From NCBI RefSeq assembly GCF_016097555.1, contig NW_024532765.1, positions 1 through 64,000 of the forward strand: a stretch of DNA of 64,000 nt, read 5' to 3'. Position numbers and translations under genes: made by a program. Source of the stretch: Gigantopelta aegis. Lineage: Eukaryota > Mollusca > Gastropoda > Neomphalida > Peltospiridae. Within the stretch, counting starts at the first letter, position 1; every line of letters begins with the position of its first letter. The notes beneath the pieces were generated by a model. The model saw only the letters and a program-made list of their open reading frames with translations, did no database searches and was not told where the DNA came from. Shown here one piece after another: positions 1 through 64,000 of the stretch.

Positions 1-69
1 ATTTCACAGTCCAACCGTATAGAAAGTAAATTGAAAAACATCAGCTTTTATTTTCAGCGTGGCACCTAC

Positions 70-339
70 TGTATGAATATCATTAATGTTACATATAGCT
101 AACCATCAAGTCATCAGAGTATCATATATCAAAAGCATCACAAATACATATAGGAGTCCAACATGTATCATATCAATATATAATTTCAAAATGTTACATA
201 TAGCCAACACATCAACAGTGAATCATATCCGTAGTATCAATATTATATATAGCAGACCATCATCATGTTATCAGAACATTATTTGAGTGTATCATATCCA
301 TAGTATCAATATTATATACAGCAGACCATCATCATGTTA
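70..339. repeat. Minisatellite, left block
   Basis: Degenerate tandem units of roughly 50-60 bp repeat phrases such as AGTATCAATATTA, CATATAGCCAAC and CAGACCATCATCATG. The same units resume at 4927, so this block and the right block are one array split by the transposon at 340-4926. There is no coding signal. Confidence 0.75.
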
Positions 340-380
340 GGGGTCATTCACAATTGTCAACATTAACATAAGCGTACAAA
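340..380 (+). repeat. Left terminal inverted repeat of the Zator-like element
   Basis: 41 bp matching the reverse complement of 4886-4926 with 4 mismatches. The outermost bases are GGGGTCATTC, preceded by the TTA target copy at 337-339. Confidence 0.85.
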
Positions 381-607
381 CCGTACGCTGGGAGGGAGGG
401 GGTTAACAGCCGCTGTACACTTTTTAGAAATACAAATAAATGTCGATTTATAACTTTCCGAGAAATCTATTTTCCCCCTAATTGTCGTTATTATAAACAG
501 CACCTATTCAGCACCCATTTTAAACACCGATACCTCACAGATAACTATGCCTCACAGCGGGTCTCTTGAAAAAAAGGCGGTAAACTACATAACAAAAAAG
601 AAGAAGA

Positions 608-3600
608 ATGGCGGACAATGTTTACGATCGCCCCGGGGAAAACCTGAAAGCTTTGTCAAAGTTTCTTGTGAATGGAGGGGATGCTATTCATAAAACTCCT
701 AACAATGAATACATGCAGTTTATCAATGCCTTTGTGTTCCTCAATGACAACCTGAAACGTGCCGATGCCGTGACAAAAGGACAGAAAGCGTGGCATGATC
801 GTGAACATGGCCGAGGCGAAGTCGACATTACACTAAAAAACGCCGTCATTAAAATGGAGCAAGTTCGAAACAAGAAGAGAACTATAAAGTCATTCTTCGC
901 AGTTCAACCAAAGGTAAATATTGGCCTAATATTAATGGCTATCGTTATTTAATAACTGGTCTGATATTACTGCGTGTACAATCAAAAAGCGTGGTACACA
1001 AAAATTTCCAAAAGTCAAACATAAATGGGGAATTAATTTATTTAAATAAAACTCAAATGCTATATATTCTCTCAAAAGACATTCTATACAATGTTTAAAT
1101 ATTTTAAAGTGGCATAATCATTTTTATTTTACAGTAAAAATTATGCTAGTGAAAAAAGATCACATGGAATTTATGTGTTAAAGGGGCAATATCACTGTTT
1201 TTTGAATTTTTTATTTTTTTGCATGGCAGACACTTTTTTTGTGGATTGATTAATTTTTTGTTGTTAATCACAAACAAATGCAAAAAAAAGCAGAATGCAG
1301 GCGCTAAATGTATATCAATGTATGTAGTGCCTTTCGCAGTTAACAAGTCGATTGTTGGTTCTGTTCTTTGTGGCGTTTGCCGAATTTTCTCCAGTAATTT
1401 CCATAAATGCTAATTAATACCTTCATTTTAATATAGAGATAATACATTACTTTAAAAAAAAAATATCAAATTCTAAATACTTTTTCATTTCATTGCAAAT
1501 ATTTAATTGTTTTGCTTCAACTTTGTTACTGAAATATTACGGTTAGTACCGACTGTATAGTTTGGAACTTTTTGGAAATTTACTAAAAAATAGATTTATA
1601 GGGCCTGAAATGTTTTGCTTAAATTTGATTGTCAAATGTTTATTTTTCTTTATAGAAAACAACTGTTAAACAAGATACAGATGTTGCTGACAAACCAAAG
1701 CAAGAACCTGTTCAGGTGTGTGTGGAACTGCAGGAGGTAACACCTGCCTCTGCTGTGGCATGGAAAGACACACGTCAAGCCCATATTTTAGATGGCCAGG
1801 TGAATGCAGTAACATTCTTATGTCAAAAACTTAACGTTCCGGCAACAAAGCTACTAACTGAGGACGTCAAATCTCATCCAGAATTTTTGAGTGTTATCGT
1901 CTGTATCAGCTTCATCAAAGGATTACTTCCCTCTTGTGGCAACATGGCAGAAGCAACAAACCTTTGTTAAAACTGGTTCTGTAATTGTGCAGATACAGCA
2001 AAAAGCAGAGGCACATATCTTCAGAAATTAGCAAGTGAATTGCAAGAACTGTCGTGTATGAAAGTTGCCTCTGGAAATCTAGCCATTCAATTGAAATCAT
2101 GCCAGGAAAAACTCAGTAAGATGCTAGAAATGTTACCTATCCTCTTCGACACAAAATCTACATTGGAGGATGCGATTACCAGTCTGAAAGGTAGGGTACG
2201 TGCTCAGAATGCTCGTAAATTTAATAGGCTCACTGGGAATTCAGAGTATAAATTCATTGCAGGGAATTCGCTTGGATTGAGCTGGGAAAAAGCAAAGGAG
2301 AAACTGGCAGAGATTGAAGCAGAGGGTGACAATAGCTATTTTGTCCCTTTGAATGCCATGCAACTACGTGCATTTCCTGACATCAAAGACATGTGTCATC
2401 GTTCTGGAATGCAAGGAATACCTGGAAGTGTACTTCTTGAGCAGTTTGAACTGACAGATGACGATCTGAAACAAGCGATATGTGTTCTTGTAGATATATA
2501 TCCTTTGCTTTGCATTGAAAAATCGGGTCACTTTGTACTAGTGGACTATATGGAGCTTGTGTTTCGGCCCGATATTGTGCATGATCTTCTCACCCTAGAT
2601 TCCACATTCCAGGCAGATATTGCAACATGCACTCCAGTATTGCAAAATACCTGTAAGTCAAATGATGGGATTTTCTTCTATCAGAAACCAGGTCCAATAT
2701 CACTACAGGAGAGATTCCCAGAACTTCTTGAAGTGATAATGAACTTTGTTCGTCTTCATGGTTTTGGTGCCCATATACGAAGACGCACTGGGACAGCAAC
2801 CTCCTGTGGAGTTCATTTAAAAGATATTAGACATCATGCACTACAGAATGTGGTGGGTTTGGATGCAATATCCCTCACCAAAATTTATTATTTGATGAAG
2901 CCAGCTAAGGCCAACTCACGAGAAGCTGCGCGGCACAAGGATGCTCTTGACATTCGAGTAGGGACAAAGCTGTGTGATGTGAGCAAAGACAATCCAAGTG
3001 CACATGAATACTTTGCAACAGTATCAAATGTCAGGCAAATGTGTGCTATTTATCCGGATGAATGTGTGGCATTTTCTTGTGACAGTAAAGCAAAGATACA
3101 CATTGGTGGACAGGCTGTTTCAAGATACCATCAACTTAGCACGTTTTTCCCCAAGTGATGATAAACCGCATTATGCTGATCATGATTTCCCAGTTCCAGG
3201 ATACTTGATAGAGCCTGATGGCTACCTGCTGCTCCAATCAAAGGATGTACCAGCCAATACACAAAGGACACGTGTGGCAGAGATGTGGTTGATGTTCCTG
3301 CAACTGGCCCCCTGTGGGTGTTTAATCGGTGTGTAAAAAACATGTCTACCACCATAGAAGACCACATAAGTGACCTGGAGGACATAATGAAACAAAACCC
3401 AGATCTCAAAAAGCCTGTCTTGGGTGTTAGTGACAGATGGTGGCCCATTGGATTGGACCCCAAAGTCCAACATAACCCAATACTTCATTGGAAATTGTGG
3501 ATGGAAGGCAATTATGATATGGTAATCTGTAATTGCATGCCAGCAGGTCTCTCCCGCTTCAACCCAATTGAGCACCTTTGGTCACCACTCTCAAAGTTTC

Positions 3601-4741
3601 TGGCTGGTGTGCAACTACCTGGTGAAGTTGAACCCCCAGCTAAACAGAATATCCCAGCAGAGGAAAAATGTGAAAAAGAGCAGGAAGTCTTTACAAATGC
3701 CCTTGAACGATTAAATATGTACTGGGATGGGAAAGTTCATGATGGATTCAGGATAACTTCAAAGGCAGCGACACAGTGTAACAAAAATGGGAGCCACATG
3801 TATGAGAAAGTCAAAGAAATGTTGAATTAAAATTTGCGGGCTATTCGGGAAGATCCAACATTGACAGAAATCATTGAAGATTGGAGATACATTTCCAAAC
3901 ACATGGATAGAAGAAGTGGCTTTATATGCTTCCAGAAGGGCAGCTGTGGAGATTCTACATGTGAATGTATGGTCAATGATATCAAGGCTACAAAAGTGTG
4001 GAAATTACCCAATGGTGAAAAATGGCTGTTCCCACCTATAACTCCAGATCCTCACCATCCAGGGCACTATATGACACTGCACCAGCTGGCACAATCCATT
4101 GTCTTCAGCAGCCCTGACCAACACCTGAATATGAAGAACTTCACGGCTAAAAGTTGCACAAAGTGCAGGTATGTCTTGTTTACTATTGGTTATTATTATC
4201 TCGTTCCAGCAAGTGATCCACAACTGATGTAACTACATGTACGGCCATGGTATGTACTATCCTGTCTGTGGGATATATTTTGTACACTTTTACACCTACA
4301 TGTACATGTAGCTGTCTGTCACAACCACAACTTAAGAAGTAACTGGTCAGGTCATGGACGCAGCAGTTATTTATTGAAACATGGGTAACAATGATTTTAA
4401 TTCATCAAACATAAAATAAGAAAATAATAAATAGAAGAATGTCATATATAACTGAAACACTATTCTTCATATGTTCAATAAAATAAATATAATTATGGCA
4501 TTGTACTTTCAGGTATGTTTTTACCAGCAAGGCTGATGAAGATAGACACATCAAAATAATTCATGGCGGAGTTCGGGCATTGAACATGATAGACAGGACA
4601 GATAAGGCAACCGAAGCTCATGAAAAGATCCACAAGTGCCCGATTTGTAATGAGAAGTATCCCAGAAGATACCAGCTCCTAAAACATCAAAACCAGGACA
4701 ATCACAAGCAAAAGAAAGGAAGACCCAAGAAAATCACTTGA
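608..4741 (+). pseudogene. Degraded Zator/ISAzo13-like transposase with two C2H2 fingers
   Basis: Three exons can be read: 608-913 (102 codons from MADNVYDR, donor AAG|GTAAAT), 1656-4168 (acceptor TTTATAG, donor CAG|GTATGT) and 4513-4741 (acceptor TTTCAG, stop TGA). Together they would code for about 1,000 residues. The catalytic core is in exon 2: FSCDSKAKIHIG near 3080 (first Asp), GVSDRWW near 3425 (second Asp) and RFNPIEHLW near 3560 (Glu), followed by SPLSKFLAG. This order and wording match ISAzo13-type DDE transposases. The C-terminus has two C2H2 zinc fingers, the first split by the last intron, then a basic KKGRPKK AT-hook-like end. Reading frame changes occur in exon 2 near 1900-2040 and 3150-3270, and an in-frame TAA lies at 3828, so the copy is inactive as a gene. 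Confidence 0.72.
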
Positions 4742-4885
4742 ACGTGGCTTCTAGATTATGATAGGACCACTCCAGTGGCTAGTGACATTCTAATATAACT
4801 GCCAATAAAAGATGGACAAAAAAAAATCAACATTTTATTTTGTACACTTATGGGGGGAGGGGGGGGGTCATGAAAAAGTGTACTC

Positions 4886-4926
4886 TTTGTACACTTATGA
4901 TAATGTTGATAATTGTGAATGGCCCC
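4886..4926 (-). repeat. Right terminal inverted repeat of the Zator-like element
   Basis: Reverse complement begins GGGGCCATTC and pairs with 340-380. It is followed by the TTA target copy at 4927-4929. A second, internal stretch of the motif CATAAGTGTACAAA lies just inside this end, which may be a transposase-binding repeat. Confidence 0.85.
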
Positions 4927-5800
4927 TTATCAGAACATTATTTCAGTGTATCACATCAATAGTATCAATATTACATATAGCCAATCACCATCAAGTTACA
5001 GTGAATCACATCAATAGTATCAATATTATATACAGCAGACCACCATAAAGTCATCAGTGAATCACATCAATAGTATCAATATTACATATAGTCAACCACC
5101 ATCAAGTCATCAGTGAATCACATCAATAGTATCAATATTACATATAGCCAACCATCATCAAGTCATCAGTGAATCACATCAATAGTATCAATATTACATA
5201 TAGCCAACCATCATCAAGTCATCAGTGAATCATATCAATATTATATTTAGCAGACCATCATCATGTTATCAGAACACTAGTTCAGTGTATCATATCAATA
5301 TTATATACAGCAGACCATCATCATGTTATCAGAACATTATTTCAGTGTATCACATCAACAGTATCATTATTACATATAGCCAACCATCATCAAGTTATCA
5401 GTGAATCACATCAATAATATCAATATTACGTATAGCCAACCATCATCAAGTCATCAGTGAATCACATCAATAGTATCAATATTACATATAGCCAACAATC
5501 ATCAAGTCATCAGTGAATCACATCAATAGTATCAATATTATATACAACAGCTACACCATCAACATGTTATCAGAACATTATTTCAGTGTATCATATCAAT
5601 ATTATATACAACAGACCATCAACATGCTTTCAGAACACTATTTTTCAGTGTATCATATCAATATTATATACAACAGACCATCACTTAGCCAACCACCATC
5701 AAGTTATCAGTGAATCACATCGATAGTATCAATATTATATACAAGAGGTCATCAACATGTTATCACATTCTGTCCTAGTAGCAATATACAGAAGTCCATG
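4927..5800. repeat. Minisatellite, right block
   Basis: Continuation of the 50-60 bp tandem array seen at 70-339. Units alternate between a CATATAGCCAACCATCATCAAG form and a TATACAGCAGACCATCAT form, each with ATCAGTGAATCACATC. Copies diverge by a few bases, and no spacers of constant length are present. Confidence 0.75.
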
Positions 5801-7327
5801 ATCAATATGCTGTTTTATTGTCCAACTGTGATAAACAGCAAAACCAAAAATGTCATAAGTACATATAAAATATAATCTACAAACATAATGTACATTTAGA
5901 TTATCAGTAACAACTAACCTTCAGAAATAAATGAAGAGTATTAGCATCCCTATACAGTCTGCCATCACTCAGTGTGTTATCAGCACATTAATTATACAGT
6001 TTCGGTGTATCAGTGACACCAGTGTCCACATTAAAACAAAACAAATCCAATATTATCAGATATCCACGCTGATCAGTCATATCGGCAATCAGCAATATTT
6101 ATCCATATATACAGTGTATACAGCCAGTATCAACACAACAGAACAACATAATTGTCCAATGATAACAGAAAGCAATATATCTATCCATATTTTCAGCAGT
6201 TATCAAAACACACATCAGATTATACTTGCAGCTATAAACACCACAGCATACTATGGATACAAATATCAGTTTTAAAAAACCCAAATCCAGTATGTAGTAT
6301 CAATACGAAGTAAACCATGTTCAAAATACACATAATTTTCAGTTTTAATAACACCACAAATCCAGTATATACTCTGGAAATCAATGTATGTCTGATCATG
6401 ATCAATATATTGTACTGACAACAACATATATCAGTTGGTGTCCAATTATCAAAAAGAAAAGCCAAAATTCAGTATATATACAAAAGGTCATGAACGAGTT
6501 ATCAGCAAACACATATCAACTAATCAATATCTATCAGATCAAATTGATTATTCAAATATAGCAAATTAACTCCAATACTATTATAGTAGTTACACACTAC
6601 ACACAGTTTGCAATCAAAATAACATACATGTACCACAAAAAAACACATTTTATAATCTAAAACTAATCAAATTAAATCCATTATTTCAGGAGTGTAATGT
6701 TTTTTAAAAATTATTTTATTATTATAATTTTGTTTTGTTTTCTATATCTACAATAGGTAATTTTTCAATTTAGTATTGGTATGAGCAAATTCATTCCTAA
6801 AAGTAGCAAAATGAATATACAGAAGACCATGGTAAATATGCTGTTTTATTGTCTAACTGTAATAAAAAGCAAATCCCAAAATGCCAGTATTATATACAAA
6901 CAATCACCAATAATATGTCATCAGTTCATAAAAGAATATATAAAGACCAGGACATCTTGTGTCATTTTCAAATTAACAAAAAAAAAAAAAGAAGAAAAAA
7001 AAAAGAAGAAAAAAACCCCCATAACCTAGCTAACTAGTGTTAGTTACCACTCAATATAACATTTAAGTATCAGTTGCAACACTATGGAATAAAGAAGTCC
7101 TTACATCCATATATAGTCAGCCTTCATTCAGTACTATGTTATCAGCACATCAATTATTCAAACAGTTTCAGTATATGAGTGCTGTAAGTGTTAAGATTTA
7201 AAAAAAAAGACAATACAAAATTATCATATTCATCCTGATCAGTACATGTATATGAAATCAACAGATGATACATCAGTATAAGAGTACCAAAAATTATCGT
7301 TATGTACAGGTCATTAATTTACCATGT
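5801..7327. other. AT-rich gene-free stretch
   Basis: AT-rich sequence with scattered remnants of the flanking minisatellite vocabulary (TATCAACA, ATACAGCA, CAGTAT). It includes A-rich runs near 6979-7010. Short open frames here have no recognisable domains and are biased by low complexity. I see no gene. Confidence 0.6.
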
Positions 7328-7900
7328 TATCAACATTTAGCAGCAACAGCTACATGTAGGTTATTATTCATAAACTTCAACTAATGGTTTTAATGGTCAG
7401 CTGGCCATAAGTAACTGTACATTATCAACATTTAGCAGCAACAGCTACATGTAGGTTATTATTCATAAACTTCAACTAACGGTTTTAAAGGTCAGCTGGC
7501 CATAAGTAACTGTATATTATCAACATTTAGCAGCAACAGCTACATGTAGGTTATTATTCATAAACTTCAACTAACGGTTTTAATGGTCAGCTGGCCATAA
7601 GTAACTGTACACTATCAACATTTAGCAGCAACAGCTACATGTAGGTTATTATTCATAAACTTCAACTAACGGTTTTAATGGTCAGCTGGCCATAAGTAAC
7701 TACACTATCAACATTTAGCAGCAACAGCTACATGTAGGTTATTATTCATAAACTTCAACTAATGGTTTTAATGGTCAGCTGGCCATAAGTAACTGTACAC
7801 TATCAACATTTAGCAGCAACAGCTACATGTAGGTTATTATTCATAAACTTCAACTAACGGTTTTAATGGTCAGCTGGCCATAAATAACTGTATACTATCA
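7328..7900. repeat. 95-bp tandem satellite, six copies
   Basis: Six head-to-tail copies of a 95-bp unit, one of them about 2 bp shorter, start at 7328, 7423, 7518, 7613 and onward. Each contains TTAGCAGCAACAGCTACATG, then CTTCAACTAA and GGTCAGCTGGCCATAA. The copies are nearly identical, which implies recent expansion or conversion. No spacers are present, so this is not a CRISPR array. Confidence 0.92.
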
Positions 7901-7927
7901 ACAGTTTTTTTTTTGGTAGTTTTAAAA

Positions 7928-7958
<31 letters not shown>

Positions 7959-7965
7959 TATGCAT
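7901..7965. repeat. Poly-T, poly-A and (AT)n microsatellite
   Basis: A T-run, an A-run and then about 16 AT dinucleotides immediately follow the 95-bp satellite. Confidence 0.9.
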
Positions 7966-9269
7966 CAACAGCTTTATTATACATCAGTATACACCCATTT
8001 GCATGTATGATTCAAATGTAATTCAAAATTACTCCGTCCCTATGTCCTTCAAATCCAATAAGTACTAGCATCATTATACAGCAGACCATCAACACATTAT
8101 CTCAACACAAACTGTCCCAATATTATAGCAAAGGAAAGAAATATGTATCCATATATACAGCAGGTATCAACACAGTTTAACGACAAAAAGTGTCCCATGG
8201 TAAAAGAAACCAACATCTATCCATATATACAGCAGGTACATGTATCAGGTATCAACACATTATTACAACATATGATCCAAAGGTAGCAGAAAGAAAAAAA
8301 TATCTATCCAATATGTACAGCATTATATCAATACACACATCAGATTATACTTGCAGCAATATACAGCATATCATGTTGTAAATACAAACATCAATTTCCA
8401 AGAAAACAAATTCAGTATGTATTGTATCAATGTGTAATAAACCATGGTAAAAAAACCTCTCCACTATAGCTTGTCAAATCATCATTTTCCAGTTTATCAA
8501 CATAAACTCTGTACTATGACATCAACGTATATCTGATCATGATCAACACAATATCAATCATTGACAATTGGTATCAACTTACTGTACTGACAAAAACCGG
8601 AGTCATCTGATGGCCAACTAACAAACAACGCAATCCCAGAATTCAGTATATAAACAAAACATCATCAACTCACATCAAATGAATCAAAATCTAGTTGATC
8701 ATATGAATATCAAAATCTAGTCGATCATATGAATTACTGGAATATAGCAAAACAAATTAAATCCATGCAGTTTATCATCATCTTTATGCCATCAACTATA
8801 CAAACCCCCCCCCTCCAACCTCCCCCCCCCACAAAAAAAAAAAACCAACAACAAAAAACCCAAACCCATCCTAAAGAAACAACAACAAAAAAGCCTCCAA
8901 ATATGAACAAATATAAATAAATACAGCTCTATGCATGATCATGTTATGAATATACAACACCTAGATTATCAACTACATGTAGTTCCAAGAAAACTAAATA
9001 TCCTTATGTATTTACTAATACATCAGGTTATCAACATGTGCACACCGCAAAGAATGTGTCCAACTTCATAACAAAACTACAAAAACAACATAAAAAACAT
9101 CAATATATAGAAGTCTATTGTTATTTAGCTATATACAATGTATAATGAAACAAAAGAAATACAAAATTAGTAGTTATGCAGACCATATCAACACTAGTCA
9201 TTAACAGCAGCATCGATCATTCATCAAACCATCAGTGTTCCACTATGCCCCCAAAATAAAAAAGAGAGA
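7966..9269. other. AT-rich gene-free stretch
   Basis: AT-rich sequence with repeated ATACAGCAGGTATCAACACA-like phrases and a C-rich/A-rich patch near 8806-8900. No gene or structured element is recognised. Confidence 0.55.
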
Positions 9270-9271
9270 GA

Positions 9272-9312
9272 ATAGAATAGAATAGATGTTTAACGACACC
9301 CCAGCACGAAAA
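9272..9312 (+). repeat. SINE-tail fragment, CACCCCAGCACG type
   Basis: A (GAATA)n run leads into TGTTTAACGACACCCCAGCA and then CGAAAAA. The same piece occurs near 10705 and, inverted, at 43620-43695. It looks like the 3' end of a retroposon family with a short tandem tail. Confidence 0.6.
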
Positions 9313-10704
9313 AGAAGAGAGAATTTATTTTTATAAAGCAAAATATCATCAACATTTAGCCCTCCACTGTCTATAACAACTCATCAAGTATCAGTGTGAA
9401 TACTAGTACATGAAGCCATTAATGTGAACATGTGAACCTACAGAACCAGAGTTTAACTGCATCATAAGACCTGCTGCCATAAAAATAAGAAACTACAGCA
9501 GGAAATTATGTCTAATATATAGCAAACATCATTATCATTGTCCAAGAGTATAAACAAAATGCAGCAAATAAAGAATTATCAACATGTTACATTTCCCAAA
9601 ATTTTACAGAATGATAGGAATAAAAGTATACAAAATGTAGTATTTTTATATAATAATGTAAGAAATATGAAGACTAGCTATGTCATAGTTGTGATAACTC
9701 ATAATCAGCATAAATTAATGTACAACAAAGAAAATATACAAAAAAAATTAAATGTTTTTTTTAAATATCAAAAGATCATGTATTTATATAGAAATTAAAA
9801 CAAATTCAATTAAATATTAACTGGTTATCAGAAAGGTTTGAAATGCATGGAAATATATATACAGATACCATATATTACAAATTATACATATTAACAAGTA
9901 TTGACACACCACAATACTACATGTATATTCAAGTACATGTACGTACATTCCGACATTTGTGTCAACAAGACACTTGATCATCTCAACTCACATGTATGTG
10001 TGTACAAGAATCCTGATGTTAGAATCATTCACATTATCACCGACACTAGCAAATTACCAAACCCTTTAAGGTGACATAAATTTATAAAATACTCTAACCT
10101 AAAAATATGTAAAGTTGAAACATAAATCAACTGATTATAATTGTATGCATGTTTATACGAAATCAACAGCAGTATTTGTCTATAAGTATGCAATTGACAA
10201 ATCAAAATATACAGTGCATGTTTATGAGTAACATGCAGAAAGCATGTTTACTAGCCACCACCATTGTATGTCAACTATCTTCTTCATGCATGTACACATG
10301 ACACATAGTTACATGTAAATGTAGAAGCTTACATGTATATCAACAATAACTAAAAGGTCATTATAAACGATCCACTGAATTTGAAGTTAGAAAAACAAAC
10401 ATCTACATCAGAGCATTTTGATATGAATATATTATACATGTACAAACAATACTAGTACACCCAGCTAACTAAAACATACAGCCAGCTTCACTGTATTCTT
10501 TAATAAACCGGCAGCATGCAAGCACCACTTCAGAAAGGTGTACCACTGTCCAAGAAGATTCACTGAAAATAATGAATGAAATAAACATTAAGCTAAGACA
10601 TAATAACCTGAAGCATTTTTAACTAGACGTTTTATCAAGTACATAATAAGAGTATTTATGTAGGTACATGTGACAGCAACTAACATTACACTGAACCTAT
10701 GGAA
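9313..10704. other. AT-rich gene-free stretch
   Basis: AT-rich DNA with many TACATGTA palindromes and degenerate ATCAACA phrases. The short open frame near 9538-9798 is Asn/Lys-rich low complexity and is not supported as a gene. Confidence 0.55.
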
Positions 10705-10790
10705 TGAATGAACGAACGAACGAACGAATGTTTAATGACACCCCAGCACGAAAAAAACATCAGCAATTGGATGTCAAACTATGGTAAAGT
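10705..10790 (+). repeat. SINE-tail fragment with (GAAC)n tract
   Basis: A GAATGAACGAACGAACGAAC tract is followed by TGTTTAATGACACCCCAGCA and a diverged version of ACATCGGCTATTGGGTGTCA. It is the same family as 9272 and 43620. An 82-codon open frame begins in the repeat and is not considered real. Confidence 0.65.
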
Positions 10791-11055
10791 CAAAACATTA
10801 AGTGATGAACAACAATATAAAAATTCAATAGTTGAAGCTATTAACATCGTTAGAATTTCTCTTTATACACAGTGGGTTCCACCTAATCACATACCGGGTA
10901 ATGGAATATTTCGCCTAATTGTTGAAATACCAGTTTCCTATGTGCTGTTTAATTGAAGAGTCTCTGATCAAAATCTGCATATTTGCAAAACAAAACAGCA
11001 GAAAAGCAATTCAAAATGTGTTTAAATTCAACAAAATAAGTTAAGTATGCCTTTA

Positions 11056-11443
11056 TTTCATGTCAAAAGACAGGCTGGTAGGTACTGGGTTCGAATCCCA
11101 GTCGAGGCATGGGATTTTTAATCCAGATACTGACTCCAAACCCTGAGTGAGTGCTCCGCAAGGCTCAATGGGTAGGTGTAAGCCACTTGCACCGACCAGT
11201 GATCCATAACTGGTTCAACAAAGGCCATGGTTTGTGCTATCCTGCCTATGGGAGGCACAGATAAAAGATCCTTGCTGCCTGCCCTAAAAGAGTAGCCTAT
11301 GTGGCGACAGCGGGTTTCCTCTAAAAACCAGTGTCAGAATGACCATATGTTTGACGTCCAATAGCCGATGATAAGATAAAAAATCAATGTGCTCTAGTGG
11401 CATCGTTAAATAAAACAAACTACTTTTTTTTCATGTCAAAAGA
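11056..11443 (+). repeat. SINE insertion with 15-bp target duplication
   Basis: The insert at 11071-11428 is bracketed by perfect copies of TTTCATGTCAAAAGA (11056-11070 and 11429-11443). It opens close to a pol III B box, GGTTCGAATCC at 11088, so the tRNA-derived A-box end is missing. The body includes GGCCATGGTTTGTGCTATCC and CAGCGGGTTTCCTCT. The tail has TGTTTGACGTCCAATAGCCG and ends GTTAAATAAAACAAACTA plus a T run. The long duplication indicates LINE-type target-primed insertion with 5' truncation. Confidence 0.88.
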
Positions 11444-11677
11444 TGTTCTCTCTCTTTATAATTAAGGTTTGTTTTTTCAAGACTTTTCAGAACTCGAGGC
11501 AGCTCTAGTTGTAGTTTAAAATCAATTGTGTAAGCATTGGAACTGCTAATCCACAAAAGAACTTGCTAAGTCGTCCATCTTTGTTGTGTCACGTGACTCA
11601 GCCGGATATTGTAAGCCTGTATTACAGACTGTAGTAATTAATAACTCTTGAATGGTTATATGCTGGTTAATTGTTAC

Positions 11678-12790
11678 CAGGGCATAAAATTTGGCACAAA
11701 CGATTCGTGCAAAAACTATAATCGCTCGTCAAAAAATGTAAACCGACGTGTTTTGGCTAATATAACTATTTTTGGAATAAAATAATAAGAGAACGGGCCT
11801 AGCATTGCAGGTGTGAGAAAAAACAATGTATCCGTTTGAACTCGACATCGCGGTTAACTACAAAGTCGGCACTGTCATTAGAAGTGTCAAGTGTCAACCC
11901 TTTTCGGTTTTTGTTTTTTCACATCATGATATCGGCTTTTGATTTACAAATGATGTCACAACTTATTAAGAGCTGTATTCATAACATCTGGCACTTTGGT
12001 ATGTTACGCTAAAACTGAGCTCATGAAAGAAGCATTGAACAGCAGTTTAAGATACATTGTTGATATATATATATATATATATATATATTTTAAAGGTATG
12101 TAATAAATACAGAACCTCACATACGTTTTTTTCGCTTCCTATTTATTGCACAAGTTTATTGTGCGCAAGAATATTTACCACAAGACCGCATAGCGGTCGA
12201 GTGGTATGTACTTGCTCACAATAAACGTATATTTATTTACTTTTTGACACCTGTGTGGTTACGTTGAAATATATGCATTAATTCTGAAACATATATTGTA
12301 ATGAAAACAAGTACAACCCTTGCTAAGTCAGTTTATTAAAATATGACATACACAGCGAAGAAAATAGTACGTTTAATAAGGGACTTTAAAATAACGAAGT
12401 GGAAATTAGAACATGATGAAACACTGAGTTGCAGCATCGATTGGATAGATAGAGGATTCGCAGAACTTCGGGTCATTCCGTTCAGATCTGGAAGCTTTTT
12501 CCAGGAAATCCCTGTTGAGTTCAGACTATTGTTTGGCACCAACAAGTAACAGAACCGATGGGGTAGTGTGCTGAAATGTAAATGGCAGCTTTCAAGTTAG
12601 TCCCAGGATACCAAATAATAATAAGAATTTGGAGAAAACCTACGAAAATCGCCCATCTTAGATTCTCATTTGATTGTCATTGCCGGTTAACCTTTTAATT
12701 TGTTTCTGAACCACTGGAGAAAATCATTCGTGCAAACACTAAAACCACACGAACGACATATCGTTTGTCTGAAAAAAAATTTATGCCCTG
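11678..12790. mobile_element. Candidate non-autonomous DNA transposon, CAGGGCATAAA ends
   Basis: The left edge CAGGGCATAAAATTT and the reverse complement of the right edge CAGGGCATAAATTTTT form short inverted ends. Both are followed within about 10 bp by a shared inner block CAAACGAT. The 1.1-kb interior has an (AT)n tract near 12066, a hairpin at 12155-12228, and a 68-codon frame at 12343-12549 that is open on both strands and has no recognised domain. CAG-ended repeats suggest a hAT-like element, but I could not find a clean 8-bp target duplication. Confidence 0.45.
12155..12228. repeat. Imperfect hairpin around CCGCATAGCGG
   Basis: The arms ATTGTGCGCAAG...ACCGC and GCGGTC...CTTGCTCACAAT pair around a short central loop. 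The hairpin is inside the CAGGGCATAAA-ended element. Confidence 0.6.
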
Positions 12791-12835
12791 TTTTACCAGT
12801 CGTGGTTAATTAGCTGAAACAAGAAATAGCCCAAT

Positions 12836-12916
12836 GGGCTCACCGACGGGAATCGATCCCATCCTGACTGTGCTTCAAGCAAGCACTTTACAACTAGGCT
12901 ACGTGCCACCCCATTA
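12836..12916 (-). repeat. tRNA-derived SINE head
   Basis: Read on the minus strand, there is an A-box-like TAGCCTAGTTG and a B-box-like GGGATCGATTCC, followed by GTGAGCCCATTGGGCTATTT. That continuation belongs to the SINE body and not to a tRNA acceptor stem, so this is a SINE fragment. Confidence 0.65.
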
Positions 12917-13479
12917 GCTAATAGTAATAGATGCACAATAAAAGATTATCAGCAAATAAGAGAGTTAACTTTGAATTTTGTTGTGAGTAGCTGTGAATGT
13001 GAGATCAGTTAATGTTTACTGCTAGTTGCTAAAATCATTAAAAGACTATACTGGTGTAAGGTCAGTTAACTGCTTGTTGCCAATGTTCGCAATACTGATT
13101 TTTATGCTACACAGTAAAGTGAATTACTACATGTACTTTGGGAACCAATCAAATTGTTTGCAAACATTAGTGAAATGTTTGCTGGTTGAACTTGGGGCAG
13201 ATGTGTCCAATCTATCAATGTGTCTGGTTATTCAGTCTATAAACAGCGGGGGCACTGGGCCCGACATGGAAATAGTTTTGGATACGGAGGGGGAGGGGAG
13301 AGAGGGGGGTGCCTACATTTATGCACAGTTTTAAAAATTAATGTTTATTTACTACAAACATAAAACAATTTGTAGTGTATTTCAGATTATGCACTGCTTC
13401 TTTAGTGAGAAACATTTTACTAAATGTACATAATTCAGAGCGTTCACACAGAGAAAAATTATCTTTGAATACTTATAGT

Positions 13480-13602
13480 CTGTCCCATCAATATTTTGTA
13501 ATTAATTTCAGTTTGGTTTGATATAAGAAGAAAAGTAAGTGCTTTGGAAATAACAAAAATACCCAACTATTTTTGTGTGCAATTTACATGTAGAAAACAA
13601 TC
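13480..13602 (+). repeat. Dispersed repeat copy, TTTTTGTGTGCAATTTACA family
   Basis: Contains GTCCCATCAATATTTTGTAA, TTTCAGTTTGGTTTGATATA and TTTTTGTGTGCAATTTACA. Relatives lie at 45890-46090 (inverted), 46610-46800 and 61765-61960. This copy stops where the SINE head at 13604 begins. Confidence 0.65.
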
Positions 13603-13603
13603 G

Positions 13604-13679
13604 GCCCATCAACGGGGATTGATCCCCGACCAACCGCACATCAGGTGTGCATTTTACCACTGAGTTACGTCCTGCACCT
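13604..13679 (-). repeat. tRNA-derived SINE head
   Basis: The minus strand reads GGACGTAACTCAGTGGTAA (A-box region), an anticodon-arm-like GCACACCTGATGTGC, then the B-box-like GGGGATCAATCCCC. The ends do not pair as an acceptor stem and run into SINE-type GATGGGCCGA. It is therefore a SINE head and not a tRNA gene. Confidence 0.7.
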
Positions 13680-13937
13680 AGATGAACAGAAACTTTGAGA
13701 TACCTTCTTTCTTAGAATCCCAATCTTCATTCACTTTATCCGGAATTTCTGTGCCGCTTTTCGTTTTTGAGCTTTGCCTTGCCTGTCAGAGCGATACAAT
13801 AGACTACTACTTGCTTCATCAAGTTTTCTTTTCTTCCGCTTCAAATTAAAAAAACACAAAAAAAAACAAATAAGTAATAATAGTAAGTATATAACTACAC
13901 AGGAATAAGTATACCATACACAATATAAAGCAAACAA

Positions 13938-14470
13938 TCCTATACATAAGCAGTTCGATAATTAAAGAGTTCAGGAGGATTTTAAATAGACCAAACATGG
14001 TGACGTTCCCCTATTTGTAGTAATTATTGGCTAAATTAAAACAAACTTGACAATTTACTTAAGTACATGTACATGTATACTCAAAATCTATGACCTAAAC
14101 TATGCAAATATGTCAGAATCATAGTAGTTAAAATGAAACAATGTAATTAATAACCTCATAAATACTAATCAATTATTAACAATAACAACATGTGTATTTT
14201 AATATGCCTATTTTGAAAAACATTTGTATTTTTAATCTTCAAGGTAAAATGGCATGACATAAATGAAATCCTATTTTTCTAACATACACAACTTTTTAAC
14301 ATTGATTAACTGTTAATTATACCAACAACCAAAACTTATTGTATTTTTGGACTAGTGGTACCAATGTTAATTTTTTTAAAAAGGGAAGAAAAAAAAAGAG
14401 GAAAAGAAAATGTTATCAAAATCGATTATTTATGCAACATTATTAAATTTCTACCAAGATTACTAATGTT
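13938..14470. other. AT-rich gene-free stretch
   Basis: AT-rich sequence with no repeat or gene that I can name. Confidence 0.5.
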
Positions 14471-14474
14471 CAAA

Positions 14475-14757
14475 GTGTGCGTTGTTAAAGCACATTGATT
14501 AATTAATCGTCAGATATTGGATGTCAAACATTTGGTAATTCAGACACATAGTCATCAGAGGAAACCCACAACATTTTCCTAATGCAACAAGGAATCTTTT
14601 ACATGCACTTTCCCAGACAGGAAAGCACATACCATGGCCTTTGACCAGTTGAACCCAATCAGTTGAATGAATCCACCGAGGTGGTTCGATCCTGTATTCA
14701 AGCACCTCAAGTGAGCACTCAACCGATTGAGCTAAATCCTGCCCTAACTAATGTTCC
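14475..14757 (-). repeat. Near full-length tRNA-derived SINE
   Basis: On the minus strand it starts GGGCAGGATTTAGCTCAATC (A box), has GGATCGAACC (B box), GGCCATGGTATGTGCTTTCC, GTGGGTTTCCTCTGATGACT and the tail TGTTTGACATCCAATATCTG ending near a diverged GTTAA. It is a more complete relative of the 11071 SINE, with the promoter head present. Confidence 0.82.
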
Positions 14758-15300
14758 AATACCGCATGAAGCAAAATGAAAACTTATATTATACAAATGT
14801 AAGCAACTTCTTAGCAACTTCTTAACCCATGATAAACAAAACACTGAATAAAAATTCTACCAAAATGAGTCACCAAAAAGACATAAATACCTTTAGGGAC
14901 ATGATATACAGAATTATTAATGGTTAGCTACACACATTTTAATAGGTGTCATAATTACTACATGAACCATTCTTTTGTTCTTGAATTTGCATCCGAAGTC
15001 CGAAGTAGACAGCATCCAGTGTAGGCAGAGTTTTGTTCCTAATAAACTAATGGTAGCTGGACAGAACTTTAAAACTATGCTGGTTTACACAGAATGACGA
15101 TTTAGACAGAGTCCACTGTATATTGTTTTGTTATTAAAATTAAATATTAGGTATTTTTTGTCCTGTTTGTATACTAAATATTATCTTTCTATCGTTTATA
15201 AGTGTATGGCATCTAGTGACGTATAAAATAAAACATTCCAAATTTTGCCACTAATGAAAAAATGTAGTGCATTTAATTCCTTGCTAACACTATGTCAAAA
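14758..15300. other. Gene-free stretch
   Basis: AT-rich unique-looking sequence. No gene, repeat or regulatory element is recognised. Confidence 0.5.
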
Positions 15301-15350
15301 TTACCAAATGTTTGACATCCAATAGCCGATGATTAATAAATCAATGTGTT
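15301..15350 (+). repeat. SINE tail fragment
   Basis: CAAATGTTTGACATCCAATA, then GCCGATGATTAATAAATCAA and TGTG: the 3' portion only of the SINE family at 11071. Confidence 0.75.
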
Positions 15351-15853
15351 TCTATAAGTGTGATTTGTTTAGTACATAATCTGGGTGTTAATGGGGAATT
15401 GTTATCATTTATTATTGCAGACCAGCGGATTTGTACTGTTGGCAGTTCTACATTCATAGAAAGTATATTATAATATACACAACATTTATAAATTTTTGTA
15501 TATATGTTGGACACAAAGTATTATTATATTTATCTGTCATTGTAATTGTTGGACGATGGCTTTTCAATTGTTTTTTTTATTTTATCAAAGGGATAATTTT
15601 AGGTTTTTAATTTAGTGTTTATGTTGCAAAAGTTACTGGTTTACTGTAGGTATGCCTATAATGGCCATAGTTGAGCATTTTGTCAATGGTAAAAACCTTT
15701 TAAAATTCTTGTTTAACTGTTACATAATTCTGAAAAGATCAAATGTGACTATTCAAAACCTCTACCAAAGTGCCAAAAATAAAATGTTACAATTCAGTAT
15801 CTATTTGTTAAAATGTAGTGGGTTATATGTATTTAAGGTATATAAAAGTATAA

Positions 15854-18158
15854 GGGCAATTCCACGAGTCAAGGGACATGAGAGGAAAAATTAAATTTCA
15901 TTATTTCATTATACAAAGGGTCAAAATTAATTCACAAGATGCCCAATTTGCAGAAAAACTAAAAATTCTTGTTCACACACACGTCTTTCCTAACGCTTCT
16001 GACATCAACACATATTACATAATTTCAAACAGGAACATATTAAGCCAATCAAATCCCTTCCATCAAACTGGCTTCTATACTTTGTGTTACTCAATTTATA
16101 ATGTCAGTAGCATCACTTTAAAGAATACAGGCATTTAAAATATTTTATGAAAACAGGTTGCCCAAAATTATGATTTGAAACAATCTGCAACGTCTGTCAC
16201 ACAAAAAAAAAAATGGTTTATGTGAGAATAAAAATCTGAAGGTGTATAATCATGTCCTTTGTAATTCTCTTAGCATTAGTCAAGGTAAAGATAATAAATA
16301 TGTCAATCAGTCCTGAATTTATGTGATTTAAATTTGAGAGAAGAATGGAAACTGTATCATCCGTCACATGTAACGTCTGTCACATTCTGATAAGTCGGGG
16401 GAAAAAATCTTCATTTAGCATCTTTACAACAAAAGGTGGTTTCACTGTTTTACCCACAATTATTTAGTACTATAAGGGACTATCCTGAGGTTTCTTCCCT
16501 AGAAAGACTTTTGTTTGTTCCCCCAGTAAAATAAACATATATCCTGCTTCTTCTGGGTTTTTAAAAAACTTTATCTTACTGTATCATGTTTTGCTTTTAA
16601 AGCTTTACATGGATAAATACATTTGGTATGACCTTTTGCTGAAATATTTCATATCTCGTAGGGTCTTTGCCAAAAATAACAAATCTGTATGTACCGTACT
16701 AAATAATTTGAGACAAAATATTATATAGCGATACATGTACTACAAAACATTACAATATCCAGAAATACATTGGTTATAGAGATATTTATATTCTAAGTAA
16801 GAACATGCAAATAAATTGCAATTTTAGTAATGTGAAAATGCCGAACATTTCTTAAAATGGCTACAAGCTGAGGATGGTCCCTAGGTGTCACCCTTGTTCA
16901 TACTCTTTTCTATGATCAAGACAATTCAATTTCAATTTCATCAGCCAACATACTAAAATATAAAGGTATGTACTCAAGAAAAAGGTAGTGCATCTTAAAT
17001 TAACCACAGATATTGTTGTGCCAATCTAAGGTGTGACTGGTGGGTTATTGAGCACGTGTATAAAGATGAACACTTTTCTGATTTAAGATGGAACTCACGA
17101 AGGTAAGTACTATCTGGAACTGGCCATTCAAAGAGGACAAACTTGTCTATGTTAGAGAGAAGATGATGAGAAAGCTTCCACCACCCATCATGATGAACAA
17201 CATGGATGACTGTGGTGGGTTGTGGGGAGTTGCTGGGAGGGGGGTGTTGGCAGGCGAGATCCTCCAATTTTTATTAACCAGTTTTTAATACACCTATTAA
17301 TTTTTAATTAATCCATATGGTATGACACCAGCAACTACTGCAAGATGATGAATGAAATATTTTCATACAATGGTAATCTAAAAATACATCCGGATATGAC
17401 ATTGGTAGTCTTGTAACTTATCATTATCGACATAGGTTCTTTTTTTATCTGCAGACCTTTCAAAACCATTTTAGGGGATAGTGTTTGTCTTTAACATGAC
17501 AGTGTTTTCATGAGCTTTACATTTAAAATAAATGAAGGCTGTTGCATCACAGAAATATTTAAGAGACTGGATATACTGATAAATCCTCAGTGGCTTTGTA
17601 TTAAATTGAAAGTCTGTAATAGTTTAATTAAAATTAATCAAAATCCACATCATGATATTCACAATGCATTAAAATGCTTTTACAATCACAACAGTGGACA
17701 ATGTACTGCTTTTTATAGACTTATAAACTTCATGTTATGTCAGTGGACAAAATGTAACACCCATCACGTAATGTCCATCACACACATTTATGTTATAACT
17801 TTCTTTACACTTTTAGTTTAGAGCCGAGTTCTAATTGGTAGTCATCTATAGCCATGTTTCCTTTACTTCAATGGCAATCACTGATTTGTACAATTTAAGG
17901 GTTTCACACAATTTGAAAATGAAGTTAGTTGCTTTTTACCCATGTCATTTTGAAGTAACATCTGTCACGCAAATATTTCTGATTACCCACCAAGCCATAA
18001 ATATTTCTAAGTACTTTTCTCTGTGACACCAAATAGGTATGAACATTGGTAAGTATCATACACACGATTCATTTACTTGGGGTACCAGTGTAACAATCAG
18101 GTCAGTTGAAATGACCTCCAACCTCTCTGAATGCAACGTCGGTCACGTGGAATTGCCC
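15854..18158. mobile_element. Unclassified DNA transposon with GGGCAATTCCACG ends
   Basis: A 2,305-bp element has 13-bp perfect inverted ends (GGGCAATTCCACG at 15854 and its reverse complement ending at 18158), flanked by ATAA on both sides (15850-15853 and 18159-18162). At least six same-orientation copies of an (A)ACGTCNGTCAC-like motif occur: near 16187, 16358, 16372, 17766, 17955 and 18133. Clustered short repeats of this kind often serve as transposase-binding sites. No transposase domain was recognised in the short open frames, so it is probably non-autonomous. It lies just downstream (3' side) of the RNF213-like exon, most likely in the last intron or 3' flank. Confidence 0.68.
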
Positions 18159-18251
18159 ATAAGATGTATTCATATATATACGTTTAGACTTTATTACATT
18201 ATAACTAACAATACCTCCTGATCCAGACCCACGTAACAAATAATTTAACAT

Positions 18252-18263
18252 ACTAACCTCCAG
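18252..18263 (-). other. Likely splice donor of the giant exon
   Basis: The minus strand reads CTGGAG|GTTAGT. Beyond it the frame runs into sequence made from the transposon end at 18158, which argues that the exon stops here. A second possible donor, GGAG|GTATTG, lies near 18217. A possible last exon with acceptor TATATTTTAG near 16960 was seen, but its frame depends on which donor is used. Confidence 0.55.
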
Positions 18264-21200
18264 TGCAATCACAAAGAATTTGATGGTATGCATGGTATGC
18301 TCTATAGCAAGTAGTGGAGTCAGTAGTCCAGAGTCTGTTACTGTTGTGTCGGTACCATCAGAAACCTTTTGCACAATACCTGTTGGCCATAGGGTTGCAT
18401 CCATAAGGCATGGTGAGAGACTTTCATTGGCATCTAAGCTAGAAGTGGATAAATATCTGAAAGAAAATCTTTTCAGAGCACAAATAAATGTCTCCAGGAG
18501 TGTGATGGATGCATTATTTACTACAGCTTTGAGGTTCTCAATACAGTCTTCTGGAATTGGTTTGTTATATTTCTCCTCGAGTGATTCAATAACAATGTCT
18601 GCCATCAAAATTTCAACAAATTCATAAAGTGCAATAACATGACAGAGATGCACTTTGGAACAGAAATTAGTTACAGCTGGAATCTGAACTGCAATCATAG
18701 ACTGCCACTGCTGAAGTAGGTCTGTCAAGTTCTGTTCAACATCCTGCCTTGACAATGGATTTCTTGTCAATAAACTGAATGCCATTTCCAAATAATTCAA
18801 AAGCCCCTGTAAATTACCTGGATCTTTTCTCTTCAGTTCCATTACAGAGTTTTCTAACTCTTTGTCAAGTGGTTTCTGTTCAACAATGTTGCGTATTTCA
18901 TCAAATAAAGTGTTTGACATCCGAAGCATTTCTCCTGAAAAAATTATTCTTGGAAAATTTGACCCAATTTTTAAGTATGACTTATTTATCAAGCATGTGT
19001 GTGCAACTTGCATCTCAATTTGATAGAAATCATAATCTCTCTGAAGACCACAACCAGGGTTTGTGTTGCACTGAGAAAACTTTAACAAATTTTCATCAAG
19101 AGAATTAGAGATAATTTCTCTTTCCGTTACATCTTCAAGATTCATGCTTGGCACAACTACAGTGCCAAGGCTTTTCTTCAGAAAACTTGTAGAATGGCAG
19201 TTCATATACAAGCTGATTATGACTGCATCATCAAGGAACTCATTGTGCATGTTCTGCAGAGCTGTCAAGACCTGGAACAGTGGTGACGTATCATCCATCA
19301 CAAGTGATTCAGATAAATTGCTTTGTTTGTTTATTCCTTCCATTTTGACAATGTTAGAATTGTACCTTTGTAGAACTGAAAGATGAGTCTTCAAACTATT
19401 CCAAGACTTTATGAAGGCATCATATGCCTTTTCCAATGCCTTTTTAGAATCTTCATCATCATTTACCTCTGATTTACAAATAAAAGCTTGCAAGGTCTTT
19501 TCACGACTTTTATTCCTTTTTATGCCGTGGCTCATGTACCGCACTGTGCAAAGGTGCCATTGAACAAGTGGAAGTAACTCCAACAACATTTGAAGTTGTT
19601 GTGACTTTTCAAAGACTAATCCAAGAAATGGAAATGATGACTTAATTGTGCTATTTAGAAATTCGATTTGCATGTTGTCAATGCTAGGTGTGTTGGTAAT
19701 TCTAAACAGCTTTGCAAGACTTTTGGACATTTCACCATCAACACAAATGTCCTCCAATGTTTTCTCAAATTTTATAGCAGAATTGTCACCGACATCCTCA
19801 GAACGGGCAATCAATACTTGTTGGATCACTGTAAACCTGTTTTTGACCAGCTGACTGATATTCTGATCAAACTTATTTTCAAATTCTTCTCGTTCTTTTT
19901 CAGTAAGAAACTTTGATGTGTTTTCCAAGAGTAAATCTTGCTGATCATCAACGACAATGTGTAAGAACTTGCTCAGCTGTGCATCACCAAAGAGAGTCAA
20001 TCTTTTTAGAGCTTTCCAGTGCAATTTTAAATGTTCACAAAGATAACTGACCACATCAGCATCATCAGGTAATTTTAGCAATTTAGTCAAGTCAGCTGTA
20101 GTAGTATTGTTCAATGCAAGTGACCCAGCAAAGCATCCATGAAGCACAAAATTCAAAATTCGAAAAGCAATTGGTGAAAGACTTCTAACAGAAATCAAAT
20201 GATTCTTTGACAAGTCATGCTGAAAACAGGAATAGCCCTGGGTTCCTTGAAAGGTATTTTGGATACTTATAGATTTGGACTGCCTATGTCCATCTGAAAA
20301 CATATTCTTGCACACTGAACAAGTGTTGTCCATTTCATCACTGACATATGTTGCAGTTACAAATGTGCAGGAGCAGTCAAAAAATGTAGCCACATGGTGT
20401 TTATCTGAGACAAATGCAGCTAATGTTTCTACATCAATTTGATCTGGACATGGACATAAATACATTGAATTTAATTCAACTGGTTTCTGAAGACATTTGC
20501 TGAATACTGAACCTGTCTTTTGATCTGGATCATGTGCAGTAATGACACTGAACAGATGAACCAAGACTGACACCATGTTGAAAGTCTGACTGTCTGTTGT
20601 TGAGCTAATTTGTAAAAGTGGAAATGCAAAATCCTTTCTGACAACCAAACATTCCAGAAGACCAAGTTGATTTGGTGCAACAGAACTATTTTTACAACAG
20701 TTTACAAATGACTGCGAGAGGGTTCTTTCTGTGTCTGTAAGAGGTCGGACAGCTTGCACAAGATACAGCTGCTGAATTGCAAATGAATATATTCTCATCA
20801 TGACCTGAGGGCTCTCATTGGCACTTTTCAATATGGAGTCCATCATTTCCGTATTACTTTTAAGAGAGTCAAATGCTGCCTTCTCTTTTTCATCATGTTT
20901 CCAACATGGATTGTGTTCAAAAAGCTGCATTCTCTCCTCTAAATCAATTTCTTTTTCATAAATAACTTCTACCTTTTGGTTTACCGTTTGTTTAACTGCA
21001 TCAAATCCTTTCAGCCCATCTCCTTTCACAAGAGCTCTCAAGAGCATCCTCTGCATAGCTTCGACTTTTTCATTTCTGTCACAATATATATCATCATTTT
21101 CACAGGATCGAAATATACTGATGATTTGCTGCAACTCATAAGGGTAATGATCTAAATTTATATGTTTGCTTGTCAGAACACTTGAAAAACTTGTGATGAC

Positions 21201-24200
21201 AGACTTTAGGAAAGCAATAGCAACAAGTCTTTTAAAATTCAGTTTTTCTTCATTTAAGAAAGTATTTTGACATCTCAGCATTTCTTTAATGATAGCATTG
21301 TTACTTGCCTCATCTCCCTGAAAGAGGCCTGCTGGTTTGATGAAATAATGGAACAAAATATCCATGACAAGCGTTGCCAAATTTGAAGCTCCATCATGGG
21401 TATCACCAAGTTCCATTAAATAACTGTCCAGAATTTTGACAAACTCATTGTCATCAATGTGGTCATCATTCAAAATATCTAATCCATTGCTAATTTCCAT
21501 GAAGAGAGCTTGATGTAAAGTCGGACCAAAAAAACTAAATGTTTCATCAATCATGTTCTTCTTCAACTGTTCAAATGTCCAAATTAAAATCTGCGAGTCA
21601 GGATCAGCTGAAAGGCAAGAGCTCAGGTAGCATGTCAGAAAATGTTGAAGAACTTTCTCTGAATTCGCATATTTTTCTCTCAGACCATTGAGCACAGAAA
21701 AAAGGTAACACAGAAAGTCATCCGACTCCAGTCCGTTGAACAAGATATTTTCACCAAGTTCCAACAGAAAGTCATTTGGCAAACCATAAGGAATAACAAT
21801 CAAGGCAGCAAAGTCACTACAAACTCTGAGATATTGAAGGATTTCTGGCTCCAAAGACACTTCACTTGAAAGAGATAAAACCAAGCTGACACCCTGCTGC
21901 CATTCCTCAACACAGAAAGTGGGAGCCATATTTTTTGATGGTATCAACAGTTTACAACAGTAAGTCACCAATATATCCTTAGATGTTTTTTCTTTGTTAG
22001 CAGAATCTTCCACATCAGCGTTATTTTCAGCAGAATGAAAATTATCACCTAAATATTCTGCATTCATTTCAGTAGAATCAGAATTATGTAGATCTGTGTT
22101 CTTTACCAATGAATCACAACCGTCACTTTTCACAGCGGGATCAAAACCATGATCATTGGTGTCCTTCACAGCAGAATCATCATTACCTACAACAGCATTC
22201 TCCACATCCAGGTCCTTCACAGCAGCATCAGATTTATCATCTACATCAGTATTTTTCACAGCAGAAACGGATTCATTTACACTGGTGTCATTCAAAGCAG
22301 AATCATCATCTACATTTAATTTAGTGCTTTTCACAGCAGAATCAGAATCATCTACCTCCAATTCCACTGCAGCAGAATTAGAATCATCTACAGTTGATAC
22401 CTTTGTAGCAGAATCAGAATGATCTACACTGGTGTTCTTCAAAGCAGATTCAAAGTTATCTGCATAACTGTTTTTCACAACACAATCAGAGTAATCCTTA
22501 GATTTTTCAACACAATTCTGAGAGGCATCTGAAAAACAGGCTTCCATGATAGTTTGAAAGGAAATGTCTGTGACTCGAAGGCAGGCATCCACCAAATCCA
22601 CTGAAGACATAATGTACGACTCATGCAGCCAATACATTACATGCATTTCTGTAACTGCTTCAAGAAATGAAATATTCTCAAAGGATAGTAATGGTTTCAT
22701 TGTCATCGTAATCATTTTGTGTTTGTGCTCCTCAGACATGTGTGTTTTTCGCAAAGCACTGATGTAGCTGCAAAACGCTGTGAAGTAATCTGCTTGTGAA
22801 CCTTCATACTCATGCAGAAAAAGTTCTGCAGCAGTTACTTGGATGATTCCTGTGAATCGTCTGCACAATTCAATTTTAACTTTTTCATTCAGGTTATCAC
22901 CATTGCTATCATCAAAATCGTCATCATCTACTTCAATTTCCACTTTGTAACACCTTAATTTCTCCATGAACAAATTTCTCAGATTTATAATCTTCTCCAA
23001 AAAGTGATAAACAAAGGGATACTGAAAAGACGTTACCAATGAAGGACAAGCATAGCACTGAGGTCCAACAGGAACTGGAATATCAACTATGTTGATGATA
23101 TTTCTGTCAAATGCAAACTCTTTCCATACACTGAGAACTGTCTTGTTATTATCTGCAAAGAGTAGCACATCCCATGCATTCTTTAGCTCAATCTGGTAAA
23201 CAAGAGCTGCTAGTGAGGGTTTTATGCATTGGTCAATTTCTTGTTCTAGGGCACCATGGAGAGTTGAGGCACTGAAAAGTTTCAAAGTAGTACATGCAAC
23301 ATCCAACTGCCAATTCAGTCTAACCAAAGCCACTTGTTGTCTTTCGTAGACAAACTTCACCAGTAATTCTTCAAAAAGATACACTATTTCTTCATTTGAT
23401 GATATTCCACTAATGATATCCTTCAAACTTGCCATTGTGCGATGGCCCTTTGAATATCCAATGCAAGTGAATGCCCAAAAGAGATTTTGAGATATAAATG
23501 ATGTTAGTGGCCTCTGTCCTTCAATGAGAACTTGCATTGTTTTGTCTAGCAGATCATTTAGTGGTCTTGTGGAATACTCCATCTTGTCAATAAAAGAAAG
23601 AGTCCAACCACTTAGGAAATTGATACAACCTAAACCGACATCTTCATGTTCTCTTTCCAGATGTATGATAATGATGACATTTTTCATGCACTGTGGCTTT
23701 GAGTTCAATAATTCAGATCTGTGTTTCTCAACAGTGGATTTCATAAGTAGAAAATTCATCATGTCCATATGTGGGGAACACTGAATAATTAACCACTCAT
23801 CATCAGTATCCAACCAAAAATGACCAATTCTGCTTGAAAGCTGTTTTTCCGATTTAAATGCACTAAGTTTTTCAACCTGATACTGAGATGAAACCGATTT
23901 TATACAATTCCCTATGTCAGTGTGAATATTACTGTGGGTAAAAACAATCAATTTATGCCTTTCATCTGGCTGTTGCTGAAGTAAGTTATGCACAAAACAG
24001 CTAATACCACCATGTATAGGTAATTGAAAATAATGTTCCTTTAGTTCATCACAGGCAAAATCGTCTTCTTTTGATAAAACTGATTTTTCCAATCTAATTA
24101 TGCCTTCAGGTGAACATACTTGCAACATGGTTCCCTTACATTTAGTCAGTGCATTAGAATGAAACATCTGATCATGTTCAACTGACAAATCATCATGACC

Positions 24201-27200
24201 AACTGCCATACTATCAAGTTTATATGTCACATTGTCATGCTCAATTGTCACAATATGATGCACCAAACTAGACAACATGTCTGGAGTAAAAATTGGAATG
24301 AAGTCTTGTTCAGTGAAAGAAAAACCTTCTACTAATGTGGCTTTTTCTAACCATATTTTCATTTCCTTAACTAATTTTGTTTCTCTATCTGACAATATGT
24401 TAGCTAGTCGAACATTTTGCTTTTCAAATCTATTCAGGAATGGTGGATCTGACATGTCAAGTTCACTCTCATCAACAAGAACAATGCATCTAAACTTATC
24501 ATGAACATGGCATAATGGGTTACTGTAAGCACCATGAGCTATTCTGCAGTTCTTTTTATTTCCAACAATTGTATAGTTCTGATTAAGCATATCATACAAA
24601 CTACCATAGATGCTGTCAAGATCCTTCAAAATGAGAACAATGCCTTGTTCCATACAGAGGATTATTCTACTAAGAATTCTGTAGTTGTACTCATCTGTCA
24701 AATCTTCCTCAAACTGGCTGCCCATGATCAATTCATACTCTCTGTTCATATCACGGAGCATTGTTTCAATTATGCTTAGTGCTGAATCACCACAAGTAGT
24801 AAGCAAGAGATGTCTGGCACCTGGATCACAAATATTTTCCTTGATTAGTGAAATAACACTGACATCCTTATCTCCTAGGAAATATTGTTCACTGTGTAAG
24901 TTTGCATTTGCCAAATGATCTTTATAAATCTCTACAACTGAGCTCAATTCTGAAGGAAGTCCTCCAAAATTGCGTAACAGTCCTCTCAACATGATGTTAC
25001 CTTTCAACACAGAATCATGTCTCTGTTTTTTTGATAGTTTGCTGAATTCTTTGGAAACATACTTAACCAATGAGTAATAATCACGCAGTCCATGAAAGTG
25101 TGTAAACCTTTGTTTGTCTATGTAAGCTATGTATGCTTTGGCAATGGCTAATAGTAATTCATGATCTATGTTTTGGGAACCAGCAGTGTGTGGAGTTTTT
25201 TCAATAGAAAGTAAAGAGCTGGAGAGGTGGTCGTCCTTCACAGATGCTTCACTGATAGAAACTCCAGTCATGTAGAGCTCTTCTACATCCATGTCTGGTC
25301 TAGAAAGATGAATGGCTCGGTTCATTTTGGCTGCATCGAGGGCCCAGTTAGAAATACCTACTACAGCGACATCAGGCACTTCACTGTCACCAGGCTCAAG
25401 CAAACTGTGCAGAACTTTGAGTGGGTTAAATCTTGAAACCTCTGCAAGACCTATTTCATCAAGAATGACCACTGGAAGAACATCATCTTCTTTGTTATGC
25501 TTTCTATACTGCTTTGCTTTATCAAAGACCTTAATAATGCCATCAGATGTTGAAGACTCTGATCCTTGATATGAAACACAATACAGCTGTGGCAATGTTT
25601 TGAAATAGTCATCTTCCGAGTCCTTGCCTCTAAGGTTGCTCTTAATCAACTGCAGTGACAATGATTTGCTGCAGCCAGGCTTGCCAACAACAAATACTGG
25701 AATGCGGTTCAGAATACATACCATGATGACAAAAACATTCTCTTGTAAAGCTGTGTTGCTTGCTGTTCCTTCTGGAAGATCCATTCTATTTAAAATATCC
25801 TTCTGCTCAGAAACAATGATATTAAGAATATCATTTTCTGAAGACAATTTAGTATTTTTGTGCCCATGGAATAATGTGTAAATTTGTTCCCTGTACTGAC
25901 GTCTTTCAACAGTTGTAGCCAAACGAGAGTGGTATGAGTGAGCCAGAGCTAAAATTATGGATTTTATTTCACACTGTTCACCATTAAGGTGTTGATCTTT
26001 TGACTTCAGTGTATTTTTGAACCAACCAATCAGTCTTTTACATCGACTGACATCACGAAGACTGACACAGGATTCATTCTGAAGTGTCTTTTTAATGAAT
26101 TTCTGTGACATGACAAGCAGCTGCACCAACAGTGTAGTGAACTGATCTGAAACAATTCTACCAATCATTCTTTCGATGTATGCCTTTTCATCTTCCTCAG
26201 CTAAGGTCCCATAGTCCCAAACATAATCAACCATTGTTTCAGGAAGTGGATTAACTCTGTAAACAAGCTTTGACTGTTCATCAGTTTTAACTTTCATTGT
26301 TAAACCAGCTGTGAAAATGGACCCTTCATTTCTCAACCTGTATGGATTGCAGGCAGCAATAAGAACAAGATTTGGTGCTAGGATTATATCCTGACATCTG
26401 TGATGGCAGATTATGTTATTAACCAATCCGAGATGATTGCACGTGTTAATCTCATCAAGAAACATCCACAATGGCTCATCTAGATTTGATCTAGCTTTTG
26501 CATTGGTATCCATAACACTTTTGATGATGGTGGACTCATTAGTACCTGCATGAATATTCTGTATATGAAGCTTAACATCACACACTGTGGCAAGATAGCG
26601 GATTAAGCTAGTTTTACCACAACCAGTTTCACCCATTATAATTATGGGGACATGTGCCTCAATTCTAAGTACAATGAGAATCATTTTCAGAAGGTTGTCA
26701 GGTGTCAGGGCGTAATCATGTCCAAGGTTCTTGAGGGTTTCTTGGGGCAGTTCTCCTGGTCTAGATCGAGCAATCCTTTGGAGAATTTCTTGTAGCTGTT
26801 TCTGATTAAGACGGGAAAAATCAGGAAGTGGCTTCCTCACTTGCATCTCAAACAGATCTTTTATGTGCTTAGGCACTAGACGTTTGTCTCTGTAAAGAGC
26901 AGACAATGTCTGGATGTCTGAATTATGAAAAGTAACAATGAGATGATTACTTTCTGCCCACTGAATCATATTTTCAACTCTTTTTGTCATAGAGGTTGCA
27001 GATGCACAAGTGAAAAATGATGATTCGCTGGACACATTTACATCTTTTGTTTGTGAGACATTCGCAAGTTGCTCCGATCTACAAGCCTGAACTGATCGTG
27101 TAGAAAACTCGATTGAGAATTCAAGTAAGGCACGCATCAAACTTGATTTCACGTTGCTTGTATCTTTTTTACCAAGCATAGCTAGAAGATTTGATGATCG

Positions 27201-30200
27201 GAAAAATAAACTGCAGGATAATTTCTTCAACTGATCAGCTAGAACACGGAGAAAAATATTCACCATCGAGAATGATAAATCACTGCTTGAAGAGAAATGT
27301 TTGCGTAGTAAAGCCTGACATTCCTGAGTTGACAAACATGTTGTACAATTTGTGCCACTAAAGTACTGATCTTGTGTGTCCAATGTTCCATGTTCCTTGG
27401 AATTTAAATAACAACACACAACCTGAACTGAGCTGCAGATTTCTTGATCAACCTTAAAGTTTGTGAAATTTTCCCACTTCAGATTTTTTCGATTGAAGGA
27501 CATTACTGTTTGCAATGAATTTCGAAGGACATTGTTAATTGAATTGGCTATTTCAATGCTGATGTGCTGTGTTGGTAACTTATAGAGTGAAGATCCATCA
27601 ACAAGAAATCCTAGAACGATCAACTGAAACAGAAGAAGATCCAAATCATTGGGTTTTGAAACTACCCCAATATCAATATGCAGAACATGATGTGGTAACA
27701 GATTCAGCTCTGACATTTCTGCAATTAGCTCTTTAATACTTATGTCTCCACTGATGTGAACTGTGCATACTCCGAAGTCTTTGTTATCTGCCATATCATA
27801 AATAAGTTCAGTTTTACCCTGACCTGCAACATCAGAAGTAACCGTTACTACATCAGACCACAGATTTCTGATACATGATTCAATGGCATTTTGCGTCATT
27901 GGTTGTACATGGTGAACATAGTTATCAAAGTGGTCCAAAAATGGGTGATGTGACCCACCCTGGCATATTACTGCCAGATAAGGAATGTCTTTTTTCAACA
28001 GCTTCAACTCATCAACAAGTTTAAACTGTTCTTCATTTGTTAGTTTTTCAACTCCAACGATACAATACAGTTGTTTTCCAAAACTGGGCTTTTCAGACCG
28101 AATACATCTTTGCAACAGAAGGTAGATATAGTCCCATTTTGTTTCAGCACTACAAAACAAAATCTGGTGAGGCATGGGAAGAAATCCAGTTGTGTTTTTG
28201 TAAATTGACAGAATAGTTGAGATAACCTGCTTGCTGTTTTCTTCCAAGGCAGCAACAAAGAGCTCTCTTTCTTGTACAACATCTGTAATTTTAACTTGAC
28301 TCTCACTTGTTTTCCCTTTGTCTGCTGGAAAATGTTTTGGTTCAAACTGGATATTCTTTAAAGCCTCTGCAAGTGTTTGTCCAACCAAATGTAATGAGTA
28401 AGAATGAGTTGATTCATCCTTAGTCATGTTACAAAAAATACTCCTGGCTTTATCCAGGAATCCCTCTCCACAGCCTGCATATTCAAACAGTGCAGTAACT
28501 TCCTCATAAGAAGATCCATCCATCAAGAAGTCTTTGATTTTGAAAAGTTGTTGAGGAAAAAACCAATTCAGCCAGAAATATTGGGTACGATTTTCATCCA
28601 GGAGCTTCATCCAGTTTTTAAAAATCAGTTCAACGCTGTTTATTTTGTCTTTCAAATCACAAATAAAAACAGATGTATTTACTTTTCTAGAAACATAATC
28701 AGGATGACCACACTGGGCAAGTTTTTCAAAACAACCAGCAATACTCATGATGCTGTCCAAGCAGTCAACAAACAGTTTCAAATCTTTCTGCTGCTTTGGT
28801 TTATGCTTACCTGTTTGGTTTCGTTTAGTTTCTGTGTTCACAAGCAGCAGTGCACGACTTCGAAGGTCATCAAGGTCAGATTGAGACTGAAACTCTTTCA
28901 ATCCTTGAGTCTTGTATTGTAGAAGCAACTCACAAGTGCCATTTTCTTTCAGCTGGATAATAAATCTTGTTCCCTTTTGACTGACTGCTTTGTTAATAAT
29001 ATCTTTCGTCAGTTCACCTCTATTGGAGACATGTTTGTAAAGTGATTTCAGACCATGAATGTTTGTACAGCAATCTTTTATTTTACCTGCTAAATTAGTC
29101 TTGTTATTTGTAGATGCGGCCTTTTCCAATGTCTTAAAGACAAATTCTATTTTGTCAAATTTGACTGTTGTTTTCAAAATAGAATTTAAGAATCTTCGGA
29201 CATCAATGAGGGCAGAAATGGTAGATTCTTGTATGAATTGTTCTGAATGCTCTTCCACTGAATCAATAAGCTGGCGTAAGTCCTCTTCAACAGTTTCACG
29301 AAGAAACTCGACCAAAGATGATGCTTTACCTAGTTCTTTTAAAACATCAAAAAGGTCATCATCAATAATCTCATCAATAAGAGAAAGTTGTCTTTTGGTT
29401 GCCAAAAGTTGCTTCAATGTTATTCCTTGTGGTGTCCTATTCCTCAGGGCACAAAATGACTCTATTGTCTGATGAAAGTTTTTATCTAGCTTTTCATCAA
29501 TATGAAATACATTCAAAACAAGTTTAACAATCTGAAACTTTTTTTCAGATTTACGGTACTCCCGAAACATTTGCAGTGAGTCCATTATCCATTTTGGAAA
29601 GGTTTTGTTCAAAACTCTTTCTGCGCACTTAACTTCAGCTTCTAGATTGGATGTTCCAATTATGTCTTTTATTTCTGAAATATCTTTGACTTCTTCCATG
29701 AAAAGTGGCTTCCATGCAACTTTATATTTATCTATGGCTTGATTACTGAACATTTTCAGGACAGATAAAATTACTGCAGGTAACTGAACAATTTCAGGAT
29801 CCTCTTCACCGAACAGTTTAGAAATGGATTCCTCAGGGGATCTTGGTTCTAAGTCCTCTATAGGATTTTTCAATATTTCATACACAAGGTTCACAGAGAG
29901 TGTTAAGAATACTTCAGATTCTAACATCTCAGTAATTTGCTGGTTGAAAAGGGAAATGGTCAAAGGAGAAATAAAGGAACCATCTTCAAGTTCATACAGG
30001 TACACACATCTCCGAGAAAAACTTTCTTTTTTCTTCTCAAAATACACCTTTACTTCTTGTATTTCTGGAATGTCTGGTAAAATACACTGATCAAAACTTC
30101 TTTTGAGCTGTGACACAATGTTGGAAGAAATGGCAAGACTTTCTTCAGTTTTAGATACCATTTCTTTTGATGTAAGCCAAGATTTCTTAAGATCTTCACT

Positions 30201-30516
30201 TTGGTTTATAGCAGCTAAACTCAGCAAGTCAACAATACATTCATTTGCTTCTTTCTCATATATCTGCAGTTTCATCACATCATTACATTTCAACCTTTTG
30301 GAAAGAAGCTTCTTTGAGATAGAATCAAGGAGCTTATTTGCCTTTACAAAAACCTTGTGTTTCCTCACTTTGTTAAAACAAAAACTACCAGGCACATTCA
30401 TCAATTTTACCCAGAAGTGCTTGTTTTTCAACATAATCTTCAATCCATCCAGTTCTGACTTTGTACCAGACAATTCAGAAACGTCCATGCCTATCATCAG
30501 CAAGTTTGCAAAGGAC
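18258..30516 (-). CDS. RNF213-like: RNF213/mysterin-like giant AAA+ E3 ubiquitin ligase, large internal-to-C-terminal exon
   Basis: One uninterrupted exon of about 4,086 codons; the open frame itself runs 30638-18102. RNF213 is a cytosolic dynein-like AAA+ motor fused to an E3 ligase, linked in vertebrates to lipid droplets and to ubiquitin coating of intracellular bacteria. Visible in order, with residues counted in this exon: a helical N-arm; a P-loop AGQGKT (K about 901, the ATP-holding AAA2 position); an active AAA unit with GETGCGKTS (K about 1301) and LDEIN (about 1354); a second with GKPGCSKS (K about 1617) and VILDEIG (about 1686); the family signature PPFLNRFEK near 24430; a Cys-rich RZ-like cluster (about 3381-3402); and a C-terminal shell. 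No C3HC4 RING is visible; an Asp/Ser repeat (about 2672-2845) sits where it is expected. Human RNF213 has 5,207 residues, so N-terminal exons and probably a short last exon are missing. Family assignment is firm; orthology versus paralogy is open. Confidence 0.93.
20300..20380 (-). other. RZ-finger-like zinc cluster in RNF213-like protein
   Basis: Encodes FDCSC, then 15 residues, then CSVC and after seven residues a His (CKNMFSDGH). The Cys-x-Cys and Cys-x2-Cys spacing falls where the RZ finger of RNF213 sits, roughly 1,770 residues after the second active Walker A. In vertebrate RNF213 the RZ finger, not the RING, is needed for lipopolysaccharide ubiquitylation. Here the first pair is Cys-x-Cys instead of the usual Cys/His arrangement. 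Confidence 0.6.
21980..22500 (-). repeat. In-frame coding minisatellite (Asp/Ser/Ala/Lys repeat) in RNF213-like exon
   Basis: About 13-14 degenerate units of 11-14 residues follow a consensus close to DDSDSAVKNTDV. The plus-strand DNA shows recurrent CAGCAGAATCAGAATCATCT. The tract is acidic, has no hydrophobic core and is probably disordered. It keeps frame throughout. It lies between the AAA motor/linker and the RZ-side E3 module. Confidence 0.88.
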
Positions 30517-30530
30517 CTGAAACAGAAAGC
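30517..30530 (-). other. Splice acceptor of the giant exon
   Basis: On the minus strand GCTTTCTGTTTCAG precedes GTCCTTTGCAAAC. The upstream part of the open frame translates to hydrophobic residues produced by the pyrimidine tract, so it is intron. The exon enters at the third base of a codon. A 32-bp stretch at 30587-30618, between a possible acceptor CCTTTAG and a donor GTAGGT, could be a tiny preceding exon in the right phase, but this is weak. Confidence 0.75.
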
Positions 30531-30639
30531 AGGCAAAATAACAACAAAAAGCAAGAATTCCATGGAATTAAATGTCTCACCTACCATAAACATTTCATAT
30601 GCATTGTGATGAACATCTAAAGGAACAACTAAAAACAAG

Positions 30640-31429
30640 TTTCATCAATATAGTTTATGAGAAGAAATGAAGCTGAATGCAAAACTTTAAAATTTAGCAA
30701 AAGGCAGAAGTATTTAAATTATAAATGTTTAATTACTTATTTTTTTTTTGAAAGTCTTTTTATAGATGCAATGATTAAACTGTTTCATTGATCTAGGGCT
30801 CATATAGTTTGTGTTAAACGGATCTAAATGCGAAACAAAAGAGCAGAAGTAGAAGCCGGCTATGCTGTTGGAAAAGTAATACCTATATTTTGACTTTTTA
30901 CTTTGCAAAGATGAGACAAAAACATACAACAAATAAACAAAAAACCCTTAACACCTCACAAACAACCAAGATACTATTAGTTACATGTTTAAAAAAAAAA
31001 AAAAGCGTCACAAATTTATTACCTTTTAGATCTTTGTTTTATAATTAAACTAAAATTACACTAACAGTCAAACTTTTAAATAAAGTACACACACATTTTG
31101 AGTTTCAGTTTAGTAACATAACATAATGTAACATGTCATCAAATTCCTCAAAATGTAATGAATTTTTTAACTTAATATGCAAGATATTCACAGCTTTTTT
31201 TTGTTATCAGTTTGGGTATTAAGAGTATCAACAAGGATTGTAGTGTTGTACTAACTTGTAGAACCTGTCAAAAGCATGTGAAGTTACTACTTAAAATATT
31301 TTTATGGTAAAGTAATTTTTCATAGCTAACTACTGTTTATTTGAGTATTTTTATTTTTAAATATATCAAATAATATTAATAATAAGTTTATTAAAATATA
31401 TAATTCACTACATATGAATATCTACTAAA
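30640..31429. other. Gene-free stretch upstream of the giant exon
   Basis: AT-rich and probably intron or 5' flank of the RNF213-like gene. No confident upstream coding exon was found. Confidence 0.5.
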
Positions 31430-31560
31430 TTCAAGGGCTTTTCAAGGCCAAACTACAATATTCAAGGCCTTTTCAAGGCAATTTTCAGTTTCAATACCTT
31501 TTCAAGACTGCAACTCAAATTCAAGGCCTTTTCAAGCCTGTGCGAACCTTGTATTTTCAA
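31430..31560. repeat. TTCAAGGCCTTTTCAAG repeat cluster
   Basis: TTCAAGGGCTTTTCAAGGCC, TTCAAGGCCTTTTCAAGGCA, CCTTTTCAAGACTG and TTCAAGGCCTTTTCAAGCC occur in tandem with short spacers. It is probably a fragment of a dispersed non-autonomous element. Confidence 0.7.
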
Positions 31561-32879
31561 GCATTAGCTTTTAATATGCGAAAAACTACAATCTAGCTAC
31601 CATATTTTTTGGCCAAAAATGCTCAAGAAATCTTCAAATAAACAGTAAAAATAACATTTACCAAGTTGTGGTATTCCCATTCATAATGAATTCACGACTT
31701 AACAAATTTAATCAGTGAGCCATGTTGGAGAAAATTTTGTCAGTCTCGTCTGCAGTTTGTATTTTCATACTACCAGTCGAGCAAATCACGTAACATTTTG
31801 TACACCCGACAAATTCTGTATTTTTCCACAAATAACATGGTGTACTTGCGTAGGGTTGAAAATTAGCAGTTGTCCGGTCGCCCGTGGTGACCTTTATTAG
31901 CTAAGAGCGACTAAGAATTTTAGAAAGGTAGTCCGTTGGGTGAATATCAATTTTAGTGTCTGACGAGTATGATACTAGCTAAAAAAGAAACACTGATACT
32001 GAATCGAATGTGACAAAAGACACGGCGTCTAAGTTGGCGCGAACTACAGATCAGAAGACATAGAACATGTTCTACATTTGTATATTTGATAGCGCCAACA
32101 TAATGAATAAAGATAAAATTCATATAAAAACATATTAATTTATTAAGTTTTAAACCCATACCATCTCAAATAACATTTTATTCGGGGTAAAAGTGCAGTG
32201 TAAATTAAAACAAAAATTCTTCACAAATTACAATCAAACTGCATAGGTTACCTCTTTTTTTGTGATACAAGTTTCAAGCCAATTGATGGAACATCCAAAG
32301 TAATCTGAATGACACAACCGTAATACGTGATCAGGGCCGTATCTCTACAAAATTATAGTCAAATGGGCATTTGGTAAAATAGTGGAGGATCCCATGGATC
32401 TCTATCTAGAACAGCCACTCCTGAGGAAATCATTTGCTGGGAATTTCACCTCTCTCGCATCACCACAATATTTATTCCATCCCTCTTGCATTGCCACAAA
32501 GAGGACTGCCACTCCCAGACTAGTTTACTAAAGCACGCACAGTTCTACCTTTAGTCTGTTGTTTGTACTGCATTATCTTTTACCCTGTATTAAAAATAAG
32601 ATTTAATATGTTTAAAGCGGCATTCCCTGGAATATTTTTATTATTTAAGCATACATTGTGTATAGAAAAGAAAATCCAACTACATTTGGTGCATATATGA
32701 TGCCGCACTCCGCATTGGTTTCACTACGCTGGCTTATCTAGGTCAAAAACAAAGCCAGTATTTCGAAAGTGGGACACTTTTGACGGGCTCCTACCGATAT
32801 CGGTTTTGATTGGTTTATGACAAGTGCGGAATTCCCCAACAAGAGATCACGTGAGATTTCGTAATTTTGGAACGCGGTT
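31561..32879. other. Gene-free stretch
   Basis: Mixed sequence; the part from about 32690 is GC-richer and promoter-like, with a CACGTGA E-box near 32846. No coding exon is supported before about 32880. Confidence 0.45.
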
Positions 32880-33083
32880 AATGGTGAACACCAAAGAGAA
32901 GTGTCGACAAAATAATTAATGGCATTGTCGGGGGGAAAAAACGCAAACAACGACTCGATGTTATACGAAATATTGCCTGAGTGAGCCTAGGAAAAAGAGT
33001 GCAGTTGCTGGTGTGAACGAAAAAGCTAGCATTGCAGGCAGACGACACGAAGATGTTGCAAAATTACTGTTCCTTGATAAATG
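32880..33083 (+). other. Possible 5' exon, plus strand
   Basis: After a GC-richer segment, a frame ending RKKSAVAGVNEKASIAGR and then RHEDVAKLLFLDK leads to a donor ATG|GTAGGT at 33083. No homolog was recognised and the start is unclear; an in-frame stop lies upstream of the protein-like part. It could be an exon of a divergent gene or of a mobile element. Confidence 0.22.
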
Positions 33084-33469
33084 GTAGGTCCTTTTACTTT
33101 TCAGTCAGACCAGAATTAAATATTACTATTAAATTACTATTAGTAATAGTATCAACATTATATGGGGTTATTTTAAGTTAGGCCTGTAGGGGCGGTGGTG
33201 TGGAAAAGGTACCCAGCGATTTATTTATTGTATTAGGCTTTTGTTTTTTGTAGGCATTTGTTTTTGTGCTACACAATATGGTTTCATCAATATTATCACA
33301 ACTCGGGGCCATAGCTACCATTTTGCAGCCATTTCAGGGCGGTTATATACTTAAAACGTCAATATCAATAACCAGTAAATTGTCATGTTATTTGTATTTA
33401 AAGATTTTGTTTTGTTTTTGTTGGTGGTTTTGTTTTATTTGTTTGTTGTTGTTTTGTTTTTTATTGTTT

Positions 33470-33660
33470 TTTTGGGGGCAACCAGAGGTGGTTCTGGGGG
33501 GGGGGGGGGGGGCTAAATTTAGCGAGTTATAATTTTATTATTTATTACTTTTTTTTTTTTATGATCCCCCTCCAAACCTCCCCCAAACTTCCCTTGAAAT
33601 TCCACTTCATGTCACTGGGCCCCCCTAAATGGATTTTCTGGATCCGCCACTGGCAACTGA
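33470..33660. repeat. Poly-G tract and CCGCCACTGG-ended repeat
   Basis: A run of about 18 G is followed by a T run, C-rich stretches and TTTTCTGGATCCGCCACTGG. This ending is typical of a dispersed repeat. A related phrase GACTACGCCAGTGCC follows a poly-C tract near 46860. Confidence 0.5.
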
Positions 33661-34259
33661 CAACTTTTTACCGTTTTTGCGGGGTTATTATATTAGGGAA
33701 CTAATCTACAAGCATTTTATAATATGTATAAAATATATTATCATGAATTATTCATCATAGACTAGTAGTAGTAATTTAAACAAGTGAAAATCAAGATCAT
33801 AGTCTCCCTAAAACGAGTGGGCTGGCAATACAAAAGGAAGCAGGGCATTTAAATTAGGCCTTAACAAAAAATGTTTGTTTACTGTACAGTAACATGCAAA
33901 ACAATTTAGGTAAGAGTCAGTCGGCTTCTAAGGTCTAAAACAATCTGCGTGTTTCAGGTTTTCCGACCTACCATAATTTTATGTAGCAAACATTATTAAT
34001 TTTGTTTAATCCAACCCCCCCCCCCCCCCCCCCCCAACCAATTAAAACAAAATTTAAATTAAATCATGATCTCTGATTTTTTTCAATCAGCAAACTAGAT
34101 TCGGAACACCTCAGCCGATTACGATTACCAACCCTATTTTTGTTAAGAATGAAACCTGAAATACATATATACATATTTTTTTTTTAGGCAAAAAAACAAC
34201 AAAAAACCCAACCCCAAACCTCCCACAATGTTTAGCAGATAATACACTTTCAAATTTTT
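33661..34259. other. Gene-free stretch with poly-C tract
   Basis: AT-rich DNA with a run of about 20 C near 34015. No gene seen. Confidence 0.5.
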
Positions 34260-34312
34260 CTAGGGAGGACTGGGTTCCCGGAAATACTTTAGTTTATGTC
34301 TTGGTCTCCACA

Positions 34313-34636
34313 ACGTGGGGCTGGACGTAGCCCAGTGGAAAATAGCTCGCTTGGTGTGCAGTTGGTTTGGGATCGATCCTTGTTGGTGGGCCCATTGAGC
34401 TATTCCTCGTTCCAGTGGGTACACCACAACTGGTACATCAAAGGCTGTGGTATGTGCTATCCTGTCTATGGGATGGTGCATATAAAAAGATCCCTTGCTT
34501 CTAATCGAAGAGTAACCCATGCAGCGGCAACAGCGGGTTTCCTCTCTCAATATCCGTCTGGTCCTTAACCATATGTCTGACGCCATATGACTGTAAATAA
34601 AATGTGTTGAGTGCATCATTAAATAAATCATTTCCT
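34313..34636 (+). repeat. Full-length tRNA-derived SINE with (CCTT)n tail
   Basis: Contains GGACGTAGCCCAGTGG (A box), GGGATCGATCC (B box), AAGGCTGTGGTATGTGCTAT, GCATATAAAAAGATCCCTTG, CAGCGGGTTTCCTCTCTC, CATATGTCTGACGCCATATG and a tail ending AAATAAATCATTTCCTTCC. This is the most complete member in the window. Confidence 0.88.
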
Positions 34637-34648
34637 TCCTTCCTTCCA

Positions 34649-34712
34649 CAAGCCGATGATTAATAAATCAATGTGCTCTAGTGGTGTCATTAAACAAAAC
34701 AAACAAACTTTA
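34649..34712 (+). repeat. SINE tail fragment, ACAAAACAAAC type
   Basis: AAGCCGATGATTAATAAATC, then AATGTGCTCTAGTGGTGTCA and TTAAACAAAACAAACAAAC. This is a second tail subtype directly abutting the (CCTT)n tail of the SINE at 34313. Confidence 0.8.
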
Positions 34713-34817
34713 GTCTCCATGTAGACAAAAAGGTTACTTTTACACTAAACATAAAATGGGAACTATTTCCTATATTTTCTGGAGACCTGTGCAAGTAGCC
34801 AGTTATGTGGATGGCGG

Positions 34818-34870
34818 GGGGGGGGGGGGGGGGGGGGGCAGTTTTGGGGGTCACACACACACACACACCC
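34818..34870. repeat. Poly-G tract and (AC)n microsatellite
   Basis: About 20 consecutive G, then GGTCACACACACACACACAC. The short open frames across it are artefacts. Confidence 0.85.
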
Positions 34871-35089
34871 ACCCCAGTAAAGCAATCTGTCTGGCAGTGG
34901 GGATATTCAATATTATTTCTTGGGGAGCACGACTTGATCCCCTCTCACCAGTCTAGACCCCCTGGCAGCTAATATTCCTCCATGTGTACCTACAGACCCC
35001 CTTGAACTAGGTGTTGCCAAGGAAATTGTAGTTTTGTTGTTTTGAGTACAAATCGGTTTTTGTCAATACATATTTATTTACATATACAA

Positions 35090-35120
35090 TGTACACACAC
35101 ACACACACACACACACACAT
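35090..35120. repeat. (AC)n microsatellite
   Basis: About 14 AC dinucleotides. The surrounding 34871-35847 has no supported gene. Confidence 0.9.
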
Positions 35121-35847
35121 CAGGGACAGATACAGGCTTTTTGAAGGAGGTATGCATGTGTGTTGGCAAAGTCTAAATGCAAACTTTTGAACAAGCCCTC
35201 TTATTAATTTTTTATGTCACCTTAAAAAAAAGGCATTTTTATTTTGCTCTTTTTACATTTTCAGGTTATTTCTCCAAATGTATTAGTATATTAAGCCATT
35301 TTCAGTGTATATATATATTTAAATTTTCTATTTTGTTTAATTATGAAGAAGAGTTATTTAGCCAAGTTAGTAAATTGCTCATCTGAGGTATATGGATTGT
35401 ATCAAATTGAAATTCTTCTTTGTGTTATTTATTCACTTATGTTTATAAAAGGTATGAAAAACCACAAAGAGAGAGCCCAACCACAATACCAGAAATTCTC
35501 CAGGGTCAGTGTACATGTATATTACCTTGCATTTTTATTATTTTAATTATTTTGTTTACCATTATTCTTGCATTTTCAGATTCTCAGTATTTATTCATAT
35601 AAATATATATAGCAATTTTCAGTATTGTACATGTATATCAACATATAAAGATTTATTTCTTCACTTGTATAAGGCTTCTAGATTATGGTAACCCCACTCC
35701 CATGGCTAGTGATATTCAATGTTAGGCTTGTAAATTACTATTACCATGCTCGATGACTAGTGAAAAAAAAGAGGAAAAAAAAGGCAAATGTTACAGTCAA
35801 GTCTATTTTGTAAATATGAATATTCTGTCCCACCCAACCCCCAATTT

Positions 35848-38800
35848 GGAGAAAAAACGAGGTGTTTTCTCTTTTATAGATACATCACCTGTCCTCATAA
35901 CTAGTACATATTCCCTATGATTAGTAAACTGGTCCAAACATCCCAACAGCCAATGGGATGGCTTAGATTCTTCCACTGTATACCCCTTCCTGTTCTGGTC
36001 ACATGACTAACTTCCTTCTTTTCCCTGAACGAATCGCACGGAGAACTAGAAGTGGGGAGGAAGGGTGGGAATCATCCCATGAGGACAGGTGATGTACCTA
36101 TAAAAGAGAAAACACCTCAAGTTTTCTCCATTTCTTTTCAACATCACCTGTCCTCATAACTAGTGCAGCATTCGACAGATGGTGGCGGGTTACGTACTCC
36201 GAAGATGCACAAGTCTTCTCCCCATGGACCGGTAGGAAAACTGACAGTGGAAAGAAAGCCAACCGAGGTTAGCCCATCCTCCAAGAGATGCATAAACAAC
36301 CAATACCCATGCTGTTAGTATTGACAGTGGCATCCGTCAGTGGTGTGGATGAACGAAGTCGTGAATTACGAAAAGGGTCACAATTCGTTCTCCAACAATT
36401 GGGTTCTGAATGGTGGGTAAGCGTCGCCACCGCGGATGCAGGTGTTAGGTAACCATCCAACCGATAATTGTATACTAAATGCAAACAAATATGGTATAAG
36501 TATCCGTCAGAACATTAAACCAACAAAACCCCGATTGTTTCTTACTAGTAAAATGGTGGAGAAGTTAGTTCAATTAATAGGAGAACAGGTCGTTAGTGTG
36601 CAGTGCATTGACTAACTAGTGTTATCTAGACAAAAAGTCATGTCATCAACCAGTGCGAAACTTCGGAAAGGTGTCCAAAAACAATTTGTCAAAGTCAAGT
36701 CCTCATCTGGACATAGGACATCATGGAGTGCAGGCCGGAATTCAACAGACATCAGTGGCGATGAGGACGACCAGTATTGACCAGAGCTTGAGCTGCGACC
36801 ACAGGATCTAGATGGTGGAATCCCTCGACATCTTCAGGACACACATCCCTCAGGTAGTAGTTTGCGAAGATGGAGTCAGTGGCCCAATAACACCCTGTTA
36901 AAATGCTGGTAATAGGTGTATTGCAGTGCAGCGACATGGTGGCGGCAAAGGCACGAAGCTCATGTGGATGCGACGCCGATGGTGGAGGTAAACCCTCTGC
37001 CTGGTAAGCACACAGAATCGTGGATCTGATCCAAGTAGACACTGTTCTTAGTAATGTCATTCAAGTGGCTCTGGTTGCATGAGAGGAACAGACGCTTTCG
37101 ATGTTCACGAAAAGACGTAGTTCTCTCGATGTAATGCTGAAAGGCTCGACCAGGACATAATGATAAGTCCTCAACATCGTGGGAACCCACAATGGAAGAG
37201 TGCTTGGACAGCGTAGGTGCGAAGCACTTGATCAAGCAGGGGAAGTGTTGTCTTGAGGAAACGGTACCATGTCCACTTCCAGAGCATGGTACTCTGACAC
37301 TCTTGCCGCCATAGCGAACCCCAGCAAAACCTCTAAAGATGCCTCAGTAATGGGCTCGTAAGGGGCTTTGGACAAGGATCTCAGAATCAGGTTCAAGTCT
37401 CATGTCGGTGGCTGAAATGTTGGACCTGATCATCGTGTTTGAAACTCTTGATCATGGAGTGGATCTCAGGAACAACAGCCAGTCCTGAACGGTTGCGATG
37501 ACCAAACATAACCAACAATAGTAGAGCCTTTGAGTTTCAATGTGGACCGGAGATACAGCTGAAATTCTGCCAAGTTCTCGACACGAATAGTCTGCGATTT
37601 CAGTTTCTGACTGATGCACCATTGATGAAAACATAACCACCAGACATTGTATGCAGCGTACAGCCCGATGAGTTTTCAAAATCGCCGATGTGGTCAGAGA
37701 AGAAAACCCCTTCTTCCTTAAACCGTCGGAGATAATGTCCACGCATGTAGTTGGTACAAGCTTGGATTTGGATGGTGCTGTCTCCACGTGGGATGAAGCA
37801 AGAGGCAATCCCAATCTGGTAGCGGTAGAGGATCTGGTGCCACAAGACATAAAAGGTCTCGATACCAGATTCCGCTTGGCCATTTTGGAGCGATGAGAAG
37901 TATCTGACAATGGAACTCCTGAAAGTGCTGGAGGACTCTTGGTAGCAACACTGGTGGCGGGAATGCATACGCATCCAGATTGTCCCAGCTGATGGCCAAG
38001 GCGTCGAGATCCAATGCGTCTGAATCCAAAACCGGGGACACATACGATCTTAGTTGACGAATGAAGCACGTTGCAAAAAGATCGACAGTCGGTGTCCACA
38101 GCCTGTGACACACCCACCGGAACACTTCTGGGTTGGCCATCCACATCGGTGCTTTGCAGAGTGGACAGTCTTGACAATGTGTCTGCCAAAACATTCGACA
38201 CCCCTGGTATGTGAAATGCTCTGAGTTACAGCGGGATTGCATCTGTCAGCTCAAACAGATGATAGATGAGATCAAGCAGGCTGCTGGAATGAGTTCCGCC
38301 CTGACGATTGATGTAGACCGCCGCTGTCACGTTGTTGGTCGCTACCATGAGAGTTGCATGGATAAAGTGCTGATGCCAATGACGTATCGCATTGAACACT
38401 GCCAGAAGCTCCAACACGTTGATGTGGAAACTGGCTTCGACGGCAGACCACAGCCCCGATGTCCGACTGTTGAGATGTGCTTCCCAACCTTCTCGTGAGG
38501 CGTCCACAAACTTGGAATGGCCTCAAAGAGACTCAGCCTAAGACGTTTGACAGAATCAACCACTATTGCAGACAGGGTCGAAGGTTGTCAGGTGTTGTTC
38601 AACGTGATGTACGGATTCAGGAAGACTTGTAAACGCCATAACTGCAGGCGACCCCATAGAATTAAGTCTTGGGCTGAGGTCAAAAGACCCAGTAGGCTCT
38701 GAAACACATGGAAAGTCACAGGTTTAGCCAGAACTTTGGATACAGCAGATTGAATCTTGGTCCATCGGTCTGCAGGAACCTGAATGAGTACCAGATTGGT

Positions 38801-41660
38801 ACGCAGCTGAATCCCAATAACTGGAGATTCTGTGTTGGTAACAGTAGAGACTTTTCCTGGTTGACAATCCATCCGAGATGGTGCAAGAACTGAAGTACGT
38901 AGCTGACTTGGCCCACTAACTTCGTCTTGCTCTGGCACTTCAAAAGACAGTCGTCTAGGCATGGGTAAAATGATATACCCTGCTGATGGAAAACCTGCGC
39001 TATCGGAGCTATTATTCTTGTGAACAGCCAAGGAGCTACCGAAATGCCAAACGGCAGAACCATCCACTCGTAGTGCACTCCCTGTAGTACGAATCTGAGA
39101 TACAACTCTGGCGAAACAAACAGTGAACGCAGTGAAGGGATAAACCGCACTGGACCACAGTCACGGTGAAAAAAACCAAACCGCGTGATGGCAACTGGAT
39201 AACTTCCGGAGCCAGCGGAAATAGCGACTGACTGGCAACACCACCAGATGTAGCGATCGACCTGCCGAATATCTCAGTAAAATTATCGAGCAACAACCGG
39301 ACCGACGCATTCTGTCGTCAACACCAACCCGGTATGCATGTAACGTCGAATTGATGCCATAGCACAATTGACTGTGTAGCCCAACAGCAACAGCGGCAAA
39401 CTGACAATCGACAGGAAACTGGAAACAGTTTGTCATCAGGCGGAATGTCTGTAGCAACCTCGGAGCGAGACATATCATCGAAGGTTCCTTGCGACTGTAA
39501 TAACAGCAACAAGGCAAACATGCATAGTCATATGAACTGCGAACACCGTATCGTCAACCACAGATGAGACTGGATCATCATGTGGAAATTCGTCATAAGG
39601 CGCGCATAAGCAGACCCAACGGACGGAATGGCAGGCGCTGGAGACTGAGACCATAAAAAGTCGCGCCGGAATTCCCCAGAAACCTGAAAGCTAACATCAG
39701 ACGAAGATCGGTGATGACGGTCCGTGAGACCCGTGATAGGCCATAAGACCGACTGCGTGCACAGCTCCGGTGAGACTCGGACGACTCAGACTGATCACGA
39801 GAAGAGTATGAAGAACGCTAACCCGGTAAACCACTGAAGTCCCTTCCACAGTAGCCGCAGACGACGTAAACAGCAAAGTAAAGCCGCAGGATGGACCGCA
39901 TCCGGAAACATCAAGACAGGTGAAGTCTAGATAGGGCCGGTAACAGGTGTCGCTGAAACCGTCACTAGACCCGCCATAAAATCGCAGGAACCATGGCAGC
40001 CATGGAAGCAGACGTCTTCTGCAACATCGTTGATAGCACCGACCTGCAAAGTACCGGCCGTCAATGAACATCCGAAGCAATCTTCTGTGTCAGGTCCATC
40101 TTGGAATGCGTTGGCGGAGGTAGATGTGATGGAGCATGTCGTAAACCACAGCCAGACAACCCCTCATCGTCATGTAGTCTGCAAATCCTTATCTATAACG
40201 GAAACAGTTATCTATAACGGAAACTCATCTGCTCTCATAATTTGCGCACCGGCAAGGTGATCGTCAATAGTGGAAACCACAGCTGAACCGAACCGTAAAC
40301 GGTCCCGTCTGGAACCCTCAGAAACTCTGGAAGCCGCTTCAGCCAAAAATTGGTGTCGATAATCCATGGAGCTCGTGGGAGGCTGTGAAGATCGGTTATG
40401 GTCACAGCTTTGAAGGCGCCGACGCATCGTCTGAAAAGACATATGGGAAGTCCTTCATGCCCCTAGTACAAGCAAGACGGTCTGAAGTGCTGGCTGCTAC
40501 CAGAACACAGACTGTGGACGGTCCCGTCGAATACTGATGGAAGCCTTGGAAGCCGTATCAACCGATGATCGGTGTGGATGAACCACTGGACCCATGGAAT
40601 GACTGCGGCTACGGTGCGACCCAGAATCTTCCGATCGATCATGGAAGGAACAGTAAGAACAGTTTTCTCTGTCCGCTTAGACGATTCAGTCCAACTGGAA
40701 AACTCGGTCCGTTCGTAACGCTTCTTACTGGAAACAGTCTTCAAAGGCCGATCACTGAAACCCGTAACGGATGACAGCCGCTTAGAGGAAGATGCTGAAC
40801 ATTCCATCGGTACCGCAGAAGCAGATAGAACCGAACCGGAAACCGCTGACACTGGAACCGCCCCTGAACACATCTCATCGCTGTCTGGCATGGAACACGA
40901 CATCTAGGACAGATGTCATAGGGTGGTCAGACGACATAACTTCGTGCAGCGAAAGCAGACTTGAACAACACGAGATACTCTAACATCAGACATAATAGTA
41001 GCTTTTCAATCTGTGAATAGAAAGAAAAAACAACCATGACTTGCAACAAGCCGGTAAACACAAGACGCCATTTTGCAAATGGCAACCATGCAAAGTAACC
41101 CGGCGAAATACAACAAAATGTGGAAAAATAACACTTAAAACAAGCGTTAAAAGCCAAACAAAGATAGCGACAAAAACTTCCTGCATTTAGTACAGGAACG
41201 CACAACTCTAGAAGAGCTAGTATCCGACATTCTCAACAATCTGTAATGAGAAAGCAAACACATAAAAATGCACAAATCTGGTAAACAAGAAGACGCCATT
41301 TTAAAATGGCGACTGACAAGCTAAACTGGCACACATGACAAAAAGATAAGTTGTATATAACACTTAAAATAAAGTGATTACAACCAAAATAATGGTATAA
41401 TAGCAAAGTAACAACATTAAAGAATGTGTCACCACAATAATTTGAAACATAAACCATAGTAATAAAACAGAAAATAAAGAACGTCCGAACCATAGAAGCA
41501 AAGGAAAAAGAAGGAAGTTACAGTCATGTGACCGGAACAGGAAGGGGTACACAGTGGAAGAATCTAAGCAATCCCATTGGCTGTTGGGATGTTCGGATCA
41601 GTCTACTAACCATAGGGAATATGCACTAGTTATGAGGACAGGTGATGTTGAAAAGAAATT
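35848..41660 (-). mobile_element. Decayed DIRS-type tyrosine-recombinase retroelement
   Basis: A fossil element of about 5.8 kb coded on the minus strand. Inverted terminal repeats of about 125 bp (about 35887-36013 and 41522-41648) agree at roughly 93%. Near the 3' end a second inverted pair (35848-35898 and 36079-36129) and a further copy of the end sequence (about 36127-36165) resemble the internal complementary region used by DIRS elements. In minus-strand order there is a low-complexity gag-like region (about 41.0-39.2 kb), reverse transcriptase (about 39.15-38.6 kb), RNase H (about 38.5-38.2 kb) and tyrosine recombinase (about 37.2-36.75 kb). This order and the inverted ends identify DIRS. 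It is broken in several places, and repeat divergence suggests it is not recent. It is GC-richer than its surroundings. Confidence 0.85.
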
Positions 41661-41874
41661 AGCGTTTTTAAGGTCTATCTCCCTCTTTAGGTGACATATC
41701 TGATTATTACTATTATTTAGTAAAATTGTATAAACTAAACTAAACTATGGCTAGTGAATTTTTAATTGTGGCTAGTAAACATATTTTAATCACTGATCCC
41801 ATGGCTAGTGGATTTGATAAAAATTCAAGAAGCCCTATTGATTTATTATTATTTCATATATATATATATATACA

Positions 41875-42690
41875 CAGTCAAACCTTGTTAATCCGGACTC
41901 TGATTATCTAGAAACCTCACTTTCCGGACAGATGAGCGACAACGAAACGGCTACTTTGCAAATTTATTCATTAGTCCGGATATTCAGCTTCCGGATCCAG
42001 ACGGTCATAATCCAGAACAAAGTATCAAGAATAAAGGAAGTTCGCTTCATTTAACTGGTTACTGCTAAAACAACAAATCCCCTGCCTTCAGTTAAGACCA
42101 GTCAGGCAATCAACACAAGCTCTAATGGCTGCAATGGCGACAAAAGACTAATGGTCAGAGTTAAGGGATGTCACATGTTTTTTTAAATACTTATCGAGAA
42201 ATGCACATTTTGTAAGAAATTTCCTTTGGTCGATGTTCCATTTAATTTAATGCTTCTTATCTTAACAATGTCCACTCAATTGAGGATAATCAATTTTGAG
42301 TTACTGTTGCCATCTGGTTGGGGCATAAAGATCAAACTTTTAAGGTTTTGACACCATTTTCTAACTGTTGTTTTGAGACCGTTGGCGATGCAAACAAATC
42401 TCGAACTTGTTCTTAAAATGCAAAGCTCTTTTATGTCAAACTGTGCTATTAGACAATGCCGTATTTCAGCTTACTTTGTGAAATATTGACTCTAGGTTTG
42501 TGCACGTGTGTATGTGATATTGAAGGTTAAACAAATAAATGATTGTATTTCATGCTTTTTGTTTTGCTTTTTTAAAAATCTTTTGTAATCAAAGGGAGAC
42601 TACTCTGGACATGATTCAGTAGTCCGGAAATTCGTTTATCCGGTCAATTTGTGGGAAAACCATTCTGTCCGGATTAACGAGGTTCGACTG
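41875..42690. mobile_element. Pogo/Tigger-like non-autonomous element A
   Basis: An 816-bp element with inverted ends CAGTCAAACCTTGTTAATCC and CAGTCGAACCTCGTTAATCC, agreeing over about 24 bp with two differences. Its ends abut (TA)n tracts, as expected for insertion at TA. No transposase frame is present. Confidence 0.8.
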
Positions 42691-42740
42691 TATATATATA
42701 TATATACATACATACATACATACATATATATGAGTTAAAC
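42691..42740. repeat. (TA)n and (TACA)n microsatellite
   Basis: TATATATA runs and CATACATACATACATACATA immediately follow element A. Confidence 0.9.
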
Positions 42741-43139
42741 GAATGAAATGGTTAGATCTTGTGGAATGCATAAATAAATGTTTAATATATTTGAACTTTA
42801 CAGACAATTAATAGTACCTTCAACACATTTAAATATTTCATATCCATATTTATCATTAATTTCAGGAATCATCGAATATATTCCAAGCAGAGTAAGAGTG
42901 GTGCCTGTTTTGGAAATTGTACCAGTTCATTCTTGAATTATTAACACAGATCATGCACAAAAGAATAGATGAGGCATTTTGAACATGCAACATCCAGTGA
43001 CAATCTCACAGGATGATCCAAGAAGAACATCCAGAACCATTGCAGAGATAGAACCTGAGGCAACAGAAGTTCTGGTTTCCAAGAAACGAAGTCGATTCCA
43101 ATCAGTCTTTGAATGTTGTCTTTAAACCACAATAAGCTA

Positions 43140-44686
43140 CTAAGCCAGTCTATCACGTGTGAAACCCACGTAACTGCCACATTGGTGTGGAAACTTATAC
43201 CAGATTCTCGAAACACAACAGCGTGATATCACACTCAGACGACCTTTTTTCAATAAGACAAAGTGGCTATAGGCTGTATGCCTCATGGCCTTGTTGTAGT
43301 AACCAAGCATCAAGTTGTGGAGTTCCAAACTGTCCTTTCTGTATGTGTATGCGAGTCGCAAAACATGCTCGTCCAGTACTAACATTCAATTTCCTGTAAG
43401 AGAAAATTGGTGTGCAGTTAATATCATGATTATCTTTTATACCAATGACTTGAAACCATAACAAATAAAACTTGGAATATTTATCTGGGTTGTATGAAAC
43501 TTTGATAAAAGTTCATAAATTATGCTAGTATAATTATGGGATAACATTACACTGTGTTTTAATTTAACTGTTGAATTTTTATATTGATGTTGATCATTAA
43601 CTTTTTTTGCATTTACCATAGTTTGACACCCAATAGCTGATGTATTTTTCGTGCTGGGGTGTCGTTAAACATTCATTCATTCATTCATTTATGGGATAAC
43701 AATGTTGTATTTGACCATTTACAGATGTTAATGCCGGTTTTACAGTGATTGGTTGATTTATTCCCATTATTCGTTTTGATTCTGAATATTTCTATCTTGA
43801 GATAATTTTTGTTTTACTAATCACAGAAAAACTGGCAAACATTTAATTTTTATTATTATTTTTCTTAAGTGTCTAATGATAAAATTTCACATGTGAATAC
43901 AATGAATACACACTGGTTGTTGTGAACTGCAGTTCCGTGGAAGGTTGTCACAGCATTTCCTCTCAACTTCTGTTGTCATATCTCCCTACAATTGCCACAC
44001 TTATACCAACTTGGACTAGTCTGTTCTTGTGGGGGATGGTATCTATATGGTGATGGTGATGTACTTATTTCACATAAGTCAAACACAATTCCTAGCTCTC
44101 TTTCAGTTATTTTCAGACAGTTTTCTCACATCATCAGTTGACATCCCTGTTATAAGTTCCTGAAATAATAACATATTGTTTATGCACATGTATAAAAAGT
44201 TAATGCTATGTGTGCATTATTATGAGAAAAAAATATTGGTATTTGAAAAGTTTTTAACATGATCTAGCCATGAGCAAACATTCCATTAATGACTAGTAAA
44301 ATAACCAGAACTGTACTGTTTTAATAAATAAAATAATTGTTGTATTTTTTAATGCCATTATGTATTTTTAACCAAAAATATATTGAAGGTGACATACTGA
44401 AAGAGTTACATGGATAAGCTGACATTATTTCCTGCGATTTTCATGAACACATTTACAAAATTTTATATGTTTATATACAATAAAAATCATACCTTTAACC
44501 GTATCCTATTTTTAAATTGTTGCTTCACACTTTCTGCGTCACATTTGGTAAGTTATATTCCCTCGTTCCCTTCACTGTCATTGCCCACTGCTCTGCCCTT
44601 GTCTTCTGCTTTGCCCTCTGTTCACCCTTGTTCTTACCACGGCCCTTTCCCTTGCTTGTATAGGTTACCGATTCATCATCAGCAGA
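43140..44686 (-). pseudogene. P2X7-type intracellular-domain gene, broken copy
   Basis: Three minus-strand coding blocks. Block 1 (about 44686-44554) is SADDESVTYTSKGKGRGKNK plus further Lys/Arg/Gln-rich sequence, a basic linker. Block 2 (44159-43913, acceptor TTATTTCAG) has ELITGMSTDDVRKLSE, VFDLCEIS, SWYKCGNCRE and then MTTEVERKCC, the zinc-binding Cys motif of this family. Block 3 (about 43383-43140) has YNKAMRHTAYSHFVLLKKGR, then CCVSRIWYKFP and GSYVGF before a stop, matching the end of the P2X7 cytoplasmic domain found in many stand-alone invertebrate proteins. Block 2 needs two frame changes (near 44120 and 43985), and block 1 opens with a TAA at its best acceptor, so the copy looks inactive. 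A SINE-tail repeat lies in the intron between blocks 2 and 3. It could still be a diverged gene whose exon limits I mis-set. Confidence 0.62.
43620..43695 (-). repeat. SINE-tail fragment with (CATT)n
   Basis: GTTTGACACCCAATAGCTGA, TTTTTCGTGCTGGGGTGTCG, TTAAA and CATTCATTCATTCATTCATT: the inverted relative of the fragments at 9272 and 10705, located in an intron of the P2X7-type pseudogene. Confidence 0.7.
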
Positions 44687-44699
44687 ATTTTACTGGAAT

Positions 44700-45889
44700 G
44701 TTTAAGAAACAAATCTAAATACTGGTGCTCCCTAATAACTATAGCTGATATACTGTATTATTTTGTATTGTACGGTATTGTTTTTTGTAAAAAAAGGACC
44801 AAAAATTGCAGCAAACTCAGGAATGTCCCTTTAATATACATATCATAATGTTAAAACACATTTTTGAAAATAAGTCAGTTCCTGGAGTGCTCATTAGTGA
44901 GTGGTGACTACAAAATCCTTTAATATCAAATAATCAGTCATGATCAATAGATATGTAGCTATTTAAAACAGTATTTCTTAATATGTCACCTTATAGCCAA
45001 ATGAAAATGAAATTAGTTGTAAACCAGAAAAATAAGTCATAACTTTACCAAGTTAAAATACTGTGAGGCTAATAACAAAAACACAAATATGATGCTTATG
45101 GAAAGAATACTCTACATTTTCCAGTTATGGTATGTGAAATAAAAATATATATTCCAATCAGTTAAAGCAAAAAAAATCAACGAAGTCGAAGTGAACAAAG
45201 TGTAACACCATCCAATAAACTGACAAGTGTGTTAGGTTTCTAACTATATTTAGGCAGTGTTTTCAAAAGTAACCTTTTTGCTCAAGTGCAGTTTTTCAAT
45301 TATTAAGGCCACTACATGAAAAAATTATGTTTCTGAAATGTTTCTGAAATATGCATAGTGGATGAGCACTTTAATATTTTTTTTAAAGAAAACTTCAGTT
45401 TTGTCAACAGCAGTCACTTCACCTGGGTTTTTTTTGCTACCCATGATTGCTAACAACACTTGATGTCAATACAGATGGGCAATACTTTCATACCAGTGAA
45501 TACTTTTTAAATATAAAGTTTTTAATGAACTGATTATTAATTATTATAACAAATTATACACTCAATATGTGAATGGATTAATGTGTCTCCTATTCACTAC
45601 ACTAGGGCACAAAAATGAAGCATACCTTTTGCAAATCAAACATAATAATTTTAGCAAAAGTTTAACAGGGTGGGGGTGAAAATCATAAAAATTAACTAAT
45701 TTACCTTTGCTGATTTGGCATGTGTGAGGTCATGTGACACTCACCAAATGTTATTTAATCTTTCTCCATTTTTAACTTCATATCTACGAATCAAGTGGAC
45801 CAATAGCAGTAAATTACATGTAAGGAATAAACAATAATGATTTAGTAAAATTAACAGGTTTTTTCGTGTATAAAGTTAATATGCATTTA
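44700..45889. other. Gene-free stretch
   Basis: AT-rich sequence with no recognised gene or named repeat. Confidence 0.5.
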
Positions 45890-46090
45890 TAGTCCTTCCC
45901 ATAGGAGACACATTTTTTCATACTATGGAATTTGCTACACATTATTTATTTCTGAGCCGATTATTTTCTAACTTGCACACATAAATAGTAATGTTTGTTA
46001 TTTCTAAAACCTTTTAATTTTCTTCTCACGTCAAACCAACCTGAAATTATTTACAAAAATCAACTTTGTAGGAGGATGGGATGGACTATA
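45890..46090 (-). repeat. Dispersed ~200-bp repeat, inverted copy
   Basis: The minus strand contains CCATCCCATCCTCCTACAAA, GTAAATAATTTCAGGTTGG, TTATGTGTGCAAGTTAGAAA, ATAATCGGCTCAGAAATAAA and AAATTCCATAGTATGAAAAA. It faces the copy at 46610-46800. Confidence 0.75.
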
Positions 46091-46609
46091 GATACTTAAT
46101 TGACTGAACTATATTTTTAATAAAAATGTTCCCAAACTTTGAAATGAAAAACCTCAAAAATTAATTGCTAACAGATGACAACAAATTGGATGTTGATTAC
46201 ATGAAGCATGCATGAGAAAAGAAATCAAATCGAACAGAATTTGAAGCCTAATGCATTTATGGATGTTAATGACAAATAATAATAATGACTCCAGGGATTT
46301 ATTGAGAATTGTTTTACCATGGTCCTATATTTGATGGAACTGGGAAAATAAGCATAATTAATTCATAATTGTGACATATAGGCCACTGAATGATGATTTA
46401 TTGGAGTAGACATAATTTAAAAATATTCTTATGTCAAATTGGGAATTTTCAGTGTCGCTTGCTTTTGGGAAGGGGCTTATGTCTGGTACCATAAAATATC
46501 TAGATAAATCCCTGGACCCAGGAGTATAAGTTAATAAAATAAAACAACATTAATTTTAATCTTCATCTTTGAACAATTTAACTTTCATTCGGGTAATTAG
46601 ACTACCAAC

Positions 46610-46800
46610 ATTTCAATGGGGTTTATCATATTGGACTTTAAACCCCATCTTATCCTCCTACAAAAAAGTTTATTGTAAATAATTTCATTTGGGTTTGATG
46701 TAAAAAGAAAAGTAGAATATTTTTGTGTGCAATTTAAAAAACAATCGGCTTAGTAAAACTTGTAGTAAATTCCATAGTAGAAAAAAAAGGAATTTCCCTG
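46610..46800 (+). repeat. Dispersed ~200-bp repeat, direct copy
   Basis: CTTATCCTCCTACAAAAAAG, GTAAATAATTTCATTTGGG, TTTTTGTGTGCAATTTAAAA, ACAATCGGCTTAG and AAATTCCATAGTAG. With 45890-46090 it makes a facing inverted pair about 0.5 kb apart, so the pair may bound a composite element. Confidence 0.75.
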
Positions 46801-46819
46801 TGGACTATGGTGTGTCCCC

Positions 46820-47290
46820 TCCCATACTCAACCCCCCCCCCCCCCACTATAAAATCCTGACTACGCCAGTGCCGAGCAGTGAACATCATCTTCATAATAC
46901 ATATTTATTTCTGACTGAAACTTTTTTTTATAACTGCACACAAAAAAGTGCTGTGGGTGGGAGTGTCATTTCAAAACTTTTTTTTTTAATGTCCGGTCAA
47001 ACTGAAATCATGTACAAAGAGCATCGTTCATGGAGGCTGGGACAGACAATACTCACAATAGGTTTATCACGGCAATACGTACGACCACATTGGCCACATT
47101 GCATGTATGTCATTTAATGCACCAACGTAATATTATCTCAGCTTAAAGGCCTCAATTATATCTCCCTACGACATACAGGGGTGTTTTGAATATGAACCAA
47201 GTGGACCTTTTTCTATTTTGTTTTTGCACCACCAGAAACTCCATTATGTATAAACCTGTATGTTTTAGTTCTGAAAGCGGACCAGTTGCT
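46820..47290. other. Gene-free stretch with poly-C repeat
   Basis: A poly-C run near 46831-46847 precedes ATCCTGACTACGCCAGTGCC, resembling the dispersed-repeat ending at 33640. The open frames here are low complexity and not supported. Confidence 0.45.
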
Positions 47291-47292
47291 TC

Positions 47293-47296
<4 letters not shown>

Positions 47297-47353
<57 letters not shown>
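47297..47353. repeat. (GT)n microsatellite
   Basis: About 27 uninterrupted GT dinucleotides. The open frame across it is an artefact. Confidence 0.95.
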
Positions 47354-47354
<1 letters not shown>

Positions 47355-47429
47355 CGTCTGAACCCCCCCGAACCTACGCCTCTGACATAAAAAAGTAAAC
47401 AAGGTACATAATTACGTGTTTGATCTTAC

Positions 47430-47467
47430 CTGATTAGCGGCTCTGCTTGTTTCACCGAATCCAACAT
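47430..47467 (-). other. Possible first coding exon, minus strand
   Basis: ATG at 47467 starts MLDSVKQAEPLI and ends at a consensus donor CAG|GTAAGATC. The region just upstream (47470-47620) is less AT-rich and has the YY1-like motif AAAATGGCG at 47564. The next minus-strand coding blocks are those of the P2X7-type pseudogene, but its first block does not join in phase, so the link is unproven. Confidence 0.3.
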
Positions 47468-48352
47468 ATCCGAGCACTGCTGACTTGGGGAAAGCCTTTC
47501 ACATTAAAAAATTGTGACGTAAAAAAGGCTAAAAATAGCACGGTATAGCATCTGGTACGTTACAAAATGGCGAGTATTTTTGAACTGCGTAGTAAACATT
47601 TGACGATATGCGTTAATGGCGACAACTCATGAGTGAATTAGAAGTGCAGTTATGCTTGTTTTTAAACTTAGGACTTGATTTTATAAGATTGAAACCAGAG
47701 ATGGCAACTTTAATTTAATGGTACTTTGTAAGAAACATGTTTGTTTATACTGGATTTCTTTTTCATTTTTCATTTTTTTTATTTGATTTGGTATGGGTTT
47801 AAAACTTAATGACATGTTTTTATATAAAGTTTTAGTTTAATCATCGATTTTCTTTTAACGCAAACGGTTATTATTCAACAAAAAACACTCTAGTTTTAAT
47901 TTGAGCTATGCAGTTAAATTCCAATGTCATAATTGGAGGGCTAGTTGAATTTGAGAAGGGTCAGTAAGATTTTTCTTCAACTGGCCCTGCTGGCAACCTT
48001 GGTTTTCATGTTAATTTTCAACTCTGCTTGCGGTATGCATTAGCTATTGACCAATCAAAACGCATGAAATTTATCTAAAAGGTAATAAATGTAGATATGT
48101 TTGCCTGAATGCAATTGAATTTTACTTAATATAATTGTTTTTTTTCCATATTAAACCCAATATTAAACAAGAGGATCTGGAAATTGGGAGTCATCATGAC
48201 TCACAGGGTTTTATTTTGGGAGTCATATGCATGCATTCAAAAATGGGAGTCATCAATGACATATTTCTTAAATCACATAATTAACTGTCTTGTTTATATT
48301 ACATTCATATATTATATCCACTATTCTATCTGTATAACAATAATATTATAAT

Positions 48353-48354
<2 letters not shown>

Positions 48355-48391
<37 letters not shown>
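48355..48391. repeat. (AT)n microsatellite
   Basis: About 16 AT dinucleotides. The flanking 47640-49330 is AT-rich and holds no supported gene; a threefold GGGAGTCAT phrase occurs at 48185-48260. Confidence 0.9.
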
Positions 48392-48393
<2 letters not shown>

Positions 48394-49337
48394 TCACACA
48401 ACCAGGCAAAGTGAGCCCAAACTTTGCTCTGACTAGCGTGACTTCACTGTGCCAGTCACCATAAGGTGAAATCTGTCTCCTTTTAAAAAATATGGTAGGT
48501 ATTACTTGCAATGTACACATCACGGATGAATGGTGAAGAACTTGAGGGGGACAAATGTGGGGAGTAATTAACTAGTTTTACATAGACTTTGTCATAATGA
48601 ATAAATTCAACATAAAAAACAGATGCCGAAATTATAAAATAATACAGGCAAACCTGTCCTTGCACATTTTTAATGCATATACACTCATAATAAGTGTAGA
48701 CCCTTCCTACACACCCAGCGGCCACTTAAACCGGATCCCCAAGTCACTAAGCACCCGTGTTAAGCAGCCACTGTAAATTCTATAAAAATATTTTTATTTT
48801 AAACAACATTGACAAGGTGCAGCATGCAAATAAGCAATTTTCACACCTTCATGGATACTAGTACCCATTCAGTCGGACAACTCCACAGTGTATCAATTAA
48901 AAAACTGTGACTGTGGAACACATTTAATTGCCTCTGGGTAATCTAAACTTGACCATGATAGATTAATCTACTAGGACAATACATGGTGTAGTAATTAAAT
49001 GAAATGAGAAGACAAACTTGTGAGAGAACAGTTAAATTAGTGCTTTTCAATTACATTTCATTATTTTTAAAGAAGGCGACATGTAAAAACTAAAGAGCAC
49101 ATATCCATCAATTAGCAGTACAGACGATAAAACAAAATAATAATAATTTTAAAAATATTAAAATATAGATTGTAAACGTTACACCTGTATTAAGATAAAA
49201 AAAAATTGTGTATTTAATTTTTTGGAATAAAAATTCAATTCTCCCTGCTGTTAAAAACTTTGTCCTCTTTAAAGTTTGAGAGAGAAGTGACTTCGCTCTA
49301 TGATTTTGACCGTGTGTGTGTGAGGCCTGTATATAGA

Positions 49338-49481
49338 GAATTCGTCACTAGTATTTTTTAATATGGGAAATATCAACTGAGGCTTCGTTAATCTGCATTT
49401 GTCGAGCCTTTGGCGAGACAAATACAGATTAACAGGCCGAGGTCGATATTTGCCATATTAAAAAATACTCGTGACGAATTC
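49338..49481. repeat. 144-bp near-perfect palindrome
   Basis: Both ends are GAATTC. The arms of about 70 bp (GAATTCGTCACTAGTATTTT and, inverted, GAATTCGTCACGAGTATTTT, onward through TTAATATGG and AGATTAAC) pair to a centre near 49409. The arms differ at a scatter of bases. It can form a long hairpin and looks like a fold-back repeat. Confidence 0.85.
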
Positions 49482-49861
49482 TATTTATCATATCACTGTC
49501 AATTTTGTTTATTTTTCACTTAAATAAACAAAACCCCAACGCTCGGACGTAACAATTTGTTATGACGTATGAATACATGTACATGTCAATCACTCAGCTG
49601 ATATCGGTTTGTCAATATGTCACCTTGAAGGTTATCTATGCTTTCTGAAACTAGGTTAAAACCGGACAGAACAATTGTAGCTATTTAAACAATTTAATAC
49701 TAATTTAACAGTTTTATATATAATCAATGAAATTATAATAAAATAATTGACAATAGCCAAATTTTTTAAAACAACTTTTCGCAGCATTTTTCCCGAGTAC
49801 TACGTCATTATCAGACATAGGCGTATCTACGTCACTGACCTATTTAAGGGCTTCATCAAGT

Positions 49862-50290
49862 TCAGTCGGAGTCGGAATCACTGTCAAAAATGATTCTTCG
49901 TGGTTTTATGGGGACAACAGGACTTTTAGGCTGAGCCACATTTATTACGATGTTACCCCCACTGACATTGCCTCCAAACATGGTGTTCACACTGCCGGAA
50001 ATACTGATGATGTGTGATTGTTTCGAATTTAAAAGTGTTGTCGGATTCCCTTCGAAGACGAACACGCAGGAACCAAACTCGAGGATTCACCAGATGTAGA
50101 TGGCGCTGACAGAATGTGCGACAGATCTTTGTGTTGGTCGTGATTTATATGGCTGTATGCATTAACTGAATGAATATTTTTGTGTCCTGTTATCTGCATG
50201 ATTTAATGAGCAGGTTTGTGATTGTCGTTCAGTTTTTGGACCAGATATTTGTGTGCGGAGTGGTTCGTCTGTCGTTTAGTGGTACAAATA
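49862..50290 (-). pseudogene. C-terminal fragment of a Crypton-like tyrosine recombinase
   Basis: The minus strand has a protein-like frame with RQTNHSAHKYLVQKL, IMQITGHKNIHSVNAYSHI and a tail running through GGNIVINVAQPKSPVVPI to RRIIFDSDSDSD. The HSA...TGHK...Y pattern is the end of the tyrosine-recombinase catalytic domain (His, His/Lys and Tyr region), and the acidic Asp/Ser tail is common in Crypton-type proteins. Only the last part is present and the frame is interrupted. The segment lies between perfect 15-bp inverted repeats (49483-49497 and 50417-50431), next to the palindrome. Confidence 0.55.
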
Positions 50291-50439
50291 TTTCCACATT
50301 TCTGTATATAATTTGCATAATAATGTAATTTGCATACTTATGTTCTAAATATTTGCATACTTATATCTCAAAATATGTGATTTATGTAATGGGCATGCCC
50401 AATGCTATTCCTTAGTAGTGATATGATAAATGTATATAC

Positions 50440-50480
50440 CTGTATGTGTATGTATATATGTATATATGTACATATGTATA
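50440..50480. repeat. (TATG/TATA)n microsatellite
   Basis: TGTATGTATATATGTATATA and continuing variants. Confidence 0.85.
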
Positions 50481-50481
50481 T

Positions 50482-50580
50482 ATGTCTGATCACTATTATT
50501 GGGTTTTTTTTTATTGTTTGTAGAACGTATACCATTTAATACCATCCACAAATTAAAATAAATGTTTTTTTTTTTAAAAT
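50482..50580 (+). repeat. Dispersed 100-bp repeat, copy 1
   Basis: GTCTGATCACTATTATTGGG, TTGTTTGTAGAACG, ACCATCCACAAATTAAAATA and an A/T run. A second copy lies at 54776-54880. Confidence 0.75.
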
Positions 50581-52180
50581 CTATAAATGAAGAAATAAAA
50601 AACGTATTAATATTTTAAGCTATATTAAAGGAAAATAAACCAAGGTTTATCGTGATAGACTACTTTAACTGGGTGTTTGCTTAATTAGTTACGTTATTTG
50701 TGGTTGTGTCTGCGACAGGGTGAGGATGACTGCCCATAGAATCAAGCTTGATATGACTGGCTGGCTGCCCGTCTGGAGTCGTAACCACTAAGAAAAGGAA
50801 AGAAAGTTTGCCACGGTACCATTGGTGGACTTTAACACCTATGTCAAAACGAGATATTGTCAAGCATTTCTTACAGGGGTGGGGAAAAGCCCTTTTCTCC
50901 CGGTCTGGGACTGATTCTCGATCTCTGAGACCGAAATTATTTTTTAAAAACGTGTGTTTGCCGGTCCCACTTTTGTCATTCTTGTCGGTCCGAAGCACCT
51001 GTCCATTTCTATTATTGGAACAAATTCTTATCCGTCAAGTGGACAGGCCTGCCCAGACATCGGTATCTCATGCATGATTTAAAATAATAAATAAATAGTG
51101 GTCAATATGGCTAGTGGCAAGACGTCTGTGATTTTAAAGTCTGCCTAAGTATATATCGTCAGTCACTGAAGTCGGACCTACAGTAGTGTCAATCCACAGC
51201 CACTAGGCTAGACATTAATTTTGTCAAAGTTGCTGAACCAATCAAGAGATTAAACAGACGTTAACAATAACACCATTCTTGGTGAGAGAGCCATCAAGGT
51301 ATTACACTCCAATTAAAACAAAGGACCCAGAGTTTGCAACTGGTTACAATCAACACCTGTCAACACCTATGTACGGAGCTTTGTCGGGTCGAGTGTCCCA
51401 GTCCGAAGCAAGAGACTTTTGTGCAATACAAACTGCTTGAAATAGCATAAAATATACTGAAATAATCTATAAATGTATTTATTATGGACTGTTCAATGTA
51501 GTCTATCCAATAATTATAAAGGATTTTAAAATTAACAAAAGGTTTCCATTTTTTTGTTAACAAGTGGGAGTAAGCAGAACAGCTACATGTACTGGTTATC
51601 TCAAGAGCCAGTAGAGGTCAAATTTCGTCCAATCAGTGATGATGTTATTAATCTCTTTGTCTAAACATGTGCTAGCTAAGGTTGTCAAATGCTTCAACGG
51701 TGCGATCTTTCATTAATTTTCAGGACACAGTACTGAATATTCGTACTTTTTATACATATATGGGATTTAAATTCATAGCTTTTATTCCTTTTTTATATTA
51801 TTTATTCCATTATGTAAAATATATAGAATTTGTGGGGTGGGTTTTTTTTCACTGATGTGATAAAAAAAAGAGTTTTTTTTTTATTCCTTTCTTTTTTTTT
51901 TCCCTCCCCCCTCCGTTAATGATGACATCAAGTGGGACCGATTGACAATTTTATTTTTCCCCACCCCTAATTTCTTAGTTGAATTCAGACCCATGATAAC
52001 ACTGTATATGCATTCAGAGGAACGCAAGTGTTTTATTATAAAAAAATCGTTAAAAGTGTATATTTGTCTCTACATGACAGGCTTGTTTCGTGAGAGAGTT
52101 GAATTGCTCTCACTCATCAGATGTAGATATCTGGCTCCCACACGGTTGAGCACTCTATAAAATAGCGTCTTTCAACTCGA
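50581..52180. other. Gene-free stretch
   Basis: Mixed composition. The part at 50680-51060 is GC-richer and open on both strands for about 100 codons, but I recognise no domain. The rest is AT-rich. Confidence 0.45.
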
Positions 52181-52187
52181 AAACGAC

Positions 52188-52189
<2 letters not shown>

Positions 52190-52232
<43 letters not shown>
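52190..52232. repeat. (TA)n microsatellite
   Basis: About 20 TA dinucleotides directly abutting the left end of element B. Confidence 0.92.
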
Positions 52233-52235
<3 letters not shown>

Positions 52236-53854
52236 TCAAACCCGCTTATTTGCATACCCTCGGTCTGCTCGGTTTTGTGCAATTAACCGGGTTAGTCGAT
52301 TAACCGATAGAGTACCGACTTTCACTTTGTAACAGCCATCCAACTACAAAGTGGCATGGGACTGGGAGACAGTCTAGCATAATGCGGTACTTCATACCGG
52401 AACTATTACAGTTAACACATGTCACATGCAGTTGGATATATATAAATGTAAAAAAATATATCTATCGATATATATATATATAATTAGCATGACGTTTTTG
52501 TTTTAATCTGCCAGACCAGAAATAATTTTTAAAAAACCCAACAACGTCCGTCACTGGGCGTCGTTTTCTAAAAACACAAACTTTGTGCATTAAAAAAAAC
52601 AACACTGACCATCCACTAGTGTAAACAAAGTGTATTAGCCATGTAGTTAATGAGATAAACTTGAAACAACAGAACCATCAAAACGTTCACGTTTCATCGG
52701 TGCACATGTTTACAAAATGACGTCAGTTTCCGGAATTACCGATTGACCGAATAGAATTACGTGAACTTGTATGAATTTGCTGGTATGGTGTTCTTTCCAT
52801 CCCAAAAGATATGGCAAGCTTTGGTATTATTTGTGATCCCCAAATAATGACTTTGCTATTGTTAAGCAATTAAAGTTAAGCTCGGCTAGTGAGTCGTTAT
52901 CAGTTCCAGCAGTCTGCATTGCATGCATGACCGGTCTAACACAATTGACTGACCTTCATGGTGCGGTCCGACTGATTGGTGTCTAACAATATAGAAGAAA
53001 CTTAGGGACGGTCCATAAATAACGGTCTTTGTTATGTTTGTTTTTTTGACGACCTCCCCCACCAGTCTTTTTTTTTCCGCTACATTTTCCGGGAAGCAAG
53101 TGATAAATCGTTTATTTTGCGTTTAACAAATATAGCGTACACTGCATCTAATGAATAAGTGAACAACAACCCTTTCTCGGTCACATTTATTAAAAACATA
53201 ACCGCCTAGGACGATTGATCTGTAATCTTTTAATTATTAACAAGGCTTCTCAACATAACGTAATAATTGATACAGAACAATGATTGCCCTGAACACGTCA
53301 ATCGAATAGGGCCTCAATAGTTGAGTGCGCATGCGTACAAGCGCACAGGTGGTACTTCTAAAAATAATAGTCGGAGAGTTACCTGTTATTGAGATGGCCT
53401 ATGATTAACAGCAATATATTGCAAACAAAACATTAGGTCTTAGGTTTATTCAACTTAATTATGTCATTCTTAAATCTTGTAGTCGGGTATTGTGATTCAC
53501 CAGTAGTAACGTGCACACCATCTCATTTGCATGTCACACGTCGACTCTGTAAACAGCGATTACAGTCGGCTTACCACACAGTGAGATCAAACAAAACAGA
53601 TTAATCGGTGATTTATTTGAGTTTTTTGCCAAAGTTTGATAGACATTCTCAGTCATTTGTGACATTAATTTAGCACACCAAAAAAAAAAAAAATCGTTAT
53701 TTATATGTGCAAATAACCGATATATAGCCTGTAGTCTGTGCAATTAACCGGATGTTTTGTAGTGTTATAAGGGCAAATGGTTCCGTGTTGGATGAAAATA
53801 GTCGATTAACCGAATTATGCTATAAACCGATGTGCAAATAAGTGGAGATGACTG
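52233..53854. mobile_element. Pogo/Tigger-like non-autonomous element B
   Basis: A 1.6-kb element. The left end CAGTCAAACCCGCTTATTTG and the inverted right end CAGTCATCTCCACTTATTTG share CAGTCA and CTTATTTGCA. Subterminal motifs GTGCAATTAACCGG and AGTCGATTAACCGA occur near both ends, as expected for transposase-binding repeats. TA tracts flank both ends. No transposase frame is seen. Confidence 0.72.
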
Positions 53855-54219
53855 TATATATATATATATATATATTCATTATTAATTTTTTTACAGCAAT
53901 GAATTAGGACACAAAACTGGGGCATGGTGCAGCGCCCTTTTATATATTGCTAGCTAAAACACTGTATTCATTCAAGTGGTTTTATAGTAAACGTAAACAC
54001 GATAGATATCATTATGTGAATGTGTGTCTTCATCCCCTGGGTAACATTCATTTGATAATCCAGACGTTATGATCCCCTGTTTCTCAAAGCAAATAATAGT
54101 TCTACTATGAGTAGTAGACAATGGGAGATCAGTTCTACTAACTAACTAGTACTGCTTCTAACTATAGGCACTGTTACTGGAGTTGATGCTAAACACATCT
54201 AAGTTTAGTAAATAATTAT

Positions 54220-54480
54220 GAGTAATCATGAAAGTAATCACTGATTATGATTACATTAGCAATGTAATCGATTATGATTGCAATTACATGACATTCTCAA
54301 ACAATGTAATTGATTACGATTGTGATTATATGAAAACATGTAATCGATTACAATTGATTACGATTAATGATAACGATTACCCCATTATGATTACAAGTAA
54401 ATTGAAAGTAACAGATTATGATTGCGAATACATTGCCCAGCAATCATGATTACAATCATGATTACATTTCAACAAATATG
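54220..54480. repeat. Degenerate AATCGATTAC / GATTACGATT repeat
   Basis: More than a dozen overlapping GATTA/TAATC motifs on both strands with several ATCGATTA cores. It is a low-complexity repeat; the frame across it is not a gene. Confidence 0.75.
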
Positions 54481-54775
54481 CACAAAAAGTGAAATGATAT
54501 TACCGACATGAAATGATTCACTTTATTTCACAACCATACTGATTTCATTCATTGAAAGACATAATGGATAATTTTGGATCATTTATTAACTTGATCAAAA
54601 TATTTGTGAATGAATGTATACTGCAGAGAGGGAATCAGTTTCCAAAATCAGATTTATTATTCTTAAATTTGGATTATTGACGAAAAGGTACCAATAACCA
54701 TAGGTACATGTATACATGTAACTATTGTATCAATACATAAAATATATGTTTTTATTATTGAACTAAGCTATAACT

Positions 54776-54880
54776 GTCTGATCACTGTTATTTTTCGTTT
54801 TGTATTGTTTGTAGAACATTTACCATGTAATATACCATCCACAAATTAAAATAAATGATTTTTTTTAAAAAATCATTCTA
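54776..54880 (+). repeat. Dispersed 100-bp repeat, copy 2
   Basis: GTCTGATCACTGTTATTTTT, TTGTTTGTAGAACATTTACC and ACCATCCACAAATTAAAATA: matches 50482-50580. Confidence 0.75.
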
Positions 54881-54889
54881 TAAATAGTA

Positions 54890-55190
54890 TGGGACATACC
54901 GCCATCCCAAGTTGTTCCTATGCGTGAGGTTTGATGGTCCTGTATGCATCTGTATGCAAGATATGGTCCGGACAAGGATTTACTGTTATGTGCAGCAGAC
55001 CATGAAAAGTAGGTCACAGTTACTTAGTAATAGTACGCGACACACTGCCATCGCAAGTTGTTCCTACATATGAGATTTGATGGTCCTGTATGCATCTGTA
55101 TGTAAGATATGGTCTGGACAAGAAAAAGTTAACGGATGGATGGACAACGCCATACCATAATACGACCCATTATAGACGTCTGTATATAAA
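54890..55190 (+). repeat. Partly duplicated molluscan-type dispersed repeat
   Basis: Two copies (about 54893-54995 and 55030-55120) of a block with CATCCCAAGTTGTTCCTATG, GGTCCTGTATGCATCTGTAT and AAGATATGGTCCGGACAAG-type wording. The second is followed by ACAACGCCATACCATAATAC and GACCCATTATAGACGTCTG, which I recognise as a phrase common in mollusc repeats. Confidence 0.6.
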
Positions 55191-55424
55191 AATAAATTGC
55201 AATGCAGGGCATAAAAAAATAATTATGTACAAGCTTTGTATTTTTAGGCAGAAGGAGTAGTTAATCCTGGGATGTTTTTGGTGCTACATTGTAAATCTTC
55301 ATTATATTTCTCTATAAGCACTTAAACATATAGATATATACTCATCCCCAGGTCTTTGGGATTAATTAATTATAATTAGGTAATTTCTAAAAAAATTATG
55401 GATAAACAAATTAATTTTCATGAG

Positions 55425-56070
55425 CTCAAATTGTGTGTGGAACTAGGGTAGTCATAGATACTACCCATTATCTGTGAAATGAGCAGCTTCACCCCAAGTT
55501 TTTTTCAGATTCACTTTAAGGTTGAGGGTGGTAGTATTTATCTCTGTGGTGTTTATGTTGATTGATACACTGCAGGTAGGAGCTTTAGCCACATATGGGA
55601 TTTGATTTGGTAATATACACCCTACAGGTAGTACTAAACCAAATAACTTCCGGCTGGGTCAAAGTTCGAGGTGCACAAAACTTTTGATAGAGAAGTGAAC
55701 ACCACAAGTCCTGTGATTGGTGATAAATGTGACTGTGTTGGTTGTAATAAAAAAGTGGGCAAAACATTTATGCAATTTTATTTAATCTAGTACCATTGTG
55801 TCAAGTAGCCTTGTGCTTGAAACACGTATGGGGTTATCCTGTAAAAAAACCACCTCAAATTTTGTGCGGAACTAGGGTAGTGAAAGACACTACCTGTTAT
55901 TTCTGAAATGAGCAGCTTCACCCCCAATTTTTTCTGATTCACTTTAAGGGTGAGGGGTGGTAGTATTTATATCCATGGTGTTTATGTTGATTGATATGCT
56001 GCAGGTAGAAGTTTTAGCCACATATGTTACTATTGTCGTCTATGGGATTTGATTTGGTAGTATATATCCT
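55425..56070. repeat. Direct duplication of a ~200-bp block
   Basis: The block at 55425-55630 (GGAACTAGGGTAGTCATAGA, GAAATGAGCAGCTTCACCCC, TTTATGTTGATTGATACACT, GGGATTTGATTTGGTAATAT) recurs diverged at 55854-56070, about 430 bp further on, with a small insertion near 56030. The spacer holds no gene. Confidence 0.8.
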
Positions 56071-56105
56071 GAAAGGGAAAAAAACACCTTCATTCTCACT
56101 ATATA

Positions 56106-56645
56106 CAGTCAAACTTCGTTATCTCGACCTCTGTAAACTCGAATACCCAACATATCTCAAGGTTCAGTGCTGGTCCTGGCAATTTTCCTATGCGTTATGA
56201 AATTAAACTCTGTTATCTCGAGCGATTACAAGGCTTATCTCGAGCACATTTTGGTGTCCGTAGGTGCACTTTCCTGTTTTTTTCTCAAAGTATATTAAAA
56301 AATACATGTAAAATGTCTCCTTTTTTACTTATGTTTCGAGTATTAATTTTATATGTCATTTCATTCTTCCTTCTTCCCTAAATTCCGCCACTTAATTATA
56401 AATGAATCAATACACATAACAGAAAATTAAACAGTAAAATATGCCAGAAGATGAACCACTTGTTGAAGTTCCCGGCCCTTCTGAGGGGACTGTTGAATCT
56501 AGCATTAAAAAGAAAGAAAAAAAAACAACATAATTTTTTGTTTCGGATAATTTTCATCAGGAAACTGTTATGTTTATCTCGACCTACTGATATCTCGAGC
56601 AAGTTGGTCCGGTCCCTTCAGCATTGAGATAACGATGTTTGACTG
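56106..56645. mobile_element. Pogo/Tigger-like non-autonomous element C
   Basis: A 540-bp element with inverted ends CAGTCAAACTTCGTTATCTC and CAGTCAAACATCGTTATCTC (one difference) and TA on both sides. Inner TATCTCGAGC motifs repeat near both ends. There is no transposase. Confidence 0.85.
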
Positions 56646-56721
56646 TAAGTGTATTAGTTATGCTATAGTCCATACTGAAGCTAATAGCCAAAATCAGTTT
56701 CAAAGAACCACTATATATATA

Positions 56722-58215
56722 CTCTTCAAAAAAAGAAACGCAAAAGGGTACAAATGGGTTATAACTCCGATTTTATGTTTCCTACCGGTTCATGCTTTGT
56801 GAATATAAGGTCATTGCATGTCCCAAACACATTCCCACGGTTACATTCGATAAAAACGCAGCTACTGTACAATAAAGTTCCAAAATGTGAATATTCGCAA
56901 AAACGCAGCCACGTGCAAACCATGTCACCACTGCACGTGCGTTGTCTGCACGTGCAACATGAACACCGACAGTATAAAAGTGCAGGGTGTTCGCTTGCCT
57001 GGCCTCTGTATCTGGCCGACAGTTGACAATCCAGGACATGCCATGTCTCAGTGAACCGCAGAGAAACAATGCCATCAGCCAACTAGACACAGGCGAATCC
57101 AGAACGGCCGTTGCCAGGGCATTCCATGTGTCCCCAAGCACCATCTCCAGACTGTGGGACCGTTTCCAGCAACATGGATCAACACGTGACCTCCCTAGAT
57201 CTGGTCGACCACGGGTCACTACCCCCGGGCAGGACCGCTACATCCGGGTATGCCACCTTCGGGAACGATTGACTACTGCCACCTCCACAGCCGTAGCAAT
57301 ACCAGGTTTGCGCAGGATATCCGACCAGACCGTACGGAACCGCCTACCTGAGGTAGGAATTCGTGCCAGACGTCCAGTTCGAGGTGTCATCTTAACACCA
57401 CAACACCGTCGAATCCGACTGCAGTGGTGCCAGATTCATCGACAATGGCCTCAACTGCGATGGAGACAGGTGTGGTTCAGTGACGAGTCCCGATTTCTGC
57501 TCCAACGTCATGATGGAAGATGTCGCGTGTATAGGCGTCGTGGTGAACGTTATGCGGCAAACTGCGTGCAGGAAGTGGACAGATTCGGCGGGGGTAGTGT
57601 CATGGTGTGGGCAGCCATCTCACACACTGGCAGAACTGACCTGGTCCACGTGCAGGGCAACCTGAATGCACAGGGCTACATTGACCAGATCCTCCGGCCA
57701 CACATCGTTCCAGTTATGGCCAACGCCAACGCAGTGTTCCAACATGACAACGCCAGGCCTCACACAGCACGTCTCACAACGACTTTCCTACAGAACAACA
57801 CCATTAATGTCCTTCCTTGGCCATCGATATCACCGGATTTGAACCCAATTGAGCATCTATGGGACGAGTTGGACCGACGCCTCCGACAGCGACAACCACA
57901 GCCCCAGACCCTGCCCGAGCTGGCAGCAGCCTTGCAGGCCGAGTGGGCCACCATCCCCCGGGACGTCATCCGTACTCTGGTTGCTTCAATGGGCAGGCGG
58001 TGCCAGGCAGTTGTCAACACACGCGGAGGCCACACCCGGTATTGACTCCAGATGACCTTGACCTTGGTGGTGTGTCCTATCACTTACTCACAATGGACTA
58101 GAGTGAATTGTGAACAATCCTGCAACATTTGGTAATTATCGGACTCACCATTCAATAATTAAATCAATTCTCCAAATGTTGCGACAATGTGGTTTTGCGT
58201 TTCTTCTTTTGAAGA

Positions 58216-58216
<1 letters not shown>
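56722..58216 (+). mobile_element. Tc1/mariner transposon, apparently complete
   Basis: A 1,495-bp element. The inverted ends CTCTTCAAAAAAAGAAACGC and CTCTTCAAAAGAAGAAACGC agree over about 24 bp with one difference. Each end is flanked by TA, here within TATATA tracts. It contains one uninterrupted DD34E transposase frame. Its base composition is clearly GC-richer than the flanks, consistent with recent arrival. Confidence 0.92.
57038..58045 (+). CDS. Tc1-like DD34E transposase
   Basis: Cuts and pastes its own element at TA sites in the nucleus. I chose the ATG at 57038 (MPCLSEPQRNNAISQLDTGE) because Tc1-family proteins commonly open this way; the frame also allows an upstream ATG at 56987. 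This start gives 335 residues, a normal family length. The N-terminal half has helix-turn-helix DNA-binding segments (RTAVARAFHVSPSTISRLWD, then an RSGRPR linker). The catalytic acids are D149 (WFSDESRF), D237 (FQHDNARPH) and E272 (NPIEHLWDEL), with exactly 34 residues between the second Asp and the Glu. No stop or frame change is seen, so the enzyme may be functional. The upstream untranslated part and downstream 170 bp hold only transposon ends. Confidence 0.93.
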   Translation: MPCLSEPQRNNAISQLDTGESRTAVARAFHVSPSTISRLWDRFQQHGSTRDLPRSGRPRVTTPGQDRYIRVCHLRERLTTATSTAVAIPGLRRISDQTVRNRLPEVGIRARRPVRGVILTPQHRRIRLQWCQIHRQWPQLRWRQVWFSDESRFLLQRHDGRCRVYRRRGERYAANCVQEVDRFGGGSVMVWAAISHTGRTDLVHVQGNLNAQGYIDQILRPHIVPVMANANAVFQHDNARPHTARLTTTFLQNNTINVLPWPSISPDLNPIEHLWDELDRRLRQRQPQPQTLPELAAALQAEWATIPRDVIRTLVASMGRRCQAVVNTRGGHTRY

Positions 58217-58251
<35 letters not shown>

Positions 58252-58268
58252 TATATATATATATATAG
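58217..58268. repeat. (TA)n microsatellite
   Basis: About 25 TA dinucleotides with one AGTA break, abutting the right end of the Tc1-like element. Confidence 0.92.
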
Positions 58269-58558
58269 AATAGGTAGTCCAAGATTGAGGAACCCTGACT
58301 GCGTATATACTTTAGATATTATGTAGTGCCTTCCAAATTACCAGTACTAGCGAAATGATGCAAAAAGTAAATCTCATTTGTATCATTATTTAAAGATCAA
58401 GGATCAGTCGGGATCATTCAACTGTGGATGTATATGCTACTCTATGTTTACTGGACCCCTGTCATATCAGCATACACGTCAACTCCTACGGATCACCCGT
58501 AACACTTACAGATTTTTTAGCATCTGACAGTCTTACGGGCATAGGACAAATTCCTTAC

Positions 58559-58683
58559 AGGTAACACGCATTTTCAGGTTTTATTTTTTTTTCATTATTA
58601 TTATTTTTACATGACTCATTATCATCTAAGTAAGCCATCCTTCGTGATTTTCGTTGTCCTTTCGTGAATCGGGAAACGGCCAT
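58559..58683 (-). other. Possible first coding exon, minus strand
   Basis: ATG at 58683 in a strong context (ACAAAATGGCC) opens a basic N-terminus, MAVSRFTKGQRKSRRMAYLD, then DNESCKNNNNEKKIKPENAC, up to a donor-like CT|GTAAGG at 58558. A perfect CTCF-type motif lies 27 bp upstream, and the start overlaps a YY1-like AAAATGGCC. No downstream exon was identified on the left, where the Tc1-like element and other repeats lie. Confidence 0.3.
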
Positions 58684-58709
58684 TTTGTCGTATTTATTTT
58701 GGACGAGAG

Positions 58710-58723
58710 GTGCCACCTAGCGG
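58710..58723 (-). promoter_or_regulatory. CTCF-type binding motif
   Basis: The minus strand reads CCGCTAGGTGGCAC, matching CCRSYAGRKGGCRS at every position. CTCF occurs across bilaterians, so a functional insulator or promoter-proximal site is possible. This is a motif match only. Confidence 0.45.
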
Positions 58724-58799
58724 ATATATGTGTGTACTAATCAAAGTCTCACGTGATCTTGTACTTGTTAATAGTCTCGATTTTCATTTTCATGTTGCC

Positions 58800-59460
58800 T
58801 TGAATTTAAAATCATCAGTTCCCCATCCTTTTGCAGCTCGCTTAGGCGTATCATAAAATATTGTTTGTTTCCGGTTACCCAACCGACCCCGATTTGAACC
58901 TGCCGACCCTAAAACTTTTTTTGTATATCCAAAAATGTTTTTTTTAATATAACAACGAGTTCCACGAAAACATTCCAAAACTACCACAAGCACTAATTTG
59001 GTGTCATTTAGGGGATAACCCTACTGTGTTTTCCGATTTGCGGACGTATATCTGTGGTTTTACTGTCGCAAATTTAGTTTTATTGGCGACCCGTTAGCCA
59101 CGAAATGTTTTCTTCGAACAATTGATTGATGGAGTTACTTCCCTTCAAATTGAAGTTCGGTAACTTTCGTGAGATATCGGGCGAAGAGTCGGAAAATTGT
59201 TTTCACGAATATATGCGATCTTTTCCAATTTACTCTATATCTAGCGTAGTGAGGTGTTCCGATTAATAATAATAATAATAATAATAACTATATTTAATGA
59301 TTTACTCCAGCGACAAACTGGCCTTGTAGAAATTTAGTGACCTTCTGATAAACTAGGGGAGGGAATGTTTACCGATACTGATGGAGTTTACTGCCAAATC
59401 AAATGATTAAATATGTCAGTAAGATCTCGATGCGTTTCGTTATTTTTTTTAAGTGGTCAC
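58800..59460. other. Gene-free stretch with (AAT)n
   Basis: Mixed sequence with an (AAT)n microsatellite near 59264-59287. No gene is supported. Confidence 0.5.
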
Positions 59461-59466
59461 TGGGAA

Positions 59467-59592
59467 CTTTGCGGGTTTCCGCTAAAAACAGTGTCAGAAT
59501 GACCATGTGTTTGACGTCCAATAGCCAATGATTTTAAAGATAAAAATCAATGTGCTCTAGTGGCGTCGTTAAATAAAACAAACTTTACTTTT
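59467..59592 (+). repeat. 5'-truncated SINE
   Basis: GCGGGTTTCCGCTAAAAACA, GTGTTTGACGTCCAATAGCC, ATCAATGTGCTCTAGTGGCG and TCGTTAAATAAAACAAACT: the 3' part of the family at 11071. Confidence 0.85.
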
Positions 59593-59599
59593 CAACATT

Positions 59600-61764
59600 C
59601 GTTTGAGGATCCTGAGCATTTGTACTGCATTTCTATTCATTGGACCAATTGATTGCTTCAAACCAAGTGTGTACTTTAATACTGGATGCATACAGAATGA
59701 AACTAACATTGCAAATTATAAAATTGTTAAGTCTACAATTTCTTAGATACACTAGGAAAGATAATATTCATAACATTTTTTTTAAATGTTATTGTTGGAC
59801 AGATAAATATAGAACCCTTCTTTTCAGTTTTCATTAAAATAAATTGTTATAACTTATTTACTGGTTTCTATCCAATTAAGGTTCAACCAAGTCTGTCCTG
59901 GACCGGTACAGAAGTTAAGTGTTAGTATGAGAGTAAACCTGCCTATTATTAAACAGCAAGGGGTCTTTTGTATGTACTCTCCCAAAGATAGGTCAGCACC
60001 ATGTTGCCCTCAAAATCAAAATACCTTGCCTTTTATAAATTTATAAGTTGCCCATGTAAAAAGAAGCCTTTAAACACACCTATGTGGATAGTACTACATA
60101 TTTCCTTTTTTTAATTAAGTTATGAAATAGATATAGAAAATAAAATGGCCATAAGGTATTTGTCCTTTTGAAAATTGTATAATGGAAAAAAAAGCCCTTA
60201 TATTTAAAACTGCACATAAAATATGCCCCCAAAACGTCACTTTACCATGCCTTACTTCATTTCTAGGGAAAACACTGTGATGAATGGTATTGTTGGTTTG
60301 CATAATGCATTTCTATACATGCAGAGGTTATTTTGGATACCGGTAGTCAACACCTTTATTTAATATCCATAAATAAAATTATTTTCCAAAATAAAATGTT
60401 TTTCCTACCTACATGTACCTACCCTATATTTTTCCAGCATGTAATAGGAAACAAGTCTTACAGTCTTACAGGTGTTGATCAGTAAAAGTTGGCATCTATG
60501 CATATCAGTGGTTAAAATTATTTATTACGCAAGCAGGCACTAATAATGCGGAAAATTATGCAACTTTAAAATCACAAGGACCGCCAATCGGTTATGTGAT
60601 GGTGAACAATTACATTCCAAAATAAAAGGACCACATATCAGTCATGAAAGTGAAAATCAGTTTGTTTTTAAATACAATGTAACACAGAACCATAGTTCAA
60701 GTGTTTTAGGATTAGGTAGGCCTAACTCATTGGTTATGAGAACTATATTCACGTAATTGAACAATCGGTTACCTAAGTATCATGAACTGACTTCCGGTTA
60801 CCTAAGATTTTGATATACTGTCCCCTGCATTTTAATGCAATTCATTAAAGATTTTGTACCAGAATAAAGAGAACTTTTGTTTTTGAAAATTATTTATGAA
60901 CAGGATTAAATAACAGTTACAGCAATACTCATAACAGTGCATACAGTGGTTTATATTGTTTCTATACATGTACGTGCATGTGTTTCGAAAATATTTAACA
61001 TCAATACTAAAGGTTTGTTTATGCTTGATAGATGTGACAAGACTAGCAATTTATAACGGATTAATGGCCATAGCTTAGGGTTGTGCACTGGTCCAAGATG
61101 ACACTCTCCATGCAAAGTATCAGCCAAAACCACATTTTGGTGAGACAATATGAAAATGTTTGAACAAACAGTGAACTCCCGAAAACACCTGTACAGACAA
61201 TTAAAAATCTGGTATTCCAGATAAATCTGGAAAACGTTGATCTCTGTGTAAAAGTAGTGAATGGTGTCACTTTACATCTGAGGTAAATAACCTCTTTAAT
61301 CAGTTGAATTTCTCAGTGAACAAACCTGAGTATAATATTTTATGTTTTAAAGTATATTTTAAAGTGCCTGAGATCTGCTGTCCTTTGGTACCTATATATC
61401 ATGTTGACAATGTATATGAATCCTACGAAATTTTAAAAAGATTTTTTTTTTTATATATATTCGTAATAATCTATAGCATTTTTAGCCCTCTCTGGAAAAA
61501 ACACTCGAGTTACGTAATGACGTGACATCACACCAGGACTTGGGCTAGCTGCAGTTAATCAAACAGAATGATACAGATGCTTTCGAGACATTTAGGCTTT
61601 ATTGCGTTTGGCCCCAAGTCGACACATGGGACCAGAATAGGAAAAATCAGTGCACGAAACCGTTCAATTTCTTTTTTGTAATACTGATATGTAAATACTG
61701 TTCGACATATTCTACGATAATAAATAATTGTGTCATGTATGAATGCATAAAAATTGCTGTGAAA
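59600..61764. other. Gene-free stretch
   Basis: AT-rich with no recognised gene. A bZIP-like cluster TTACGTAATGACGTGACATC lies at about 61510-61530. Confidence 0.5.
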
Positions 61765-61960
61765 GGTATAGTTCATCCCATCATTCTATAAAACTGTTTT
61801 TTGTAAATAATTTCAGCTTGATTTGATGTAAGACAAGTAAAGGCATTTTAGAAATAATAAAAATACTTCTTTTTTTGTGCAACTTACAAATTAATCATTT
61901 TAGAAATAAATAATTTGAAGTAAATTCCATATCATGAAAAAAGGCATTTTCTGTAGAACA
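61765..61960 (+). repeat. Dispersed ~200-bp repeat, copy
   Basis: CATCCCATCATTCTATAAAA, GTAAATAATTTCAGCTTGAT, TTTTTTTGTGCAACTTACAA, TTTTAGAAATAAATAATTTG and TAAATTCCATATCATGAAAA: same family as 45890 and 46610. Confidence 0.72.
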
Positions 61961-63420
61961 TCCACGACTTACCACTTTGTTTACATGGCGAGGCTAGCTT
62001 GGAAAAATAATTTCGTTGCCCACAGGAAAAGACCATATAGAGTAGAATCTGCAGCGATCATCTTTTGACAAAAGACTACGATAATCACTATTGAAGTTAT
62101 GGTTTTTAAAAAAGCAACTAAAAATGCTTGAAAATGTTTTCTGTTTGACATTATCGCATGGGGCCAGCACATGACGACCTGTACACACATGCAGTCTCGG
62201 ACAAACATAAACAAGTCGGAGGGTGCCAGCTACATGTATGCGAGAGATTCTAAGAGTGAGTTCATATCGATAACACAGATAAGATGTTTCAATTTTAGTT
62301 CTGTACTTAATGATTGTACTTTTAAAAAATATAAATAATAATCAATAATGTAAATATATAAATATTAAATACACACACACTGGGATAGGTTTGATTTAGC
62401 CTTTATTCAAGAATACCAATATATAATAATTCTGTTTCACCAAAAAAATGGGGTTGGGGGTGGGTGGGCTGAAAATAAAAATTAGCTAGGGTCTGTATAC
62501 ATGGGCACTTTTCTTGATCCAGTAGAAGCAGTGATGGTTTATATATATACCTTCTTACGCCACTGTTATGTGTGTACTCAAATTGTTCTGTTAGGCATCT
62601 CAAATGGTTCGTTAAAGCCAGACTACATGTAGATCTAATCATACCTCCAAGAACAAGACTAAATTTAGAAAATACAGCTTGTTTTCTCATTGTGACATTT
62701 ACAATCATACAAAATATTAACTGGTTATGCCCACTGTAAAAATATTTTAAGCAGCAGCATATCTATCATTTCTTCATAGTGGTCATATATGTACACTGTA
62801 TCAAGTTATTAATACTTGAATTTTAAATAATAGCAAATTTATATATCAATCATTTGTCCTTAGATTTAATGTTTCCACAATTCAAGAACAATATTTGTTT
62901 CTTTTAGCTGTTCTAGTTGGACATACAGCTACTAGTGTTGCAGTTGTATGTACTTTTTGAAGACAGAATAAGAAACTTTCCACCCGGGTAGCAAGTGATG
63001 ACAAATATTCTGATGAGGTGTTGAACATCAGCAACAGTGACATGTACCACTCATGTAAAAAAGAAATATATGCAGGGATGTGTTGCCATATCTAAAGCTT
63101 AAAAATTGCCCCACCTTCTTCATATTATTTTTTCTTGGTAGTATTGGGTTCTAGGAAGCACACAATTTAGTTTTGCCTAATTGAACCATGTACTAGTTGT
63201 AGTGGGAAAAGATTACGGGTAACATAATTACATGGCTACATAACTAAAATATGATGTCATGTGTATATGTGGTACAGTAATAAATTTCTACCTTTTCATA
63301 TGTGCCTTTTGTGATCCATTTGCTTATGTGTTGCCCTCAAATTTTATTTTATACCGATTATAAGAAGAGAAGACTTTGAACTAAACATTATAAGACTTAT
63401 TTTATTAATGGGAAAATGAC
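61961..63420. other. Gene-free stretch, one weak exon-like piece
   Basis: AT-rich. At 62908, after an acceptor-like TTTCTTTTAG, a short frame VLVGHTATSVAVVCTF ends at 62960. This is too little to call an exon. Confidence 0.4.
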
Positions 63421-63427
63421 ATTTCAG

Positions 63428-63611
63428 GGTATATTGGCAAACAAATGACGATGCTGTGCAACATAGCAGTGCCAAATCAAGCAGAATTGTCTTCGGTACT
63501 GGATGGAATAAATATTCCCAGGTTTTTAATCTTCAGTTTATGAATGACCAGATATCCAGGAAGCTAGTGCTTCACACTTTTGTAGAGTCAACCAACGTGG
63601 GCAAGAACTGA
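63428..63611 (+). CDS. Possible terminal exon of an unidentified gene
   Basis: After an acceptor-like GACATTTCAG, a 60-codon frame reads VYWQTNDDAVQHSSAKSSRI, VFGTGWNKYSQVFNLQFMND, then QISRKLVLHTFVESTNVGKN and a stop. Composition is protein-like, but no family is recognised and no upstream exon was found. It may be a chance frame. Confidence 0.22.
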
Positions 63612-64000
63612 AAACCTCTCTACATTTCTGACTGGAATGTGTCACAAATAGCAGTCACAACACAGGATGGCCGGAAACATTCTTTGTTGTATTTTCCCAG
63701 ATAACCCCAACACCATCACACAGCCTATAGGCAATGTATCTTTATTTTCTGAAAAGTACAAAAGAAGTTGTGGTTTTTAAAAATTATATTGTGTACTGTT
63801 ATTGTAACATGTGAAGATATACATTCCATCATTTAGTCACATTCTAAAATAAAGTTGAATTACTAATCCAAAAACTACAAAAATATATACAGAAATAATA
63901 TATATATATATAAGGATTGTCTGCTATTTCTTTTATGTTCATCAGGGTATGAACCAAAAAAAATCATCTGCAAACTGTATGAATCGGCGAAGTCGTTTTC

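Follow-up and report, generated by a model that had tools for sequence, protein, structure and literature searches.

Results

A giant-exon RNF213-like gene and its family

The window analysed here, 64,000 nucleotides of the Gigantopelta aegis genome (contig NW_024532765.1, positions 1 to 64,000), holds on its minus strand a giant exon of an RNF213-like gene that forms a single open frame of 4179 codons (18102-30641). Homology of this exon to a paralogue at 19.99 Mb of contig C8 spans ~30563 to ~18246 by tblastn, and the frame past that point, down to 18102, is probably intron. Human residues ~313-684, which carry CBM20, gave no tblastn match in the window at E<=1; the corresponding exons may be too diverged or lie outside it. 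Elsewhere in the window, a 355-codon open frame with DDE_3 and Tc3-type helix-turn-helix domains (56978-58045, plus strand) encodes a Tc1/mariner-like transposase. By eye, we take minus-strand frames at ~37452-39273 to resemble a DIRS-type reverse transcriptase; Pfam reported nothing for a 257-codon piece of them. Two adjacent plus-strand open frames (1971-3158 and 3219-3830; 395 and 203 codons) had no Pfam match at E<=10, and tandem repeat arrays with units of ~56-62 and 95 bp occupy 4943-5729 and 7328-7903, respectively.

In this 1.15-Gb animal genome, the gene is a member of a small RNF213-like family built on giant exons. A search of the genome (1.149 Gb in 5216 contigs) matched the second half of the exon to at least four other loci, each of them on contig C8, at 19.88 Mb (62-64% identity), 19.99 Mb (59-60%), 19.25 Mb (54-55%) and 65.56 Mb (29-36%); no relatives were found among the viral and prokaryote contigs searched. 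The 19.99-Mb paralogue lies in two frames (C8:20003299-20005032, 578 codons, and C8:19993166-20003362, 3399 codons) with a 64-base overlap; jointly they match nearly the full length of the window exon, the split being a frameshift in the gene or in the assembly. At 19.88 Mb, a 32-residue piece at 72% identity contains a stop codon, and the 19.25-Mb copy is broken by a run of N; neither of these two places was matched when the AAA part served as query. A partial copy at C3069:13075-14025 (plus strand), within a 1609-codon frame, is 72% identical to the AAA part of the window over 318 residues. Short AAA-like matches at 31-44% identity occur on C4 near 10.75, 11.39, 11.77-11.80 and 12.43 Mb and also on C1630 and C1039; spread as in several exons, they are probably more RNF213-like genes of ordinary exon structure.

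The ATPase motifs of the AAA motor are intact

Pfam reported AAA domains on the whole exon protein (E<=1), and phmmer matched exon residues 1298-2232 (23946-26750, minus strand) to human RNF213 2383-3315 over 935 residues with E ~3e-110, a match that supports an RNF213-like assignment of the predicted protein. The original prediction, an RNF213-like exon with an AAA motor, was right in this respect. Motifs of AAA3 and AAA4 were compared in the window and two other copies, i.e. three of the five, and all three share the same residues: in AAA3, the Walker A motif GETGCGKT (residues 1337-1344, 26610-26633, minus strand) and the Walker B motif FLDE (within 26442-26465, minus strand); in AAA4, the Walker A motif GKPGCSKS (residues 1653-1660, 25662-25685, minus strand) and the Walker B motif ILDE (within 25449-25472, minus strand). 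The RNF213-type catalytic motifs of both AAA3 and AAA4 are thus present and intact in 3/3 copies compared.

The family lacks a RING and one copy has an expanded acidic loop

That the exon has no C3HC4 RING had been noticed beforehand and held up: Pfam reported no RING in the exon protein at E<=1, and a deliberately loose RING pattern, which would miss a RING interrupted by an intron, was found neither in the exon nor in any of the six frames across the 64,000 bases. The C3HC4 pattern was likewise absent from 5/5 copies and from 38 loci read, like the window, in six frames.

The feature proposed to sit in the place of the RING is an acidic Asp/Ser loop at exon residues 2705-2890 (21972-22529, minus strand), with a period of 12 residues (36 bp), 45 acidic and 16 basic residues among its 186, and 17% Asp and 14% Ser across residues 2706-2895. 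Self-similarity of its DNA peaks at a lag of 36 bp, a value reached by 0/2000 codon shuffles; at the protein level the lag-12 signal is weaker (reached by 10/1000 shuffles). The acidic tandem repeat is therefore real, while the predicted count of about 13 units was generous: the repeat is degenerate, with 2.6 copies detected by Tandem Repeats Finder (22334-22428), and the extra piece relative to the nearest full-length paralogue, that at 19.99 Mb, amounts to ~136 codons, or 11 units of 12 (~22,080-22,487, the sole gap when the 19.99-Mb copy is aligned to the window by tblastn). The counterpart loops of the four paralogues measure 36, 44, 45 and 45 residues, as against 186 in the window, all of the short loops are net-acidic, and both repeat flanks align across them. 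A linker able to change length had been anticipated, and these lengths agree with it. Since the four paralogues have the short loop and no RING, the repeat is, as the sequences indicate, a window-specific expansion, among the five copies compared, of a short loop in an already RING-less family, and the absence of the RING is independent of the repeat.

The placement of the repeat relative to the human RING was addressed with the human RNF213 chain 3245-5207 from the PDB, the numbering of which was verified on the zinc and catalytic residues. Ahead of the repeat the alignment is steady, exon residue 2450 pairing with human 3609 and residue 2705 with human 3849 (posterior 0.77-0.90 over nine settings), and for this reason the repeat can be said to begin near human 3855, ~140 residues before RING Cys3997. 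When the repeat is masked, human 3880-3997 falls on it in a pair-HMM (posterior 0.64-0.90 across nine settings); when it is removed, exon 2705 pairs with human 3849 and exon 2890 with human 3860, the alignment crossing the cut with a gap of at most one residue (posterior 0.72-0.86 over six settings), which argues that the masked placement reflects gap costs. Because the outcome flips between masking and cutting, pairwise alignment to the human protein cannot decide where the RING would lie and was given up for this purpose. A global affine alignment that had put the repeat on human 3857-4010 was set aside, and a match of the segment after the repeat to human 3860-3935, made by eye, was dropped, its scores not exceeding those of shuffles. 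Against human RNF213 this segment scored no better than shuffles or other windows, profiles of the five copies were of no help, and single-sequence hhalign returned nothing; exon 3066-3114 has a weak, non-significant profile match to human 4148-4196. The claim that the repeat occupies the RING position is thus not confirmed: its left edge falls short of the human RING, and sequence does not place its right edge on the human protein. Were the loop purely an insertion, lengths would suggest that ~110 residues, including the RING, are missing relative to human RNF213 somewhere within post-loop residues 2891-3066 (21444-21971, minus strand).

The RZ finger is reduced to a putative remnant

The spacing by which the RING had been predicted some 450 residues before the RZ finger presumes such a finger, and none was reported by Pfam for the whole protein at E<=1. 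Two exon fragments searched at E<=10 also lacked RING and RZ matches, the sole report being a sub-threshold zf-Di19 in the RZ zone (E 0.087). A strict RZ pattern was found neither in the exon nor in the six frames of the window, where an intron-split motif would escape it, and the RZ stretch alone aligned to human RNF213 no better than chance; CxxC occurs three times in the 4179 exon residues. By contrast, a five-copy profile aligned with human RNF213 4424-5127 (E 5e-6, probability 86%), crossing the RZ, and points to a remnant at residues 3420-3455 (20277-20384, minus strand), the putative RZ identity of which rests on this flanking profile alignment, on spacing and on the cysteines. C3423, C3425, C3441 and C3444 are invariant in 5/5 copies, and the arrangement C-x-C-x15-16-C-x2-C near this place arose in 1/20,000 shuffles of the E3 half, the pattern having been picked after it was seen. 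An AlphaFold model of the remnant alone (3385-3475) had a pLDDT of 35 and was not used.

In the profile alignment, the human zinc ligands C4525 and C4528 are matched by C3441 and C3444, the general base H4537 by H3452, and the nucleophile Cys4516 by Tyr3432. The C-x2-C is kept, whereas the human CPNGH (CPxGH) is replaced by C-x-C in 5/5 copies, and the RNF213-type RZ zinc site C-x3-H...C-x2-C is absent. The nucleophile column reads Tyr in the window, Lys at 19.99 Mb (where a one-residue insertion nearby means that the residue could also read Asp), Tyr at 19.88 Mb, Cys at 19.25 Mb and Leu at 65.56 Mb. The general-base His is present in 2/5 copies, neither of which has the nucleophile Cys, and the full Cys/His pair occurs in 0/5. 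The clade is not uniform: of the five copies, only that at 19.25 Mb still has a Cys in this column, where, as in human, the next residue is Gly and the Cys stands 9 residues ahead of the CxxC; this copy lacks the general-base His.

These residues matter for function in the vertebrate enzyme. As reported, an E2-ubiquitin probe crosslinks to mouse Cys4462 (human Cys4516), and activity is abolished when this residue or the RZ zinc ligands are mutated (PMC12075652); the RING is dispensable for RNF213 ligase activity (PMC12075652, PMC11549300); the premise that the ligase is independent of its RING and dependent on the RZ agrees with what these two papers report. Caution is needed before any substitution is called dead, because mouse Cys4462-to-Ser retained autoubiquitination in vitro (PMC12075652), although C4516S failed on pathogens in cells (PMC11549300). 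The further proposal that this lineage kept RING-independent chemistry is nevertheless contradicted by the sequence, with Tyr3432 at the nucleophile position and no CPxGH.

The C-terminal shell is retained and the exon is under constraint

Downstream of the remnant, residues 3486-4053 (18483-20186, minus strand) match human 4572-5121 and comprise the rest of the E3 shell and the C-terminal region, with a local score 9 SD above 100 shuffles; by BLAST, the C-terminal half matches human RNF213 with an E-value of 2e-8 unadjusted, just 0.15 when composition-adjusted. Homology is colinear as far as human 5127 and stops short of the Trp that is key to E2 docking (position 5097 in mouse and, going by the difference in length, 5156 in human). 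Trp 4085 of the window, present in 5/5 copies, is near this docking Trp yet not aligned to it. The comparison shows that all five copies keep a predicted C-terminal E3-like scaffold.

The exon frame is under constraint. By the Nei-Gojobori method, applied by segment, dN/dS between the window and the 19.99-, 19.88- and 19.25-Mb copies was 0.22-0.39 in 14/14 segment comparisons. For the RZ stretch it was 0.25-0.33 between the window and these three close copies, 0.48 between the 19.99- and 19.25-Mb copies, and 0.73-0.81 against the 65.56-Mb copy, for which synonymous sites are saturated or nearly so.

Discussion

Both ubiquitin-ligase centres of this RNF213-like protein appear to have been lost while the ATP-driven motor was kept. 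The gene probably encodes a selected RNF213-like pseudo-ligase with intact ATPase motifs, in which the repeat is an expanded loop and RZ transthiolation does not take place. What had been observed at the locus beforehand was largely, though not wholly, borne out; the interpretation placed on it is supported in part and for the most part fails.

The original prediction, in which the repeat took the place of the RING and the ligase still works by RZ-type chemistry, draws on the spacing that sets the RING-equivalent beside the repeat, on the masked pair-HMM placement and on the ability of RNF213 to act as a ligase without its RING. We regard it as very unlikely: the alignment is continuous once the repeat is cut out, four paralogues without a RING have no repeat at all, so that replacement of the one by the other is not supported, and the RZ nucleophile and CPxGH are absent, which already contradicts the RZ part of this model. 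The invariant cysteines could instead mark a remodelled, active RZ, in which the C-x-C / C-x2-C knuckle supplies its own nucleophile to an E3 with altered geometry, and the low dN/dS between the window and its three close paralogues in the RZ stretch, together with the Cys-Gly of the 19.25-Mb copy, would fit such an enzyme. We consider this unlikely, as the four cysteines resemble a single zinc site, which leaves no spare Cys in window residues 3420-3455, and as the general-base His and the nucleophile Cys do not occur in the same copy.

Decay is the least credible of the explanations, and we give it next to no weight. The genes would then be decaying copies and both losses would be products of decay, as the two-frame split at 19.99 Mb, the stop codon in the match at 19.88 Mb, the missing AAA matches at 19.88 and 19.25 Mb and the run of N in the latter might suggest; against this, the window frame is open over all of its codons and dN/dS is low throughout the close comparisons.

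A selected pseudo-ligase, our preferred reading, would be an ATP-driven RNF213-like scaffold incapable of RZ transthiolation, in which the RZ remnant may persist as a structural zinc knuckle and the loop may act as a flexible tether, its length being tolerated. Such a protein could plausibly form coats on intracellular targets or modulate canonical RNF213, a role offered here as a hypothesis only. A motor-only relative could still form coats, because RZ-dead RNF213 alleles are reported to coat Toxoplasma vacuoles in mouse fibroblasts, while ATPase mutants do not (PMC11549300). Taken further, an RNF213 lineage may have discarded both ligase centres with its motor under selection, turning the RZ into a structural knuckle and the protein into a ubiquitin-free, ATP-driven coat or scaffold; for this fuller scenario we see the chances as evenly balanced.

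In RNF213 an ATPase motor is joined to a ubiquitin ligase, and how the immune work is divided between the two is an open question. A selected natural relative with the motor and without either ligase centre would, if the reading is true, offer a clean test of the motor alone, and the family, whose five copies carry four kinds of residue in the nucleophile column, Cys still among them, could also show how a transthiolating centre is lost. Among the literature matches listed, none described a RING-less or RZ-degenerate RNF213 in its title or the start of its abstract, which is not a claim of absence from print.

Several known systems bear a likeness to this protein. ZNFX1 also fuses an RZ-type finger to an ATPase, in its case an RNA helicase, and the ZNFX1 RZ reportedly keeps the Cys/His pair (PMC12075652). 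TRIM-family RING pseudo-ligases likewise belong to an E3 family with some members that have no detectable activity; as described, they contain a RING, whereas the present proteins have no RING and have lost the residues of a second, unrelated centre (PMC11992055). Compared with vertebrate RNF213 (human and mouse), the window protein differs in having no RING, in an RZ without CPxGH and the nucleophile Cys, and in its long Asp/Ser repeat, placed near human 3855; the acidic stretch that human RNF213 possesses lies elsewhere (~3476-3528). With these same proteins it shares the AAA core with its AAA3 and AAA4 motifs, the order of the shell and the C-terminal region, all colinear where they can be aligned.
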